DNA from: Romanomermis culicivorax
Lineage: Eukaryota; Nematoda; Enoplea; Mermithida; Mermithidae
Reading direction: 5' to 3'
DNA length: 64,000 nucleotides
NCBI GenBank assembly: GCA_963922205.1
Contig: CAWUHX010000250.1
Span: forward strand, 186,001-250,000
Shown: piece by piece, positions 1-64,000 of the stretch
Position numbering within the stretch: position 1 is the first letter of the stretch
Layout: every line of letters starts with the position of its first letter
The notes under the pieces: generated by a model
Database searches by the model: none
What the model was told of the DNA's origin: nothing
What the model saw: only the letters and a program-made list of their open reading frames with translations
Program-made: the position numbers and the translations under genes

Positions 1-405
1 GTGAGCCATATTTCGATTCAATGTAACACGTGCATGTTCATCAAGATTCTCTCGGTTACCCTTCCTGAAGTCATGTAACTAGATTTGAAAAGGCTCTAGT
101 TTTTTGCTTTTTCCGACAATCATTAGGCACTGTCTTTCAATCTAATATACATACATTAATCTTTTGAATTCCAATAAATGTTCGTCTAGACCATCAGTTA
201 CTGACGTTGATTTTGCAAAAATTACTTTAAAAAATTTCGTAGTGCTTTTGTATGCTGAAGATGTCCTAAAATTAACAAATAATTATGCAAAACTAATAAA
301 ACGGCAGTAGTTCGCTGATTGCACTCAGACTGACTTGAAAAATGAACTTAAACATATTTCAAAATCTTTTCTCGTATAACTTCAAACTCAATATGAATAA
401 GGTGA
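1..405. other. AT-rich non-coding sequence
   Basis: No credible open reading frame or RNA gene is visible. The stretch is probably intronic or upstream of the first TSEN54 exon seen here, because that exon begins in phase 0 after a splice acceptor and lacks the N-terminus of the protein. The window opens with GTGAGC, which would fit a splice donor just after an exon lying outside the window, but this cannot be tested here. Confidence 0.4.
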
Positions 406-413
406 GGTAAGGT

Positions 414-1177
414 TAGTGCTTCACACTTTCAAAATTCTAGGACCCGGGTACCTTTCTTTTGGGTACCGGTGTATACCCGGATTCTATATACAAGTATATA
501 AAGTCAGTGAATGAACGCACTCCACGAAAATTTTCAGAAAACTCATGAATTTTGAGGCATGAGCCTTGCAAAGTGCTACTAAACAAAAGTTAGGAAAAAC
601 CAATAACATATTTTCTTCAAACAAGATTTTTTTTTGAAGAAAATAAATATTTCAAAATAATTACACTTTTAAGCAAATTGTGGTGACCTGGTCATGCATC
701 ATAACTATTTGAGGAATCCATTTCCAAACCGGATATCCCACTAGGTCCGGGTTGAACCGTCGCCACCGGCTCATCATCATCGATTTTTATCTTATACATA
801 ATGCATCTCTCCAACCTTTATTGTTTTCTCATACTGTACCGAGTACCGATATTTCACACTGGCATAATTTCTCGAAGACTTTTTTATATTTCCGTTTCGT
901 GCTTCATTGTTAAAACATATAGATTTTTTGTTGCTAAAAACACACTACAGTGACTTTTTGAGAGCCATAAGCGGCCTTGTTAACACGTTGAGCAGGTAAA
1001 TGCACTGAATTAATAAAGGAAAATACGTTCATTCAGTGTAACTGCACATAAATACAAGTAATAGTATATAAATATTCCGTTTATACAATATCTTGTTGAG
1101 ATCCGAGTACCCGGGTAGCACCCGGGTTTCATTCAGGAAATTGACCCGGGTACCCGGATACCCGATTTGAAGCACTA
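414..1177. mobile_element. Non-autonomous hAT-type element, TAGTGCTTCA family, copy 1
   Basis: The 764-bp element starts with TAGTGCTTCACAC and ends with the inverse TGAAGCACTA. It is flanked by an exact 8-bp duplication, GGTAAGGT (406-413 and 1178-1185). The subterminal parts are full of ACCCGGGTACC-like palindromes. No transposase frame remains. An 8-bp duplication and a TAG/CAG-type terminus are the marks of the hAT superfamily. A second copy in the same orientation with a different target duplication lies at 30855-31676, so this is a mobilised family. Both termini and duplications are seen directly; the superfamily assignment is by these signatures only. Confidence 0.88.
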
Positions 1178-1185
1178 GGTAAGGT

Positions 1186-1585
1186 GGGGTACGAATTTAT
1201 TATTAAAAACATATTTATTAAACTTGTCATCTGTAATTATGAATTCTTTTATCCATGGCCTGTGTTATAATGCAATTTTATTGTTTATTTAGGTGCCTAT
1301 TATTTTATGTTCATCATTTTGTTTTTTTCCGACTGTTTTTCTTGATTTTTTTGGTTTTATTTATTGAGTTATGTTTGCTTCTTACTGTATTTGTTTAATT
1401 TTTTACCCCTAACATTGTTTTTTCTGCTATATTCATATTGTTATATGTACAAGTTTTTTAAATAAAAAAGTTACATAATTTTCCAATACAAAAACGCTTC
1501 TGATAGAGGTTTCGAGACTTTACGATCAGTTCAATTGTTACAGTGGATCACCGGCAACTTTACACATTTATTCAAACTTAATGAA
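1186..1585. other. AT-rich non-coding stretch
   Basis: T-rich low-complexity sequence between the hAT-type element and the tRNA-derived array. I see no exon, RNA gene or element end in it. Confidence 0.4.
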
Positions 1586-1638
1586 TGCTGAAAATTATAT
1601 GGAATTTTTTGGAGTGAAAATAAGTTTGAAAAATAGGG

Positions 1639-1709
1639 GGTGCAGCCAGGAGTCGAACGTGGGTTACCAGCATTCCGGGATGATGTCCTCACCACTAGAC
1701 CACCACACC
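1639..1709 (-). tRNA. tRNA-like body, array copy 1 (degenerate)
   Basis: The 71-nt body has a seven-pair acceptor stem (GGTGTGG with CTGCACC, two wobble pairs), an A box TGGTCTAGTGG and a B box with one change from GGTTCGACTCC. The anticodon stem has a mismatch and position 33 is not T, so a working tRNA is unlikely. Confidence 0.35.
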
Positions 1710-1913
1710 ACGAGGTGAACCCAGATTAAGGTGCTCCCCTAGGCTACCATTTTTTAGCACACAACTCCAATGCTTGGTTGTCGTGAACCTACGACCTTTG
1801 GCAAGTAGCAGCATACCTGCTGCTTTTTGAACTGCTCACCAATGAAGTTGCTAACTTTTTAGAAATGAAAATTATATGGAATTTTTTGGAGTGAAATTAA
1901 GTTTGAAAAATAG

Positions 1914-1984
1914 GGTGCAGCCAGGAGTCGAACCTGAGTTACCAGCATTCCCGGCTGATGTCCTCACCACTAGACCACCACACC
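1914..1984 (-). tRNA. tRNA-like body, array copy 2
   Basis: Same 71-nt fold as the other copies, with a complete acceptor stem and a 7-nt anticodon loop that would place GGA at positions 34-36. Position 33 is G instead of T and there is no long variable arm, which a GGA (serine) tRNA would need. It is best read as a tRNA-derived repeat. Confidence 0.38.
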
Positions 1985-2188
1985 ACGAGGTGAACCCAGA
2001 TTAAGGTGCTCCCCTAGGCTACCATTTTTTAGCACACAACTCCAATGCTTGGTTGTCGTGAACCTACGACCTTTGGCAAGTAGCAGCGTACCTGCTGCTT
2101 TTTGAACTGCCCACCAATGAAGTTGCTAACTTTTTAGAAATGAAAATTATATGGAATTTTTTGGAGTGAAATTAAGTTTGAAAAATAG

Positions 2189-2259
2189 GGTGCAGCCAGG
2201 AGTCGAACCTGAGTTACCAGCATTCCCGGCTGATGTCCTCACCACTAGACCACCACACC
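2189..2259 (-). tRNA. tRNA-like body, array copy 3
   Basis: Nearly identical to copy 2, one 275-bp period downstream, with the same acceptor stem and the same non-canonical base at position 33. It is likely a tRNA-derived repeat unit. Confidence 0.38.
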
Positions 2260-2358
2260 ACGAGGTGAACCCAGATTAAGGTGCTCCCCTAGGCTACCAT
2301 TTTTTGGCACACAACTCCAATGCTTGGTGGTCATGAACCTACGACCTTTGGCAAGTAG

Positions 2359-2418
2359 TCTAGTGGTGAGGACATCAGCCTGGAATGCTGGTAACCCAGG
2401 TTCGACTCCTGGCTGCAC
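2359..2418 (+). repeat. Truncated inverted tRNA-like copy
   Basis: The body lacks the 5' acceptor strand and begins inside the A box (TCTAGTGGTGAGG). It keeps the anticodon arm with a T at position 33, an intact B box GGTTCGACTCC and the CTGCACC acceptor strand. It marks the point where the array switches orientation. Confidence 0.6.
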
Positions 2419-2623
2419 CCTATTTTTCAAACTTATTTTCACTCCAAAAAACTCCATATAATTTTCATTTCTAAAAAGTTAGCAACTTCATTGGTGGGCA
2501 GTTCAAAAAGCAGCAGGTACGCTGCTACTTGCCAAAGGTCGTAGGTTCACAACTACCAAGCATTGGAGTTGTGTGCTAAAAAATGGTAGCCTAGGGGAGC
2601 ACCTTAATCTGGGTTCACCTCGT

Positions 2624-2694
2624 GGTGTGGTGGTCTAGTGGTGAGGACATCAGCCCGGAATGCTGGTAACCCAGGTTCGACTCCTGGCTGCACC
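2624..2694 (+). tRNA. tRNA-like body, inverted copy
   Basis: A full 71-nt cloverleaf can be drawn: acceptor GGTGTGG/CTGCACC, D arm, five-pair anticodon stem with loop CCGGAAT, and T arm CCAGG/CCTGG with B box GGTTCGACTCC. Position 33 is C, which is unusual for a functional tRNA. It is the best preserved body of the array. Confidence 0.42.
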
Positions 2695-2867
2695 CTATTC
2701 TTCAAACTTAATGAATGCTTACCAAATTTAAACAAAAAATGCCGAAAGACCACAACAGACAAAAAATACAGTTTTTTAAGCTCTGCATCTGACTAGTAAT
2801 ATATACGTCCTCTGTGCTTCTGCTTGCGTATATTTTTCAAAAAATACTTCAAAACTTTTTGTTTAAG

Positions 2868-4732
2868 GGCGTTGCCGAAATTTACTGCAATGGCTATCCA
2901 TCAGGGTTCAACGAACTATTATCAAAGTTCACCTCTTTTGAGTCCTTCTCGCTGGAGAGATATGCCGTTTATGCTACCTTGTTCAGAAGTGGCTATATCG
3001 TGCGCCGACCTTCGACAAAGAATATGTTAACTTACACTACTAATCTCGAAAAACCAATGCTTGGCGGAACTCGCATTTATGCGTCAAATAATCAATTATT
3101 TTCAGAAGCCGACGAACTTTCATCCGATTGTCAAGACATTCTACCATCAATATGGTGTATGGAGGAAATTTTCGTGCCAGACGATCACGGGTTCAAAAAT
3201 ATTTTCCTTTTCAATATTAAACCGACGCTTCTACCTTTTGAATACGAAGATAACGTGCCCAGATTCGTTTGGTATCGCGATTTTTCGCGAAATCTTTCGA
3301 AGAATGCAACTTCGTCGATTGTTGATGAAAAAAGACGTCTCGAACAAAATGACTTTTATAAAAAGCATAACTGCATTCAGTTAAACGCCGCTCATATCAA
3401 TACGTGGGCAGAATATAAACTGAAAAAGAGAAAAATGTTGAACAAATGTAATCGTCAAAAGTCGAAACCTTTGAAATTGGACGGCGATGACGACATATTT
3501 CAGCCTTTAGCTAATTCTTCTGATATGGGTCCAGATAGCATTCTAGAACGGTTATCCGTTATTGAAAGTGATAAACCTGATAGGTGAGGCATTTTCGTTT
3601 GCGCTCATTTGCGAATTTTTTTGTCGCAACCAGTGTTTTTTTGTACTTTACAAACGAAACAAACGAAAATTTTGACTGTTTGTACCGGTACAAACGAAAA
3701 TTTCAGGGCAAAAAATTTTTTTGTCACTCAACAGCCATCAGTATTCAGTATCAATGGACTTGTTTGTTATGCATCCCCATCGATAACGACAAACTATCAG
3801 CTATAGCATAATAATAAAAGCTTCTTGTGGAGTATTTCACTAGTGCAGATTCTGTGCCTCATGATCAAGTGTTTTGTGTGTCTGAATTCGTAACCTTCTT
3901 ATGTGTCTCGTGGAAATAGCCAACGTATTCATATTTCACAGCATGTTTGTTGCATTTTATAACGAATGCTTTTTTTAGCAATTTTTCGCAAATTTTGGAG
4001 TACAAACAGTTGTTGAGAGTGGCCAAAGCAGCCACCTCAACTCGGATTATTGCAAAAAGAGAGCGCCTTTCCCCGTGCTCGGTTGGCTCAGTTGGTTAGA
4101 GCGTGCGGACGGTAGCCGCAAGGACCCGGGTTCAAGTTCAGGACCGAGCCTAACTTTTACTGAAGCGCCGAGTCGCGGGAAGAGGTTGTCTCAACACATT
4201 TTTTGAGAGGTCGTTTGTATCATTACTAATGGACCAAGTACCAAGAAAAAAACATTAGTCGCAACACTCACTGAGAAATTTCAAGTCAAAAATGACGGAA
4301 AGCTTCTTTTCGCACACTTGTGTGTTGTTTAGAATCCCTTCAAAGTACGTTTCGTACATATCTGAAAAACAATTTTATTTTTTGCGTTTAGGGATGATTT
4401 GAGTATTTTCGTACTGATGTTTAGGAAACCAGTATCAAATATAGACGCATTTCGTCCAGATTTCGATGTCTATTTGCCGCAGTCCGGTTTCAAACTTTCT
4501 GCACCTACACCCCCTAATCGCCGCATAATAGTAAAAAGGTATCTCTTTGTGTAGTATTTAACACTTTTTATCCTAACAGGACTTTATTTTCAATTTCAGT
4601 GTCCAAGATTTTTGTCTTATCCCAAAACGAATCGAAAGTTGTGATTCCATAGCAACATTCGCAATGGTGGCCGATGCGGATATTTCTTATTTTGCTTTCC
4701 AACGTGGTTCTGTCCTCAATCCTTTGATCTAA
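2868..4732 (+). CDS. TSEN54: tRNA-splicing endonuclease subunit Sen54 (3' part)
   Basis: TSEN54 is a structural, non-catalytic subunit of the tRNA intron endonuclease. Three exons are supported: 2868-3583, 4425-4538 and 4600-4732 (TAA). Acceptors are TTAAG, TTTAG and TTTCAG, donors GTGAGG and GTATCT, and the phases agree (0, 2, 2). The first exon carries a Sen54 N-domain pattern (YAVYATLFRSGYIVRR), a basic helix around WAEYKLKKRK and a variable middle. The last two carry the C-terminal domain: FDVYLPQSGFKLS, then FAMVADADISYFAFQRG before the stop, matching the family's VDHGDISFY-type end. The N-terminal exon or exons are missing and may lie upstream of the window. AMT follows about 1.1 kb downstream on the same strand. 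Assignment rests on motif recognition, not on a search. Confidence 0.82.
3631..3760. repeat. hAT-terminus-like fragment in TSEN54 intron 1
   Basis: The fragment begins CAGTGTTTTTTTGTAC and carries repeated TACAAACGAAAAT blocks around the palindrome TTTGTACCGGTACAAA. It resembles the ends of the hAT-type element at 24058-25518. No second end or target duplication was found, so it may be a solo end or a decayed copy. Confidence 0.45.
4077..4149 (+). tRNA. tRNA-like gene or tRNA-derived element (anticodon GGT)
   Basis: A 73-nt cloverleaf can be drawn: perfect seven-pair acceptor stem GCTCGGT/ACCGAGC, D arm GCTC/GAGC, five-pair anticodon stem TGCGG/CCGCA, and a T arm with one mismatch. The A box is TGGCTCAGTTGG and the B box GGTTCAAGTTC. 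The loop ACGGTAG would give anticodon GGT (threonine), but position 33 is C instead of T. It lies inside the first TSEN54 intron on the same strand. GAG..CCTTTCCCCG-like and CGGGAAGAGG-like flanks are roughly inverted, which suggests a tRNA-derived element instead of a working gene. Confidence 0.5.
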
Positions 4733-5847
4733 CTCATTACGGCTATAATTAGAAATAAATTATTCAATTTTCCAAAAAACTTTCTCTAGAATTCAGTATA
4801 AAATCTTACCACTACCTTAGCATCTGACTTTGAAGTTCATAACGTTGAAAATGTTTTTGCACAGATGAAAAAATAGTTGGTCTCAACAGAAAATATATTT
4901 TAGATGTATGCCGTCAAGCCATTTTATACCAATGACGAATTTCGGCTAAATAACCTAGGATGTTCCATGTATTTCGTAAAGCCGTTGGTAAGCAAAATTC
5001 TATCATTTCGATGTACCCATATATCAATGAATAATGATGAGAAATATCAACATGAATTATATGAAACATGTGTCAAAATCCCGATGGGGTTGAATTTTTA
5101 CGAGTATTTCGTTTTCTTCAAAACGGTGAACAGTGCCCCACAGTCTAGCGTTTCACGGACTGCCGGAAAAAGGTTCAATTTCCCATCGTTCTCTCGAATG
5201 ACGCGATAATTGACTTTTTATTCAGAACCTACAATTTGGTTGGCCTCAAAACTTTTATTGATTTCTAGTCTAAGTTTGTTTTGAATAATTTTGACTAGAA
5301 TATTTTTTTCAAATCACTGTTTTAGTGTGAAGATGTTTCCGGTATTGTATCGAGTCAGGTTGAAAAACGGAATATCGTTTCCGATGTAGGAAATGAAAAA
5401 TCGGTTAAAGCCAATTCAAACGTTCTATTAGATCAACAGCGATCGTTTTACAGTCGTTTATTGCAAATCAAGTAAATTTCTGTACATCGAATAATTTTAG
5501 CAAATTTAACCTTAAAATAGTCTAAAGCTTGTCAGTTTCTGGATTTAAAATTTTTCTGAAATCCTTATAATCTCAACCCATAAATATTCACGCAAAGGTG
5601 TTTTTCTGAATGTTTCCTGCGTTATATTCTTATCATTGACTGTCTCGTTTCTCCATCTCAAGCCTCGTTTTTTATAGGAAAGCAATGGAGTCGTTGTGAT
5701 TTTCATCTATTCCGTTATTGATTAAGAATAAACCAGTTATTAAGATTCCGTTCGTGTTTGTTGAATTTTCTGAGGAAAGTTCCCTGAATTTGCTTCATGA
5801 GGTATCCTTGAAAATACTGAATTTTTCTTTTCTATGTTTAGTCCATA
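4733..5847 (+). other. TSEN54-AMT intergenic stretch with exon-like pieces
   Basis: Two pieces look exonic but are not recognised. One is an open frame at 4904-5209, which contains a possible donor GTAAGC at 4988. The other is a 50-codon frame at 5326-5475, preceded by a TTTTAG acceptor and ended by TAA. Read together (4904-4987 plus 5326-5475, both phase 0) they would give a 77-residue polar protein of unknown family. An alternative frame after an acceptor near 4864 is also open for about 20 codons. The rest is AT-rich and would hold the TSEN54 3' end and the AMT promoter. Confidence 0.25.
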
Positions 5848-8800
5848 ATGCAGAAATTGTTTCGGCCCTACATCGCCGCAGGCCGTGCTTACATGAGTAG
5901 CGAAGTCAAAAAAGTTCCCTTGCACGATTTTCATGTATCACACGGCGCAAAAATGGTACCATTCGCGGGATTTTCGATGCCAGTGCAATATTCAGATCAG
6001 TCGTTGATCGAATCGCACCTGCACACGAGGTCGGCCGTTAGCGTGTTCGACGTTTCGCATATGCTCCAGACAAAAATTTTTGGAAAGCATAGGTAATCAT
6101 TTATTCGCGTGAACATGTTTTTGAATTATATAGTAATAAATTGGCTAAAATTTATCTTTCATTCTAAAATGACCGCCTTCTCTAATTCGTGAATATTTCC
6201 AATCCTAAGGAACATAACAAACTTGATGCGGATGATTCGATAAATGTTAAAAATGAAGCTTATTTAAAATCTCGAACTGAATTAAGTCCTTTCTGTACGT
6301 TTCTGGGATGAATCGACTCATCCTCAAAAAGCTCTTTGGCCGATTTGTCGGGATCTTCCTCGTACTAAAGTTAAAGAAGTTTTTGACGTGATTTATAAAA
6401 AAACTTGATTTTGGAAAACCCAGCGAGTTATTGTTTAAAACTTGAAAACGCCGACAAATTCTATAAAAATTTCTGAAGCGCAGAAGAAAGGAAACAATCC
6501 AAACAAAGCTATGGGGTTAGCGGATGTCTTAATAGGTGAGGTCATTAATTTTCCGAAATTCGGATGGGAAGTCATTGAAGGAAAAAGTTTGGAATTTTCG
6601 CACCCAAAATCTGAAAATAGTTAGCGCGGAATAGATCGACCAACCTTTTGTTCGAAATCAATTTTTATGAAAAAAACATTTTTCAGTTATTTATCCAAAA
6701 AGACGGGCTCTCGTCCCTAGCCCTGTAATAGTTGGCAAATTTTGGGGGATATCCACATGGCTAGCCGTATGATCAACTATTTGTGTGAGCACCCCATTTT
6801 ACATGGGAGTTTGAGATTAAGAATTCATTCAGTTCAATTGCGTTGAAGGTTCTACTCTTGAATAGATTTAACATGGCAAAAAATGGAAATGTCACTATTG
6901 TACAATATCCTTCGTGCTAAGCTTAAATTTCCACCGTATGACTGTATAGCCCTTTCTAGTAGGTAGCCGCTAGCCAGACCCAATGTCGTGAACAGAATCT
7001 CACATGGTGAATGTAGTACTCATCTCCGTGCCACGACCTTTTTATTTGCTCACTGTTCACACAAAGAGGGTGCTGTATGATTCTGTGGCACACATGTAAT
7101 TGAGGGGAGTGCTACAGGAACCCCCCTCAGAAATCGTCGGCCATATGGCTAGGCGTTGGGCGACCCCCCTCCAGATTTTTAATCGTATGGCTTGCCATAT
7201 GGTAGTCATAGGGACCCAGCGTTTTTTTTGTGCACCAACATTTGTGCCAATTGGCACAAGAGGCCAAAAAAATCTGTGCCAATGGCACAAAAAAAATTTT
7301 TTTTACTAGAAACATAACTGAAAACTGCGGAAAAGTTTTAGGCGAAAAGTTTGATAAAAAGTTAACGTTTAACGCATTAATTTTTGTAAAAATCGTGCCC
7401 AACTTATTTTTCAGCTAACCATGTCAGTGAGACAAGAAAAAACTGTCCAACAAAATTGTTCACGAAAACCCAAAGAATGGAATGCTGAGAAAATTTAAAT
7501 AGCTCTAGAATTGTTCAAAAAGTTCAAATTGATTCAATTTTCGACTACGAATAAGGTAAAGTGGGGTGACTTTGATCAGGGGCGACTTTGATCAGAGTAT
7601 GGCATTTGATAACTATTTGAGATCAGCGGATCATTTTCGCTGTGTAGACAACCCCTGCTGAGAGGTTGTCTACACAGCAAAAATGACCTGCAAAATGAAA
7701 TGATACACGGCAAACACTAACAAACAGTTATCAAATGCCATACTCTGATCGAAGTCGCCCCTGATCAAAGTCACCCCACTTTACCTTATCTATGTATGTA
7801 TACTTAACGACAATGTAAAGACTAGAGAAAATAAAGTCGAAAGTTGTGTAAATTTTCGATCCAAACATTGTGCCATTATCAACGATGTCGGTTTTTCTAT
7901 TTGAATCAATCAAACTCAAAACGTAAAAATTCCAGTTTTAAATCCGAATCTGACTGAATTCGCAGAGAATATTCAGAATTTCTTTTCACTCTTTTTCTGT
8001 AGTTTCTTTTCACTGTAGCTCTTAAAAGATATTTAAGAGAAATTAATTTTGATGCTTTATTAAAGGGGCGTAGACGTAAGCGCATCACCGCCTGTCGTCC
8101 CTTGTTCTTACAATGTTTTTGCGTTTGATTACTAATTTATGTTCGTGTTACTCATATTTTTCTATGACATTTGTTTTAAAATTTTGTAAGTTCTAATTAA
8201 ATTATTATCATTATTATTATTATTATTATTATCAGTCTTGACAGCCTATAATGTTTGCTGCAACAATACTAATACACTGTTCGAAAAGAAATCGTTCACT
8301 TTCGGGTCAAATATACGAATAGGAAATATTATATCCATTGACTCGGCGCGAAGCGCCGAAAAATTTTTGCATTTTCAGCCCCTAAAACGTTTAAAAATCA
8401 AGAAAATTTAATGTTTGACCAGCCAAATTTTTTGTGCCGATTGGCACAAACGCTCAAATTTGTTTGTGCCATTCCAAATTTGTTTGTGCCAAAAACCATG
8501 TTTTGGCACAAAAAACACTAAAGGGACCCCCATACTATTAGTTGGAAAAATACTATAAAATGCCAATTTTTGATGTAAAATATCAATTTTTCAACAAAGA
8601 ATGGTTTCTGGCGCGCAGCGTATTTTTAAATAATTTATTGAAAAAACATAAGGTTCAAATTTTGAAGCTTCTGAGTTCAAAATCTGCCTCATGTTTAAAC
8701 ATATGGTGACAAAAAAATTGAAAAAAATTCGGATTTCGACCTAAAATATACTATAATTCTCTTTCCATGTTGAATCACCAACATTTTCTCTCTTTTCTGA

Positions 8801-11800
8801 AGAATTTTCCTCTAAAAGCGCGATTTGGCAAAAATACTGGTAAAGCTAATCCGAAGAAATAGAAAATAAAATCTCGCGCGAAGCTCCGGATAATTTTTCC
8901 ATGTTGTCTGATTTTAGAGCCTGAAGAACGTTTTCTGAACAGGCAATGTCGACAAAATCTCTGTGTACGTTGTACAAGGATACCAATCTTTGTTGAAACC
9001 CAAAAATGTATGTCTCGTACAAAAACACAACTGTGATGCTCTGCAGATCTCAAGTTTTCCGATTTCACACATCAAAATCAGCTATGTACAGCACTTTCAC
9101 AGCCGTAAACACCTTAAACGTATTTTTCTCTAACTGACCACCAGAGGTCCTTAAGGTCGAAAATTTAGGTAGGGGTAAAATCGTAAATTGTAAGAATAGT
9201 ACTCGAAATATGCCGTGACCTTTTTTTTGCTCACGACTTTTTTGCGGAGGGGGGTGGTGTAGTAATTTTACCACAAAACAATTGTGACTTACAAGTTACA
9301 AAAATGAATAATGCCCCCTTTACGCTTTTTACGGTCAAAAACCATTTACTATTTCAACCCCCTCTTTCCAGCTCCCAATCATGCAACTTGAATGTACTTA
9401 TTATACGCAGAGAATAGTCAGACTTTGAAGATTTTCGTGTCAACTGATTCCTGCACATTTCAAGAATCGGGCACAACATACTTTTGGAAACCATTATTTG
9501 AACCAGCATCTTCGTATGAGCTAATTCCATCACTGATAACGGTTGGAACAGTGCTTCCAATTGAAAGTGCTGATGCCGAATGTGGCTTTTTACTAATCCC
9601 ATTAGATTATGAACCACGAGTTTGAAACCAGGTACCACTCCTGATCCGCGTCAACGGACCTCGCATGTCTCAACTCATAGCAGGAAAGTATGCCACAGCT
9701 TGGGTGGAGAAATATAACCATATGCGCACAGAATCCCCAACGCAGAAGCGGGAAGAATGAAAGGAGAGTATGAAGAGGAAGAATTTTAAGAACATAATGT
9801 TTTTCTGCCCAAGGGGCGATTTTTTGATAAATCACATATACGTAACTCATTATTTGCTCTCCCAATTATATATATATATAACTAGTTTATTAGAAAATGC
9901 CCCGATGGGGCAGAAAAAAGGAGAATATACTTGCTTCGATAGTTGCCATGCTAGAAAAAGAAGTGGACTAGACTTTTGAGAACTTGGGTCAAAATTGGAA
10001 AAAATTCACTTTCTTCATATTGGATTTTCATTTTGTCTCAAAAAAATTTTCTATGTCTGTAAAGAAGTATATTCTGCAGCATCGTGCATTTTGTCCTTCC
10101 CCTGGCATTAACTACTGCAAAATTTTTCTATATGAAAATTATATGCAATGTTTATAATTTCAAATGTAAAGAAATGGTAAACCACTAGCTTTCTAATCCC
10201 GACCAATTCAAAACTCCTGCCTCTCGCACTAGCTGAAAAATAGTGAGGGGAGGCATATTATAGTCATTTTCAGAACTATAAAGAAACCTGAGGCTGGTTG
10301 CACTAACCCAACATGAAGATAATCTCAACATCGGGATTAAATTGCTGATCCAGAGTTTGAGCTAATCGCAATGTCCAAATTATTCTCTTCCAGTGCACAA
10401 ACAATACTCACTTCAAGATTAACTAATACTGAGATTTGATTTCGCGTTTGGGAATAGCAGACATTTTAATATTTATTTGCTTTAGGCATAAGAAAATTAT
10501 TCGAAAATGTTAGTGCAACCCAGAGTTTTTTTTGCCGGAGGCAAATGAAAATTTTTTGGGAAAACGAAATTGGAGTAGTCATTTTTACATGTACAAACGG
10601 CTCTTTCCCATTTAGGGAGGAGATAAGGCAGAGAAAATATGCATTTTGGTGCATTTTAGAAGTTCATAATCTCAAAATTTTGAGGCGCTTCGCGCGGGTT
10701 ATAACTTCAATAATCATCATTAGGCAGGAGTTTTGAATTGGTCGGGAGTTAGAAAGCTATTGGTTTACCATTTCTTTACATTTGAAATTATGTGCATATA
10801 ATTTTCAATTTTGCTGTAGTTAATGCCAGGGGAATGACAAAATGCACGATGCTGCAGAATATACTTCTTCACAGACATAGAAAATTTTTTTGAGAAAGAA
10901 TAAAAATCCAATATAAAGAAAGTGAATTTTTTCCAACTTTGACCCAAGTTCTCAAAAGTCTAGTTCACTTCTTTTTCTAGCATGACAACTATCGAAGCAA
11001 GTATATTCTCCTTTTTTCTGCCCCATCGGGGCATTTTCTAATGAACTAGTTCACCTCTTTTTAGTGGGCCTCAACCAAGCACGAAAACCTTCATGGAAGC
11101 ACATTGAATTTTAAATTTGGTCATCTGCACTTCAAAAAAAACAATAAAAAAAACTTCAAGCAACGAATTCTCACCTCCGGCAAAATTAAAGGATGTGTAA
11201 ACCGCATAGTACTTAGAAAACGTTGTAAAAATACTGAAAGGTGACCATATCTACTGAATTCCTCGTGGTTTAGAATCCTTCAACCCAAAAAATCGCAGAA
11301 ATACCTTTGTTTACACAAATGATTTTTTTCGTGTAACCTGACTCCGTCCATTGAATTCCCCATGGTCAGAAACATCTTCCCTCAAAAATCGCAGAAATAC
11401 ATTTGTTTACACTCAATATGAATTAGTGTGTAAAGTGATCACTTTCATTAAATTCCCAGTGGTCGAAAACCCCTCCCACAAAAAACTCAAGAAAACAGGC
11501 TTGGTTAAAACCGGAATAATTTTTTTTGTAAAGTGACACATTTATTGAATTCCCCGCGGTCGAAAGCCTCTTCCATAAAAAATCACGAAAATACGCTCGT
11601 TTACACCCGCGATAGTTTTTTTTTGTAAGATGATCGCATTCATCAAATCCTCCGTGATCGACAACCCCGTCCACCAGAAAATCACGAACATACGTTTGTT
11701 TACAACTGGGATAAGTTTTTGTGTGAACTGATCGCATTTATCAAATTCCCCGTGGTCGAAAACCTTTTCCAGCCAAAAATCACGAAAATACGTTTGTTTA

Positions 11801-14800
11801 CAACTGGGATAAGTTTTTGTGTGAACTGATCGCATTTATCAAATTCCCCGTGGTCGAAAACCTTTTCCAGCGAAAAATCACGAAAATACGTTTGTTTACA
11901 CACGGAATAATTTTTGGTGTAAAGTGATCACATTCATTGAATTCCTTGTGGTCGAAAATCCCCTCCGCAAGAAAATTACGGCAGTGCGCTTGTTTACACC
12001 GTGGATAATTTTTTTTGTGTAAAGTGAGGACGTCTATTGAATTCCCCGCGGTCGAAAACTCCCTTCACTGAAAAATCACGGAAATACGCTTGTTTACACC
12101 CGGGATAATTTTTCGTGTAAAGTGACCGCGTCCATCAAATTCCCAATGGTCGAAAACCCTTGCAGTCCAAAAATCCCAATAAGGCTACAGGTTTATTTGA
12201 AACTGCAAAAAAAAACAAAATTGGGGACTGGCGTTTTCCGGGACTTTGGACAACCATATACTAATTGAATTGAGGCCATATTTCAAAAAAAAAATTAGCA
12301 TTTGAGATTACACCCCCAAGATGCTTAGGCCAAAGTATGGAGGTTGGATATAGCACACCGATTGCTGGGCATGGTGGAACTGGGGGGCCTTAAAAAGTGC
12401 GTTTTTTACCTGTTTGGGGCCCCACCGAGCACCACTTGCAGATAGAGGCGAAATGACAAAAGGCATCCCATAGTTTGCTCCTATGCCCGATATTATGCAA
12501 AAAACCCGAAGGTTCTAGCACTTACCGTTTTGGCTCTAGGGGGGACATGAAATTTGGGGGCCAAGTATATTATAGGTTGACGCTGTCGCGCCACCTATGA
12601 TGATTTCCTACAAGTAGTATATATTAATGTGCTGATATCCTTTCCTAAAAATCGCTATATGGCACAGAAATTGCATACTTTCCCATTATCATCTGCTCAG
12701 TAAATGTGTCAAAAAGATCAGTGAGTAATTCCTCTCAAGCACACATTGTGCAATTTTTCTCGAATTACTATAACCTACTGAGGCGAGGATGAGGTCTACC
12801 AAAATTTATTGGTATAGTGAGCTGTTTTTACGGGGGTAGTAAATGAGTTTCCAAATCTAAGACCGCGGTAATACCCCCCATGGGGTGCTCTGCTGACCAC
12901 CCACTCTAAAAAAAGTGCTCATTGCCCAGAAGCAATTATTCTTCGTAGGAGTACCCACCGACCCATTTCCTTCAAAATAGCATACCCAGTATGACAGTTC
13001 ACAAAGTTAGGCGTACCAGTAAGTCGTGGTTGTCCCATTTTGCTCGATCAATAAGTCATTTACACCAGGGCAGTAAATGAATTTCCAAACCTTAGACCCG
13101 GGTTATGTCTCCCATGCTGATATAGGGCAGTCTGTAGGTAGCCAACAGCTCGTTTCACACATTTTAAATTATCTTTGTATAATTCATCTGAATGATCGTT
13201 TAAGAATCGAATTCATTGAATCGTTGACTCCGTCGGATATCCGTTCACTGAACGAGAATCAAGGTGTTCTGACCGTTTTTACAAATGACAAGGGTGGTAT
13301 CGAAGACGATCTTATTGTAACCAAAACATCACAAGATTATTTATACGTTGTTACAAACGCCGGTTGCATCGATAAAGACGTTGCTTATTTCAAGGTATTG
13401 TGTTAATATTTAGACCAATATTTTTGGGAGAACAATCGAACATGCTTTTTGGAAACTTCTTTCTGAATTGCTGACATTTCCGCACTATTGTACACGTATA
13501 TACAAAAACTGATGATTTTTGTTGAGATTAGCAGTGCAACGGTTAACCGGAATCGATATGATTCAAAATTTCAGAACCGATACCGAACCAGAACTGATAT
13601 TTATCGAAAAACACCGGTTCCATCAATATTTCTTTCTGAAGTTGAAAATACATGACGACATGTATTTTACAAAGACTCAGAAGATGAAAACACAAAATTG
13701 TCAGTGCCTGGGCCATTGTTAATGACCATGGCTTAATTAAGGCTCTTCGAACAGGTATAGAATGCGCTTCTTTTATTGGTACACTACTGCTTCCACATGT
13801 TCATTTTGGACTCGATATTCGAACTGTCAATTTTCTCTTATAGTTCATACATAACTTAAGGAAAATTCCTCAACTTCAAGCAGGGTTCATAGCGACCGGG
13901 AAAACCGGGAAAAGACCGGGAATTTTCAGTTGGACCGGAAGAACCGGGAAAAAACGGGAATTCCTTGCAGGAAACCTGAGAAAGTCAGGTGATTTTTTGG
14001 ACAATGTCAAGTGCACGAGAAATATGTTGGAAAGGTGCCTTCTGGTGCATTTTAGAAGGTCAAAACCTCAAAATTTTTCGGCGCTTCTCGCCGATTATGA
14101 TCATTTTCATCATTGCTTGATAAAATCCAGCTCGTGGGCGACCATAGGCATGTCTGTTTTACTTACTAGCATACATGTAATTGGGGAGGGAAGTGCTATG
14201 GGAACCACCCCCCCCCCCCAGAAATCGTCGACCATATGGCTAGCCATTGGGCGACCGCCCCCCAGGATTTTCCAATCCAACGGCTAGCCATATGGTAGCC
14301 TTTGGGACCCCCATACTTTTGGTCGGAAAAATACTGAAAAATGTCAATTTTTTGATTAGAAATGCCAATTTTTTAACGAAAAATGGTAGGAAATGTGAAT
14401 TTTCTTGGCGCTCCGCGCCACAGATACATTTTTTCGGTCTTTTTAGGGGAGAATTACTATTTTTTTGAACTACTTTTCGGACTTTTTTCGTGAAAAAGTC
14501 GAATTTTTTTTCCCTGAGGGACCCCTCCCCCCAAAATTTTGGGAATTACTGACCCCCGGCCCCAAAAAAGTCGCCCAACCCCCCCCCCCAGACCTCCGGG
14601 CTCCGTTACTGGTATGCTTACTAGTTAGCATTCAATAGTTGTTACCACCTAGAATATCTCACCTCGTGGTTTAATCAGTTTATCTTTCATATTGTGCGTT
14701 AGTATATCCGAGTGAAATGAAGATTTTTTCGATTTTTTCACAAAATTTTTCTGCGGTCTTTATAAATTTTTGAACTTTGTTAACATAATTTTTTTTTTAC

Positions 14801-17800
14801 TTCTGGCGAATGATTGGAACGCCATAAGTATGGGAAAGAGACAAATACTGCTGTCGAATAATCTAAATTTTTGGTTGCTTTTCCGATTTTACAAATTTAA
14901 TTGGCATTCTTTCAATATGATATTTTGCATTTTGTCCGGCTATGAAAAATGATTGAATTGAATGAAAAATTAGACCACTTATCAAGGAAATGAATGTCGA
15001 AAAGATTAATTTTACAGCGTTCTAGTGTCAAAAGTGCAAAAGAATTTTCGTCCTTCGCGTCGGAGGTCTATTTAAGAATTTTGTTGTTTCGTCCAAATTT
15101 ATTAAACATCGTTGACTTCAAGCCGATTTTGTAGCTGGTTAGTGGGTTGAAAACATCCGAAAGTTGTTCATGCATGAACATCATTAGGCCGGAAAAATCC
15201 AATTTTAAATCACGAAATCGTCCTGAAAAGGTTGATCATCCAGGATTCTAAACTATCGGGATCGAAAATTTGTTAGAAAGAATGATTCATATGCAGTCTA
15301 TGATTCTTCTTCTTAGCCAAGCATAGATATGCCAGCCGTCGAATTTTTGTGCAATTTACGTTTTCCTCGCTTTGGTTTTATGTTAACCTGTTACTATGAA
15401 TTTTGATGTCTTACCATAATCTGACGCAAAAATGAAAAATTTTTGTTTTCTCTCCATTTTTGATAAATAACTGAAGAAGCAGAATATATTCAGAAAAGCT
15501 CAAAAATGCATATAGTGGCATTTTTAAGTGGAAAAAATGATATGGCCAAATTGGCGAAAAAAGTTTTGACTTCTTTCGCCAAATAGCGATAGCGTCTCTG
15601 CGAAAAAAACAGTACTAGGGATCCTGCGACCTTGAAAGTATAGTATGAAAGTTAGAAGTTATGAAATTTTGGGGATCAGACACAAAAAAGATGCATTTTG
15701 GTGCATTTTAGAAGATCATAATCTCAAAATTTTCTGGCGTGAACTTTAATAATCATTTTTTTTATGTTATTACCTAGCTCAGGCGCTGCTTTTAGCATGT
15801 CTACCTTCACTTATCACTTAATGTATAATAGTTTTCATCATCTTAAACGTATTATCTCATGTTTTAATCGGTACTCTTCAATATTCATCTTGATATTTAA
15901 TGAAGATTCACATTTTTCAGTGACAGATTCTTTGAGAAAGATCAATACCGTCAAGTGGGTTAATTTTGGACAGTGGGGTAACTTTGGACAAAATTTTGAT
16001 TTGAACGTTATCAGTGTATATCTTGCTTGATATTTAGGTTCTGTGAATAAAACTTTTACCATTCGACAGCTTGTTCAATTTTGCAATAGATACAACTTTG
16101 TTTTTTCGCATAAAGCTGTTTATATCGCTACGATTTCATTTGTAAACTTACTTACTTTTTTTGTAGAAAAAGTTTATGTGCGAACTTTTTGTTTTTTATT
16201 GAATCAGCTGGACGAAATTGCGTCAAATTTGTCCCATTGGATTAACGTGAGTTTGATTCATGTTTAAACGATGTGTTTTTGCATGCTGCCACATTTTCCT
16301 CAAAGCTAGAAAAGTTTTTCAAAAAAAATTATGTTTTTGCAAAATCATGGGGTAACTTTGGACACTAGTTTTACATATTGTTACAGTGCAGGAAACTATG
16401 CCAAGAAAATACAGAAAAGCTGTTCGACGAAATTATGTTCTGTATTCTGAAAAAGATCTACAGGATGCTGTAAGAGACGTTCGGGAAGGAGTCATGTCCG
16501 TTCCTGAAGCAGAATCAGTCTATGGTGTCTCCAAGTCCACATTAAGCAACAAGTTAAATAGTCGGCACATGGATCCCGTTGGATGTCCAATAATCTTCAC
16601 ACCATTTTTCCATCAGCAAAAATGATATGGCTCAAATTCAGGAAAATTTTCGTGCCTATTTGGACAAATGACCTCAATTATATGTGCCTCAAAAATGATC
16701 TATTTTGATCACTTATTACGTTTGATTTGAACCTCATTATTTTCCATTATCAGTTCATAAGCTTTATTTTTGTGATTCTGAATATTAATCATTGTAATCT
16801 CGGTGATTTTCTTGTCATTTAACATAATTCAATCACGTATAATTGTCGATTTGTAAAATTTTGCAAATTCACATCAAGTGCCATTCGTTTTTTTGTCGTA
16901 AAATTATGTCAATTTATCGTAAAATTATGTCAATTTATCGTAGAGACCAAAGTTTTTTTTTAACGCAGCTGGTGTCCAATGTTACCCTCCTATATGTGTT
17001 ACTTTGGCCTTAAAGGCACAGTTCTCGAGATTTTTTTGAAATTCGTTCAGTGTCCAAAGTTGCCATACATCGTGGGGTTTAGCTAATCTACATTGTGACC
17101 TATATTTTAGGACAAATTTGATGCAAATTCGTCCAGTGGTTGCAGAGATATTCATGTTCAAAGTTCGTAAGTGTCCAAAGTTACCCCACTTGACGGTACG
17201 TCAATTCTCTAAACTTTTTAAAGCGATTATTCGTTTCTTAATGTAAAATCAATTCAAATGCTTCATGGAAGTAGTTTTTGGATATATATTCTCTTCTTAC
17301 TCATATCTTTTCCGCCAAGCTTATGAGAGTTTGCGAATAAATTACTGGTTTTTAAATTTTTTAGATAAGTTCTAAAAATTACGACTTTGGAACACAAAAT
17401 GCGAATCCAATTCTTGAAATAAATGTTCAGAAAATTGATTTTCCGGCATGGCAGAATGTCAACGCTCAAAAAAATTTTCTGGCGCTACGCATATCTTTTT
17501 TATATCTTTTTTGGACTCTCACTTGTTTCATCATAGAGGACTTGACCGTCAATTTCTCATGCAATCCAAAGTCATTGTGCTCTTGGATAGTTTGCTGGAA
17601 AATTTGTTCCACAATTCTTGTAGATTAGATTTCAATCAAACTCGAAAATTTCAATTTTTTCCCCAATTTTAATGAATTAACTTCTTTAAAAAACAGCCGA
17701 AGCTCTGAAAAAGCCCAAAAATGCATAAATAAAGCGTTTATGAGCATTTTTAAGCGAAAAAACGACTTTGGAAAAATGAAGAAAAAAATTTTGACTCCTT

Positions 17801-20800
17801 TCCCCTTTTGGGAAAAGGCCCGGGGAAAAACAATGGTAACAGGAGGAAACCGCAGTGCAGAAACTTTTTTTGGCTTTTCTGCTCTGCGCAGAAAGCCAGG
17901 TGCAATAAAAAACAATGGTTCGATATCTACATTATGAAGACGTATAAAATCGACTTGAAATTTGCATATTTACGTATTATGTTCATTACTGGAAAATTTT
18001 CATATAATACCTGGGAAAGTCAGGCGATTTTTTTGGCAAAGTGTGTATGAACCCTGTCTTGAAAAACTCAAAATTTAATGAACGTTTTATCGTATTTTCA
18101 CAACAATTTTATTACTTCTTATATGACCTACCTGGTTTAGTTTTCGTTAATTTCATTTTATGATTTCAAGCACCTTGTTTTTGGCTTTAAATGGTCATTT
18201 TTACTGTTGAAATTTTTAGGAATCTGGAAACTCAAAAATCTTACCGTCTCTAAGATGGTTTCATTGATTGATTGAAAGCAACGACTCTTACGAGACTGTT
18301 TTTTACTATGCTCAAAGTCTCTGTTTTTCCACACTCGAATGTTTTTAAATAAGTATATAAATTTTGAACTGTTGTTCTTTTTTGATTATTTTTTGCGTCT
18401 TAAATTTTTTAGTACCTGTTATACTGAAAAAATATGTTAAAACCTACCGGGAAACCCGTTTTCACCTGCCGGGAAAGCCGGGAATTTTATTTTCGGAAAT
18501 CGCTATGAACCCTGTGTAAAACTATGAGCATTTTGCAGCCAATTAGCGTGAAGATGTAAAAGAATGGGTTCTTTCCGATTATGGAATGACAGAAAAGATT
18601 TATTCTTGGTAGGACATTTTTTTCTGATAACTTCCACGGAGTTGGTTCAAGGAATTAGCACAAGATAATGTCCGTAGTAGAAACTTTTAAAAACCGATAC
18701 GAATAGGTATGTATTTTTGTTGGTCCACAGAAGTTTCGTTATTGTTAACGCTCTTTTTTACGTCATATTTCATGAATAATTAGGTAAAGACACTGAGGAA
18801 GAATGTTATTTCTCATCTATACTGAATTAGTTAATCCTTATTGCAATATTTCACATATAGAAATTTTAGCAGACGATCCTTGAACATCACAGGCGGCATC
18901 TACAATTTTGAATTTTTTGAGTAGATTTGACAGAATAATGATTAGTAATGTCCCGGTGCCATCTTTTTTTGATGGTGTCGGTATGGGGTTCAATGTTGTC
19001 TTCAACAGGTTGGCGTAAAAAGTAGTTTAGTTGTCACAATAATGGTCATTGGTGAGGATGAGAAGTAGCAGCTGCAGAAGGCTTTAATTTGGGGAAATTT
19101 TTTACATAAGTAGAGAAATTTGGAGTCATCTCCTGAAACTCACTAGCGGCAAAAAGCTGTCACCTGACAATCCAATCAATGGCATGGCAGTCGATGAGCA
19201 CATTAGAAATGCCTATGTTTGACACTGAGAAGTAAATTCTGGTTTAATAATTCAGCACAAATTGTTAAGTCTACTCATATTATGATTAGTGCTTGACCGA
19301 TGGGCGCTTTTTTTAATCGGCCGATGCTGATGCGTCGGTCATAACCACTGTTTTTCCCCGACTATCTTTCCACATTTGTGGAAAGACTAAAAAAAATTTC
19401 CATGGTATGTGTAGCGGTAGTGACATTTAACATTATCGTGTTTATGTCGAAATGGGACTTGTGTTCCACTCACTAAATCACCTAATCAGGCCAAACCTTA
19501 GGTAGAAATAGTGTGCAACAGTCCGGTCTATCCCAATCTCAACAAATGATCAGCTGCTTTTGTTCTAGTGAACTGCAGATGATCTGATAACTCTCTGAGC
19601 TCAGATAACTTCTAATCAATGGGTAATACTGAGAAGTCAGGCCGAGAATTGAGTTGTAAATGTAGACTTGCATGCAGGGTGGTACTCCAGAAATCCGGGT
19701 CCTAACTTGCGTTCCCTCCGCTGCGAGAATGTCAATAAATGTCCAGGCGAAGAACGTTGTATTTGGGCGAAGGCTCTCCACAAATATAAATCAATATAAT
19801 ATAATAAATGGCCGGTCTGGCCGCCGATTTTCTTATAAAAATAAATAATAATAAAAAATAAATAATTAAAATAAACGAACAAGGAATGACCAAAAAGCAT
19901 AGACGCACGGGCCTTTTATGCGCGTCATCTATGCAAATCGGCGTCGGCGCATTTTGCGTCGACTTTGGCTAATTTAGACTATGTCCATCCCCGGCATTTA
20001 AATTAGGTACCTATGTACCAAGTGGTTATGAATTTTTCGAGACTAAACTTATGAAACAGTGTTTTTTGTCACTGAAAATGCAGGATTGTGCGTATGATTA
20101 GCAATGATACCGAACCTATTGTATAATTACTCATTCCATCATAGTCATACTCATGAATTAAAATTTGTGCGATATCTACGTTTAAATTTTTGAAAGTCTT
20201 TTTCTCCAGTTTCCCCAACTCGTTTTCAGCCTACAAAATGCTCATAGACGCTTTATTTAAGTGTTTTTGAGCTTTTTAAAGCATTTTGATAATCAATTCT
20301 TCGAACATATATCTCGAAAGTTAGATTTTAATTTGTGTTTAAAAATCGTAAGTTCTAGAATTTTGTCATTTAAAAAATTTTAAAACCAGTAATTTATACC
20401 AAAAGTAAATTATGAACTTTCATGAATTTGACCGAAAAAATGTGAGTAAAAAGAGTAAAAATTTTCCAAAACTACTTTCATGAAGGTTTTGAATTCGTTT
20501 TACGTTGAGAAAGGAACAATCGATTGAAAATTTCTAGAAGGTTGGCGTGTTGATCTTTCTCAAAAATTGTGTCAAGGAAAAATGGGGATATTTATCAAAT
20601 ATCAAGATAAAATATCGAAGATTACCAATTAAAACATAAGATAATACGTTTAAGATAACGAAAACTATTATAGATTTGGTGGTGAAGGTAGACATGCTAA
20701 AAGCCGCGCCTGAACTTGATAATAAATAATGTCTATTGAAGTTATAACCGGCGCAAGGGTCGAAAAATTTTGAGATTTGTACCTTCTAAAATATACCGAA

Positions 20801-23800
20801 ATGCATCTTTTCTATATGAAAATTCCAAATTTTTTTCACATTGGTGGAAAGACCTCAAAATTTTTTTCCATATTCCAGATTTTTTTCCACATTTTAGTGC
20901 AAATTTAGAAAAAACAGTGGTCGTAACATTTACAAAATATGAAAAAAGTGAAAACAAATTTCCAGAAGTTGAAAATTTTTTTATACAAAATTTTATTTAC
21001 AAAATAGGAAGCAACATTTTTAATCATCTATTAAATTTACTGGAAGTGTCTGATATGCTTCCTTCGTGTATGTTGAAGCCTTAACGAAGCTACATGTGAG
21101 ATGACAAAACTTGAAATAAAATAACAGTCAGAAAACCAACCATGGGTCATCATGCTTAAATAATCGGTCAGACTTAATTATTGCTTACATGTTGGTTGGC
21201 TCTTTTGTTTGTTTATTCCATAAAACACTGTCATTTTTAATATATTTTTTGTTTCTTCTCTTTTTGATCATGTTAAACTGTTCACGTAAAAAATAATGTG
21301 GTACGAACCCTGGCAGATCTGCTGCGGTCGTCGTGTACCAGATCACATCGAGCTTGGTCTGTTTTCCTAGGTATGGAGACGAAAATCAACTAGAGACTAT
21401 TGGAGATGATCATCTCTCCTCTTTTTTTCTTTTTATTCTTCCATTTTCAGTTTGTTTCATTTTTTCTCATTACACATTGTAAAGACCCTAAAGATGCCTG
21501 ATACATTGCCATCTTCAAGTTTAGTGTTTCTGGAGTTTCACTGTTTTTGCAGCACTGTTTTTTTAGCGGCACACCCATTAGCAGTGCCGCTAAGTTTGAC
21601 TCCATTAGCGCAAAAATATTTTATCAGCATACAGTAAATTATTTCTTTTTACAATAGTGATGAAGTTATTAGTGATTGTATTAAGTATTATTGAGAAATG
21701 TGTTATTGTAAACGTATATTTTGACAGCGTTCTTTAAAACTTACCTACCTAATACCGATATTCACAGGGTCGTAACCGAGAAAAAAAATTTTCCGGCGCC
21801 CAGCGCCCGGAAAATTTTCAGGTTTTTACATTCTAAAAAGCTGGAAAATGAATCTTCATGACAATGAAAATAAATCGGAATGAAACTAATGCATCTTAAT
21901 ACCTTTCTTATCCCGGCGCCTAGAGCCGGGAAAATTTTCGGATTTTTGTGTTGCAAAATGCTGGAAAATGTATGTTCCCAACAATTATTCCTGGATAGAA
22001 GCTCTAAATTCACAGTCTTGTAATGATGTTTTTATCGTCTTTCAATCGCAGATTGAGAAGGATCACGTTTCGAAACCTTGGAAAACTCCAAGCGAAGCGG
22101 GAGAATAAAATTCTGGGAAGTGATGAAAAATCTCAATTATCAGCAAATTATTGACTCTTGAATAAATTAGTAAAAAAGAGATGAAGTAATTCAATTGATA
22201 GGAACTGATGAAGATTAATTAGTAAGTGGAAGTAGATATGCTAACGGCCGCGTTTGATAGAAAGCAACGACTGTTCGACCGGCGGAAAATTTTGAGGTTT
22301 TGACCCCTTTGAAATTCACCAAAATGAATCTTTTCGGTTTTGAAGGGAAAAAAATTTTCTTATGAAAAAAATGCCCAAAGCTTTTTCCTTATTTCGAAAT
22401 TTTATTCCCTAAAAGATCGCATTGAGGAGAAAAACGGGGCTTCAAACGACACGAGAGAAAAAATTGTGAAGATTGATGGAAAATCTAATTAATCAGCAAA
22501 ATGTTTTCTTGTAACTAATGGAGAAGAGATGAGGTACAATTCAGTTGATTGAAACTGCTGAATGTTAAGTAGTAAGTGGAAGTAGATATGCTAATAGCCA
22601 TGTTGAATAGAAAACAATGACTGTTATACTCATTGACCGGCGCGAAGCGCCGGAAAATTTTGAGATTTTTCTCTGTGAGAGACACGAAATCAACGACAAA
22701 GTCCCAACGGCCTTGTATATTCATCATTGTAAATTCCGGCCCATGTTTTACTAGCGCCGCGCTAAAAAAACAGTGTTTTGAAGTAATCTTAAACAGCAAG
22801 CATAATCATACATACCTAAGCAAAGTTATTTAACACGTGTTTTAGGTTGGTCATCATTTTTCAAACGGGTTGTATAATTATATTGAAATATTCTTTACCT
22901 GATGAAGTCATTCTCTGAATGAATACGTCGTGGTGGTTGAGAGAATGACTTCATCAGGTAAAGAATATATTTACGGTCTAGAACAGTTCTGCGCCAATAC
23001 TTCGGCGCAGTGGCGGTTTTAGGGGGGACGGTGGCGGTCGCCACCCCAATTGACGTCGGAAGATTTTTTAGAAGGTCCAAATCTCAAAATTTTCCAACTT
23101 TAATAATCATTGTTATCTATTACCAAGCTCAGGCGTGGCTTTTAGCATGTCTACCTTCGCATAATCTCTAATAGTTTTCATCATATCTCACGTTTTAATT
23201 GGTAATCTTCAATATTTCATCTTGATGTTTAATGAATATCTGCTTTTTTCCTTGGCACATTTTTTGAGAAAGATCAACACGCAGACTACCCCATAGGGAG
23301 GGGTATGAGGGGGGTATTACCCCTGCCTAAAGTTCTAAAAATTGATCACTGGGTGCCTAATTTTGAGACAAAATGAAGTGTTTATTGGCCATTTAGCTAG
23401 ACTACCCCCTCAAATTTTCAACTTTACCCATACCTGAAGAATCTGACCTTGGAGACCTCTGTCAACACGTCAACTTTCTAAACTTCTTGAAGCGATTGTT
23501 TCTTTCTTAACGTAAAACGAATTCAAAAGCTTCATTGAAGTAGTTTTCGAAAATTTCTACTCTTCTTACCCATATCTTTTTGGCCAAATTCATGAAAGTT
23601 TAGGAATAAATTGGTTTTAAAATTTTTCGAATTCGAACTTTCGATTTTTTAACAGGAAATTTTAATCTAATTTTTGAAATATATGTTCGAAAAATTGGTT
23701 TTCCAGCGTTTCGGAATGTCAATACCCAAAAAATTTTCCGGCGCTTGGTGCTGGAAAGATTAACTTTTTTTCGCCTCTCATTTGTCATCATACTAAACTG

Positions 23801-26800
23801 AACATATCTACGACCAATAACAGACGAAAATCGACTTTCAGTTTTGGTCTTGATGTATATTCACAGAGATGTACAGTACAGTTAACTAGTAATGAAGTAA
23901 TCGATCTGTTTTCAAGAAAGCATAGACGAAGAACTGGATTTGGTATTTATCGCTTTTTAATTTTAAAATACAAATTTTGAATTCATCGATTGATAAACAT
24001 TTTGTGTGCAAGAGTTTTGCTAATCCATCAGAATTTTTATTTTTAGTGAACCATAACCAGTGTTTTTTTTTTTGTACGAGACAAAGATTTTTGGTCTCGT
24101 ACAAAGATTTTTTGACGATCTTTGTACAATGTACAAAGATTTTTTCAAGATTTTTTTACCGATGATAAGGTAAAAATATTGTTTTAATGGACTAAATTTT
24201 ATACCTCGTCTTCATTTTTGCTTCCAAGTTCCAATTTCTAGCTGTATTTTGCTCCCTATCTATTCAAAAATCATATGTATTCGTTGTATGATTGATTGCA
24301 AATTCATAACACTGCTCGTTTGAGATAATCTTCTCTATGAGTGAACGTGGTCGCTATAATATAGGGTTGCCAGCAAAAAAAATTCGTCGCAAAGAAACGT
24401 CCTAGAATTTGCAAAATGATTCGGAAGAATCTGATTTGGATGACGAGCGAGCAGGCTTTTTTTTCGTCAAAAATTTACAGGCCAAATGGCTCCTAGACCT
24501 AAATTTTTAGGAGCCAAACAGACATTTTTAGGAGCCATAAATAATCAATGCACACTTTTGGTAAAAATTAATGCATTATATAATTTGTATTGTTTGATTG
24601 TATTTAATCCAAATTTATTTGTATCACAGATAGGGCAAATTTTTTGAATTTGCTTTTAAAATGGAACTCATCAAAAAAGTTTATTTTCAATCAAAACACG
24701 ACACGTTTATTCATTACGTTTCTCAGCAAAATCACCAGTTTTATATTGCGTTTCTTTAGCCCTTATTTTGTAAGCACTTTCGAAATCAAAATTATTACAA
24801 TTGCTGTGGCATTTCTGCAAATGAATCAAGACGTCCAAATGTTCAGCCTGATTTGATGATCGATGAAAAATCTAATTTTGCTATTTGATTTTTTGATGGA
24901 GTAAGACCTTACTGTTGTTTGCGACCAAGTTTTCGTCTTTAATCTGTTCACCAGAGAAAAACCACGCTCAACGCCAGCGTTTGTTGCATTGAAACACAAA
25001 ATTATCTCGGAAAAAACAGTTAAAAATAGTAGTAAATCGTTTATTGTTAAAGAGGTCTTAAAAATAGAAACGCATTCATGTAAAGTTGCTTGATATATAA
25101 TATAATTATAGCGAACAACCAAAATTCGGTTGAACTTCAGCTGAATTTTTCGGTGTCAAATTGGCTCCTTGGAGTAAAATTTTAGGAGCCATTTTCGAAC
25201 TTTTAGGAGCCCAGGCTCCTAAAATGACTAAAAAAAAGCCTGCGAGCGAGCTTCTGAATTTTTGAATTGTCGAAATGCCATTAATTTTCGCAATTTAAAC
25301 ATGTTGATGGAAGTAAATTTTTAAAACTTATAAACTTCATTCTTATATACTTTTTACATGCACTTATGCTCAAATTCTTTGATAATTTTCGTGTAAATTT
25401 TTAAGCTCTTTATGCATGCTGCTAATATTACACTGTACAAGCAAAAAATCTTGCGTACAAAAATTTTTTTTCGATCTTTGTACATGTACAAAGAGGCTCG
25501 TACAAAAAAAAAACACTGACCATAACGAAATCAACAATTTTTATACCTAGATTGAAAAAAATTTCCGTCCCCCCTTAAAAAATCCTAGAACCGTTATTGC
25601 TTCGGCGCCATACATGCACATAGGGTTAGGGGGTAAACCCCCATACCTGAGACCCTGGCCACCCCCCTGGCCAAAAAAATTGTCAAATACCCCTACCTGA
25701 ACTTTTTCCAAGACAGCTTTTTTCATGATTTTTGTGCATATTTTGCTTGAAAAACAGGCTTGCAGAACTTTTTTTTTGTTTTTTTTGCTCACCCACCCCC
25801 CCCCCCTACCCCCACAGGGAAAAACGTCCATGGACCCTCTCCCCTGGAAAATTCTTGCCGTGCATGTCTGTTCGGCGCCAAGCCGTTTCGGCACCAGCCA
25901 TTTCGGCGCTTGACATTATATAGTTTCGTATGCAAAAACAAAATATTAGAGAACCAACATTCTTTCCTAATCACTTTCTAAGGTTGTAATCAGGGCCATG
26001 CACGGCCGCCCCCCCCCCCCCGTGACGCAGCATGCAAACAGTGTGTCGCGTAAGATCAACATTTTCTGAAGCTACTCAGTAAAAAAATTTAGTCCGCCCC
26101 CCCCCCCCCCCCATGAAAAAATTCTGCGCACGACCCTGGTTGTAATAGTGTATAAAAGAGTATATAAAGAAAGAATAAAATGCACCAACAACAGAAAGGA
26201 AAAAGAAAGAGTTGCAAAGATAAAAAATGGTTGCAGGAAAAGAAAAAGACGTTTTTTAACTGAAAATGTCGAAAGTGATGCTACAGAAAGCATATGCATT
26301 AAGTGCAACAAATAAAAAATTGCTACTTTTAGTTTTTTTCTTGAAATGCTTCCAAAAAATGAGAGTGGAAAGCAAGTAATATTTCAGACTTTTAAGAGTT
26401 TCAGTCAAACCGTATATCATATAGCGCCGAAAACCTGTGATCATACTCAACTAACCTTTAGCTTTTCTTGAATAAAAAATTTAATGGTCAAAAGCTTGTG
26501 TAAACGATTTCAACGACAGCGTTCATTCTTGTCAATTTTCACCCTACAGACGTTCTATAAAGACAGGCTACAGGTAGAGCAGTTTCATTTCCATCGTTTT
26601 CCGACAGCAAAAAACGAAAAATATAAAGTGAGATGAAAAAAAAAGAAAGTAAAGAAAACGGAAGAAAAATTTGGACAAAAGAAAAAGCTTGGTACTGAAA
26701 AAGACGGCGCTGTAATGTCCCTTTCCGTAATATTTATGATGCATTGCTGCTCAAAAGTCCCACCGCGCTTTGTAAAATCTTGTTTTCGTACACACCAGCT

Positions 26801-29800
26801 TTTCTACAGCTCTTTTGGAAGTATAAACTGTATACAGATTGTGTGGCGAATCCGCTCGCATTGGTCATATTCCTTTATTGCTTTGGTGTCCCTTTTAAAT
26901 GGTAAATTACAAAGATCATTCACCGCAAAAGGCCGTAAATTGACCATATTGTTAAATGGGTAGTGTAGGGAGGAAATGAGAGAAATAAGAATGAAATGAA
27001 ATAATAGATGTTAAACGTTCGAGTTCTGATGTGGAAGTGGATAAGAAAATCAATGGATAAGGCAACAATACTGCAAGTAGAAGAAAAAAGCGTTAATATG
27101 AATAATAGGCGAAGTGGTGGATGGTTGGCCAGATGGGACGGTGTTCACAATAAACTTTATTATAATGACGATAAATACGGACGAAAAATGGAGCATAAAA
27201 AGACCAGAAAAAACGGACTGACTCGCTTGGCCAAAAATTCCCACAGGATAACAACAAAGAGAAAGTGTGTACTGATGTAAATTTTACGAAGATGAATAAA
27301 AATCAAGAAATTTAGTGATCGTAGGGGGACAGTTTTTTCCAGTAACGGGGCGGGGACGAGTTTCTACCCGTTCTTTCGGGGATGGGGACGAGGCAGTGTT
27401 GCCTGATGCGGCTATTTCCCGCCATTTTCGCGGTTTTCAGACCCCTCTAGCGGTTTTTGCGGTGGGTTGACTGTTTGGCGGTTTTTGTCGTGGTTTTTGG
27501 ATTTTTGTGGCGGTTTTGGCGGTTTTCAATTTTTTGCTTACCATATAAACGCAAGATCAGGGCTAGCCGCAGCGTTTTTTTCGTGCACGGACATTTGTGC
27601 CAATTGGCACATGAGGCCAAAAAAATTGTGTCAATGGCACAATGATTGGAATTTTCCAACATTTTAAACATGAACTTTTGGGTTTATTGAAAATGGAAAT
27701 TGAAGACATCATTCTAGACTGTGATTTTAGAACTTCTATTCACGAATTCACGAATATCCATCGGAGAGATTTATTTTCCAGCGGTTTGGAATATAAAAAA
27801 TGAAAAATTTTTCCGGCGCTTCGCTTCGGAATGGGGAACAAATTATACTTCATCAGTCGGATTTTAATTTATTTCCCAACGTTGTGAAGGTTCAATTTCC
27901 AGCGTTTTAGGAAGTGAAAATCCAAAAATTTTTCCGGCGCTGCGAAGAGAAATCGTTCGCGTTCGGGTCAAACATATATGCGAATAGGAAAGATTATATT
28001 CATTGACTCGGCGCAAAGCGCCAAAAATTTTTTGCATTTTCAGCCCCTAAAATGTCTAAAAATCAAGGAAATTTAAAGTTTGACCAGCCAAAAATTTTTT
28101 GTGACAATCGGCACAAACGTTCAAAATTTTTTGTGCCATTCTAATTGTTTTGTGCAAAAAGCCGTGTTTTGGCACAAAAAAACACTGGTTGGCGGGCATT
28201 AGGTTTTTGGGTTGAGTGGTTTTTTGTGTTGAAAAATTGGACATTTTTGGGTTTTTTAACTATAAAATTCATTTTTTCCATTTTGTTCTCAAAAATACAC
28301 GTTTCTTACTGATTTAACAATCAAATTGAGAGTTGAGCCAACTTTAGTAACTGCAATGCAGTCTTTTCTGACACTTCTTGTGCGACGGTTTTTTGTCGGT
28401 TTTCACATTTCTTGTAGCGGTTTTTTGCGGTTTTTTTCAGGTCATTTCGCGGTTTTTTACTAAAACCATTTGGCAGCACTGTGACGAGGAGAGATATATA
28501 GTATAGAGTATAAACATGTATAATACACGTATATATAATATGCTAAAGGTATAGTGTATTATAATATAGGTATCATTACCAGAGTACCATTCATTGGTTG
28601 ATTAATAATGTTTCCTTCCCCCGCCAAAAAATTTATTCGACACACGAACACAGTGAATCATCAATTATCATACGCTAATTGATATTCATATTCCTGAATC
28701 ACTCCTTCTTTCAATGTTCAATATGTTATTATAAGCATAGGCATATTCTATGCATGTTTTTATTATTCCATCCAGCAGGCAGCAACCCAACAACACATAA
28801 TATTGTAATATACATGTAGACTCTTAGCTCAGACTTTTTTTGCACCTATACATATTTAAATTGATGCATAGTTGCATTAGTTTTGGCGAAGACAACATGA
28901 TGTGCTGAGATCTACAAAAATTCCCCATCCCTGATTACTTTTTTAGATCGGGGACGGGCACCCTGTACGATCACTAAATGAAACACATTAACACATTTTA
29001 TAAGAGGTCAGCTGTTTTTGGGGAGGTTTTACTGTAGAGGGAAAAGTGGGAAAAAAGGTGGTAGTATCAGTTTAGCTAGCACGTGGTGTATAACAATATT
29101 CATAGAACTAAATTTATCAAAGAGATATCACAGATTAAGAGGCTCTCGATTAAGCCTATTTTTAAGTATGTGTGGTTTTAATTCATCACATCAACAATTT
29201 TTTTTGCTGTCAAGTCGGGTTTGTTCAGAAAATATCGGGATTATCAGTAGCATACTGGGTAGATATACTGGTACATAACAATCAGGACAACTTGAAAAAA
29301 AGAAAAAGTTAGCATACGGTGTTAGGATATCGTCTGCCTAACGGATTTCTTAGAATACCGGAGCTATAGTCCCTGAAATACATGTAAATTTGAATAGTCG
29401 AAAGCAAATACTATTTCATCCTTTTCCGATTTCCTGCTGAATCATACGCCGCATGAGATTGGAAATTTTCAAGTCAACCAAACTCAAGCACTTTATAAAA
29501 AGCAGACTATAGTTTTATAATGGATGAACCACCTACATTTTGTACAAGAAACATTGCCACGATAGGAAAAATACGCGTCACATATTTACGGATACGATAC
29601 ATATCGGCGCTTAGCCTGAATATGAAATGAATTCGACAAAGAGAATAAAAATAATCATGCAAAATTCTAAAAACAAAAAACATTTACAGGAAAATCTTTC
29701 CATAACGAAATTTATACATTTGTGTTCCTCGCTCGATTAGGTCACGATTTTACAGAGTGAATATTCCATGTTGATGTTTTAGGCAGATAAACGACCTGTT

Positions 29801-32800
29801 AAAAAATGGGTAAAAGTGTTCTGAGGAATCTCAATTGAATTATGACTTGATGATCTATAAAATTCGTAGATCGGTAGATGAATTCTTTAGAAGATTACAT
29901 CAACCATATCCAAGATCATAACTTATCATAATGTGCACAAATTCAAAATATGGGACCGGTACTACCAAAGTTTCTCGAATTTTGACCACAACTAAAACTG
30001 AATCAGGAAAATTTAATTCCCCTTAATTTCCGAAAAATGTCTATGGTTTGTAGTAATATGATACAACTATAAAATTCTTCTAGCCGAAGATGGTCAAAAA
30101 TTATTTATTTCCTTAGATTTTTCACTCGTGCAAGGAGCGAAAAACTCGCCGATTTCTGAAGATTCTGTGATTTTTCAGGCAGGAAAATGTCATGTTCTAG
30201 CACCTGTGATGCCTTAAATTGGTCAGAGTCTCAAAACTCGTATAAAAAGAAGGCCGATACACCTCTATGTGGTATTTATGCATGCACGTACCTTCTGTGT
30301 TGAGAGAGTGAATATTCAAATTGTATGACGAGAAAGTAGACATCGAAACTTTGTGCCGGAACCGATATTTCAAGAGCCGTTGCACTACTATTTGAGGTTT
30401 GGTTCTCCTATGTAGAAAGAAAAAGGCGATTTTTGGCGCTTCGTTGTTGTTGATGTTTGAAACGTGAAATATTGTATTTCAGCAAGCTGTCAACACATTC
30501 CAATCAAAGGGCTTCGATGTTACTGTAGAGCACGTTGATCAGGCCCGTCGGTGCCTCATAGCAGTGCAGGGTACGCATTTTTATGTACATCTGTTTTTTC
30601 TTTTTTTCATGCCACTGCATATGTTTTGAATTTCTCAATTTATCTCCGTTACGGTATTGGAGTAATGATGTTTTTGATTAATTAATTCTACTTTTTGGAA
30701 TACCGGCTCCGGTTATCAATTTTTCATAATATCGATTCCGATTTTGGTAGAAAGTGTATAAAGATGCATTTTCCCAAAAATAGCATGTAGGAATTGGCAA
30801 GAACGATGCATACTATTTACGGATGTGTCGGGCCTCTTGACCCTATATGCCACCTAGTGCTTCACACTTTCAAAATTTTAGGACCCGGGTACCCGGTCTT
30901 TAGGGTACCCGGGTAAACCCTTGTACTATATGCAAGTATTAAAAAAGTCAGTGAATGAACAACACACTCCATGAAAATTTTCAGAAAACTCATAAATCTT
31001 GGGGCATGACCCTTGCAAAGTGCTAAGAAACAAAAATTAGGAAAAACCAATAACACATTTTCTTCAAACAAAAGTTTTTTTTCAAAAAAAAAATTTTCTT
31101 TTCGTTTGGAGAAAATGAATATTTCAAAATTTTTTACACTTTTAAGCAAATTGTGGTGACCTGGTCACGCATCACAACTATTTGATGAATCTATTTCCAA
31201 GCTAGATATCCCACTAGGTCAGGGTTTAACCGTCGATATATCCCACTAGGCCTGGGTTTAACCATCTCTACACCGGTTCATCATCGGTTTTTATGCCTCT
31301 TCAATCTTATACATAATGCATCTCTCCAACTTTTATTGTTTTCTTATACTGCATCGAGTACCAATATTTGACACAGGCATAATTTCTCGAAGACTTTTTT
31401 ATATTTCTGTTTCGTGCTTCATTGTTAAAACACATAGATTTTTTGTTGCTTAAAATGCGCTACAGTGACTTTTTGAGAGCCATAAGCGGCCTTGTTAAGA
31501 CGTTGAGCAGGTAAATGCACTGAATTAATAAAGGAAAATACGTTCATTCAGTGTAACTGCACATAAATACAAGTAATAGTATATAAATATTCCGTTTATA
31601 CAATATCTTGTTGAGACCCGGGTAGCACCCGGGTTTCATTCAGAAAATTTACCCGGGTACACGGTGTGAAGCACTAATGCCACCCGATATTTTTTGAGTT
31701 AACTGGACCCGATGGTGAAGAATAATTGTTGAAAAAAGTCATAAACTGATTCAATGATAAGCTGTTAAAGTTTAATATGTGCAATTGTTGCAGAAAAGAT
31801 TGACTAATTTCATGTAGACATGAAATAATTAGATTCTTCTCCAATGTCTTTACCTAGTTATGCATAATTTTGACATAAAAAAGGGCGTGAACAGAAATGA
31901 ATGTTTCTTTGGATCAGCAAGCAAATTGTATATTTGGATTGGTTTTATTTCTTGAAAGCAATCTACTGCTGACTTTTTCCTGTACAAATTCATTAGTCCA
32001 ACTGAGCGGATATTATCAGAAAAAATCTCACGTCGAAAATAAATTCTTTCTGTCTTCCCATGGTGAAAATTTCATTTTTATTTTTTGAACCTTTAAAAAA
32101 TCCAATTCGCAAAATCAGAAGGATTTTTTTTTTATTTTTCGTTAGAAGTATCGATTCCGTTTCTGAAATTTCTAGTCTTTTGGGTTCCGATTCCTGAATT
32201 TTAATCGGTCAATATTGGATCGGTTAACCGTTGTACCTCCGGTAATCTCATTTATAAATTGGATGTTTCAAGGCAAGCAAAATGAAAAATCGAGAAATTG
32301 TGTACAAAGAGCAACGCGCCCTTGTGAAAATCATGATACGCAACTTACTTGAGGCGTACAGCTGAAAAATTTAGAGATAAGATGAAATTTTCGATTAGGA
32401 AGTTCACTTTTCAGCTGTAAAGCATTTGAACAGTGCGTGTAAACGAGAAAAGCTCTTGGTTGAAGAATTCAATTTTCTGGTTGGTTGATTGCATCTTCGA
32501 ATTTTATTTTCATGTTTTCAGCTTTAAATTGACATGATTTTTGCTGTATTTCTTAAATTCGGCAACAATCGTTGATCAGTATGAGATTTTTTTCTGTTTT
32601 TCTGAGCTGGTAGAGGCATTATATGTGTGACTGAAAACATCGGAATTGGCGTGCATCGTCTTGATTTTGACTCGAGTCTTTTTTCCCCTGATACCTACTT
32701 ATTGTGAATTGATTCATTTTTCAGGGCCGCAAACCTCTAAATTATTCCACGCCTTAAACTGCTCAATCGATTTTTCGAGACTTTATTTCATGACATCAAC

Positions 32801-35800
32801 AATTTGTACGGTTTTTGGTATTGAAAATTGTCGTCTTTCGCGGTGCGGCTATACAGGCGAAGATGGAGTTGAAGTTAGTGGCGAAAATTTTCCGGAGCAG
32901 TCTAACTTAGAATCAGTCGTGCAACTCACGTTACCTCGGAATCGCATGTCATAATCCTTAAAATATCTAAATCGAATTCCGGGTCGATTCCACCTGGGGC
33001 GGATTTTTTCAATAATTTTAAATGTCGATCGAATAATTCCAGTCATAACCGGAACTATTTTGACACCAGTAATACAGAATATTTTTTTCGAGTTTTCCGT
33101 CAGCTCTCGGATCTCTTAAAGACTAAAAATCAACCTTTGGTATGCTTCTGTGCGATATTTTCGATGTTCTGTCAAAGGGTATGTTTCAGACATCTGAATT
33201 TTTTGAATTTTTGTTCGACTGTTTATTACCCATTGGTTTCTGGATTTCTGAAGATTCATCATAGAATTCCGTATAATTTTGTCAATTTTTCCGGCTTTGG
33301 GCTAATTCTCGAAGATTTCCTGTGAAATTTAGCAAACTGTGTGTGCATGAAGTTTCTTCATCGTTTAACAAATCATATTGCGCTTGTATTTTTGTTCTTG
33401 CAATTTTAGATATCTGTTGATAGCGCGAGAGCAATGGAATTATGCGAAAAATTGTTATTCTCCAAAGAAGCGTCCGTTAAATTGGCCGGACTTGGAGCTC
33501 GCGACTCTCTGCGTTTGGAAGCTGGGCTCTGTCTTTACGGTCATGATATCGACGAAACTACCACGCCTGTCGAAGCCGGTCTTTCCTGGGTTATAGGTAA
33601 ATAGACTTGCAGTGCACAACACAAACATTTTCTTTTTACATATTAAAACGCGCCAAAAAAACCGTTTTGGAATATTTCGTCCATCAAAATTTTACCATTT
33701 CGTTCTATTCGTTATAAATCTCCAGGAAATATTAATGATATACATCATGCAAGGAAGAAAGTGAGAAAAAAATATCGTTCATGATCCCATTTATAGAAAC
33801 GTGCAAGTTTCAAAGTTTATTGTAAAGACATATTTATACTGCCTTTTTCGGCGGAACGGAACGGAGTGGAATGTAACCGAACGGAAGAGAAATTTTCGTT
33901 CCGTTCAGTTCGGTTAGAGGTTACCGTAGGTCGTTTTTCCCGCAATACTGCAGTTATCCTTTCCGACCGAAAGTGGATTTTGAGGCTGAACGATTCAAAC
34001 ATTTGACGATCTGTTCTGCTCCGTTCCTGTCGAAAATAGCAAGTATAAATGAGCCTTAAGAATTTCAATTTTTACTTGAAAACATATTTTCATTCAAAGT
34101 CAACTATTCAGTAAATCCTTTTCTTCCAAAATTGGATTCTCGAAGAACAGTTTTGTGACACTATTAGCGGTAATGTACATTAATATTACTCCTCCCTATA
34201 ATCTAGTCTGTTAGATGGTTTCATTGAACCAAGTTACGAGTAGAGTGAGGTATTTACGGATATTAGTACATTTCTCGCGTTTTATTGACAAGTGAATAGT
34301 TCATCGAATTAAAAATGTTTACAATCAAATCAGGTATTAATTATTAAATGTTTATTCAAAAAATTTTCTGCCTGTTTTACATATATGTACATGGTGACAC
34401 GAAATGATGGAGCCGTTCCACAGTGGCATTTCACTGTAAGATATCGAAGAATCGAATACATTATCTTGCAGAGAATTCAATTTTGCCTCCGGGTGTGTTT
34501 TCTTTACAAAATTCTCAATCACTAACTTGTTATCGTTGAAAAATGGAACACAATATAAATGCTGAAATTTTTAAAAATCAAATGGTTTCAAAGTTTTTTC
34601 AGCAACCCACGTTGCTTCATAAAATGCAGTTGCCCGAATGCGGTCTACCGCAAGTTGCTTTGTCCTAACCAAATCTCGTGTGTTCCTCACACGTTAAAAA
34701 ACTTGAAAAAAATTCAGGTGTCGGTAAAGCGCATAAGTACCTAGGGATGTTCCGGTTAACCGAAACCTTGAAAACCATCATTTTTTCTGAAACCGAAACC
34801 GTGAACTCAAAATTGGAAAACCGAAACCGGGATTTTGGGGGTGAATTTTTCGGTTTACACAGATGTCTGCATAGTTTTAAAAATAAGGTATAAGAGCAGC
34901 AGAATTCTTAACTCCATGGGAAGATAAAAATAATGCTGATGAAATGAAAACTTTATTCAATAACAGAATTGATCCCCCAAACACAAAATCCAATATTTTC
35001 ATTATTTGGAAAATTCAATGAAACTATACTTCAATATCATTTACCATTTTTTTGAGTTTAAATTTGACAATAAATTTTCTGCATGCATTTTTTAACATTT
35101 TTACTTTGTATTCTGGATCTAAAGCTGTGGCCAAGTAGATCTCATTTTTGGCGCAGTTCCATTCATGTATTCCACCGAAGAAATTTTCATCAGAAGAGTC
35201 CATAATCCACTGGTACTACCAAATTTACTGATGATCTTCTTTCGGCAAAATTTACGAGTAGCTGTTTCTTTGTCTTGTCCAGAATCAAAATATTCGTAAA
35301 TCAAACTTTTCATTCTTGGAATGATTAGTCTAGGTAGCTGTAAATAATTTGCCTGAAGATGCACAAGATGAGATAAGGATATCTATTGTAACCACCAATG
35401 AAACATTATAGAATGATAAGTACAATATCATGTCATACAGTTGCAAAAAACTTGCTAGACAACAGAAAAAAAATTATTTCCAGTAGAACAAATATCATAA
35501 AAATTGACTTTCCTAAGCCTGTACTAAACTATAAAATAAAGCTCGAAAACCAAAACCGAAACCGTGGTTTTGAAAATCTGAAAACCGTAACCAAAACCGT
35601 AAATTCAAAAAATGCAAAACCGAAACCGGAAAACCCAAAAAAGTGAAACCGGTCTATCCCTATAATTACCTATTAGTCAAATACGTGAATCTACTAGCTT
35701 GGTCAGCACTTTTAATGTTTTAGTGTTACTTCTTTGGAACCAAGTGCGTTTTGTTTAAAAAATCGATGAACTACGGCGGCATTTCATCTTTGTGGTGAAT

Positions 35801-37260
35801 TTTTCTTCTCTCCTGCTCATTTTCCTTCATCATCTTTTCGATGAAAACCGGTGATCGAATCTACTGGATTTCACTACCTCCAACTCCTCCCCGCGTGCAT
35901 GTGTGGTGTCTACAGTTTCGAAAATGTATATACTACCAAGCTGATTCTAATGCATGAAATCGGAAAAATTAAAAACTTTATGAGCAACACTGTTATCTTG
36001 CACGAGACAAACATCGGTTATCTTCGTGCACAAAAAGATTTTGTCGACATTACCTGTTCAGAAAACGCTTCTTTATGCTCTAAAATCAGAAGTTCTTCTC
36101 TTCTAATTCTGCGGATTGGTTTATCCACTATTTTTTCCAAATCACGCTTTTTGTGGAAAAGACCTCCGGAAAAGAGGGAAATGTTGGGGGTTCGACATGA
36201 AAAAGGAGAATTTCCGTGTATTTTAGGAGGTTAAAATCTCAAAATCTGCAATTTTTTGTAACTATACCTTTGAACATGAAGCCTAGTATGAATTCAGAAT
36301 CATCCTGCATTTTAGAATGTCAGAACCCAAAAAAATTTTCCGTGCTACACTTTTGTGCTATATATGAAGGACATGAACTGAAGTGATATGCGAAAGAAGG
36401 TTTTTACAAAAATGCACGCAAAATAGTCTTTTAACGTAAAAATGTTCTATGTATACAGTGAGGCAAGGGAAAGAAGGAGGAGTAGTATAGCCGAGCGCTG
36501 TACGCCTGCTGTATTGAGGGGACCGCTGAATCATACAGCACCCTCTCCGACGTGACATGGCGAGTTAAAAAAGGTCGCGGTACGGGAGTAAGTACTACCT
36601 TCACACCATGTGGAATTTTATCCCTATCTAAATTTCTGACCTTGAGTATGTTCGATATGTACAATTCGTATGTGACCAACCATCGTTAATAAGAAACTCT
36701 TCATATTTTCTTAGACAGAATTTTTACTCCTTGCATATTCATGACAAATCGTGATGCTTTTTCAGGAAGAAGACGCCGAGAAACAGGTGACTTTCCTGGC
36801 GCTAAAATTATTTTGGGTCAAGTGGCGGACAAATCGCTAGTCAAATCTAAACGAATCGGTTTCATAGGTGATAAAGGTCGTCCACCAAGAAGTAAATTAT
36901 CGTTCTAGTTCCATGAAATGTATAATCAGAGATACGATCCGTTATTCGCGAAAATTTTCGTAAAATTCTTGAAATTCAAACCGAATTTTTAATTCTCTCT
37001 TTCGGTTCTTCTAACTGTAAAAAATTTCAGGTGGATACCGTATCCTCGATGATCACGATCGTGAAATTGGTACAATAACGAGCGGTTGCCCGTCGCCATG
37101 TTTAAAAAGGAACATATCGATGGGTTATTGCGCGACGGAGTTTTCGGCTTTAGGTAGTACGTTACGTATCGCCGCCGCCGGGTCATTGTCCTCAAACGCC
37201 GTAGTTCAAGTTTCGAAACTGCCTTTCTTGCCCACGCGTTATCACTCGAAACCGAAATGA
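5848..37260 (+). CDS. AMT: Aminomethyltransferase, glycine cleavage T-protein, seven exons
   Basis: AMT moves the methylene group from the H-protein-bound intermediate to tetrahydrofolate and releases ammonia, in the mitochondrial glycine cleavage system. Exons: 5848-6092, 13205-13394, 30483-30570, 32725-32873, 33410-33596, 36766-36891 and 37031-37260. All introns are GT-AG and the phases agree, giving 1,215 nt (404 codons plus TGA); the human protein has about 403 residues. Landmarks are [13 protein letters not shown] and [10 protein letters not shown] (exon 1), GIEDDLIVT and YLYVVTNAG (exon 2), [15 protein letters not shown] (exon 4), [16 protein letters not shown] (exon 5), and [13 protein letters not shown] (exon 7). 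The start at 5848 opens an Arg/Ala-rich segment that fits a mitochondrial targeting peptide. Introns are 7112, 17088, 2154, 536, 3169 and 139 bp, most of them repeats. No disabling change is seen. Confidence 0.93.
6093..7216. repeat. AMT intron 1, 5' part: palindromic CCATATGGCTAGCC repeats
   Basis: After unremarkable intron sequence, 6720-7216 carries motifs such as CCATATGGCTAGGC and GCTTGCCATATGG separated by C-rich runs. The same arrangement recurs at 14190-14340. It looks like a palindromic MITE family, but I could not fix its ends or a target duplication. The copy at 14190-14340 is useful because it is the empty site for the hAT insertion at 7217. Confidence 0.5.
7217..8520. mobile_element. 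hAT-type element, CAGCGTTTTTTTTGTGC family, copy 1
   Basis: The 1,304-bp element starts CAGCGTTTTTTTTGTGC and ends GGCACAAAAAACACTA. It is flanked by TAGGGACC (7209-7216) and AAGGGACC (8521-8528), 7 of 8 identical. The subterminal parts have many TTGTGCC/GGCACAA motifs in both directions. The flanks, once joined, match uninterrupted sequence near 14290-14330 (GGTAGCCTTTGGGACC then CCCATACTTTTGGTCGG), which is an empty site. The interior has no intact frame and is itself invaded by a TA-flanked palindrome at 7554-7786. A related shorter copy is at 27570-28187. Confidence 0.85.
7554..7786. mobile_element. Palindromic MITE with TA duplication
   Basis: The two arms, of about 60 bp, are near-perfect inverted repeats beginning AGGTAAAGTGGGGTGAC and flanked by TA on both sides (7552-7553, 7787-7788). 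A second inverted pair (GTGTAGACAACC/GGTTGTCTACAC) sits in the centre. The GTGGGGTGACTTTG-type end resembles the pogo-type element at 15948-17196, so this is probably a Tc1/mariner-pogo class MITE. Confidence 0.8.
8521..9879. repeat. Intron 1 repeats with a GC-hairpin motif
   Basis: The stretch holds a decayed GCGCGAAGCTCC hairpin motif near 8875 of the dispersed family described in the findings, and a hAT transposase relic at 9392-9625. A second hAT-derived stretch may surround that relic, but its ends are not clear. Confidence 0.4.
9392..9625 (+). pseudogene. hAT transposase C-terminal relic
   Basis: The short frame contains [19 protein letters not shown], which resembles the hAT dimerisation segment (usually a run of aliphatic residues, then S-A-x-x-E-R-x-F-S). 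Upstream and downstream frames are closed, so only this fragment of the transposase remains. It lies inside AMT intron 1 and has no visible host role. Identification is by motif only. Confidence 0.5.
9880..11051. mobile_element. Long inverted-repeat (fold-back) element
   Basis: Two arms of about 340 and 330 bp (9880-10222 and 10722-11051) are inverted copies of each other and both end in AACTAGTT. They share GATGGGGCAGAAAAAAGG and the run from the ACTTTC region to GGCAGGAG. The 500-bp centre contains a smaller TIR element (10294-10523) and one GC-hairpin motif (GGCGCTTCGCGC at 10684). I see no target duplication: the left flank is a TA microsatellite. No coding potential. Confidence 0.8.
10294..10523. 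mobile_element. Small TIR element (MITE) in the fold-back centre
   Basis: The ends CTGGTTGCACTAAC and GTTAGTGCAACCCAG are inverted repeats of 14-15 bp enclosing about 200 bp with no reading frame. The target duplication is unclear, so the superfamily is unknown. Confidence 0.6.
11160..12190. repeat. 98-bp minisatellite, about ten copies
   Basis: The block CCCCGTGGTCGAAAACC recurs at about 11262, 11358, 11457, 11555, 11653, 11751, 11849, 11946, 12047 and 12147, a period of 97-101 bp with a mode near 98. Each unit also contains AATCACGAAAATACG..TTGTTTACA and a GTGTAAAGTGATCGC-like part. Long minus-strand frames across it come from the repeat and are not credible genes, because the period is not a multiple of three. 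Confidence 0.9.
12191..13204. repeat. End of AMT intron 1 with a diverged direct repeat
   Basis: The segments at 12828-12890 and 13062-13120 are diverged direct copies (AGTAAATGAGTTTCCAAA and AGTAAATGAATTTCCAAA, followed by TAAGACCGC- or TAGACCCGG-type sequence). An upstream acceptor for AMT exon 2 at 13141 would also be in phase. It would add about 21 residues that have no counterpart in the family, so I use the acceptor at 13204. Confidence 0.55.
13883..14000. repeat. hAT-like terminus CAGGGTTCATAGCGACCGGG
   Basis: The segment opens with CAGGGTTCATAGCG followed by repeated ACCGGGAAAA blocks. A matching terminus in the opposite orientation lies at 18470-18514 (CGCTATGAACCCTG), and a variant end, GTGTATGAACCCTG, lies at 18038-18052. 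The 8-bp flanks of these ends do not match each other, so they belong to separate or truncated copies. CAGGG ends are typical of hAT elements. Confidence 0.5.
14160..14600. repeat. CCATATGGCTAGCC palindrome copy (hAT empty site)
   Basis: This is a copy of the 7090-7216 repeat with CCATATGGCTAGCC at 14233 and GGCTAGCCATATGG at 14281. It continues, uninterrupted, into CCCATACTTTTGGTCGG, which at 7209-8530 is split by the 1.3-kb hAT insertion. It ends in C-rich runs near 14580. Confidence 0.6.
15948..17196 (+). mobile_element. pogo-type (Tc1/mariner) element with TA duplication
   Basis: The 1,249-bp element has inverted ends CCGTCAAGTGGG and CCCACTTGACGG between TA dinucleotides (15946-15947 and 17197-17198). 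The subterminal sequence repeats TGGGGTAACTTTGGACA-like blocks on both sides. It is inserted in a dispersed repeat whose other copies read TCAACACGTCAA without a break at this site. An HTH fragment (16398-16625) lies inside. The catalytic DDE part is not visible, so the copy is non-autonomous. Confidence 0.85.
16398..16625 (+). pseudogene. Pipsqueak/CENP-B-type HTH fragment of a pogo transposase
   Basis: The frame starts at ATG with [13 protein letters not shown] and continues through [19 protein letters not shown] and [12 protein letters not shown]. This is the psq-type helix-turn-helix that opens pogo/Tigger/CENP-B-like transposases and binds the element ends. It stops after about 75 codons with no CENP-B domain or DDE catalytic core behind it. 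The matching TIRs of the enclosing element support the assignment. Confidence 0.8.
17500..18514. repeat. Mixed intron repeats with hAT-like ends
   Basis: The stretch carries ACCGGGAAA-rich blocks and two GAACCCTG termini (18052 and 18514) related to 13883. The sequence AAAGTCAGGCGATTTTTTTGG near 18015 matches AAAGTCAGGTGATTTTTTGG near 13982. No frame of interest. Confidence 0.5.
18515..20199. other. Intron 2, no recognised feature
   Basis: The sequence is AT-rich and without a recognised gene. A minus-strand frame at 19539-19781 ([15 protein letters not shown]...) is read through AATATAATATAATAAA-type sequence and is not recognised. It may be the 3' tail of an old retroelement. Confidence 0.35.
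20200..20830 (-). repeat. Dispersed GC-hairpin repeat, copy B (inverted)
   Basis: This is an inverted copy of the 650-bp repeat of 15660-17500 and 23060-23780. It contains GGTAGACATGCTAAAAGCC and GTTATAACCGGCGCAAGG, followed by AAAATTTTGAGATTT. It lacks the pogo insertion and so serves as an empty site. Confidence 0.7.
20831..21780. other. Intron 2, no recognised feature
   Basis: No gene or element end was recognised. Frames at 20770-21084 and 21452-21637 are low-complexity or lack context. Confidence 0.35.
21781..22690. repeat. Cluster of GC-hairpin motifs
   Basis: Four hairpin motifs occur in 900 bp: CCGGCGCCCAGCGCCCGG (21792), CCGGCGCCTAGAGCCGGG (21916), a decayed copy (22280), and the perfect CCGGCGCGAAGCGCCGG (22637-22653, 7-bp stem, 3-nt loop). 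Each is followed by AAAATTTT. They belong to the dispersed family of 15660-17500. Confidence 0.75.
23060..23780 (+). repeat. Dispersed GC-hairpin repeat, copy C (with insertion)
   Basis: The third long copy of the 650-bp repeat ends with AAAAATTTTCCGGCGCTTGGTGCTGG. A 180-bp segment beginning GCAGACTACCCC (about 23287-23470) is inserted at nearly the same place as the pogo element in copy A, between GATCAACACG and a second CAACACGTCAACTTTC. Confidence 0.7.
24452..25242. mobile_element. hAT-type element, CAGGCTTTTTTTT ends (inner, nested)
   Basis: The 791-bp element starts CAGGCTTTTTTTTCGTC and ends AAAAAAAAGCCTG, with an exact duplication CGAGCGAG (24444-24451, 25243-25250). Subterminal TTTAGGAGCC/GGCTCCTAAA repeats occur on both sides. 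It carries the C-terminal transposase relic at 24826-25122. It is inserted in the outer element 24058-25518. Confidence 0.9.
24826..25122 (-). pseudogene. hAT transposase dimerisation-domain relic
   Basis: The minus-strand frame contains [15 protein letters not shown] followed by [17 protein letters not shown]. This is the hAT C-terminal dimerisation motif (x-A-G-V-E-R-x-F-S-x-x-N-R-x-K-T). The N-terminal zinc finger and most of the catalytic RNase H-like domain are absent. It lies inside the inner nested element, which is therefore a deletion derivative of an autonomous hAT. Confidence 0.8.
25547..25980. repeat. C-rich low-complexity repeat
   Basis: The stretch has runs of C (25794-25816) and TTTCGGCGC/TTCGGCGCC repeats between 25600 and 25915. 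Open frames in several phases are by-products of the base composition. Confidence 0.5.
25991..26138. mobile_element. 148-bp hAT-type MITE
   Basis: The ends CAGGGCCATGCAC and GCGCACGACCCTG are imperfect inverted repeats with an exact 8-bp duplication GTTGTAAT (25983-25990, 26139-26146). The interior holds two long C runs. It has no coding capacity. Confidence 0.82.
26338..26570. repeat. CTGTTTTTTATAAAATGCTTCC family MITE (decayed)
   Basis: The piece starts TTGAAATGCTTCCAAAAAATG.GAGTGGAAAG and follows the same internal order as the copy at 59360-59604. The ends are worn and no target duplication is visible. Confidence 0.5.
27394..28481. mobile_element. hAT-type element, CAGTGTTGCCTGATG ends
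   Basis: The 1,088-bp element has inverted ends CAGTGTTGCCTGATG and CATTTGGCAGCACTG. Flanks are GGACGAGG (27386-27393) and TGACGAGG (28482-28489), 7 of 8 identical. The subterminal parts repeat GCGGTTTTT in both directions. It contains a nested copy of the CAGCGTTTTTTT family (27570-28187). No transposase frame is left. Confidence 0.78.
27570..28187. mobile_element. hAT-type element, CAGCGTTTTTTTTGTGC family, copy 2
   Basis: It starts CAGCGTTTTTTTCGTGC and ends GGCACAAAAAAACACTG, with the same subterminal GTGCCAATTGGCAC palindromes and internal GC-hairpin motif as the copy at 7217-8520. The flanks GCTAGCCG and GTTGGCGG agree in only 5 of 8 positions, so the target duplication is worn or the copy rearranged. 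Confidence 0.65.
28482..30482. other. End of AMT intron 2
   Basis: GGGGACGGG-rich blocks at 27330-27390 and 28940-28970 and the inverted pair TTTAGTGATCGTA/TACGATCACTAAA (27313, 28967) suggest an older element surrounding 27394-28481. A decayed copy of the CTATAGTCTG MITE family lies at about 29350-29512. The rest is plain AT-rich intron. Confidence 0.4.
30855..31676. mobile_element. Non-autonomous hAT-type element, TAGTGCTTCA family, copy 2
   Basis: The 822-bp copy has TAGTGCTTCACAC at the left and GTGTGAAGCACTA at the right, with an exact 8-bp duplication ATGCCACC (30847-30854, 31677-31684). It aligns with 414-1177 over its whole length and has the same orientation. It lies in AMT intron 3 and has no coding capacity. 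Confidence 0.9.
33597..34741. other. AMT intron 5, 5' part
   Basis: A GGAACGGAACGGAGTGGAA-type block with its inverse TTCCGTTCAGTTCGGTT lies at 33845-34030 and may be a decayed short-TIR element. Nothing else is recognised. Confidence 0.35.
34742..35662. mobile_element. hAT-type element with TAGGGATG ends
   Basis: The 921-bp element starts TAGGGATGTTCCGGTTAACC and ends ACCGGTCTATCCCTA. The 8-bp flanks are TAAGTACC (34734-34741) and TAATTACC (35663-35670), 7 of 8 identical. Subterminal AACCGAAACCG blocks are repeated at both ends. A minus-strand relic of the hAT transposase (35040-35364) lies inside. It is inserted in AMT intron 5. Confidence 0.87.
35040..35364 (-). pseudogene. hAT transposase relic (frameshifted)
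   Basis: One minus-strand frame reads [21 protein letters not shown]. After a frameshift near 35160 another reads [16 protein letters not shown], matching the hAT LAT.LDPR.K motif that precedes the dimerisation domain. The two pieces are in the expected order. Only a short C-terminal part of the transposase is left, so the element is non-autonomous. Confidence 0.7.
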
Positions 37261-38195
37261 GAGATAATCAGAAAATTTTCTCGTTTTTAATTGAGAGGGA
37301 GCACTTATTTATATAATGGGTATATTTATTTATTTTTTCATGTTGCGAGTTGTGCTGGTACGCTTTTTCATATTATTCAATAACATTTATCGTCATACAC
37401 CTTGTGCTATAATATGTCAGATTATAAATTTTCGGAATGAACTATATCAAGTGTCATCTCGTTGCCAATGTAATATTTCTGTACATAACCATTTCAGATG
37501 TGATATTTTTCGGATCGGACTCACTTTCTACTATACATGACGGCAGCCAAAATCTGCTAGGATGCTTAATGAGGGATGGGCGGAGCTTCACATCCTGTAG
37601 CGGGAATTCCTGTTTCCATGAGACAATGTCCGGAAAAATTTTAGCATTTTATACAAGTTAAAAATAAACTGCCCTGAAAATTATATGATGGAGTAAATCG
37701 ATGCTACAATAAGACAAAGTTTTAAAATTCTCGTCTTTTCCGATTTTTGACAAATATTTATTTCAACTTATTGTCACGAGAAGTGACAAAGTTTAAAATA
37801 TTATATTGTATTTTTGATCGTAATTTTTCCGAGAAATAATCCGGTAATAACCAGTTTTGTACAATAGGTGTTTACGCGTTTCCTGCACCAAAAATTATAC
37901 CTATATGCACAACGCTTCACTTTTTTCCGCCGGATTTTCGTCATTGTTTTATATGTTTAATTTTCTCAGCAGATCAAATCTAAAACACTAATGGGTTTTT
38001 GGGAAATGGGCCGCTCTGGCCCATTAGGATGTGTGGAAATGCAACAGAAAGTATGGGACTGTAGTGACAGAACCTACGTCCTAAGTGGTGCGGGTCTAGT
38101 TTGGAGATAGACCCCTTCTGAAAGATGGGAAGAAAAAATAGCTCGTTCAGTCATAGAAATTGTCCACTCATTGGAGAGTCGTTTTTTCGAGACTG
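37261..38195. other. AMT 3' flank
   Basis: AAAAATAAACTG at 37661-37672 is a possible polyadenylation signal about 400 bp after the AMT stop codon. The remaining sequence shows no gene. The LTR element begins at 38196. Confidence 0.4.
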
Positions 38196-39605
38196 TGTCA
38201 CGTGCCGCTCAATTCCCCCAACGTCACGTGATTCCGATCATGTCAATATTTTGCTTTTCTTCATGATTTGTTTATTACTCATTCATGTTTCCGTTTATTT
38301 CATTTTTACACATGCATTTTGTGTTCGTTTTTATATTTTCATGCATTTCTATGTTTCGTTTTGTTGTATTTTTATTTCTTTATGAACGCGGGCTACAGTA
38401 GGCCCTTTAGCTAAAAACTTCCGCCAGCCGTGCTCCACGAGCACATGGCTATTTTTGGTGCATTCCATGCACCTCTTATCACCAAAAATTAGCTTCGTTT
38501 TTGTTACGCAAAAACGACTAGCTAAGAAGTTTAGCTAAAGACGTTCATATGCTTAGCATAGGTACTGCAGCCGGCCTCAGTGCTAAACGCATGTGAACGA
38601 AAAAATGTCTATGTGCTCATAGGCATCTTCTGCATCGCGTCTAGCTGCAGAAGTTAGCTTGGACGCCGAGAAACTCCGCCCAAGCTGCAGCTGTAGCCAA
38701 ACATGTCCTTAAAAGGACATGTTTTTCTAATTTTTCGCTCATTCCTGGGTTTACCCATGCGTCCGATTTTGTTGTCAGCGTCCGCCGCCTGTTGCCTAAT
38801 TTGAATAAATTCGAATACCTACTCCTACTGCGTCCGCCGCCTTATAGCATATAAAATTGCATAAATTTATACCCTCCTACCGCGTCCGCCGCTTACCCGT
38901 CTACAGTACCCGCTGCCCATCAGTGCCAGGTGTCCGACCGCTCCGGTTAGCAGAAGAACGTTGGAGAATCGCCTCCCGATAGCCGAAACTCGTCGCTAGG
39001 ACTCGTGTGGATCGCATCCCCGCTCCAGTGCCAGAAGACCGAAAGTATCCAGGGACTTGCTGCCCGATTCGTCGAATCGCTTGAGAAACAGGACTAGGTG
39101 AGTCTTCTCAGGGGATTATTGTTGTTTGTGGGGTATTTGTTGGGGAACCCTTCTTAAGTCGGTTTCCCAGGTTTTCCACAGATAAGTAGGGCCTCCACCT
39201 CTCAGGTTCGGGCTAAAACGGGGCTGTCTGGTTCATAACCGGGTCCCACAAATTAGGTCATTTTACGGGTGACCCTGTCCCCACTCTCACTGAGCAGGAC
39301 TCAGGGATTGTCGCACCTAGCCTGGCGGCGTTATCCATTACCCTACAGTAAGACCCCAGGACAACACCAGAGAGCACCAGCTATGGGTCTCCCTATAACC
39401 ACCATTCGCCAGGTTAGGCCCCCAACGCCAACCAGGGGAACCTGGGGAAAATGCCAGTATCCATCAGGAGTCACAGCCTATTACTCACTGTAATAGGATC
39501 AATCTGATATGGTTCACCATCAATGTGACGTCTAAAACACGGTACTACCTGATGTGATACCCAAACCTCCCCAGCTCCCCCATCAAAACTGGCAAAAACG
39601 TGACA
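38196..39605 (+). repeat. 5' LTR
   Basis: It begins TGTCACGTGCC and ends AAAACGTGACA. The inverted TGTCAC/GTGACA ends are typical. It contains T-rich sequence, then GTCCGCCGCC repeats (38770-38895). At 39098 it has a strong donor-like GTGAGT after AACAGGACTAG, which could serve to splice a subgenomic RNA. Small frames in it are duplicated in the 3' LTR and are not genes. Confidence 0.95.
39098..39103 (+). promoter_or_regulatory. Candidate splice donor in the LTR
   Basis: GACTAG followed by GTGAGT fits the donor consensus and is conserved in both LTRs; the diverged solo LTR at 58938-60497 has a matching GGTAAGT. Spliced RNAs are used by env-bearing LTR elements, so a role in making an Env message is plausible but unproven. 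Confidence 0.4.
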
Positions 39606-39623
39606 TGGCGAAGCTGGAAAATC
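39606..39623 (+). other. Primer-binding-site candidate
   Basis: The interior starts TGGCGAAGCTGGAAAATC directly after the LTR. TGG at this place is the complement of a tRNA CCA end, as in other LTR elements. I cannot assign the tRNA from memory with confidence. Confidence 0.5.
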
Positions 39624-40770
39624 GACCTTAAGTCTGGCACTCGCTCTTAAGTGCAAAAACTTCACCCTTGGGCCGGAACTACCCCCAGGTCCGGTTATTT
39701 CCCATTTTCAGTCGGACAAGCCCCCTTAAAATTGGGTATTAGCCATCCAATAAGTCGGAGACCCCCCCAAATTCAGGTTTACTGCCTAATGGGTCGGGAA
39801 TGTCCCTTATTTCGGATTACCATTACTGTAGGTCGGAAATTTCCCCCTGAAAGAGAGTGTTATTACTGTAAGTCGGAAATTTTCCCGTGCCACCGAGAGT
39901 TATTACTGTAGGTCGGGAATTTATCCCTTAAAATCGAGTTTAATTACTGTAAGACGGACATCGCCCTTACGAGTGATCTAAATGTGATCTATATGTGTAA
40001 ATAATTATCTCATGCGTGTGTATCGCCCCTATGAGTAATAAATTCCCCCTGAGTCGAGTTATTTACCCCCAGAGCGAGTTAAATGTCCTCAGAATCGAGT
40101 TATTTGCCCCAGAGTTGAGTTATATATCGAGTGTTCTGTATTTCTCCTCTGAATAATCCTGTATCTTCTACATACTTAGTCTGTGTTATAAATTCCCTCA
40201 TTCTCCTTTCACCTTTTATTTTCTTTTACCTCTCTCTCATTTGGGTGGTATACTGTAACCCTCAGGGTGGGTGCCGTTACAGTACGCCTGTGCCCATTCT
40301 GGTACTGTAACTACAGTATACCCATACGCCGGTACTGGTATCACAGCTGTAGGGGTTGAGGGCCTCTCCTGACTGTCGGAGGTCCATGACCCCATGATAC
40401 CGTACACCTTCCACGTATGATTCTGGACGTCATACGTGGCTGCGATCTGTTAACTGTGTACAGTATTTTTTTTGTATGTCGGCGGAAACTGTTCGAATTG
40501 CTCACTTTTCTGGCCCCAAAATTTTACACCTACTGTTTACACATTTAACACGCGTATGTCCAAATCTCGTATTTTCTGCTTTTCTGTTATTTTTCCCTCC
40601 ATTTTTTCTCGGTCATCTGAGCGGTGTCAAAAAAAAAAAATTGTTGTTTTACGCCACCGCTACAGTATGACACCCTTATGTACATCTCTCTCTTTTTTGA
40701 TTTCTACTTACTGTAAGGTCTCTCTCTTTTCCGGTTGTTGCATCTAGACCATAGACTTTACGGGTCATGC
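39624..40770. repeat. Leader, proximal part with short tandem repeats
   Basis: No gene is visible. TTACTGTAGGTCGGAAATTT-like units of about 50 bp repeat between 39815 and 39960, and ATCGAGTTATTTGCCCC-like units repeat between 40038 and 40130. ACAGTAC/TACTGTAAC motifs cluster at 40250-40345. Confidence 0.7.
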
Positions 40771-40774
40771 TCTT

Positions 40775-41814
40775 TGACGTCAGCAACAACAGCGTTATGG
40801 GTTGTTGTTGTCGTGTGGTTCAGCCTCACGGATGCAACCATCGACATCTGCAACAGCCGCTTCACTTGCTGTTGCTTTAAGGGGTGGATAGCCCTCTGGG
40901 TTCTACTCCTGACGTCAGCAACGATGACATCATGTGTTGTTGTTTTAAGTTAATACTCCTGCAGTACTGACTCCTGACGTCTGCAACAGCTGAAGCTCAC
41001 GTTGTTGCAACAGGTTCGGCTGGTCTCCTGCACCCCATCTGTGGCGTCAGCAATGGTGACGCACCGTGTCACTATTCAAAGATGTGCAGGTCTTACGGGT
41101 GCCACATCTAACGTCTGCAACAACTACATCTCATGTCATTGACTTAAGGTATCAGACCCTCGGTTCCACCTTTTGACGTCAGCAACGGCACCATCAAGTG
41201 TTGCTGTATGCCGATGGTTGGCTTCAGGGCCCTATTGCTGACGTCAGCAATGACAATGTATCATGCTCTCGCAGCAGGAATTGAGGTTACATGATCCTAT
41301 TTCTGACGTCTGCAACAGTAACATTACGTGCTACTGCAGGGGTTTTGCTGGCCTTAGGCACTCACCCCTGGCGTCTGCAACTGCGACATGATACTTGAAT
41401 ACTCTTATCCCAGGCACCTGCAGTCAGCACCAAGGTCACGTGTTGGTTCATACCCCCTACCTTTTGACGTCAGCACCAGGTTACTGTCAGTCCTATGAGT
41501 ATTCCACTTGAGTCGTAGGTGGTTGCTGGCGCATGGTCCTATCACCTGCTGCTCTTGCCAAAGGGTTGGTGTGTGTCTGAGACTGATGCCTGGGAAACAT
41601 CAGTCCACATACATACACCACCTGAGACGCTCTCTAGTCCGTACTGATCAGGTTGTCCGCCCGGGTAGCGGCACCGTTGATCAGCACCTGGCTGCCTTTA
41701 AGCTTTAACTGCAGGTTTGAACGAGTTGCACTCGGCCTCAGCTGGGTTGGTTGTTTAACTCGTGTAGACGGTAGGCATTTGCAGTCAGTACTGCCTGTGT
41801 TTGACGTCTGCAAG
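40775..41814 (+). promoter_or_regulatory. Array of about 13 TGACGTCAGCAAC-like sites
   Basis: Sites start at about 40775, 40843, 40910, 40975, 41042, 41109, 41174, 41239, 41304, 41369, 41419, 41465 and 41802. Up to 41369 the spacing is remarkably even, 65-68 bp. Six of them are TGACGTCAGCA (CRE plus half Maf site) and others have one or two changes. The site at 41236-41249 is the full palindrome TGCTGACGTCAGCA. The sequence between the sites is not clearly repeated beyond AACA/CATC-rich patches. The core is a known binding motif of bZIP proteins (ATF/CREB, large and small Maf). The position in the leader mirrors the insulator of Drosophila gypsy, which consists of repeated zinc-finger sites. 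Function here is inference. Confidence 0.75.
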
Positions 41815-43273
41815 GGTTAAGCAGCCTTCTTGTAAATTTCTTATCTAAATTCACTCATTCTCTTTCATCTCATCAAGCTGTCATACATAGATCTTCTTTA
41901 GTGTCCCCACCGTAGTGATTCCCGAGGGACCGCGGCACAGCCTCCGGTTGGGCCTAGAGTGTATAGGACCCCCTGTCATATTTCATTCACTTGAAAGCCT
42001 TCGTTAACTGGCTTAATGATGCCCGCGCTAGAGTCGCCACTGACCCAGAGTCCGCCTCCGCGGTCCACCCCTGTTAGTCATGTAATGTAATAGGCACCGT
42101 TGAGTCGGAATCTGCGAAGGTATCGAGTACGCCTCAATACATAACTGGGTCCGCCTCAGTTATTTACACTCAATTATTCACCCAGGGACACCTTGTACCC
42201 GTGATCCCTTAGATGTTTTCGGGTGCGCCCTCAAAACATCCAGAGTAAATTCATCTTAACTGACTGAGTGTGTCAGAATAGCACCCTTGGTACCCGTGCT
42301 CTCTCTCTCTTCCACTGTGTGACCTGCGAGCCTCATTTCATCTCAGTGATAGGCAACCCGGCCACCAGCTGTATATAATACTCCTGGAGAGTGTCTGTTC
42401 TGTTCGGAATGCGGGCTCCCGTTTCGAACACGGCTGTAAGTTACTTGCTAATGTCGTCCAACACGGAACCTCTGTATAGTCCATCACACTGTACAGAGAT
42501 CGCAATCGCTCCTGGCGAGTGAGGCCCATTGCGTAACTGCGCGACCCCTCTGCGTAACTGGGTTTGTAAATTAGTTTTGTCCCTATTTATTGCTCCCTTT
42601 TAAGTTCACTTTCAGTTGTCCACACCCTTTTTACCTTATGCCACTTTATGCGCTACTCCTGGTGAGTAGGATCTTGCCGGCTACGAGTCCGCCTCGCCCC
42701 AAGATTTGTAAACTAGTACAAACGGTCGAACCTCCAGGAAAAATCCCTCCTGAGCGGGTTTATCCGTCATCTCATTTCTCGGCAGGAAAACCGCCTTTTC
42801 TGTCTCCTCATCTATCCTTCTCTCCTTTTCGGCTATTCTAATTGCCGGGTCCAGGCCCCAACTCTACATCCTCTTGGTCGGGATCGATTCCCCCATATCT
42901 CAGGCCATGCCCACATCCATCACGGGCGACCAGATAAATTACCTTCTGCGTCACCCTGGTGTACTCTGATCTTGCATCTTACAATCTTATTCCCATTCTA
43001 GCTCCATTTTCGTGGTCGCTAGTCTTAAACTAAATCAAGTTCACGTCACAAACGCCGTCGCGCACGCGTTTTTCGAATTCACGCGCTCTTTCGCCGCGAA
43101 TTCAAAAGTAGTACTCACTTTCACTTTACACAATAGAGACACCTCTTCGTTCCTGCCATCTCAGTACCCAGCCTGTACGGACCAGTGAGCCGCTCTCTAT
43201 TCAACTTGACTTAATTGCTTCACGGGCAAGAACGTCTGTTCTAACCACCTTATGGGAAAACAAACCCTCGGAC
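41815..43273 (+). other. Leader, distal part
   Basis: About 1.5 kb without a supported gene before gag. It is C+T-rich with several short frames that lack any recognisable motif. CTCTCTCTCT and CCTCTC patches occur. The gag start codon follows at 43274. Confidence 0.5.
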
Positions 43274-44532
43274 ATGAAGTCGGAAACTGATCTCCCTTCA
43301 CAGATCGAGAACAAGGTCCAGGCAGCATTTGAGAATGCTCTTGGGCCTCTCAACCAAAAGTTACAGGCCATGAATGGTCGGAGGCACCCTCCCGTGTCCA
43401 GCTTTATGGCCCCTCCAACCTTCTCCGGTGCTTTTGGTGAGTCTATCACAGATTTTATGTCGCATCTTACTCGTTTCTTTACACTCCAGGGTGTAAGCGA
43501 AACGGATCATGCATATAAAATCGCCTTTCTGGAGTAATGCCTCATGGGTCCTGCTCTTGCCTCCTACCGGGACTTTAGCAGCAGACTCCACAACCTACCC
43601 GCTACGAAGAGTTTACGGCTTTTCTACGGAGAGATTTTCCGGTAGGGCGGGACTCTGATCTGCATCAGCAGCTGATCCAAGATCGACTGCAGAAGCCGAC
43701 AGAGTCCGCTATAGTCTACCTTGAGCACCTCAAGAGACTATCCAGGGTAGCGTATCCAGATCTCGCGACGGATGTCAGAGATTCTATCATCAAACCTATC
43801 TTTCTGCGAGGATTGAAACCGGTCCTCCAAGATAGTATCAAGTTTAGGGAGTTTACGACTCTTGAAGAGACACTCAAGGCAGCCTGTTACGCAGAATCCC
43901 AAATTTTTCGGGACGAGATTCGGTACACCGCACCATTTAACGCCGTTTTCTCTTCAGAACCTAAACACGCCGGATATAATCCCGATATGCCTAACAGAAG
44001 CGCTAACGGTCGTCAGAGCAATGCTCAAATGTCGTCATCCTCCGCCGATGAGGTTCGCCGCTTGAAACAGGAAATGGCCAGGCTAACGGCCCACGTAGCG
44101 AAGCTTACGGCCCAGCAGCGTGCACCAGCGCCAATCCAACAGACGCCGCCTCCACAGCCGTCGACACCAAATCAGTCCGCCGGGCGACGCTCGTCGGGAG
44201 CACACCTTCAAACATGCTCCTTCCACGGACTGTGTACACATAGCGACGCCGACTGCCGGGCCCAGCGTCCCACCGGAACCGCTCCCGGTAACAACACCGC
44301 TAACGGTGGTGGCTGTTACTTTTGCCCTACACGTGCTCACCCCACGGACCGATGTGATAGGCCATGCCCTCATTGTCCTCAAGTGCGAGTGCACCGATCA
44401 ACTGCCTGTCCACAGCGCAATCCGGCAAACACGGGTGAGAATGACTACCAAAATACTGGTTATTCTTCCCAGGGGACAAATGTGTATCATCAAAGAAATG
44501 GTTATCACCCTCCTAACGGGATGGGGAACTAA
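43274..44532 (+). pseudogene. gag: Gag polyprotein (interrupted)
   Basis: Gag forms the particle and binds RNA. The frame opens at ATG 43274, stops at TAA 43535-43537 and continues through CLMGPALASYRDF. It resumes one base back (shift of -1 between 43579 and 43631) as YEEFTAFLRRDFPVGRDSDLHQQ and runs to TAA at 44532. The middle, with YLEHLKRLSRVAYP and KPIFLRGLKP, is a Ty3-type capsid. The C-terminus carries a Ser/Gln/Pro-rich linker and zinc-binding motifs: CSFHG..CTHSDADC, then C-X2-C-X4-H-X4-C (CYFCPTRAHPTDRC) and C-X2-C-X5-H-X4-C. The stop and the shift are probably mutations of this copy. Programmed recoding is less likely, since the stop lies within the capsid. Confidence 0.82.
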
Positions 44533-44688
44533 TATCCGCAGCCCATACATCGCAACAATGCCATTGGGGCTACCGATGGCCCTCCTCATCCAGATCCTCT
44601 TGATCTGGATGATGAGGCACTTGCTTAACACCTGACAGATCCTTCACAACAGTGTTATCCTGTCTGCGTAATTAGTATTGGATTTTCA

Positions 44689-45068
44689 GTGGTCCAAGCA
44701 GCTCAGGTACCTGTACCAATAAATGTATCGGACATACCGCTGCCACCACCACCACCAAGGTATGCAATGCCGGTCACCATGGACCCCTCGACGACACCGC
44801 AGTTTGTTGGCCACGCTAACATCCTAGCAACGTATTGCATCCCCAAAACCACGACTGCTGAGCCAGCTCCAGCCGCAAATACGACGTCTTTGGCGCCACC
44901 GGCCCGCATCCTCCCTCCAGGACCACCGCCTTCGATCCCTACGGATTTGGCCATGGAAGTCCTCGACCAGGTCGAGCCCATGAATTTGTCAGGTATACTA
45001 CCTTCTTCTTCAGGTGATCCTAGAGTAGGAACCAGAAATCTATCTCAGTCTATGACTCTATTGATTTC
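44689..45068 (+). CDS. Proline-rich region after gag, uncertain
   Basis: The frame (same phase as the gag C-terminus) encodes a Pro-rich segment with [13 protein letters not shown] and [19 protein letters not shown] resembles late-domain or WW-binding motifs of viral Gag proteins. A TAA separates it from gag. The part of this frame after about 45060 is probably not read, since an overlapping phase has better coding character. It may be the start of the accessory protein below, joined by a -1 shift or a splice. Confidence 0.4.
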
Positions 45069-45839
45069 TTGTTCACAGCGCCATCGCCCGTCCAAGACGC
45101 GATGTTGGCCATCTGGTCAGTCGACCTGGCCAAGAAATACCCGCATTTGCCGTGGACTCTGCTCAACAAGCCGTCGCATGTGGAAGCGCTCACGGCCACT
45201 GACGTGGTGCTTGCAGCACCTGTATCAATGGGACTCTTACGACCCGACGTCGCCCGACAGGCACTCAAGTTCATTGCCAATGGGACTATCACAATCTCGC
45301 CCATCGAGAAGTTCTTATTGGATGGGGAGCCATCCTCGCCTTTGGTCGATGCCGTCCGCCGAGCAGTCGAACAGGCCAGTCGGATCCTCCTGCCTGCTGT
45401 CACCGCTACATCACCGACAGCAGCGCCACCTGTTGCCGCTACACCGCCAACAGAAATGGACACTATTGCTTCCTCGCCTCCGGCCAAGGAACCAGCAAAT
45501 GATCCCACACCGCCGGCAACAGCCCAAGCCACACCGTCGGCACAAGCCCAAGATACATAGCCGGCAGCAGCCCGAACCAAATCGCCGGCGCCAGCCCAAA
45601 AGACATCTCCGACTGCTGCGACCGAGTCGCCCGTCGTCGAACCCATGGCCGTTGATGAGATCTTACGTCCGGTTAATGAGGATGTCAGCATTGTCGACGA
45701 ATCACCGTTCCCAACAGCAGTCGCCCCACAGTCACCAAAAGTCGGCATCCTCGGGGAAATCCACCCATGCGGTGGGTTGGTCCTTGATTTCCCCGGTCAG
45801 GAACCCATCTCGTCTGACAGCGACGAAGAAGAAATCTGA
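45024..45839 (+). CDS. Accessory reading frame between gag and env (unrecognised)
   Basis: The frame is open from 45024 to TAG 45558-45560 and from there to TGA at 45839. The first 110 codons look like a small helical domain ([35 protein letters not shown]). They are followed by a Pro/Ala/Thr-rich stretch with repeated PAAA, SPAPAQK and ATAQATPS. The end is acidic: [11 protein letters not shown] pyrimidine tract and acceptor-like TTGTTCACAG lie at 45067-45077. I do not recognise a family. The position between gag and the glycoprotein suggests a Gag-like or matrix-like accessory product. The single TAG is probably a mutation. Confidence 0.45.
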
Positions 45840-45867
45840 CACTGCCCCTCAGGCCAGATTTGTGAAA

Positions 45868-47187
45868 ATGTGTGAACACTTACAAACCACGTTTGTACAG
45901 TTGTCTTTGATAATAAAATTGACCATAGTAACATCACTGTTTCTAGGGGTGAGTTTGTCAGCACCGGCGGCTCAGTATCAATTTTGTGGTCTCTCAAGAA
46001 GCAGACATCCACTTGAGTTACCCCAGGGTGTAGAGTGTAAACCACTGCAATCTTCATGGAGCCCATGGCGCATGAACGTTACAGTGTATGTTCCTAGCTC
46101 AGACCCGATTACAACCACAGCGTGGAAATGCACATTGCGCACCCGCAAAGTCTGCACCAACACTGGTTTCTTCGGCTCTAGGGGCATCACTGCAGACGTC
46201 ATTACCACTCAGCACTTAGCGCCTGCGGCCTGCACGCTAGCACATCGCACTAAAATGTTTGGCTCACAAAAACTTGTCGGCATTCGCCCTGGCTTTTATA
46301 GCATAAACCAAACATTGGAAGTGATGTACGAATGGTGCTGCAGCGACGTCTGCAAGACAGTGACTAACCTCTTCATCGAGGAGGGACAAGTTGCTTCGTG
46401 GGATGGCACTATGGCCCTGAGCACCTTAGGCGATGTAGGTGGATGCAGTCCCACTGCAGGTCAGTGCACTACTCTAGACGGGGTCATTGTCTGGCCTGCA
46501 CAAAACTCCACGGCGCGGTGTCATTATCACCCCAAAGGAAATTACACTGCGTCCATGTCAGGGAACCACGTCATCATCGATGATCTACACGTTGCCCTCA
46601 AGATCCCGGGAAACTCCCGCGTCTTCCAACTGTGCCCAGAACTATGTTCCACCACAGTCCAGACAGATCAGGGTCTTCTCCTACGCATCCACGGGAGATA
46701 CAATTTGACCCAAAACTTGTTCAGGATGGCAAAGGACACACGTCCCGATCCTGTCAATGCCAAACTGAACTACCTGGCTCAGCAGATCAAGGAGTCGGAA
46801 ATTAACTGTTTCCGGTTCACATGGCTTGAGCTCTGCTCTCACGCTCAACGCTATCTTGATCTGACTTGGCAGTTGCTTCGCTTGGACCCTACCTTGGGTG
46901 CCCGGGCATTCCTCCAGAGGAACGACCTGACGGCAGAATTCACAGGCGATGCACTGACAATATAGTCGTGTCAGAAGGTCAAGGCCACCTACGTTTACCA
47001 CTCGTACCGGGTGGGAAACGTTTGCTACAAGTACTTACCTGTACAGGTCGGCGGTACCATCTATTTCGCCACCCCGGTGGTCCAGATCTCATTAAATCTA
47101 GCCCAATTGTGCCGTGTCATCACCACTTTACAGGGATTTTCTGAAATCGCTCGGGCTGGTTTACTGAATCTGGCACGGTCCATGTGA
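45868..47187 (+). pseudogene. env: Env-like membrane glycoprotein, N-terminal part
   Basis: The frame starts at ATG 45868. It opens with a hydrophobic signal-peptide-like segment (QLSLIIKLTIVTSLFLG) and a likely cleavage region at about residues 31-35. The ectodomain of about 330 residues has more than 15 cysteines and potential N-glycosylation sites NVT, NQT, NST, NYT and NLT. TAG occurs at 46963-46965, but the same phase continues with NVCYKYLPVQVGGTIYF to TGA at 47187. From 47145 the glycoprotein continues in the next phase (-1), where it runs into the long pol frame. The CYKYLPV segment recalls glycoproteins of negative-strand RNA viruses of arthropods, but this is a weak impression. The interruptions look like mutations in this copy. 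Confidence 0.65.
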
Positions 47188-50100
47188 GCCACATCCCACT
47201 GGAACTCTTCTGGAAGCAGCGTTTCAACATCACTCACTTTGATGCACCAGCGCTCTTCCATGACCAGTTGGCGATGACCCCTTCAAACTTTGCCTTCTTT
47301 AAACAGTACGTTTACAAGACTGAGCAAATTGAAGCGGTACTAAACTGGCTGGTAAACTTTACCGCTGGTCTATCCCTGCAACCAGACGCCATCTACCAGG
47401 CTTTTGCAGGGGTAGGAACCGACATCAAGGCCTCTCTGGAAGGTGTCGGTTTGGCAGCAAACCATGTGATTACTGGTCAGCAACACAACCTCATTCAGGG
47501 CTTGCATGCTGTCCTGAGCCGGCCGGCTCAGCTGATCTTTAACACCCTAATTACCCTGACGGTGCTGATCGGTGTCGGATACCTTGCCTATCTTGGTGTA
47601 TCTTATTATCTCAGTTACCGTCTGCGGAACAAACAGGTCCATTTTGTTCGCCGTTTCTCCCCGTTGGGTCTTTACCGCAAAGTCCAACGCTGGATTGGTT
47701 TTCACTACGTGCAAAACGATGTGCCCTCCCAGCTTGACCGAATCACACCGTGCTTCGTCGTGCTGCTGGATGCCAAGGAAACTCCTGCTTTCCTTGATAT
47801 GGGTTGCCCCCGCACTATCATTAGCCAACGTCTTCATAAGGCCTTGGCTAAAGAAAGTTGGAAGGCGGTCATGGCGTTCCAGCAACATCACGACTTTAAC
47901 CAATTGATGAGCATCAATGGTAAAGCCGTTCATACCATCCTTTCGGGACCATATGAAATCATGTTGCCCGGAAACCGCCAGCTGAACACATGGATCGATA
48001 TACATCTCCATGTGTGCAAGACAACGTCTCCCTTCTGGGCACCTGTTGACCTTATACTCGGACTGGACTTCTTAGAACAGTTCAAGAACATTATGTTTGA
48101 CTACCAACGTAATGTTTGTCGGCTGGAGGCGGTAGAATTGCCCCTCCTACTGACAATGCCGGAGATTGACCAGATCGACCCCTGGTGGGAGAACACCCGT
48201 GCTCTCTCAAGAAACTCACACAGGTTGGGATCACGATTGCGGTCCAGGGCTTCGTCCATCTCTCGGCCACACTCATGGGCTTCCTCAGTTGCCTCATCAC
48301 GTGGGTCAACCCGGGGATACCGGACTTCTTCCAGACGGGCAAGTCCTCATTCGTCGACCTTGCACGGGTCAGGTTGCCCTCGACCTCCGCCTGGAAACTC
48401 TCCAGTTACACTAGAGCAAGGCCGATTCCGTGAGCCAAGTGATTCAGATGCTCCGGCATCACCCGTGCCAACCGCGCCACCGCTATCAGACACCGAGATT
48501 GAATCACTAGGAGCTACTCAGAGCCCAAGGGACCACTCAGACCACGTACTCACGGTACAGGATGAGTCCACCCTTCTCAATGACCCGGAACCCTCCGTCG
48601 GATACGCTCTAGTAGGTCTACTCTGTCGTACGGGACTGCTGATTCCAAAGCGGTCCGGTAAGACTAAACACACTAGTGGTGCCACCACACCTGATTCTGG
48701 TCATGTGGTCTCTGCTTTCTACCCAAATGATATTCGGACACCCCATATCAAAGTTCTCCTCAATAACTGGGTTGAAGCAAAGGCACTGGTTGACACAGGA
48801 GCTGTTTTCTCACTCCTAGACCACAAGTTAGCGGCCCAGCTGCCCAACTTGACACTTTCACCAACCAGGGCTCGCCCTATCGCAGCCAACGGGTCCCCGA
48901 TCCCATTGCTAGGAGCAGCCTACATCACGGTAACAGTAGCTGATGTCTCTGAACAGATTCAGGTCCAAATACAGGATAACTGTTCAGCTGAACTGGTCCT
49001 CGGAACAAACTTCCTTGGCCGGTTCAATTGTGTCAGCTTGAACTGGGAGAAATCCTTCCTCCAGTTCAAGGAAAGTAAAATCCCCTGTGAGGGTCTCATC
49101 CACAGCCCACCTTCTGCCCACGGCGCTTTGCCCCTGAAGGACTTGGTAATTCTGGAGCCTCGCTCCCTGACACGATTCACTGTACCCGTGCCACCAATCT
49201 ATAAGAACGTACCTGAGGTGGCCTTCTTCCCAAAGCACCTCAGGGGATCTCAAAGAAACGTATATTTTGCTGGGAGCGTGAGTAGCGTGACCAACAGTCA
49301 CATACCACTTCAAGTAGTTAACCCAAATACTCATTCCGTGGTTCTCTACCCGCACATGACCATCAGTCATGTGCAAATGCATAGTGAGCCCTCACGGGGA
49401 TCACCGGTCGACTCAGACACCGTCCTCGATCGTCAGTGGGTCAAGGCCAATGCTGTAATCTCACCATATATCTCCCCTCGGGACCGGGCAGCCTTACTCG
49501 ACCTACTGGTTGCATACACCGACCTCTATGCTCTTGATGAAAAGGACACAGGTTCCACTGATCTCGTCCAGCATGAAATCAGCACGGGCGATGCCCGCCC
49601 AGTCCGCCGTTTCCCTTATCGGTCCTCACCTAAGGAAAAGGATCTCATCATGCAGGAGGTCAAGGCGCTCCAGGAGAAAGGTATTATCCAGCCAAGCACG
49701 TCACCGTGGGCTACTAATACTGTCCTGGTGCGCAAGAAAAACGGTTCTCACCGTATGTGTGTTGATTTTCATGGTCTTAACGAGGTCACGAAAAAGGATG
49801 TCTACCCTCTCCCACGGATAGATGACATCCTTGACACACTCAAGGGTATGAAGTATTTCACTACCCTTGACCAGGCTAACGCTTATTGGTCAATCCCAAT
49901 TGCCGAGGCGGATAAAGAAAAGATGGCATTCAGTACGCCCATTGGACTTAACGAATTCAATTATTTGCCTTTCGGTCTGTGCAATGCACCAGGGACATTT
50001 CAACGCCTCATGGACCTCCTCCTTACTGGAATCCAATGGCGCACGGTTCTGACCTATCTCGACGACATTTTGGTGTTCGGGAACTCTCACACCCAAATGC

Positions 50101-52436
50101 TTGAGCGCCTGGCAGATGTGTTCGCCCGTCTTCGCCGGGGTGGAATTAAGCTCAGACAGAGCAAGTGCAAATTCTCGCACTCAGAGGTAGAGTACCTAGG
50201 CTATCGCATCTCACATTGCGGCCTAGAACCTGACCAAGCCAAGCTGGCCGCCGTCCAAAACCTACCCATTCCACAAAATGCCAAAGACATCAAGTCCTTC
50301 CTGGGCCTCGTGTCTTACTACAGGCGTTTCATCCCTGGTTGTGCCCGGCTCAGCGAGCCACTCACCAAGCTCTTACGGAAGGAAACTACGTTCCAGTGGT
50401 CAAAACCTCAGCAGGAGGTGTTCGACGAACTCCGCCTCCTGCTGACCAACCCTCCTATCCTGCGCCATCCGGACTTCTCGAAATCGTTTATCCTTCAAAC
50501 TGATGCAAGTATTTCGAGGATAGGAGCGGTTCTAAGCCAGTTAGACAAATTTGGACACGACCATCCTGTCGCGTACGCCAGCCGAGGGTTAACAGTGGCC
50601 GAGAAAAACTATTCCATTACAGAACTGGAAACTCTCGCTGTTGTCCATTTCATCAAGCACTTTCGACCATACCTCTTCCAGCACGAGGTGGTCGTTCAGA
50701 CTGACCATACAGTGGTCAAAGCAGTGTTGGAGAAGCCTAACCCCTCTGCTCGGATCGCTCGATGGGGACTCGCACTCGCCGAATTCAAACTGACAATTCG
50801 GCCGCGAAGAGGTCAGTCTAATGGTAATGCTGATGCATTATCACGCCTGCCGGATCCTAACTCCCTCACCGGTCAGAGTATTGATGATACTCCCCTTTAC
50901 AGACCTGAGGGACATGTTATGATGATCACCGATGGTGTGCAGCACCTGGCGAGATCGAGAACCTTGACCGATGGTGTGCAGCACCTGGCGCGATCAAGTC
51001 TTTCAGCACCGATCACTGCTGGCGCGGAGCGCCCGGTACGATCAGAGTCTTATGCCGAGATATCGGTTGGTGCGCAGCACCCCGACCTTTTCGCTGCTCA
51101 GCTGGAGGATCCGGAGTTAGCTGACATCATTCGCTCTCTTAAGCCCCTGGGCGACCAGAATGATGTGCGCGGCTACCATCTGTTGGATAACGTTCTTCAG
51201 AAATGGACAGGCGAGTCCAATAAGATCGTCATACCCAGATCCATGGTTACTACCATTATCCGGGCTCATCATGATGACATCTTAGCTGGACACTTTGGTG
51301 CTAAACCTACTGCGCGGCTCATTGCTCGCAGATACCACTGGCCTTCCCTCAGTCGGGATGTTAAGTCCTTCTGTCAGCGGTGTGATCTTTGCCAACGGAA
51401 TAAGCCCGCTCGACAGAAAACCACTGCGACCCTGAAACCCATCATCATAACGGGACCATTTCATGGGGTAGGTGTCGACTGTATGGGACCAATGACCACT
51501 AGCGAAGCTGGCAACCGTTTCATTGTAGTCTTCATCGACTACTTTACGAAATGGGTCGAGGCTTTTGCTACTCCGGATATCACTGCGCACACCATAGACC
51601 GGCTGTTTGTAACGCAAATTGTCTGCCGGCACGGGGCACCGCAGATTCTTCAGTCAGATCGTGGCACTGATTTCACATCAAAACTGATGGCTGAGATCAC
51701 TGCGATCTGCGCAACGAAGAAGATCCACTCTACCGCCTATCATCCGATGACCAACGGCGAGGTGGAAAGAGCTAATCAGACGCTAGCCACACGGCTACAT
51801 ATGTATGTTCATCACGGACATACTGATTGGGATGAACACCTACCATACGCTGTGTTTGCCGTCAATATCAGCATGAATGAGTCAACAGGGTACTCGCCCT
51901 TTGAACTTATGTACGGTCGCACACCCATGCTCCCTGTTGATGCCGCGCTCTCATTCAACCCTCCGGCCCATATCATTAATGTTTCCTCATATGATATAGA
52001 GGTCAAACGTCATTTCACGAATGCATTAACCTTAATCCAGAGTCGGATTGAGAAAGCACAGGAGGCCTATGCACGGTCTTACGACGGGAGGGCACATGAT
52101 GTCTCGTACAAAGTAGGGGATCAGGTGCTCAAACTGCGCACCTCCAGCAAACGTGGACTCACTCCTAAATTGCTGCCCATCTACGATGGGCCCTATCTTG
52201 TAAAAAGTGTGGCATATCCCAATGTCACACTTCGTCTCAAGACGGATCAGGAAGACACTGTACATGTCAACCAGCTTCGACTTTACGTGTCCCCTGAACC
52301 ACCGAGTGAAGCAGAGGATACACCTCCCACTTCACAGGCAACGGATTCGGCACCCTTGTTGTTTCCTTCAACAAGCCGGGACTTTACACCGAATTTGATT
52401 GACCCACATCTTGATGCAGAGGTCCCCGACCCTTAA
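47145..52436 (+). CDS. pol: Env transmembrane part fused to Pol polyprotein
   Basis: One open frame of about 1,760 codons; residues are numbered from 47184. 1-115: membrane-proximal glycoprotein-like sequence. 115-143: transmembrane helix ([17 protein letters not shown]), then a basic tail. 180-310: retropepsin-like domain with DMGC at 205 in place of DTGA, ending LILGLDFL. 310-500: Ser/Arg- and Pro-rich spacer. 520-630: canonical retropepsin, DTGA at 537, LVLGTNFL near 610. 795-1070: reverse transcriptase with VDFHGLN and YLDD at 958-961. 1100-1235: RNase H (TDAS, ELE, TDH, NADALSR). 1255-1300: linker with four degenerate repeats. 1355-1690: integrase with HHCC zinc finger, D-D-E (GVDCMGP, QSDRG, NGEVER) and a GPY/F end (DGPYLVKSV). 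No start codon decides the N-terminus: the first ATG in the frame is near 47275, so synthesis probably depends on recoding or splicing. Confidence 0.9.
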
Positions 52437-52978
52437 TTCAAGATGTATTCTCTTCATTGTCCCCGCTTACAGACAAGGACATCCTTTTTCGAAGGACCGC
52501 CGTGTCCACTCTTGTCCATGCTGGATCATAGTGGATAGAAGAGAATGTGCAGCAGCCAAAGCGTCACATCTTAGGCGCATCCCCACCCGATAGCCTACAT
52601 CTCACTGGGTGCATCCCCTGTGATAACCCGATATCCTACACCTCACTGGGTGCATCCTCTGCGATAACCCGATAATCTGTACCTCACTGGGCGCATCCTC
52701 TGCAATAGCCTACATCTCGCCCTGAAAATTTTTCTTTTCTGCGTTCTAGACTTTCGCACAGGACATTCAATGTCTGCAACTTCACGCATCAACAATTTCC
52801 GGTTACCATACTGTCGAACGAATTACAATCAAAGAAGGCTCCATCCGCCAACAACCCAACGGACCTATTCGACCACCCACCGTCACACCTTGGAACAACC
52901 TACGACCATGGACACGCCGCACAAACCTCACTACTAACCACCACAAGGACGAGGACACCCTTTTTCGAAGGACCGCCA
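52437..52978 (+). repeat. Post-pol region with 41-bp repeats and a duplicated pre-LTR motif
   Basis: CTCACTGGGTGCATCC units repeat with a 41-bp period between about 52592 and 52715 (three copies). TTTTTCGAAGGACCGCC occurs twice, at 52486-52503 and just before the 3' LTR (52961-52977). Plus-strand priming normally uses a purine tract here; only AAGGACGAGGACA (52943-52955) is moderately purine-rich. No env follows pol. Confidence 0.7.
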
Positions 52979-54388
52979 TGTCACGTGCCGCTCAATTCCC
53001 CCAATGTCACGTGATTCCGATCATGTCAATATTTTGCTTTTCTTCATGATTTGTTTATTACTCATTCATGTTTCCGTTTATTTCATTTTTACACATGCAT
53101 TTTGTGTTCGTTTTTATATTTTCATGCATTTCTATGTTTCGTTTTGTTGTATTTTTATTTCTTTATGAACGCGGGCTACAGTAGGCCCTTTAGCTAAAAA
53201 CTTCCGCCAGCCGTGCTCCATGAGCACATGGCTATTTTTGGTGCATTCCATGCACCTCTTATCACCAAAAATTAGTGTCGTTTTTGTTACGCAAAAACGA
53301 CTAGCTAAGAAGTTTAGCTAAAGACGTTCATATGCTTAGCATAGGCACTGCAGCCGGCCTCAGTGCTAAACGCATGTGAACGAAAAAATGTCTATGTGCT
53401 CATAGGCATCTTCTGCATCGCGTCTAGCTGCAGAAGTTAGCTTGGACGCCGAGAAACTCCGCCCAAGCTGCAGCTGTAGCCAAACATGTCCTTAAAAGGA
53501 CATGTTTTTCTAATTTTTCGCTCATTCCTGGGTTTACCCCTGCGTCCGATTTTGTTGTCAGCGTCCGCCGCCTGTTGCCTAATTTGAATAAATTCGAATA
53601 CCTACTCCTACTGCGTCCGCCGCCTTATAGCATATAAAATTGCATAAATTTATACCCTCCTACCGCGTCCGCCGCTTACCCGTCTACAGTACCCGCTGCC
53701 CATCAGTGCCAGGTGTCCGACCGCTCCGGTTAGCAGAAGAACGTTGGAGAATCGCCTCCCCATAGCCGAAACTCGTCCCTAGGACTCGTGTGGATCGCAT
53801 CCCTGCTCCAGTGCCAGAAGACCGAAAGTATCCAGGGACTTGCCGCCCGATTCGTCGAATCGCTTGAGAAACAGAACTAGGTGAGTCTTCTCAGGGGATT
53901 ATTGTTGTTTGTGGGGTATTTGTTGGGGAACCCTTCTTAAGTCGGTTTCCCAGGTTTTCCACAGATAAGTAGGGCCTCCACCTCTCAGGTTCGGGCTAAA
54001 ACGGGGCTGTCTGGTTCATAACCGGGTCCCACAAATTAGGTCATTTTACGGGTGACCCTGTCCCCACTCTCACTGAGCAGGACTCGGGGATTGTCGCACC
54101 TAGCCTGGCGGCGTTATCCATTACCCTACAGTAAGACCCCAGGACAACACCAGAGAGCACCAGCTATGGGTCTCCCTATAACCACCATTCGCCAGGTTAG
54201 GCCCCCAACGCCAACCAGGGGAGCCTGGGGAAAATGCCAGTATCCATCAGGAGTCACAGCCTATTACTCACTGTAATAGGATCAATCTGATATGGTTCAC
54301 CATCAATGTGACGTCTAAAACACGGTACTACCTGATGTGATACCCAAACCTCCCCAGCTCCCCCATCAAAACTGGCAAAAACGTGACA
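52979..54388 (+). repeat. 3' LTR
   Basis: It is 1,410 bp, the same length as the 5' LTR, with about 13 substitutions between them by eye. Ends TGTCACG and CGTGACA are intact, followed by the target duplication ACTG. Confidence 0.95.
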
Positions 54389-55690
54389 ACTGTTTGCTCG
54401 TACATTTTGGCGTATAACGTGAACGTTATCACTGTTTTGGTGGATAGCATACTATCCCCTTTTTGGTCTTGGACATGTAATGTGAACGTTACCATGTCGT
54501 TTTGTGGGTAGCGAACTATCCCAAATTTTACATTATTTCTTAGTGGGTACTATAGTGCCCCTTTCTTATTTTTCAGGGCCGCATGCCCTTCATGGTATTC
54601 CTTCCCTTCTATGGGCAGGGACGTTGCCCCACTTATCTTATTTCGCCAGCATTGCCACCCAAACCCGAACCCTCGGATTTCTTGGCGCAAGTCTGACCGC
54701 ATCTGACTGGTTGTAACGTGAGTTGTAATATTTATCTATTATTGTTATTGTAAATTAGTAAAGTTAAAAAAAAACCCAACCTATTTGTCAGCGCTTAGGG
54801 GACTAATAATTCTCCCAACACCTCACTCCTGACATTATGCACATTGAATATTGTCATGTAAACTTCTCAATTAGGCGATGCATGGGCAGTATAGAAATAA
54901 TGAGTCATAAATTCGTATTGAGATTACATCAGTGCTTGAAACATCCAAAATTTGCAGGTTTGTTCTCAAAAATCACGGTATCTACACGAGCTCAGAAGCA
55001 CCGAGTTCCTGGCTCTTGACAAAAAAATTACAGAAATTTATGCTAGGGTGTCATTAGAATTCAGAATTTGAACACAATTTTATCATTTCATTTTTGGAGA
55101 ATTGCAAAGAATAAGCATTATATGTTTTAAATGCCAAATATGTGAGTTACAATCAAAACATAAAATTTGCATGTAGCTACATGTGCCTAAAAATTGTGAA
55201 TTTTTGCGTTTTTGGAGTTCGGCCCGAACCGATTTGGGTTACTGTAGGTCAAAATGTGCAAAATTTTAACAGGTAAATCTTTAAATTTCTGCGTTCTTTT
55301 GTTCATAAAAATGTTAACAAACAATTTTTGATCGTAAATATGACGTATAAATGAAGCGGAAAATCTGACTTGAAGGAAACCCGAACAAAATACCATACAA
55401 ATTGACAGAACTGTAAGTGAAAATGCAACATCAAGCATTTTAACATACAGTTTTATGCAAATTTTCGCAACTTTACATGCTCATATAACATCGTGAAAAT
55501 GATCTGTGTGTAAAATGATTGTTTTCATGGTAATCAGCGCCGAAAACTGAACGACCGTTGTGAAATTCAGGACAAATTTTAATTAGGTTATCGCCCCTGA
55601 TGATGGTGGTGGCGTGATTCGACTCTTACATGTGGAAAATATACTTTTTCGACATGAATATACCCATCTATACATTTTTTTAATTATACC
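54389..55690. other. Right flank of the LTR element, no recognised gene
   Basis: The stretch has GTAACGTGAACGTTA-like repeats at 54410-54500 and otherwise AT-rich sequence. Open frames here lack motifs. Confidence 0.35.
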
Positions 55691-55695
55691 CATCT

Positions 55696-55930
55696 ATAGC
55701 CTGTTTTTTATAAAATGCTTCCAAATAGAAAAGTGACACAAATCAGTTCTGTCGTCAAAATCGTTTACATAAAGTTCTTACTGTAAAATTTTTCACTCGA
55801 AAAATTGCTGAAGGTTAGGTCAGTACGCTCACAAATTTCCAGTCCTACATGATATTTTGTTTATCAGAAAATCACAAAAATCTGAAATACTACTTGCTTT
55901 CCACTAAGAAAAACATACTTATATACTTTT
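55696..55930. repeat. CTGTTTTTTATAAAATGCTTCC family MITE, left copy
   Basis: It starts TATAGCCTGTTTTTTATAAAATGCTTCC-like and shares its whole order with 59360-59604 in inverted orientation (AAGTGACACAAATCAG; TATCAGAAAATCA). The right end is worn. No coding capacity. Confidence 0.65.
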
Positions 55931-56267
55931 TTGTCGAAAATCTGTCGTAGGGCAACAATCAAAATCGAACTAATCTCTTATTTTCGCTGTGGGCAAGACC
56001 TCGAGAAGTTTTATCCAGTGAAGTTTCACAAGAAAAATTTGCATAGTCTTGTAAATATCAGCATTCTTGTAGGCGTCTTGCGTTTCTTGCGTCAAAGCTA
56101 GATTTAAAGCGCACTGGAAACTTGTAGAACAGCTTTTTTTGGCCACCAACAGCGCGGAAGTTTCAATCAGATTAGCTCATACTCATCATCGCCATGTTCA
56201 TGCTAAAAGAGTATCAACTATCAATTAATCTTCGAAAGTCAACTGCTGATGACGCCGGAAAGGGATA

Positions 56268-56395
56268 TTCTCATGTAAGCGATTCCCAAGTAAGCAATTC
56301 CCAAGCGAGTGATTCACAAGTGAGCGATTCCCAATTGAGCGAATTCCCAAATGAGCGAATTCCCAATTGGGCGACTCCAAACGAGCGATCGAGAA
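56268..56395 (+). repeat. 15-bp tandem repeats, left arm
   Basis: Units of the type GAGCGATTCCCAAGT repeat about eight times. The inverse array (CACTTGGGAATCGTT units) lies at 61270-61441, so the two mark the outer ends of an inverted structure. Confidence 0.8.
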
Positions 56396-56709
56396 TGTAA
56401 TAACATTTCTTCATATTTGCCATCTTTACCTTATATTTTTCTTAGGTCCGGATGACAGAAGGCAGTGCTATTCAGTGAATAGCGGCCAGAAAATAGAGAT
56501 ATTCACTGAATAAAATCGTCGCATAAATTTATGCGGTATGACAGACGGCTGCATAGCTTATTCTATGCATAAAAGTCTACCTTTTTATTCGTCGATTTTA
56601 TATCTGGTCTTAGCACGAATAAAAAGGAAAATAGCACAAGAAAATTTCTTTTCAAGATTTTCTCTCACGAAAAATAGACGAAGCAGACTCTCTTGATTTT
56701 TTTAATGAC

Positions 56710-56892
56710 ATGGGAGAAGAAGAAGAATTTGATATTATTAATCGTCCTTTATTTCGTCGTTTGAATCCTTTAGAAATTTATAATGATCGGGAATTCTTTT
56801 TCCGGTACCAGTTCAAAAGAAACATTTTACGAGAGCTGATTTATTTGTTGAGTGATATCTTGCAGCATACCTGGACAATATGTTCTATTTGA
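56710..56892 (+). pseudogene. PIF/Harbinger transposase N-terminal relic
   Basis: The 60-codon frame starts MGEEEEFDIINRPLFRR and continues EIYNDREFFFRYQFKRNIL and RELIYLLSDIL. The pattern D-x-E-F-F-x-R-Y-x-F followed by an aliphatic helix fits the N-terminal region of HARBI1-like transposases. The catalytic part is not found as an open frame, so the element is non-autonomous. Confidence 0.6.
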
Positions 56893-57219
56893 TGCAACTC
56901 GGTATCAGATGAGGCCAGTATAGTACCAGATGACTTAATTTTCAGCACCAAATCATGTTTTGTTTTTGAACCGATTTTAACAGCAAAAGCGAGATAGAAG
57001 ACTCGGAGACAGATCATCAACCACTAAAAACTAGGTAATCAATCAACTAGGAAATAGACCAATCCGATGAAGAACTGAAGGATTTTCTTGAGTGTCGGAC
57101 AACAAATTTCAACTCGATCGAAATTGCAATCCGGTGTCGGCCGACGCCGCCCGGTGTCGTATAGCAGCTCTGTCCGACTGTCGACCGACACTATCCGACG
57201 AAGTATAGCAGGGTCTTTA

Positions 57220-57560
57220 TTTTATCAATCAACCAACAAATCAGAGGACCAAATAACCAACTAGAAAGTCGATGAAACAACCAACCAGAAAATCAGGAAA
57301 CCAATGAACCAACCAGAGAATCAGATAAACAACCAACTAACCAGAGAATTAACCAACCAATCACTAACCATGTTATCAACCAATCAATCAGTCAACCAAC
57401 CATTGAATCAGGAAATCAACCCACTAATCAGGAAATTAACGAAAAAAGCAACCAGGGAATCAACCAACCAACCATTGACAACATCCAATCCAACCATGGA
57501 ATAAACACCACAATCAGGAAATAAACAAACGGATCAGGGAATAAACCCATCAACCAGGGA
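57220..57560 (+). repeat. CAACCAACCAGAGAATCAG simple repeat array
   Basis: Irregular short units built from AACCAACCA and GGAAATCAACC alternate for about 340 bp inside the Harbinger element. The open frame across it (MNQPENQINNQ...) is an effect of the repeat. Confidence 0.85.
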
Positions 57561-58937
57561 ATCAATGAATGTGATGCACTAAACATTTTGAGATTTTGTC
57601 CTATATGACGCACCAGAATGCACTTTTTCAGATTCTCTAACTTGCTATGATTTCAAGTGTATTTTTTCCCCTGACCTCCCAGCTTTTCCAGGTTCGCTAG
57701 ATATACTGGCATGTATATAATATACTTTGACTGCTTCCTGTCTATTTTGTACAAGATAAATCTACATAAACTCGGTTTGGCTTGACAACCTTGACAATTC
57801 GACAGCCAATCAATTTTTTGGGCGATATGGTTTGTCTAGGTACTTCTTCAGCATCAAACCAAAGGTCACAATAGTTTGTCAGTGTATACTCAAGTACGTT
57901 AACCAGATTTTACTTTCCAATGAATACATTTGAATCTAACGAAACTAAAGTCAGCTCATAACATAACACTTCCATAAGACGCGCAATGATACAAATCATG
58001 CATTGCACTGCCAATCTTGCATTCAACAGTGGAAGGTGGAGCAGAAATCGCCCTTTTCTGGCTCGCAGATTGACCATCAGTCTTTTTGTTCTGTATTGTA
58101 TTAATCAATCTTAACGCAAACATTCAAGCAGAAAATTGATTTCATTTGAAGAGAAATTTAACTCTTGATCATGAATTTTTTCGTTTAATCAATCATAATA
58201 ATCTTTTTTGTGGTCACTTGGTTAATTGAGAAACAAATTTAAGCACTAGCAAAAAACAAAAACACTGAGGCAGACTCTCGCCAGTAGTAAACATTAATGT
58301 TCAGAGTACAACTGGAATGAAAAGAAACACTTTCGGACAAAATTACCTTAACAGAAACATTCATTTATGTCGTGCATATTTTTTTATTCATGGTATAGCT
58401 ATGCAATGCTTATTCACTGTTTCATCATACGGATAACTTTATTCAATGAATAGTCTATTTGCTCATTTATCGACCGAATAGCTATTCACCGAATAAGCAA
58501 TTTTATTCACTGAATAGTGCTATTTGCCGAATAGTTTATTCAGCCTTCTGTCATCCGGCCCTTAGTGTATTTCTTTTTCCTTCCATTTTCTTTTTTGTAT
58601 TGTTGATTTTTTCGTTTATGTATGTTTTACCTTTTCATCTTTTGTCTCTGCTTCCTTTCATTTTCATTTTTCTTTTCATCAACTTTCTTCTTTTTGTTCA
58701 TGGAACAACAAATTGTGAGTTCTCATTTTAAAAAGTATAGTCTCCCTCCCGTATAATTCTTATACAATTCGGCGCCTTCTATTTCCAATATAATTTTATT
58801 CTTTTTGATTTTATCTTCGTTACTTTTCATCTTAGTTTTGTTCTTTTAATCTCTCCTGATTCTTTCTTTTTTTGTTCTTTTTTCACATTTTTTCTTTCTT
58901 TCCTGCTGCTTCCTCTATGTTGCTTCTTCTTTCTTGT

Positions 58938-60497
58938 TGTCACATTAACTGAAATTGGAGCCATGTCACATTAAATGGTATGTGGGCAGTCACGTTGATG
59001 GAGGGATCCATGCCATATTGATAAAAATATGGCCATGTCACTGTGAGTGACATGTTGTGACTCTGTTGGGTGGCTCGGTTGGTATTTCAGTTTGGGAACC
59101 TGACCAGGCTAGTACTGGCTATAGGAAGGCTTATAGGGTACTTTGGTGCTGTCCTGGGGTTCTGCTGTAGAGTAATGGACAACACCGCCAGGTCAGGGGT
59201 GGCAATCCCTGGTCTCATTCAGTCTGAAGGATGGACAAGGTCACCCAAAGGGAAAAAGGGCTCCTCTAACTGAGGGGGATCTCAAGGGAAAACCGACTTG
59301 TGGAAGGGTTCCCCTAAATACACCCTCCACAACAATAATCCCCTGAGAAGACTTACCTATAATCTGTTTTTTTAGAAATGCTTCTGAATAATGAAAGTGG
59401 AGAGTAAGTAGTTTTTCAGATTTTCATGATTTTCTGATAAACAATACATCGTATGGGACTGAAAATTTGTGAGCATACTAACCTCACCTTTAGAAATTTT
59501 TCGAGTGAAAAATTTCATGGTAAGATCTCTACGTAAAGGTTTTAGACGACAGTACTGATTTGTGTCACTTTTCTATTTGGAAGCATTTTATAAAAAACAG
59601 ACTATAGTCCTGTTCTCAAGTACGAGTTCATGCAAGGGCGACAGGTCCCTGGGAATGTGGGTTTGGTCAGTGAACAGGAGTGTTAATGATCCGGTCGGTT
59701 CGGGGCAGTGGGTTAGCTCGGGAGGTCAGAGGGCAATACTCAAATGTTCTACGAACAGAAAAGCAGGGATGACTAGGCGCTGAGGGGTGATGGGTATGTT
59801 CCTATACGAGAGTCCGGCAGTGGACGCTGTGGACAAGTAAACGTATGCAAATTTATTGAAGTACTGCAGGGCGGTGGATGCAATACAATATAATAAAAAT
59901 GTTTGTAAATTTGGCAGCGACAGACGCAGAGCTAAGACAGAAAGCAAAACGTGGGAGAACCCAAAAGAGAGTACAAAACTAACAAAACAGGCCCTTTTAA
60001 GGACCTCGTAGGCCTACAGTATGTCCTGGGCAGAGGCAATGATGCCCAAGCTAACTTCTACAGTGGAAATTGGTGCAGAGGATGCCTATGGTCAAATAGA
60101 CATTTTCCAGTTCGAATATGTTTAGCATTGGGGACGAGTTACATCCCTATGCTAAACATATGAATGTCTTTTAATGAGAACTTCCAAACTAGTTGTTTTG
60201 CATTGCAAAACGTCGCTTGTTTTTACTGATAGGAAGTGCATGTGATGCTCCAATTATGGCCATGAGCTCGTAGAGCTTATCTGGCGGAAATTCTGATTAA
60301 AGAGTCACATACTGTAGCCTATGTGCGGAACAGAAAACAACAAAAACGTAACAAAAATGACACACAAAATGCATGTAAAACATAATGAATGGAACGAAAT
60401 AAAAGTAAGTAACTGTCAAATAAAAAGTGGCAAAAACATAAAATATCAGCATGATGTAAATTATGTGACCTTGGGCAAAATTGATCGGCATGTGACA
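58938..60497 (-). mobile_element. Solo LTR related to the 38196-54388 element
   Basis: Read on the minus strand it begins TGTCACATGCCGATCAA and ends TTAATGTGACA. It aligns with the LTR of the large element in order: the TTTTTATTTCG region, the GGCTACAGTA region, CAGGGACCTG.CGCC, the donor GTAAGTCTTCTCAGGGG and the AAACCGACTTG region. Divergence is high. The target duplication TTGT is exact (58934-58937, 60498-60501). A TA-flanked MITE is inserted at 59360-59604. It documents an older insertion of the same family that lost its interior by LTR recombination. Confidence 0.88.
59360..59604. mobile_element. TA-flanked MITE inside the solo LTR
   Basis: The inverted ends TAATCTGTTTTTTTAGAAATGC and its inverse AAACAGACTA lie between TA and TA. 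The LTR of the large element, at the same place, reads CACCTAGTCCTG without a break, which gives the empty site. Related copies are at 55696-55930, 26338-26570 and about 29350-29512. Confidence 0.82.
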
Positions 60498-60557
60498 TTG
60501 TCACTTTTTCATGTTTTCTTTTTCTTATGCTTTTCCACTTATTTTCACTTATACTTA

Positions 60558-60878
60558 GGGGCCAACTATACTTTGCCGTATGGTGCCGTTGGGCACAACA
60601 TTGAGCTGCTGTACTCCACCGCACGCACTGTACGGCCCCGCGGCCGTACAGTGCCTGATGAGTGGCTGCTATACTTCACACTGTGCGGTAGTATATGATA
60701 ATAAGTACTAAATGAAAATGATAAGTAGCTGCTATACTTACATGCCGTAAGGTGCCGTGCAGCATCGCGTAGTGCCATACGATGCATGATAAGTAGCTGC
60801 TATACTTATGTTCTGTACAGCACTGTATGGCACCATATGGCACCGTAAGGCGCCATACAGCGAAGTATAGTTGGCCCC
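60558..60878. mobile_element. 321-bp Harbinger-type MITE with TTA duplication
   Basis: Ends GGGGCCAACTATACTT and AAGTATAGTTGGCCCC are perfect inverted repeats of 16 bp, between TTA (60555-60557) and TTA (60879-60881). AGTAGCTGCTATACTT recurs several times inside. It has no coding capacity. Confidence 0.88.
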
Positions 60879-60899
60879 TTAATGTTTTAATTATTGTTG

Positions 60900-61441
60900 A
60901 CGTTTCTTTTCTCTTCCTTTCCCCTGATATTTTGTTTCTTCCAGCATTCCTTTGTTCATGTTTTTTATGAAGATTTTCACACTTCCAATGATGAAAGACT
61001 GAAGCATGTGGAACTGTACAAAAATTAGACGGGGAGACCATGGCTATTTAAAATGGCAATTTGTAATGTGCTGTTTCGTGAGCAAAAACGAGAAAAGTAG
61101 ATGGCAAGAAAAACAAAAACGAAGGAAACCAGAGACAAAAGATAACGTAAAAACATAATATAAATGAAGAAATCAACAATACTCAGAAAACGAAAGGAAA
61201 AAGAAATATATACAAAAACATATAAGGTAAAGAAGGAAAATATGAAGAAAGTGTCATTAAAAATTCTCGATTACTCATTTGGAATCGCCCAATTGGAAAT
61301 TTTCTCACTTGGGAATTCATCCAATCGGGCATTGCTCACATGGGAATCGGTCACATGGGAATCGCTCAATTGGGAATTCGCTCACTTGGGAATTTGCTCA
61401 CTTGGGAATCATTCACTTGGGAATCGTTCACTTGGGAATAG
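60900..61441 (-). repeat. Right arm of a large inverted repeat
   Basis: On the minus strand it follows the order of the left arm: 15-bp repeats, ATTCTTCATATTT..CTTTACCTTATAT, TTTCTTTTTCC, TTGTTGATTT, TCTTTTGTCTCTG and CATTTTAAA. The left arm is 56268-56444 plus 58562-58760. It lacks the Harbinger element and so shows the pre-insertion state. Confidence 0.75.
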
Positions 61442-61772
61442 ACACACCGAAAAGAGGCTCTATCTCAACTGAAATTAGAAAAGATGTGTTTGAAAACACT
61501 AGCAAAGTTTAATTCATTATTTTGCAATGATTAATGCAGCAGTCAAAATTGGCAAATGCACTCAAAAATCAGAAGCTCGAAAAGGATATGATCATGATGG
61601 TCATCATGAAGAAAACTTCCATTGCGAAAAAAAATTTCTTGAATAAATTCAACGAGCCCTCCGTAGATTTGAATAAGAGATCATGAGTTGGCGGCTCCGC
61701 TGTATCAATTGTTTCATGAAAATGGAGTATAATTACAATGGTTGTTGAACAGGTTGTCTCAAATGTGACGGT
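61442..61772. other. AT-rich spacer
   Basis: No gene or repeat was recognised between the inverted arm and the Polinton-like terminal region. Confidence 0.4.
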
Positions 61773-62009
61773 AGTAAGGCCGGCCCGTATAGGTCGTACG
61801 CTTAAGGATACTCCTATCTTTTGTGTACGACCTATAATTTGTCACTTTTTGCCGATTTATAGGTCGTACAGTAAACATACACGATTGGCTTTTGTCGGAT
61901 TTACAGGTCGTACAGTAAACATATACGGTTAATTTCTTCGTCGATTTATAGGTTGTACAGTAAACATATAGGTCGATTTATAGGTCGTACGGTTAAAAAT
62001 GTATGTTCT

Positions 62010-63060
62010 AGAGTTACCGTAATAGTAGAATTACGGTAATTTTTCGATTATGGTAATAAATGTGTTACTGTGGGTCGAAAAGGAAAATCAATGATGAACG
62101 CAAAAAGGAAAACTAAAATGAACAAAAAATGGAAAAGAAATAAAAAGAGATTGTGTGTAAAAACGGCTTCCCCTCTGGGAAGAGGAAGCCCTCAAAAATT
62201 TGCACCCCGGACCCCCTTTGTCAAAAGGGTGCCACCTGCAGGTGTAAATATATTTCGGAGGTCCCATTTTCTGAACGATCGTTCAAGTCAACAAATGTCA
62301 GAATGGTCAATCTGGTCAGTAATGGTCTGTTTAATGAGTAAAATATCGGGAGAGTCATTACGCGATGAAACATTATCCTTACGGGTGCATGCGTATAAAT
62401 TTTGATGTTCTGCCAAAAATGACCAAGAAGGTCTTTTATAAAAATGACCAGAGTGAGCTGGCCGTAAAAAGTATGTAGACAAATAAGGTCTTTTATAGAA
62501 AGATGACCAAACGAGCTGGTCGTAAAAAGCGTGTAGAAAATTTGGAGAGTTGACGTACGGTAAAGGATACAGATTGGGGAATTACCGTAATAGTAGAATT
62601 ACGGTAAATTTTTTTATTATGGTAATGGAGGAATTAGGGTAATAGATGTGTTACTGTAGATGAAAAGGAAAATCAATGATGAACGCAAAAAGGAAAACTA
62701 AAATGAACAAAAAATGGAAAAGAAATAAAAAGCGATCGTGTGTAAAAATGGCTTCTCCCGTGGGCAGAAGAAGCCTTTCAAAAATTTGCGCCCCTGGACC
62801 CCCTTTGACAAAAGGGCGCCACCTGCAGGCGTAAATATGCTCGGAGGCCCCATTCCTGAACGATCGTTCAAGTCAATCTCAAACGGTCAAATTGGTCAGT
62901 AATGGTCTGTTTAATGAGTAAATTCTCGGGAAAGTCATTACGCGATGAAACATTATCCTTACGGGTGCATGCATATAAATTTTGATGTTCTGCCAAAAAT
63001 GACCAAGAAGGTCTTTTATAAAAATGATCAAAAAATAGTCGTAAAAGACATGTAGAAAAA
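62010..63060. repeat. Two direct copies of a block of about 580 bp
   Basis: Each copy runs from ACCGTAATAGTAGAATTACGG through AGGAAAATCAATGATGAACGC, GAACGATCGTTCAAGTCAA and TGCCAAAAATGACCAAGAAGG. Offsets between matching points are 580-585 bp. The palindrome GAACGATCGTTC is kept in both. No credible gene lies inside. Confidence 0.88.
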
Positions 63061-63128
63061 AGAAAAAATCTTTACATATCAAAAAGAAAAATTTTTAATT
63101 CGATGCAACATTCTATTTTATTGTAAAA

Positions 63129-64000
63129 TTATTTAGTCCAACCATAAGGAAATGTACAAAAATTACGTTTCAAAATACGTTTATCATATACTATACGAAA
63201 TTTTTTCAAAGTTTTACGAGTAACAACTTTACGATCTTGCTGACGCTCTATACGGAGACTATGTACATCTACTTCTTCTTTTCCATTGTTTTTTACAAAA
63301 GCAAAAACCATTCGACGAAGCGAATAAAAATTAACTTTTTTCATAGTATCTGATGACAAAGTGATACTGCGGACTTTGATTACATGACGGTATTGGTCTG
63401 TAGAGGGACTGTACAACCTGTAGGCGTAATTTTTAGGACCTCCACTAACAAATTCGGTAATGTAAGATCCAGAACCATATTCACGTAACTCGTCAGTCAT
63501 TTCACCAAGACACCAACCAGTGGGTACTTGATATTGTTGTTTGTCAACTGTTGACAGGTAAATAATACTATCCGTGTCAAAATACAATACTCGACTTTTT
63601 AATCGCTCAATGTAAGAATATAACTTTAATCGAGCTTGAGCCGTTGTATAAGCTGCAATAACAGCGTTAGTATTTCCCATGATTTCGGCAAAATCATCAT
63701 GTTGACAATATGTTGTTGACACCAATTGTTCATTGATTAGTCTAACATTCTTAATAATATTGGCGACATTCATCACAAGTTCAAAATATTCTTTGGGTGC
63801 ATTGTGGATAACAGTCTTATCCATATTGTTTCGTTGACCAAACTAAAAAAACATAAAAATAATTAAATGAAATACAAAAAACTATGCATAGTTACTTTTC
63901 CCCAGAAAGAATTTAGCATTAATTTAGCCAAAGCTCTCTTTCCAGGATTTTTTAAAATTTTTGAAGAATCCAATGAAATATTCTCACGATTGTAGACCTC
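63129..64000 (-). CDS. Protein-primed DNA polymerase B, C-terminal part
   Basis: Minus strand, two exons: 64000-63896 (continues beyond the window) and 63842-63129 (stop at the end). The intron 63895-63843 is 53 bp with GT-AG ends. The upstream exon reads KRALAKLMLNSFWGK, the downstream FGQRNNMDK, which together give a continuous palm motif LNSFWGK-FGQR. Motif C follows, RVLYFDTDSIIY, with its catalytic aspartates. The protein ends CTFPYGW, near the usual PYGY-type end of Polinton polymerases. The enzyme replicates the element using a protein primer. The shown part is open. A linear-plasmid or virus-derived copy is an alternative. Confidence 0.85.

Follow-up and report, generated by a model that had tools for sequence, protein, structure and literature searches.

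A Ty3/gypsy-type element family with a predicted class III-type envelope glycoprotein encoded between Gag and Pol in one open frame

A family of Ty3/gypsy-type retroelements carries an envelope glycoprotein region (Env) between Gag and Pol, and in at least 71 copies in the host genome a single open frame runs for 3,079-3,116 codons. Given the many intact and recently inserted copies, this Env-inside order is real and maintained. The reading that we prefer, with a probability of roughly 0.7, is that the element makes Gag, a class III-type Env and Pol as one polyprotein of ~3,050 residues, whose translation, topology and cleavage are predicted from sequence.

The window (the whole 64,000-nucleotide stretch analysed, to which all coordinates refer) contains one damaged, LTR-bounded copy of the element at 38196-54388 (16.2 kb), with its features on the forward strand. 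The 5' LTR (38196-39605, 1,410 bp, TGTCACG...CGTGACA, both termini inspected) pairs with the 3' LTR at 52979-54388, the two being 99.08% identical over 1,410 bp without gaps, and inspection of the flanks gave a 4-bp target site duplication, ACTG, at 38192-38195 and 54389-54392. The TG...CA LTR ends and the 4-bp target duplication, visible in the window copy and, among ten others, in eight (ends indistinct in the remaining two), are Ty3/gypsy hallmarks, and the Pol order PR-RT-RNase H-IN is of the Ty3/gypsy (Metaviridae) type. Directly 3' of the 5' LTR lies a putative primer-binding site (39606-39623, TGGCGA...), followed by a leader of ~3.5 kb (39624-43111, from DNA comparison among copies) in which copy C5 is 92-97% identical to the window copy and to four further copies; its longest ATG-initiated ORF has 122 codons and was found in one copy only. 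A candidate splice donor in the leader (CTG/GTGAGTA, 42661-42662), called by consensus match only, is present in the window copy and all five other copies. The gag region (43208-44529, with capsid region and zinc knuckles) is interrupted in the window copy; the Ty3_capsid family scored 15.4 bits on its 3' piece and 25.8 bits on the database relative P0002, against a cut-off of 29.1. Env is split between 46963 and 47187, where the frame changes once and two in-frame stops occur. This damage is too great for the window copy to make the polyprotein. The sequence-only reading had placed an Env ORF between gag and pol and taken it to be fused to Pol in frame: the position and the fusion stand, although the window Env is not one ORF, and the fusion reaches further than was claimed, as gag is unbroken and in the Env/Pol frame in all six intact copies read.

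Beyond these interruptions the frame remains open for 1,750 codons from a GTG (47184-52436), or 1,763 codons stop to stop from 47145, and ends at the stop codon 52434-52436. As had been recognised earlier, it starts with the membrane-proximal part of Env (47145-47525) and a transmembrane helix (47526-47606, located by hydropathy) and continues through protease, reverse transcriptase, RNase H and integrase. The single protease-like domain claimed to follow the Env anchor directly is indeed there, and two retropepsin-like domains were found in all. The first, PR1 (47742-48143), is divergent and matches no Pfam family; its active-site motif is changed in the window copy, is DTG in six of six intact copies, and is accompanied by a second conserved motif, DLILGLDF, in five of six. 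A linker without a Pfam family (48150-48719) separates it from PR2 (48720-49199), a retropepsin with DTG (PF13975, 34.5 bits, cut-off 28.2). Reverse transcriptase and RNase H follow at 49728-50786 (PF00078, 4e-32; PF17917, 2e-34), and the H2C2 zinc domain and core of the integrase at 51231-51746 (PF17921, 9e-21; PF00665, 2.5e-8). Across copies dN/dS indicates purifying selection in each of these parts, at 0.21 for gag, 0.22 for PR1, 0.29 for the linker, 0.05 for PR2 and 0.07 for RT-RH; PR1 is a second protease kept by selection. No report of duplicated or tandem proteases was among the literature matches listed. The claim that nothing Env-like lies after pol holds for the window, where the ~540 bp at 52437-52978 contain 41-bp tandem repeats.

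The first part of the Env ectodomain (45868-46962) was delimited by similarity to the database proteins P0001 (37% identity), P0002 (37%) and P0028 (30%). It bears the features from which a glycoprotein had been proposed at this place, namely an N-terminal hydrophobic, signal-peptide-like segment (~45886-45966), 16 cysteines and five N-x-S/T sequons, and its first 365 codons are under purifying selection across copies (dN/dS 0.18). The rest of the ectodomain (46963-47144) is broken in the window copy by a stop, a frame change and a stop, and the membrane-proximal part is 45% identical to P0002 (144 aa, E 5e-45) and 35% identical to P0028 (127 aa). Strong hydrophobic segments are confined to the start and the end of Env in P0002 and in the window pieces scanned.

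Earlier the Env identity had been given by features only; it can now be given by homology. The Pfam family PF24664 (Monjiviricetes_fusion, cut-off 27) matched P0001, P0002 and P0028 with 50.7, 45.0 and 44.9 bits respectively, and the window Env piece alone scored 15.5 bits, under the cut-off. A search of the PDB with an Env profile, run without a shuffled control, returned 43 sequences with an E of 10 or less, under the names glycoprotein B, ORF8, GP110 or BALF4, with a best E of 2e-6 and a match spanning ~140 of 598 profile positions. The chains named ORF8, GP110 and BALF4 we take to be glycoprotein B homologues, and on that footing the profile found only glycoprotein B-type chains (class III fusogens) in the PDB. 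An AlphaFold2 model of P0001 (first row of alignment A1) had a mean pLDDT of 35.4, too low for a fold to be read from it. Judged by these matches, Env is a true homologue of viral fusion glycoproteins, more than Env-like by features, and is classed as a class III-type fusion glycoprotein with a predicted fusion activity.

Among copies in the same genome, at least 3,079 open codons were present in 34 of the 112 scored with an Env query and in 61 of the 91 scored with an RT query; the 71 distinct full-frame copies are these two sets minus the 24 found twice. Gag, the Env start, PR1, the linker, PR2 and RT-RH share a common frame in all six full-frame copies read piecewise, and in copies C78 and C5 the first ATG opens ~3,040-3,060 codons. 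Some copies inserted recently: four of ten full-frame copies have LTR pairs without mismatch over 1,452-1,474 bp (one with a one-base gap), the other six dated copies differing at 2, 6, 8, 14, 24 and 35 positions. In the ends of ten copies and in the Env-RT spacing of 24, Env was not seen after pol; the gene-order copies had all been chosen for their full frames, and the search with Env sees only copies that carry env. The distance from the Env start to the 3' LTR is ~7,084-7,126 bp in the ten copies with ends read (7,111 in the window), a distance with no room for an env 3' of pol. The spacing from Env to RT is constant as well: in the 24 full-frame copies that both queries scored it is 3,630-3,633 bp on the plus strand and 3,939 by lower coordinates on the minus strand. 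A COX1-like sequence of the host reads AAA as Lys. In flatworms AAA is not known to be read as Lys; the window family is probably a non-flatworm one.

Two database relatives, from the sources jgi and ncbi, resemble the window family in having a homologous Env ahead of PR-RT-RH-IN in one protein, and are taken as uninterrupted ORFs from their status as database proteins. In P0002 (2,973 aa, 10,266-bp contig) a capsid-like region precedes Env and Pol, whereas P0028 (2,844 aa, 12,744-bp contig) has in that place an 850-aa N-terminal region for which the searches found no known family and no gag family. Protease-like domains number three in P0002 and one in P0028. In a tree of 117 RT-RH regions, built without named reference elements, the window element clusters with P0002, P0004 and P0007 at support 1.0, the window-P0002 pair having a support of only 0.305. 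P0028 falls outside this clade, so that a single and a double acquisition of Env are indistinguishable. Viral contigs scanned with P0001, the anchor/PR1 region and RT-RH gave no relative. Pol residues 1-400 alone matched none of 4,397 candidate proteins; because the full-length query later found P0002 and P0028, this empty search is no proof of absence.

According to the polyprotein reading, the Gag part of the chain would be made in the cytosol, after which an internal signal sequence would direct ER insertion of what follows, placing the Env ectodomain on the lumenal side, where it would be glycosylated. The transmembrane helix would bring the chain back to the cytosol, with PR1-PR2-RT-RH-IN at first tethered beneath the Env-bearing membrane. 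Signal peptidase would cut the Gag/Env junction and the retropepsin or retropepsins behind the anchor would free the enzymes, so that Gag, Env and Pol would be gathered at one membrane for assembly. The polyproteins of alphaviruses and flaviviruses likewise bring components to one membrane. Several considerations weigh against this reading. A single polyprotein implies equal amounts of Gag, Env and Pol, which in known retroviruses are unequal, and a third hydrophobic segment of P0028, between Env and protease, would by simple topology rules put Pol on the wrong side. The absence of a gag family match in the N-terminal region of P0028 counts against it as well.

The Gag-Env spacer holds a further gene. 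ORF X (45024-45836, first in-frame ATG at 45102) is in the -1 frame relative to Gag/Env/Pol and has one internal stop in the window copy. In the X region 45 of 82 variable columns fall at X third positions, and dN/dS is 0.23 in the X frame versus 1.21 in the Gag/Env/Pol frame; X is an overlapping gene under selection, located between gag and env. It would encode an accessory protein, probably expressed from a spliced mRNA without gag. A loose-rule scan found two candidate splice acceptors at the X start (last bases 45013 and 45078), both kept in five of five intact copies scanned; such matches are common, the same rule passing ten sites across 4.6 kb of the window. At the gag/X boundary of six copies no slippery heptamer lies closer than 180 bases to where X starts, and only two of the six have the GGGAAAC near the end of gag in frame; splicing is therefore favoured over a -1 frameshift for X. 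Among late-domain motifs in X, a PSAP-like motif occurs in one of five copies and YPxL in all five, both too short to carry weight.

The same stretch bears on an alternative that we consider unlikely, in which a spliced subgenomic mRNA would express Env-Pol from the Env ATG at 45868, Gag being made separately and the joining frame being incidental. The Env start is a Met codon in eight of eight copies examined, as a separate start requires, which speaks against the polyprotein; the candidate donor and acceptors recur among copies; and, as the polyprotein frame is unconserved as protein across X, support for read-through is confined to the openness of the frame and to P0002 and P0028. On the other side, of 12 copies chosen in order of similarity, 9 (two of them full-length) keep the polyprotein frame of the spacer open, and all 12 have stops in the third frame. 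Furthermore, P0002 joins a capsid-like region and Env in a single protein, and the recurring acceptors sit at the X start, ~0.8 kb 5' of the Env ATG and with the X ATG intervening.

Improbable, too, is a separate expression of Env and Pol without any Env-Pol fusion, the Pol mRNA being spliced into the region behind the anchor. Further acceptor-like sites at 47614 and 48819, found by scanning the window copy, would suit such an mRNA, but anchor and Pol are joined by an open frame, which is under selection in the tested parts, PR1 included. There is slightly less still to recommend a glycoprotein-like part that is no fusogen and anchors Pol in the membrane as a domesticated or a structural component: its fusogen function is predicted only, and P0004 has Gag, Pol and two weakly hydrophobic segments without an ectodomain, yet the ectodomain of the window family is selected and homologous to viral fusion glycoproteins. 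Chance nesting or an assembly error, which the interrupted window copy might suggest, is refuted by the 112 and 91 scored copies across many contigs, target duplications that match in 8 of 10 copies and the two database relatives, and has a negligible probability.

The architecture had been put forward as new; Gag-Env-Pol order is already known in kind from planarian Burro elements, reported in 2019 with env in frame between gag and pol and termed 'the first case' in the available text (PMC6431247). As described there, Burro (GYPSM1) is Gypsy-like, with one polyprotein gag-env-PR-RT-RH-IN whose env matches mononegavirus fusion glycoproteins, an ORF1 of 4,873 or 5,140 aa, a length of more than 30 kb, additional motifs such as BIR, ankyrin and BCL2, and PR separated from RT by a dUTPase-like domain (PMC6431247). 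The window family shares the in-frame env between gag and pol and is set apart, as far as that description goes, by ~3,100 codons, 16.2 kb, two protease-like domains and an overlapping gene (PMC6431247). Pfam detected no BIR, ankyrin, BCL2 or dUTPase domain in its scanned pieces, which left out the leader and the spacer's polyprotein frame. In errantiviruses (gypsy) and other env-bearing Ty3/gypsy elements, available descriptions give env as a separate ORF (PMC6431247), usually downstream of pol (PMC5408684); the window family resembles the errantivirus type in LTRs, PR-RT-RH-IN and an envelope glycoprotein, and lacks the separate env after pol. Anakin, described as a BEL/Pao element with a chuvirus-derived glycoprotein (PMC10084718, PMC12440569), has a glycoprotein from the same broad virus group, unlike the window family on a BEL/Pao backbone, and the accessible part of PMC10084718 reports no clear case of a Gypsy or Copia element having captured a glycoprotein. 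Cer1, a Gypsy/Ty3 element like the window family, has an accessory protein, CERV, made from a spliced mRNA, its C-terminal half coming from an ORF after pol and not Env-like in the text available (PMC10309623); in the window family X would be an accessory protein of spliced origin. A literature search found no use of the phrase 'gag-env-pol' for retrotransposons, missing the Burro paper too, with bioRxiv and most subscription journals outside its scope. What differs here is a compact family, probably from outside the flatworms, with a predicted class III-type Env, a second protease under selection behind the Env anchor, and the overlapping gene X, which is selected too.

A broader proposal is tentative, and we place it somewhat short of even odds: that these are active animal retroelements with an alphavirus-like Gag-Env-Pol membrane polyprotein, an internal signal, an anchor-tethered Pol freed by tandem (possibly self-pairing) retropepsins and an overprinted X at the Gag-Env junction. 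Their replication and assembly would then follow a plan of their own, and Env would precede Pol in no fewer than three families (the window's, P0002 and P0028), which fall at two points of the RT tree.

In retroviruses and most known env-bearing elements env is the final gene and has an mRNA of its own. A family that is maintained and was recently active while having Env within the Gag-Pol frame means that the env-last rule can be broken stably, and probably extends the published Burro case past flatworms. The Env-inside order is accompanied by a selected second protease and the selected overlapping gene X, and the dozens of close copies offer material for studying how a membrane-tethered Pol is expressed, oriented and processed.

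The insertion is complete in the window, with ACTG flanking both sides, a 5' LTR at 38196-39605 (1,410 bp, TGTCACG...CGTGACA ends) and a 3' LTR at 52979-54388 (1,410 bp); the two LTRs are 99.08% identical and align without gaps. Between them, a leader of ~3.5 kb precedes gag, and a stretch of intermediate sequence separates gag from Env, which Pol follows. The sequence-only reading had put a glycoprotein ORF after gag and before pol; this position holds, but in the window copy the glycoprotein is not a single ORF, as Env is broken at 46963-47187 by two stops and one frame change. The gag of this copy is also interrupted. The first Env piece (45868-46962) carries an N-terminal hydrophobic segment, 16 cysteines and five sequons, and alignment to the database protein P0001 reveals that the pieces are parts of one protein. 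The same reading had a transmembrane end opening the Pol frame, and this is indeed present: the frame at 47145-52433 (1,763 codons) begins with membrane-proximal Env sequence and a single transmembrane segment and continues through two retropepsin-like domains (PR1 and PR2), reverse transcriptase (RT), RNase H and integrase. No long ORF lies in the ~540 bp between the Pol stop (52434) and the 3' LTR.

A search of the host assembly (359 Mb, 595 contigs) revealed that the arrangement is intact in many other copies. A frame open over 3,079 codons or more is found in 34 of 112 copies scored with the Env piece (3,529 candidates) and in 61 of 91 scored with RT and RNase H (RT-RH; 9,186 candidates), or in at least 71 distinct copies when both searches are combined. 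The Env-query copies are all 93-96% identical, the window itself excepted. Six long-frame copies were read piece by piece, and in each of them a single frame takes in gag, the Env start, PR1, linker, PR2 and RT-RH. The LTR pairs of ten long-frame copies differ by 0, 0, 0, 0, 2, 6, 8, 14, 24 and 35 mismatches over ~1.4 kb, with 0-22 gap positions; because these copies were picked for long frames, the ages describe intact copies only. Eight of the ten show a 4-bp duplication; in the remaining two it is not clear where the alignment ends.

Nei-Gojobori dN/dS, given as means over copy pairs that are not independent, is 0.18 for the first 365 codons of Env (eight copies, not all full-length), and 0.21 for gag, 0.22 for PR1, 0.29 for the linker, 0.05 for PR2 and 0.07 for RT-RH (six full-length copies each). 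The low Env value therefore indicates that Env is kept as a protein, if less strictly than RT.

The Pfam family Monjiviricetes_fusion (PF24664) is found above cut-off in P0001 and in two further database proteins, P0002 and P0028; the window Env piece alone scores 15.5 bits, under the cut-off of 27. An Env-alignment profile matched 43 PDB sequences at E <= 10 (best 2e-6) over its central region, all named glycoprotein B (gB), ORF8, GP110 or BALF4, the last three of which are gB homologues. gB is a class III fusogen, and this similarity places Env with the class III fusogens. A three-dimensional model, run on P0001, did not reach useful confidence.

The Env piece as query matched one protein, P0001 (536 aa, 37%, E 1e-54), and the whole Pol frame matched 1,455. 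Among the 120 of these matches listed, two combine PF24664 with RT: P0002 (2,973 aa, RT-RH 68% identical to the window) and P0028 (2,844 aa), in which Env (~672-1280 and ~853-1440, respectively) lies upstream of protease, RT and integrase within one protein. The P0002 N-terminus has three zinc knuckles and a Ty3_capsid-like region at 25.8 bits, below the cut-off of 29.1; neither a gag family nor a match to any of the window gag pieces was found in the N-terminal 850 aa of P0028. P0028 also has a third hydrophobic stretch (residues 1537-1574) between Env anchor and protease, which is difficult to reconcile with a Pol in the cytosol. Of the 118 proteins in which an RT motif could be recognised, five have a transmembrane-like segment ahead of RT, P0105 and P0117 being marginal cases. 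Another relative, P0004 (RT-RH 61%), has gag and pol and lacks the Env ectodomain; between its gag and protease (residues ~509-588) lie two segments of weak hydrophobicity (mean Kyte-Doolittle 1.6), so that it looks as if the ectodomain alone were missing, which could reflect either loss by deletion or splicing of the transcript. A further relative, P0007, begins inside an anchor-like region just ahead of the protease.

PR2 is clearly a retropepsin. PR1, directly behind the Env anchor, has no Pfam match and shows only weak similarity to retropepsins, with E 4e-6 against P0007 and 2e-4 against P0004; hhalign gave E 0.0013, yet a probability of only 18.5%. The DTG motif of PR1 is present in six of six intact copies, and PR1 is under selection. 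P0002 has three protease-like stretches. Because retropepsins act as dimers, one might speculate that the tandem domains form intramolecular pairs.

Between gag and Env lies a further ORF, X (window 45024-45836; also at loci L029, L031, L033, L035, L037 and L039), of ~255-279 codons in the -1 frame, ending 28 bases upstream of the Env ATG. Third codon positions hold 45 of its 82 variable columns (five copies), and dN/dS of the region is 0.23 in the X frame versus 1.21 in the Gag/Env/Pol frame (six copies); X is therefore very likely a coding gene overprinting the Gag-Env spacer. Copies were also sampled by similarity rank, and in 12 of these 17 the retrieved piece included the X region: X is stop-free in 11, one with a length change, the spacer is stop-free in the polyprotein frame in nine, and the third frame in none. 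A YPxL motif occurs in X in all five copies; the window piece 45024-45557 has no Pfam match. No slippery site was found at the X start. Candidate acceptors (45013, 45078) and a candidate donor (42661) were found again in each of the five further copies scanned, which suggests that X is made from a spliced mRNA; the acceptor rule was a loose one, passed by ten sites in 4.6 kb of the window.

The most economical reading is that Gag, Env and Pol are made as one polyprotein that has an internal signal sequence, in which the Env ectodomain would be lumenal, Pol would be membrane-tethered and the protease behind the anchor would free it. Translation across the spacer is supported by the continuous frame in the element family and in P0002 and by the open spacer; the continuity of P0028, from Env to Pol only, also counts toward it. 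The conserved Env ATG and a spacer protein unconstrained in the polyprotein frame are also compatible with a separate Env-Pol mRNA.

Several other features were observed. An LTR-like fragment of ~340 bp at 60046-60385 (minus strand), 73% similar to the element LTR, is perhaps left over from an older element or a related one. At 1589-2712, 2.8 head-to-tail copies of a 275-bp unit and one inverted copy, with tRNA-Ser(GGA)-like genes, are probably tRNA-derived repeats. A 237-codon stop-to-stop frame at 63129-63842 (minus strand) has a YFDTDS motif, as in family B DNA polymerases, and no Pfam polymerase match; it is possibly a Maverick-type fragment. Deep inside a host contig of >990 kb, a COX1-like sequence (C117:992573-993922) can be read without stops when translated with the invertebrate mitochondrial code; AAA stands at four of four conserved lysines inspected, and AGA at conserved serines. 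In flatworm mitochondria AAA encodes Asn, so that a planarian host is improbable, provided that this sequence belongs to the host. The sequence is either a copy recently moved to the nucleus or the result of an assembly join.

The architecture had been proposed as new; however, a 2019 publication (PMC6431247) had already described planarian Burro elements with env placed in frame between gag and pol. Compared with Burro as described there, the present element is a compact variant that has another domain set and probably belongs to another phylum. It adds a wider spread of the Env-before-Pol order, an Env of apparent class III type, a second protease and a very likely overlapping gene.
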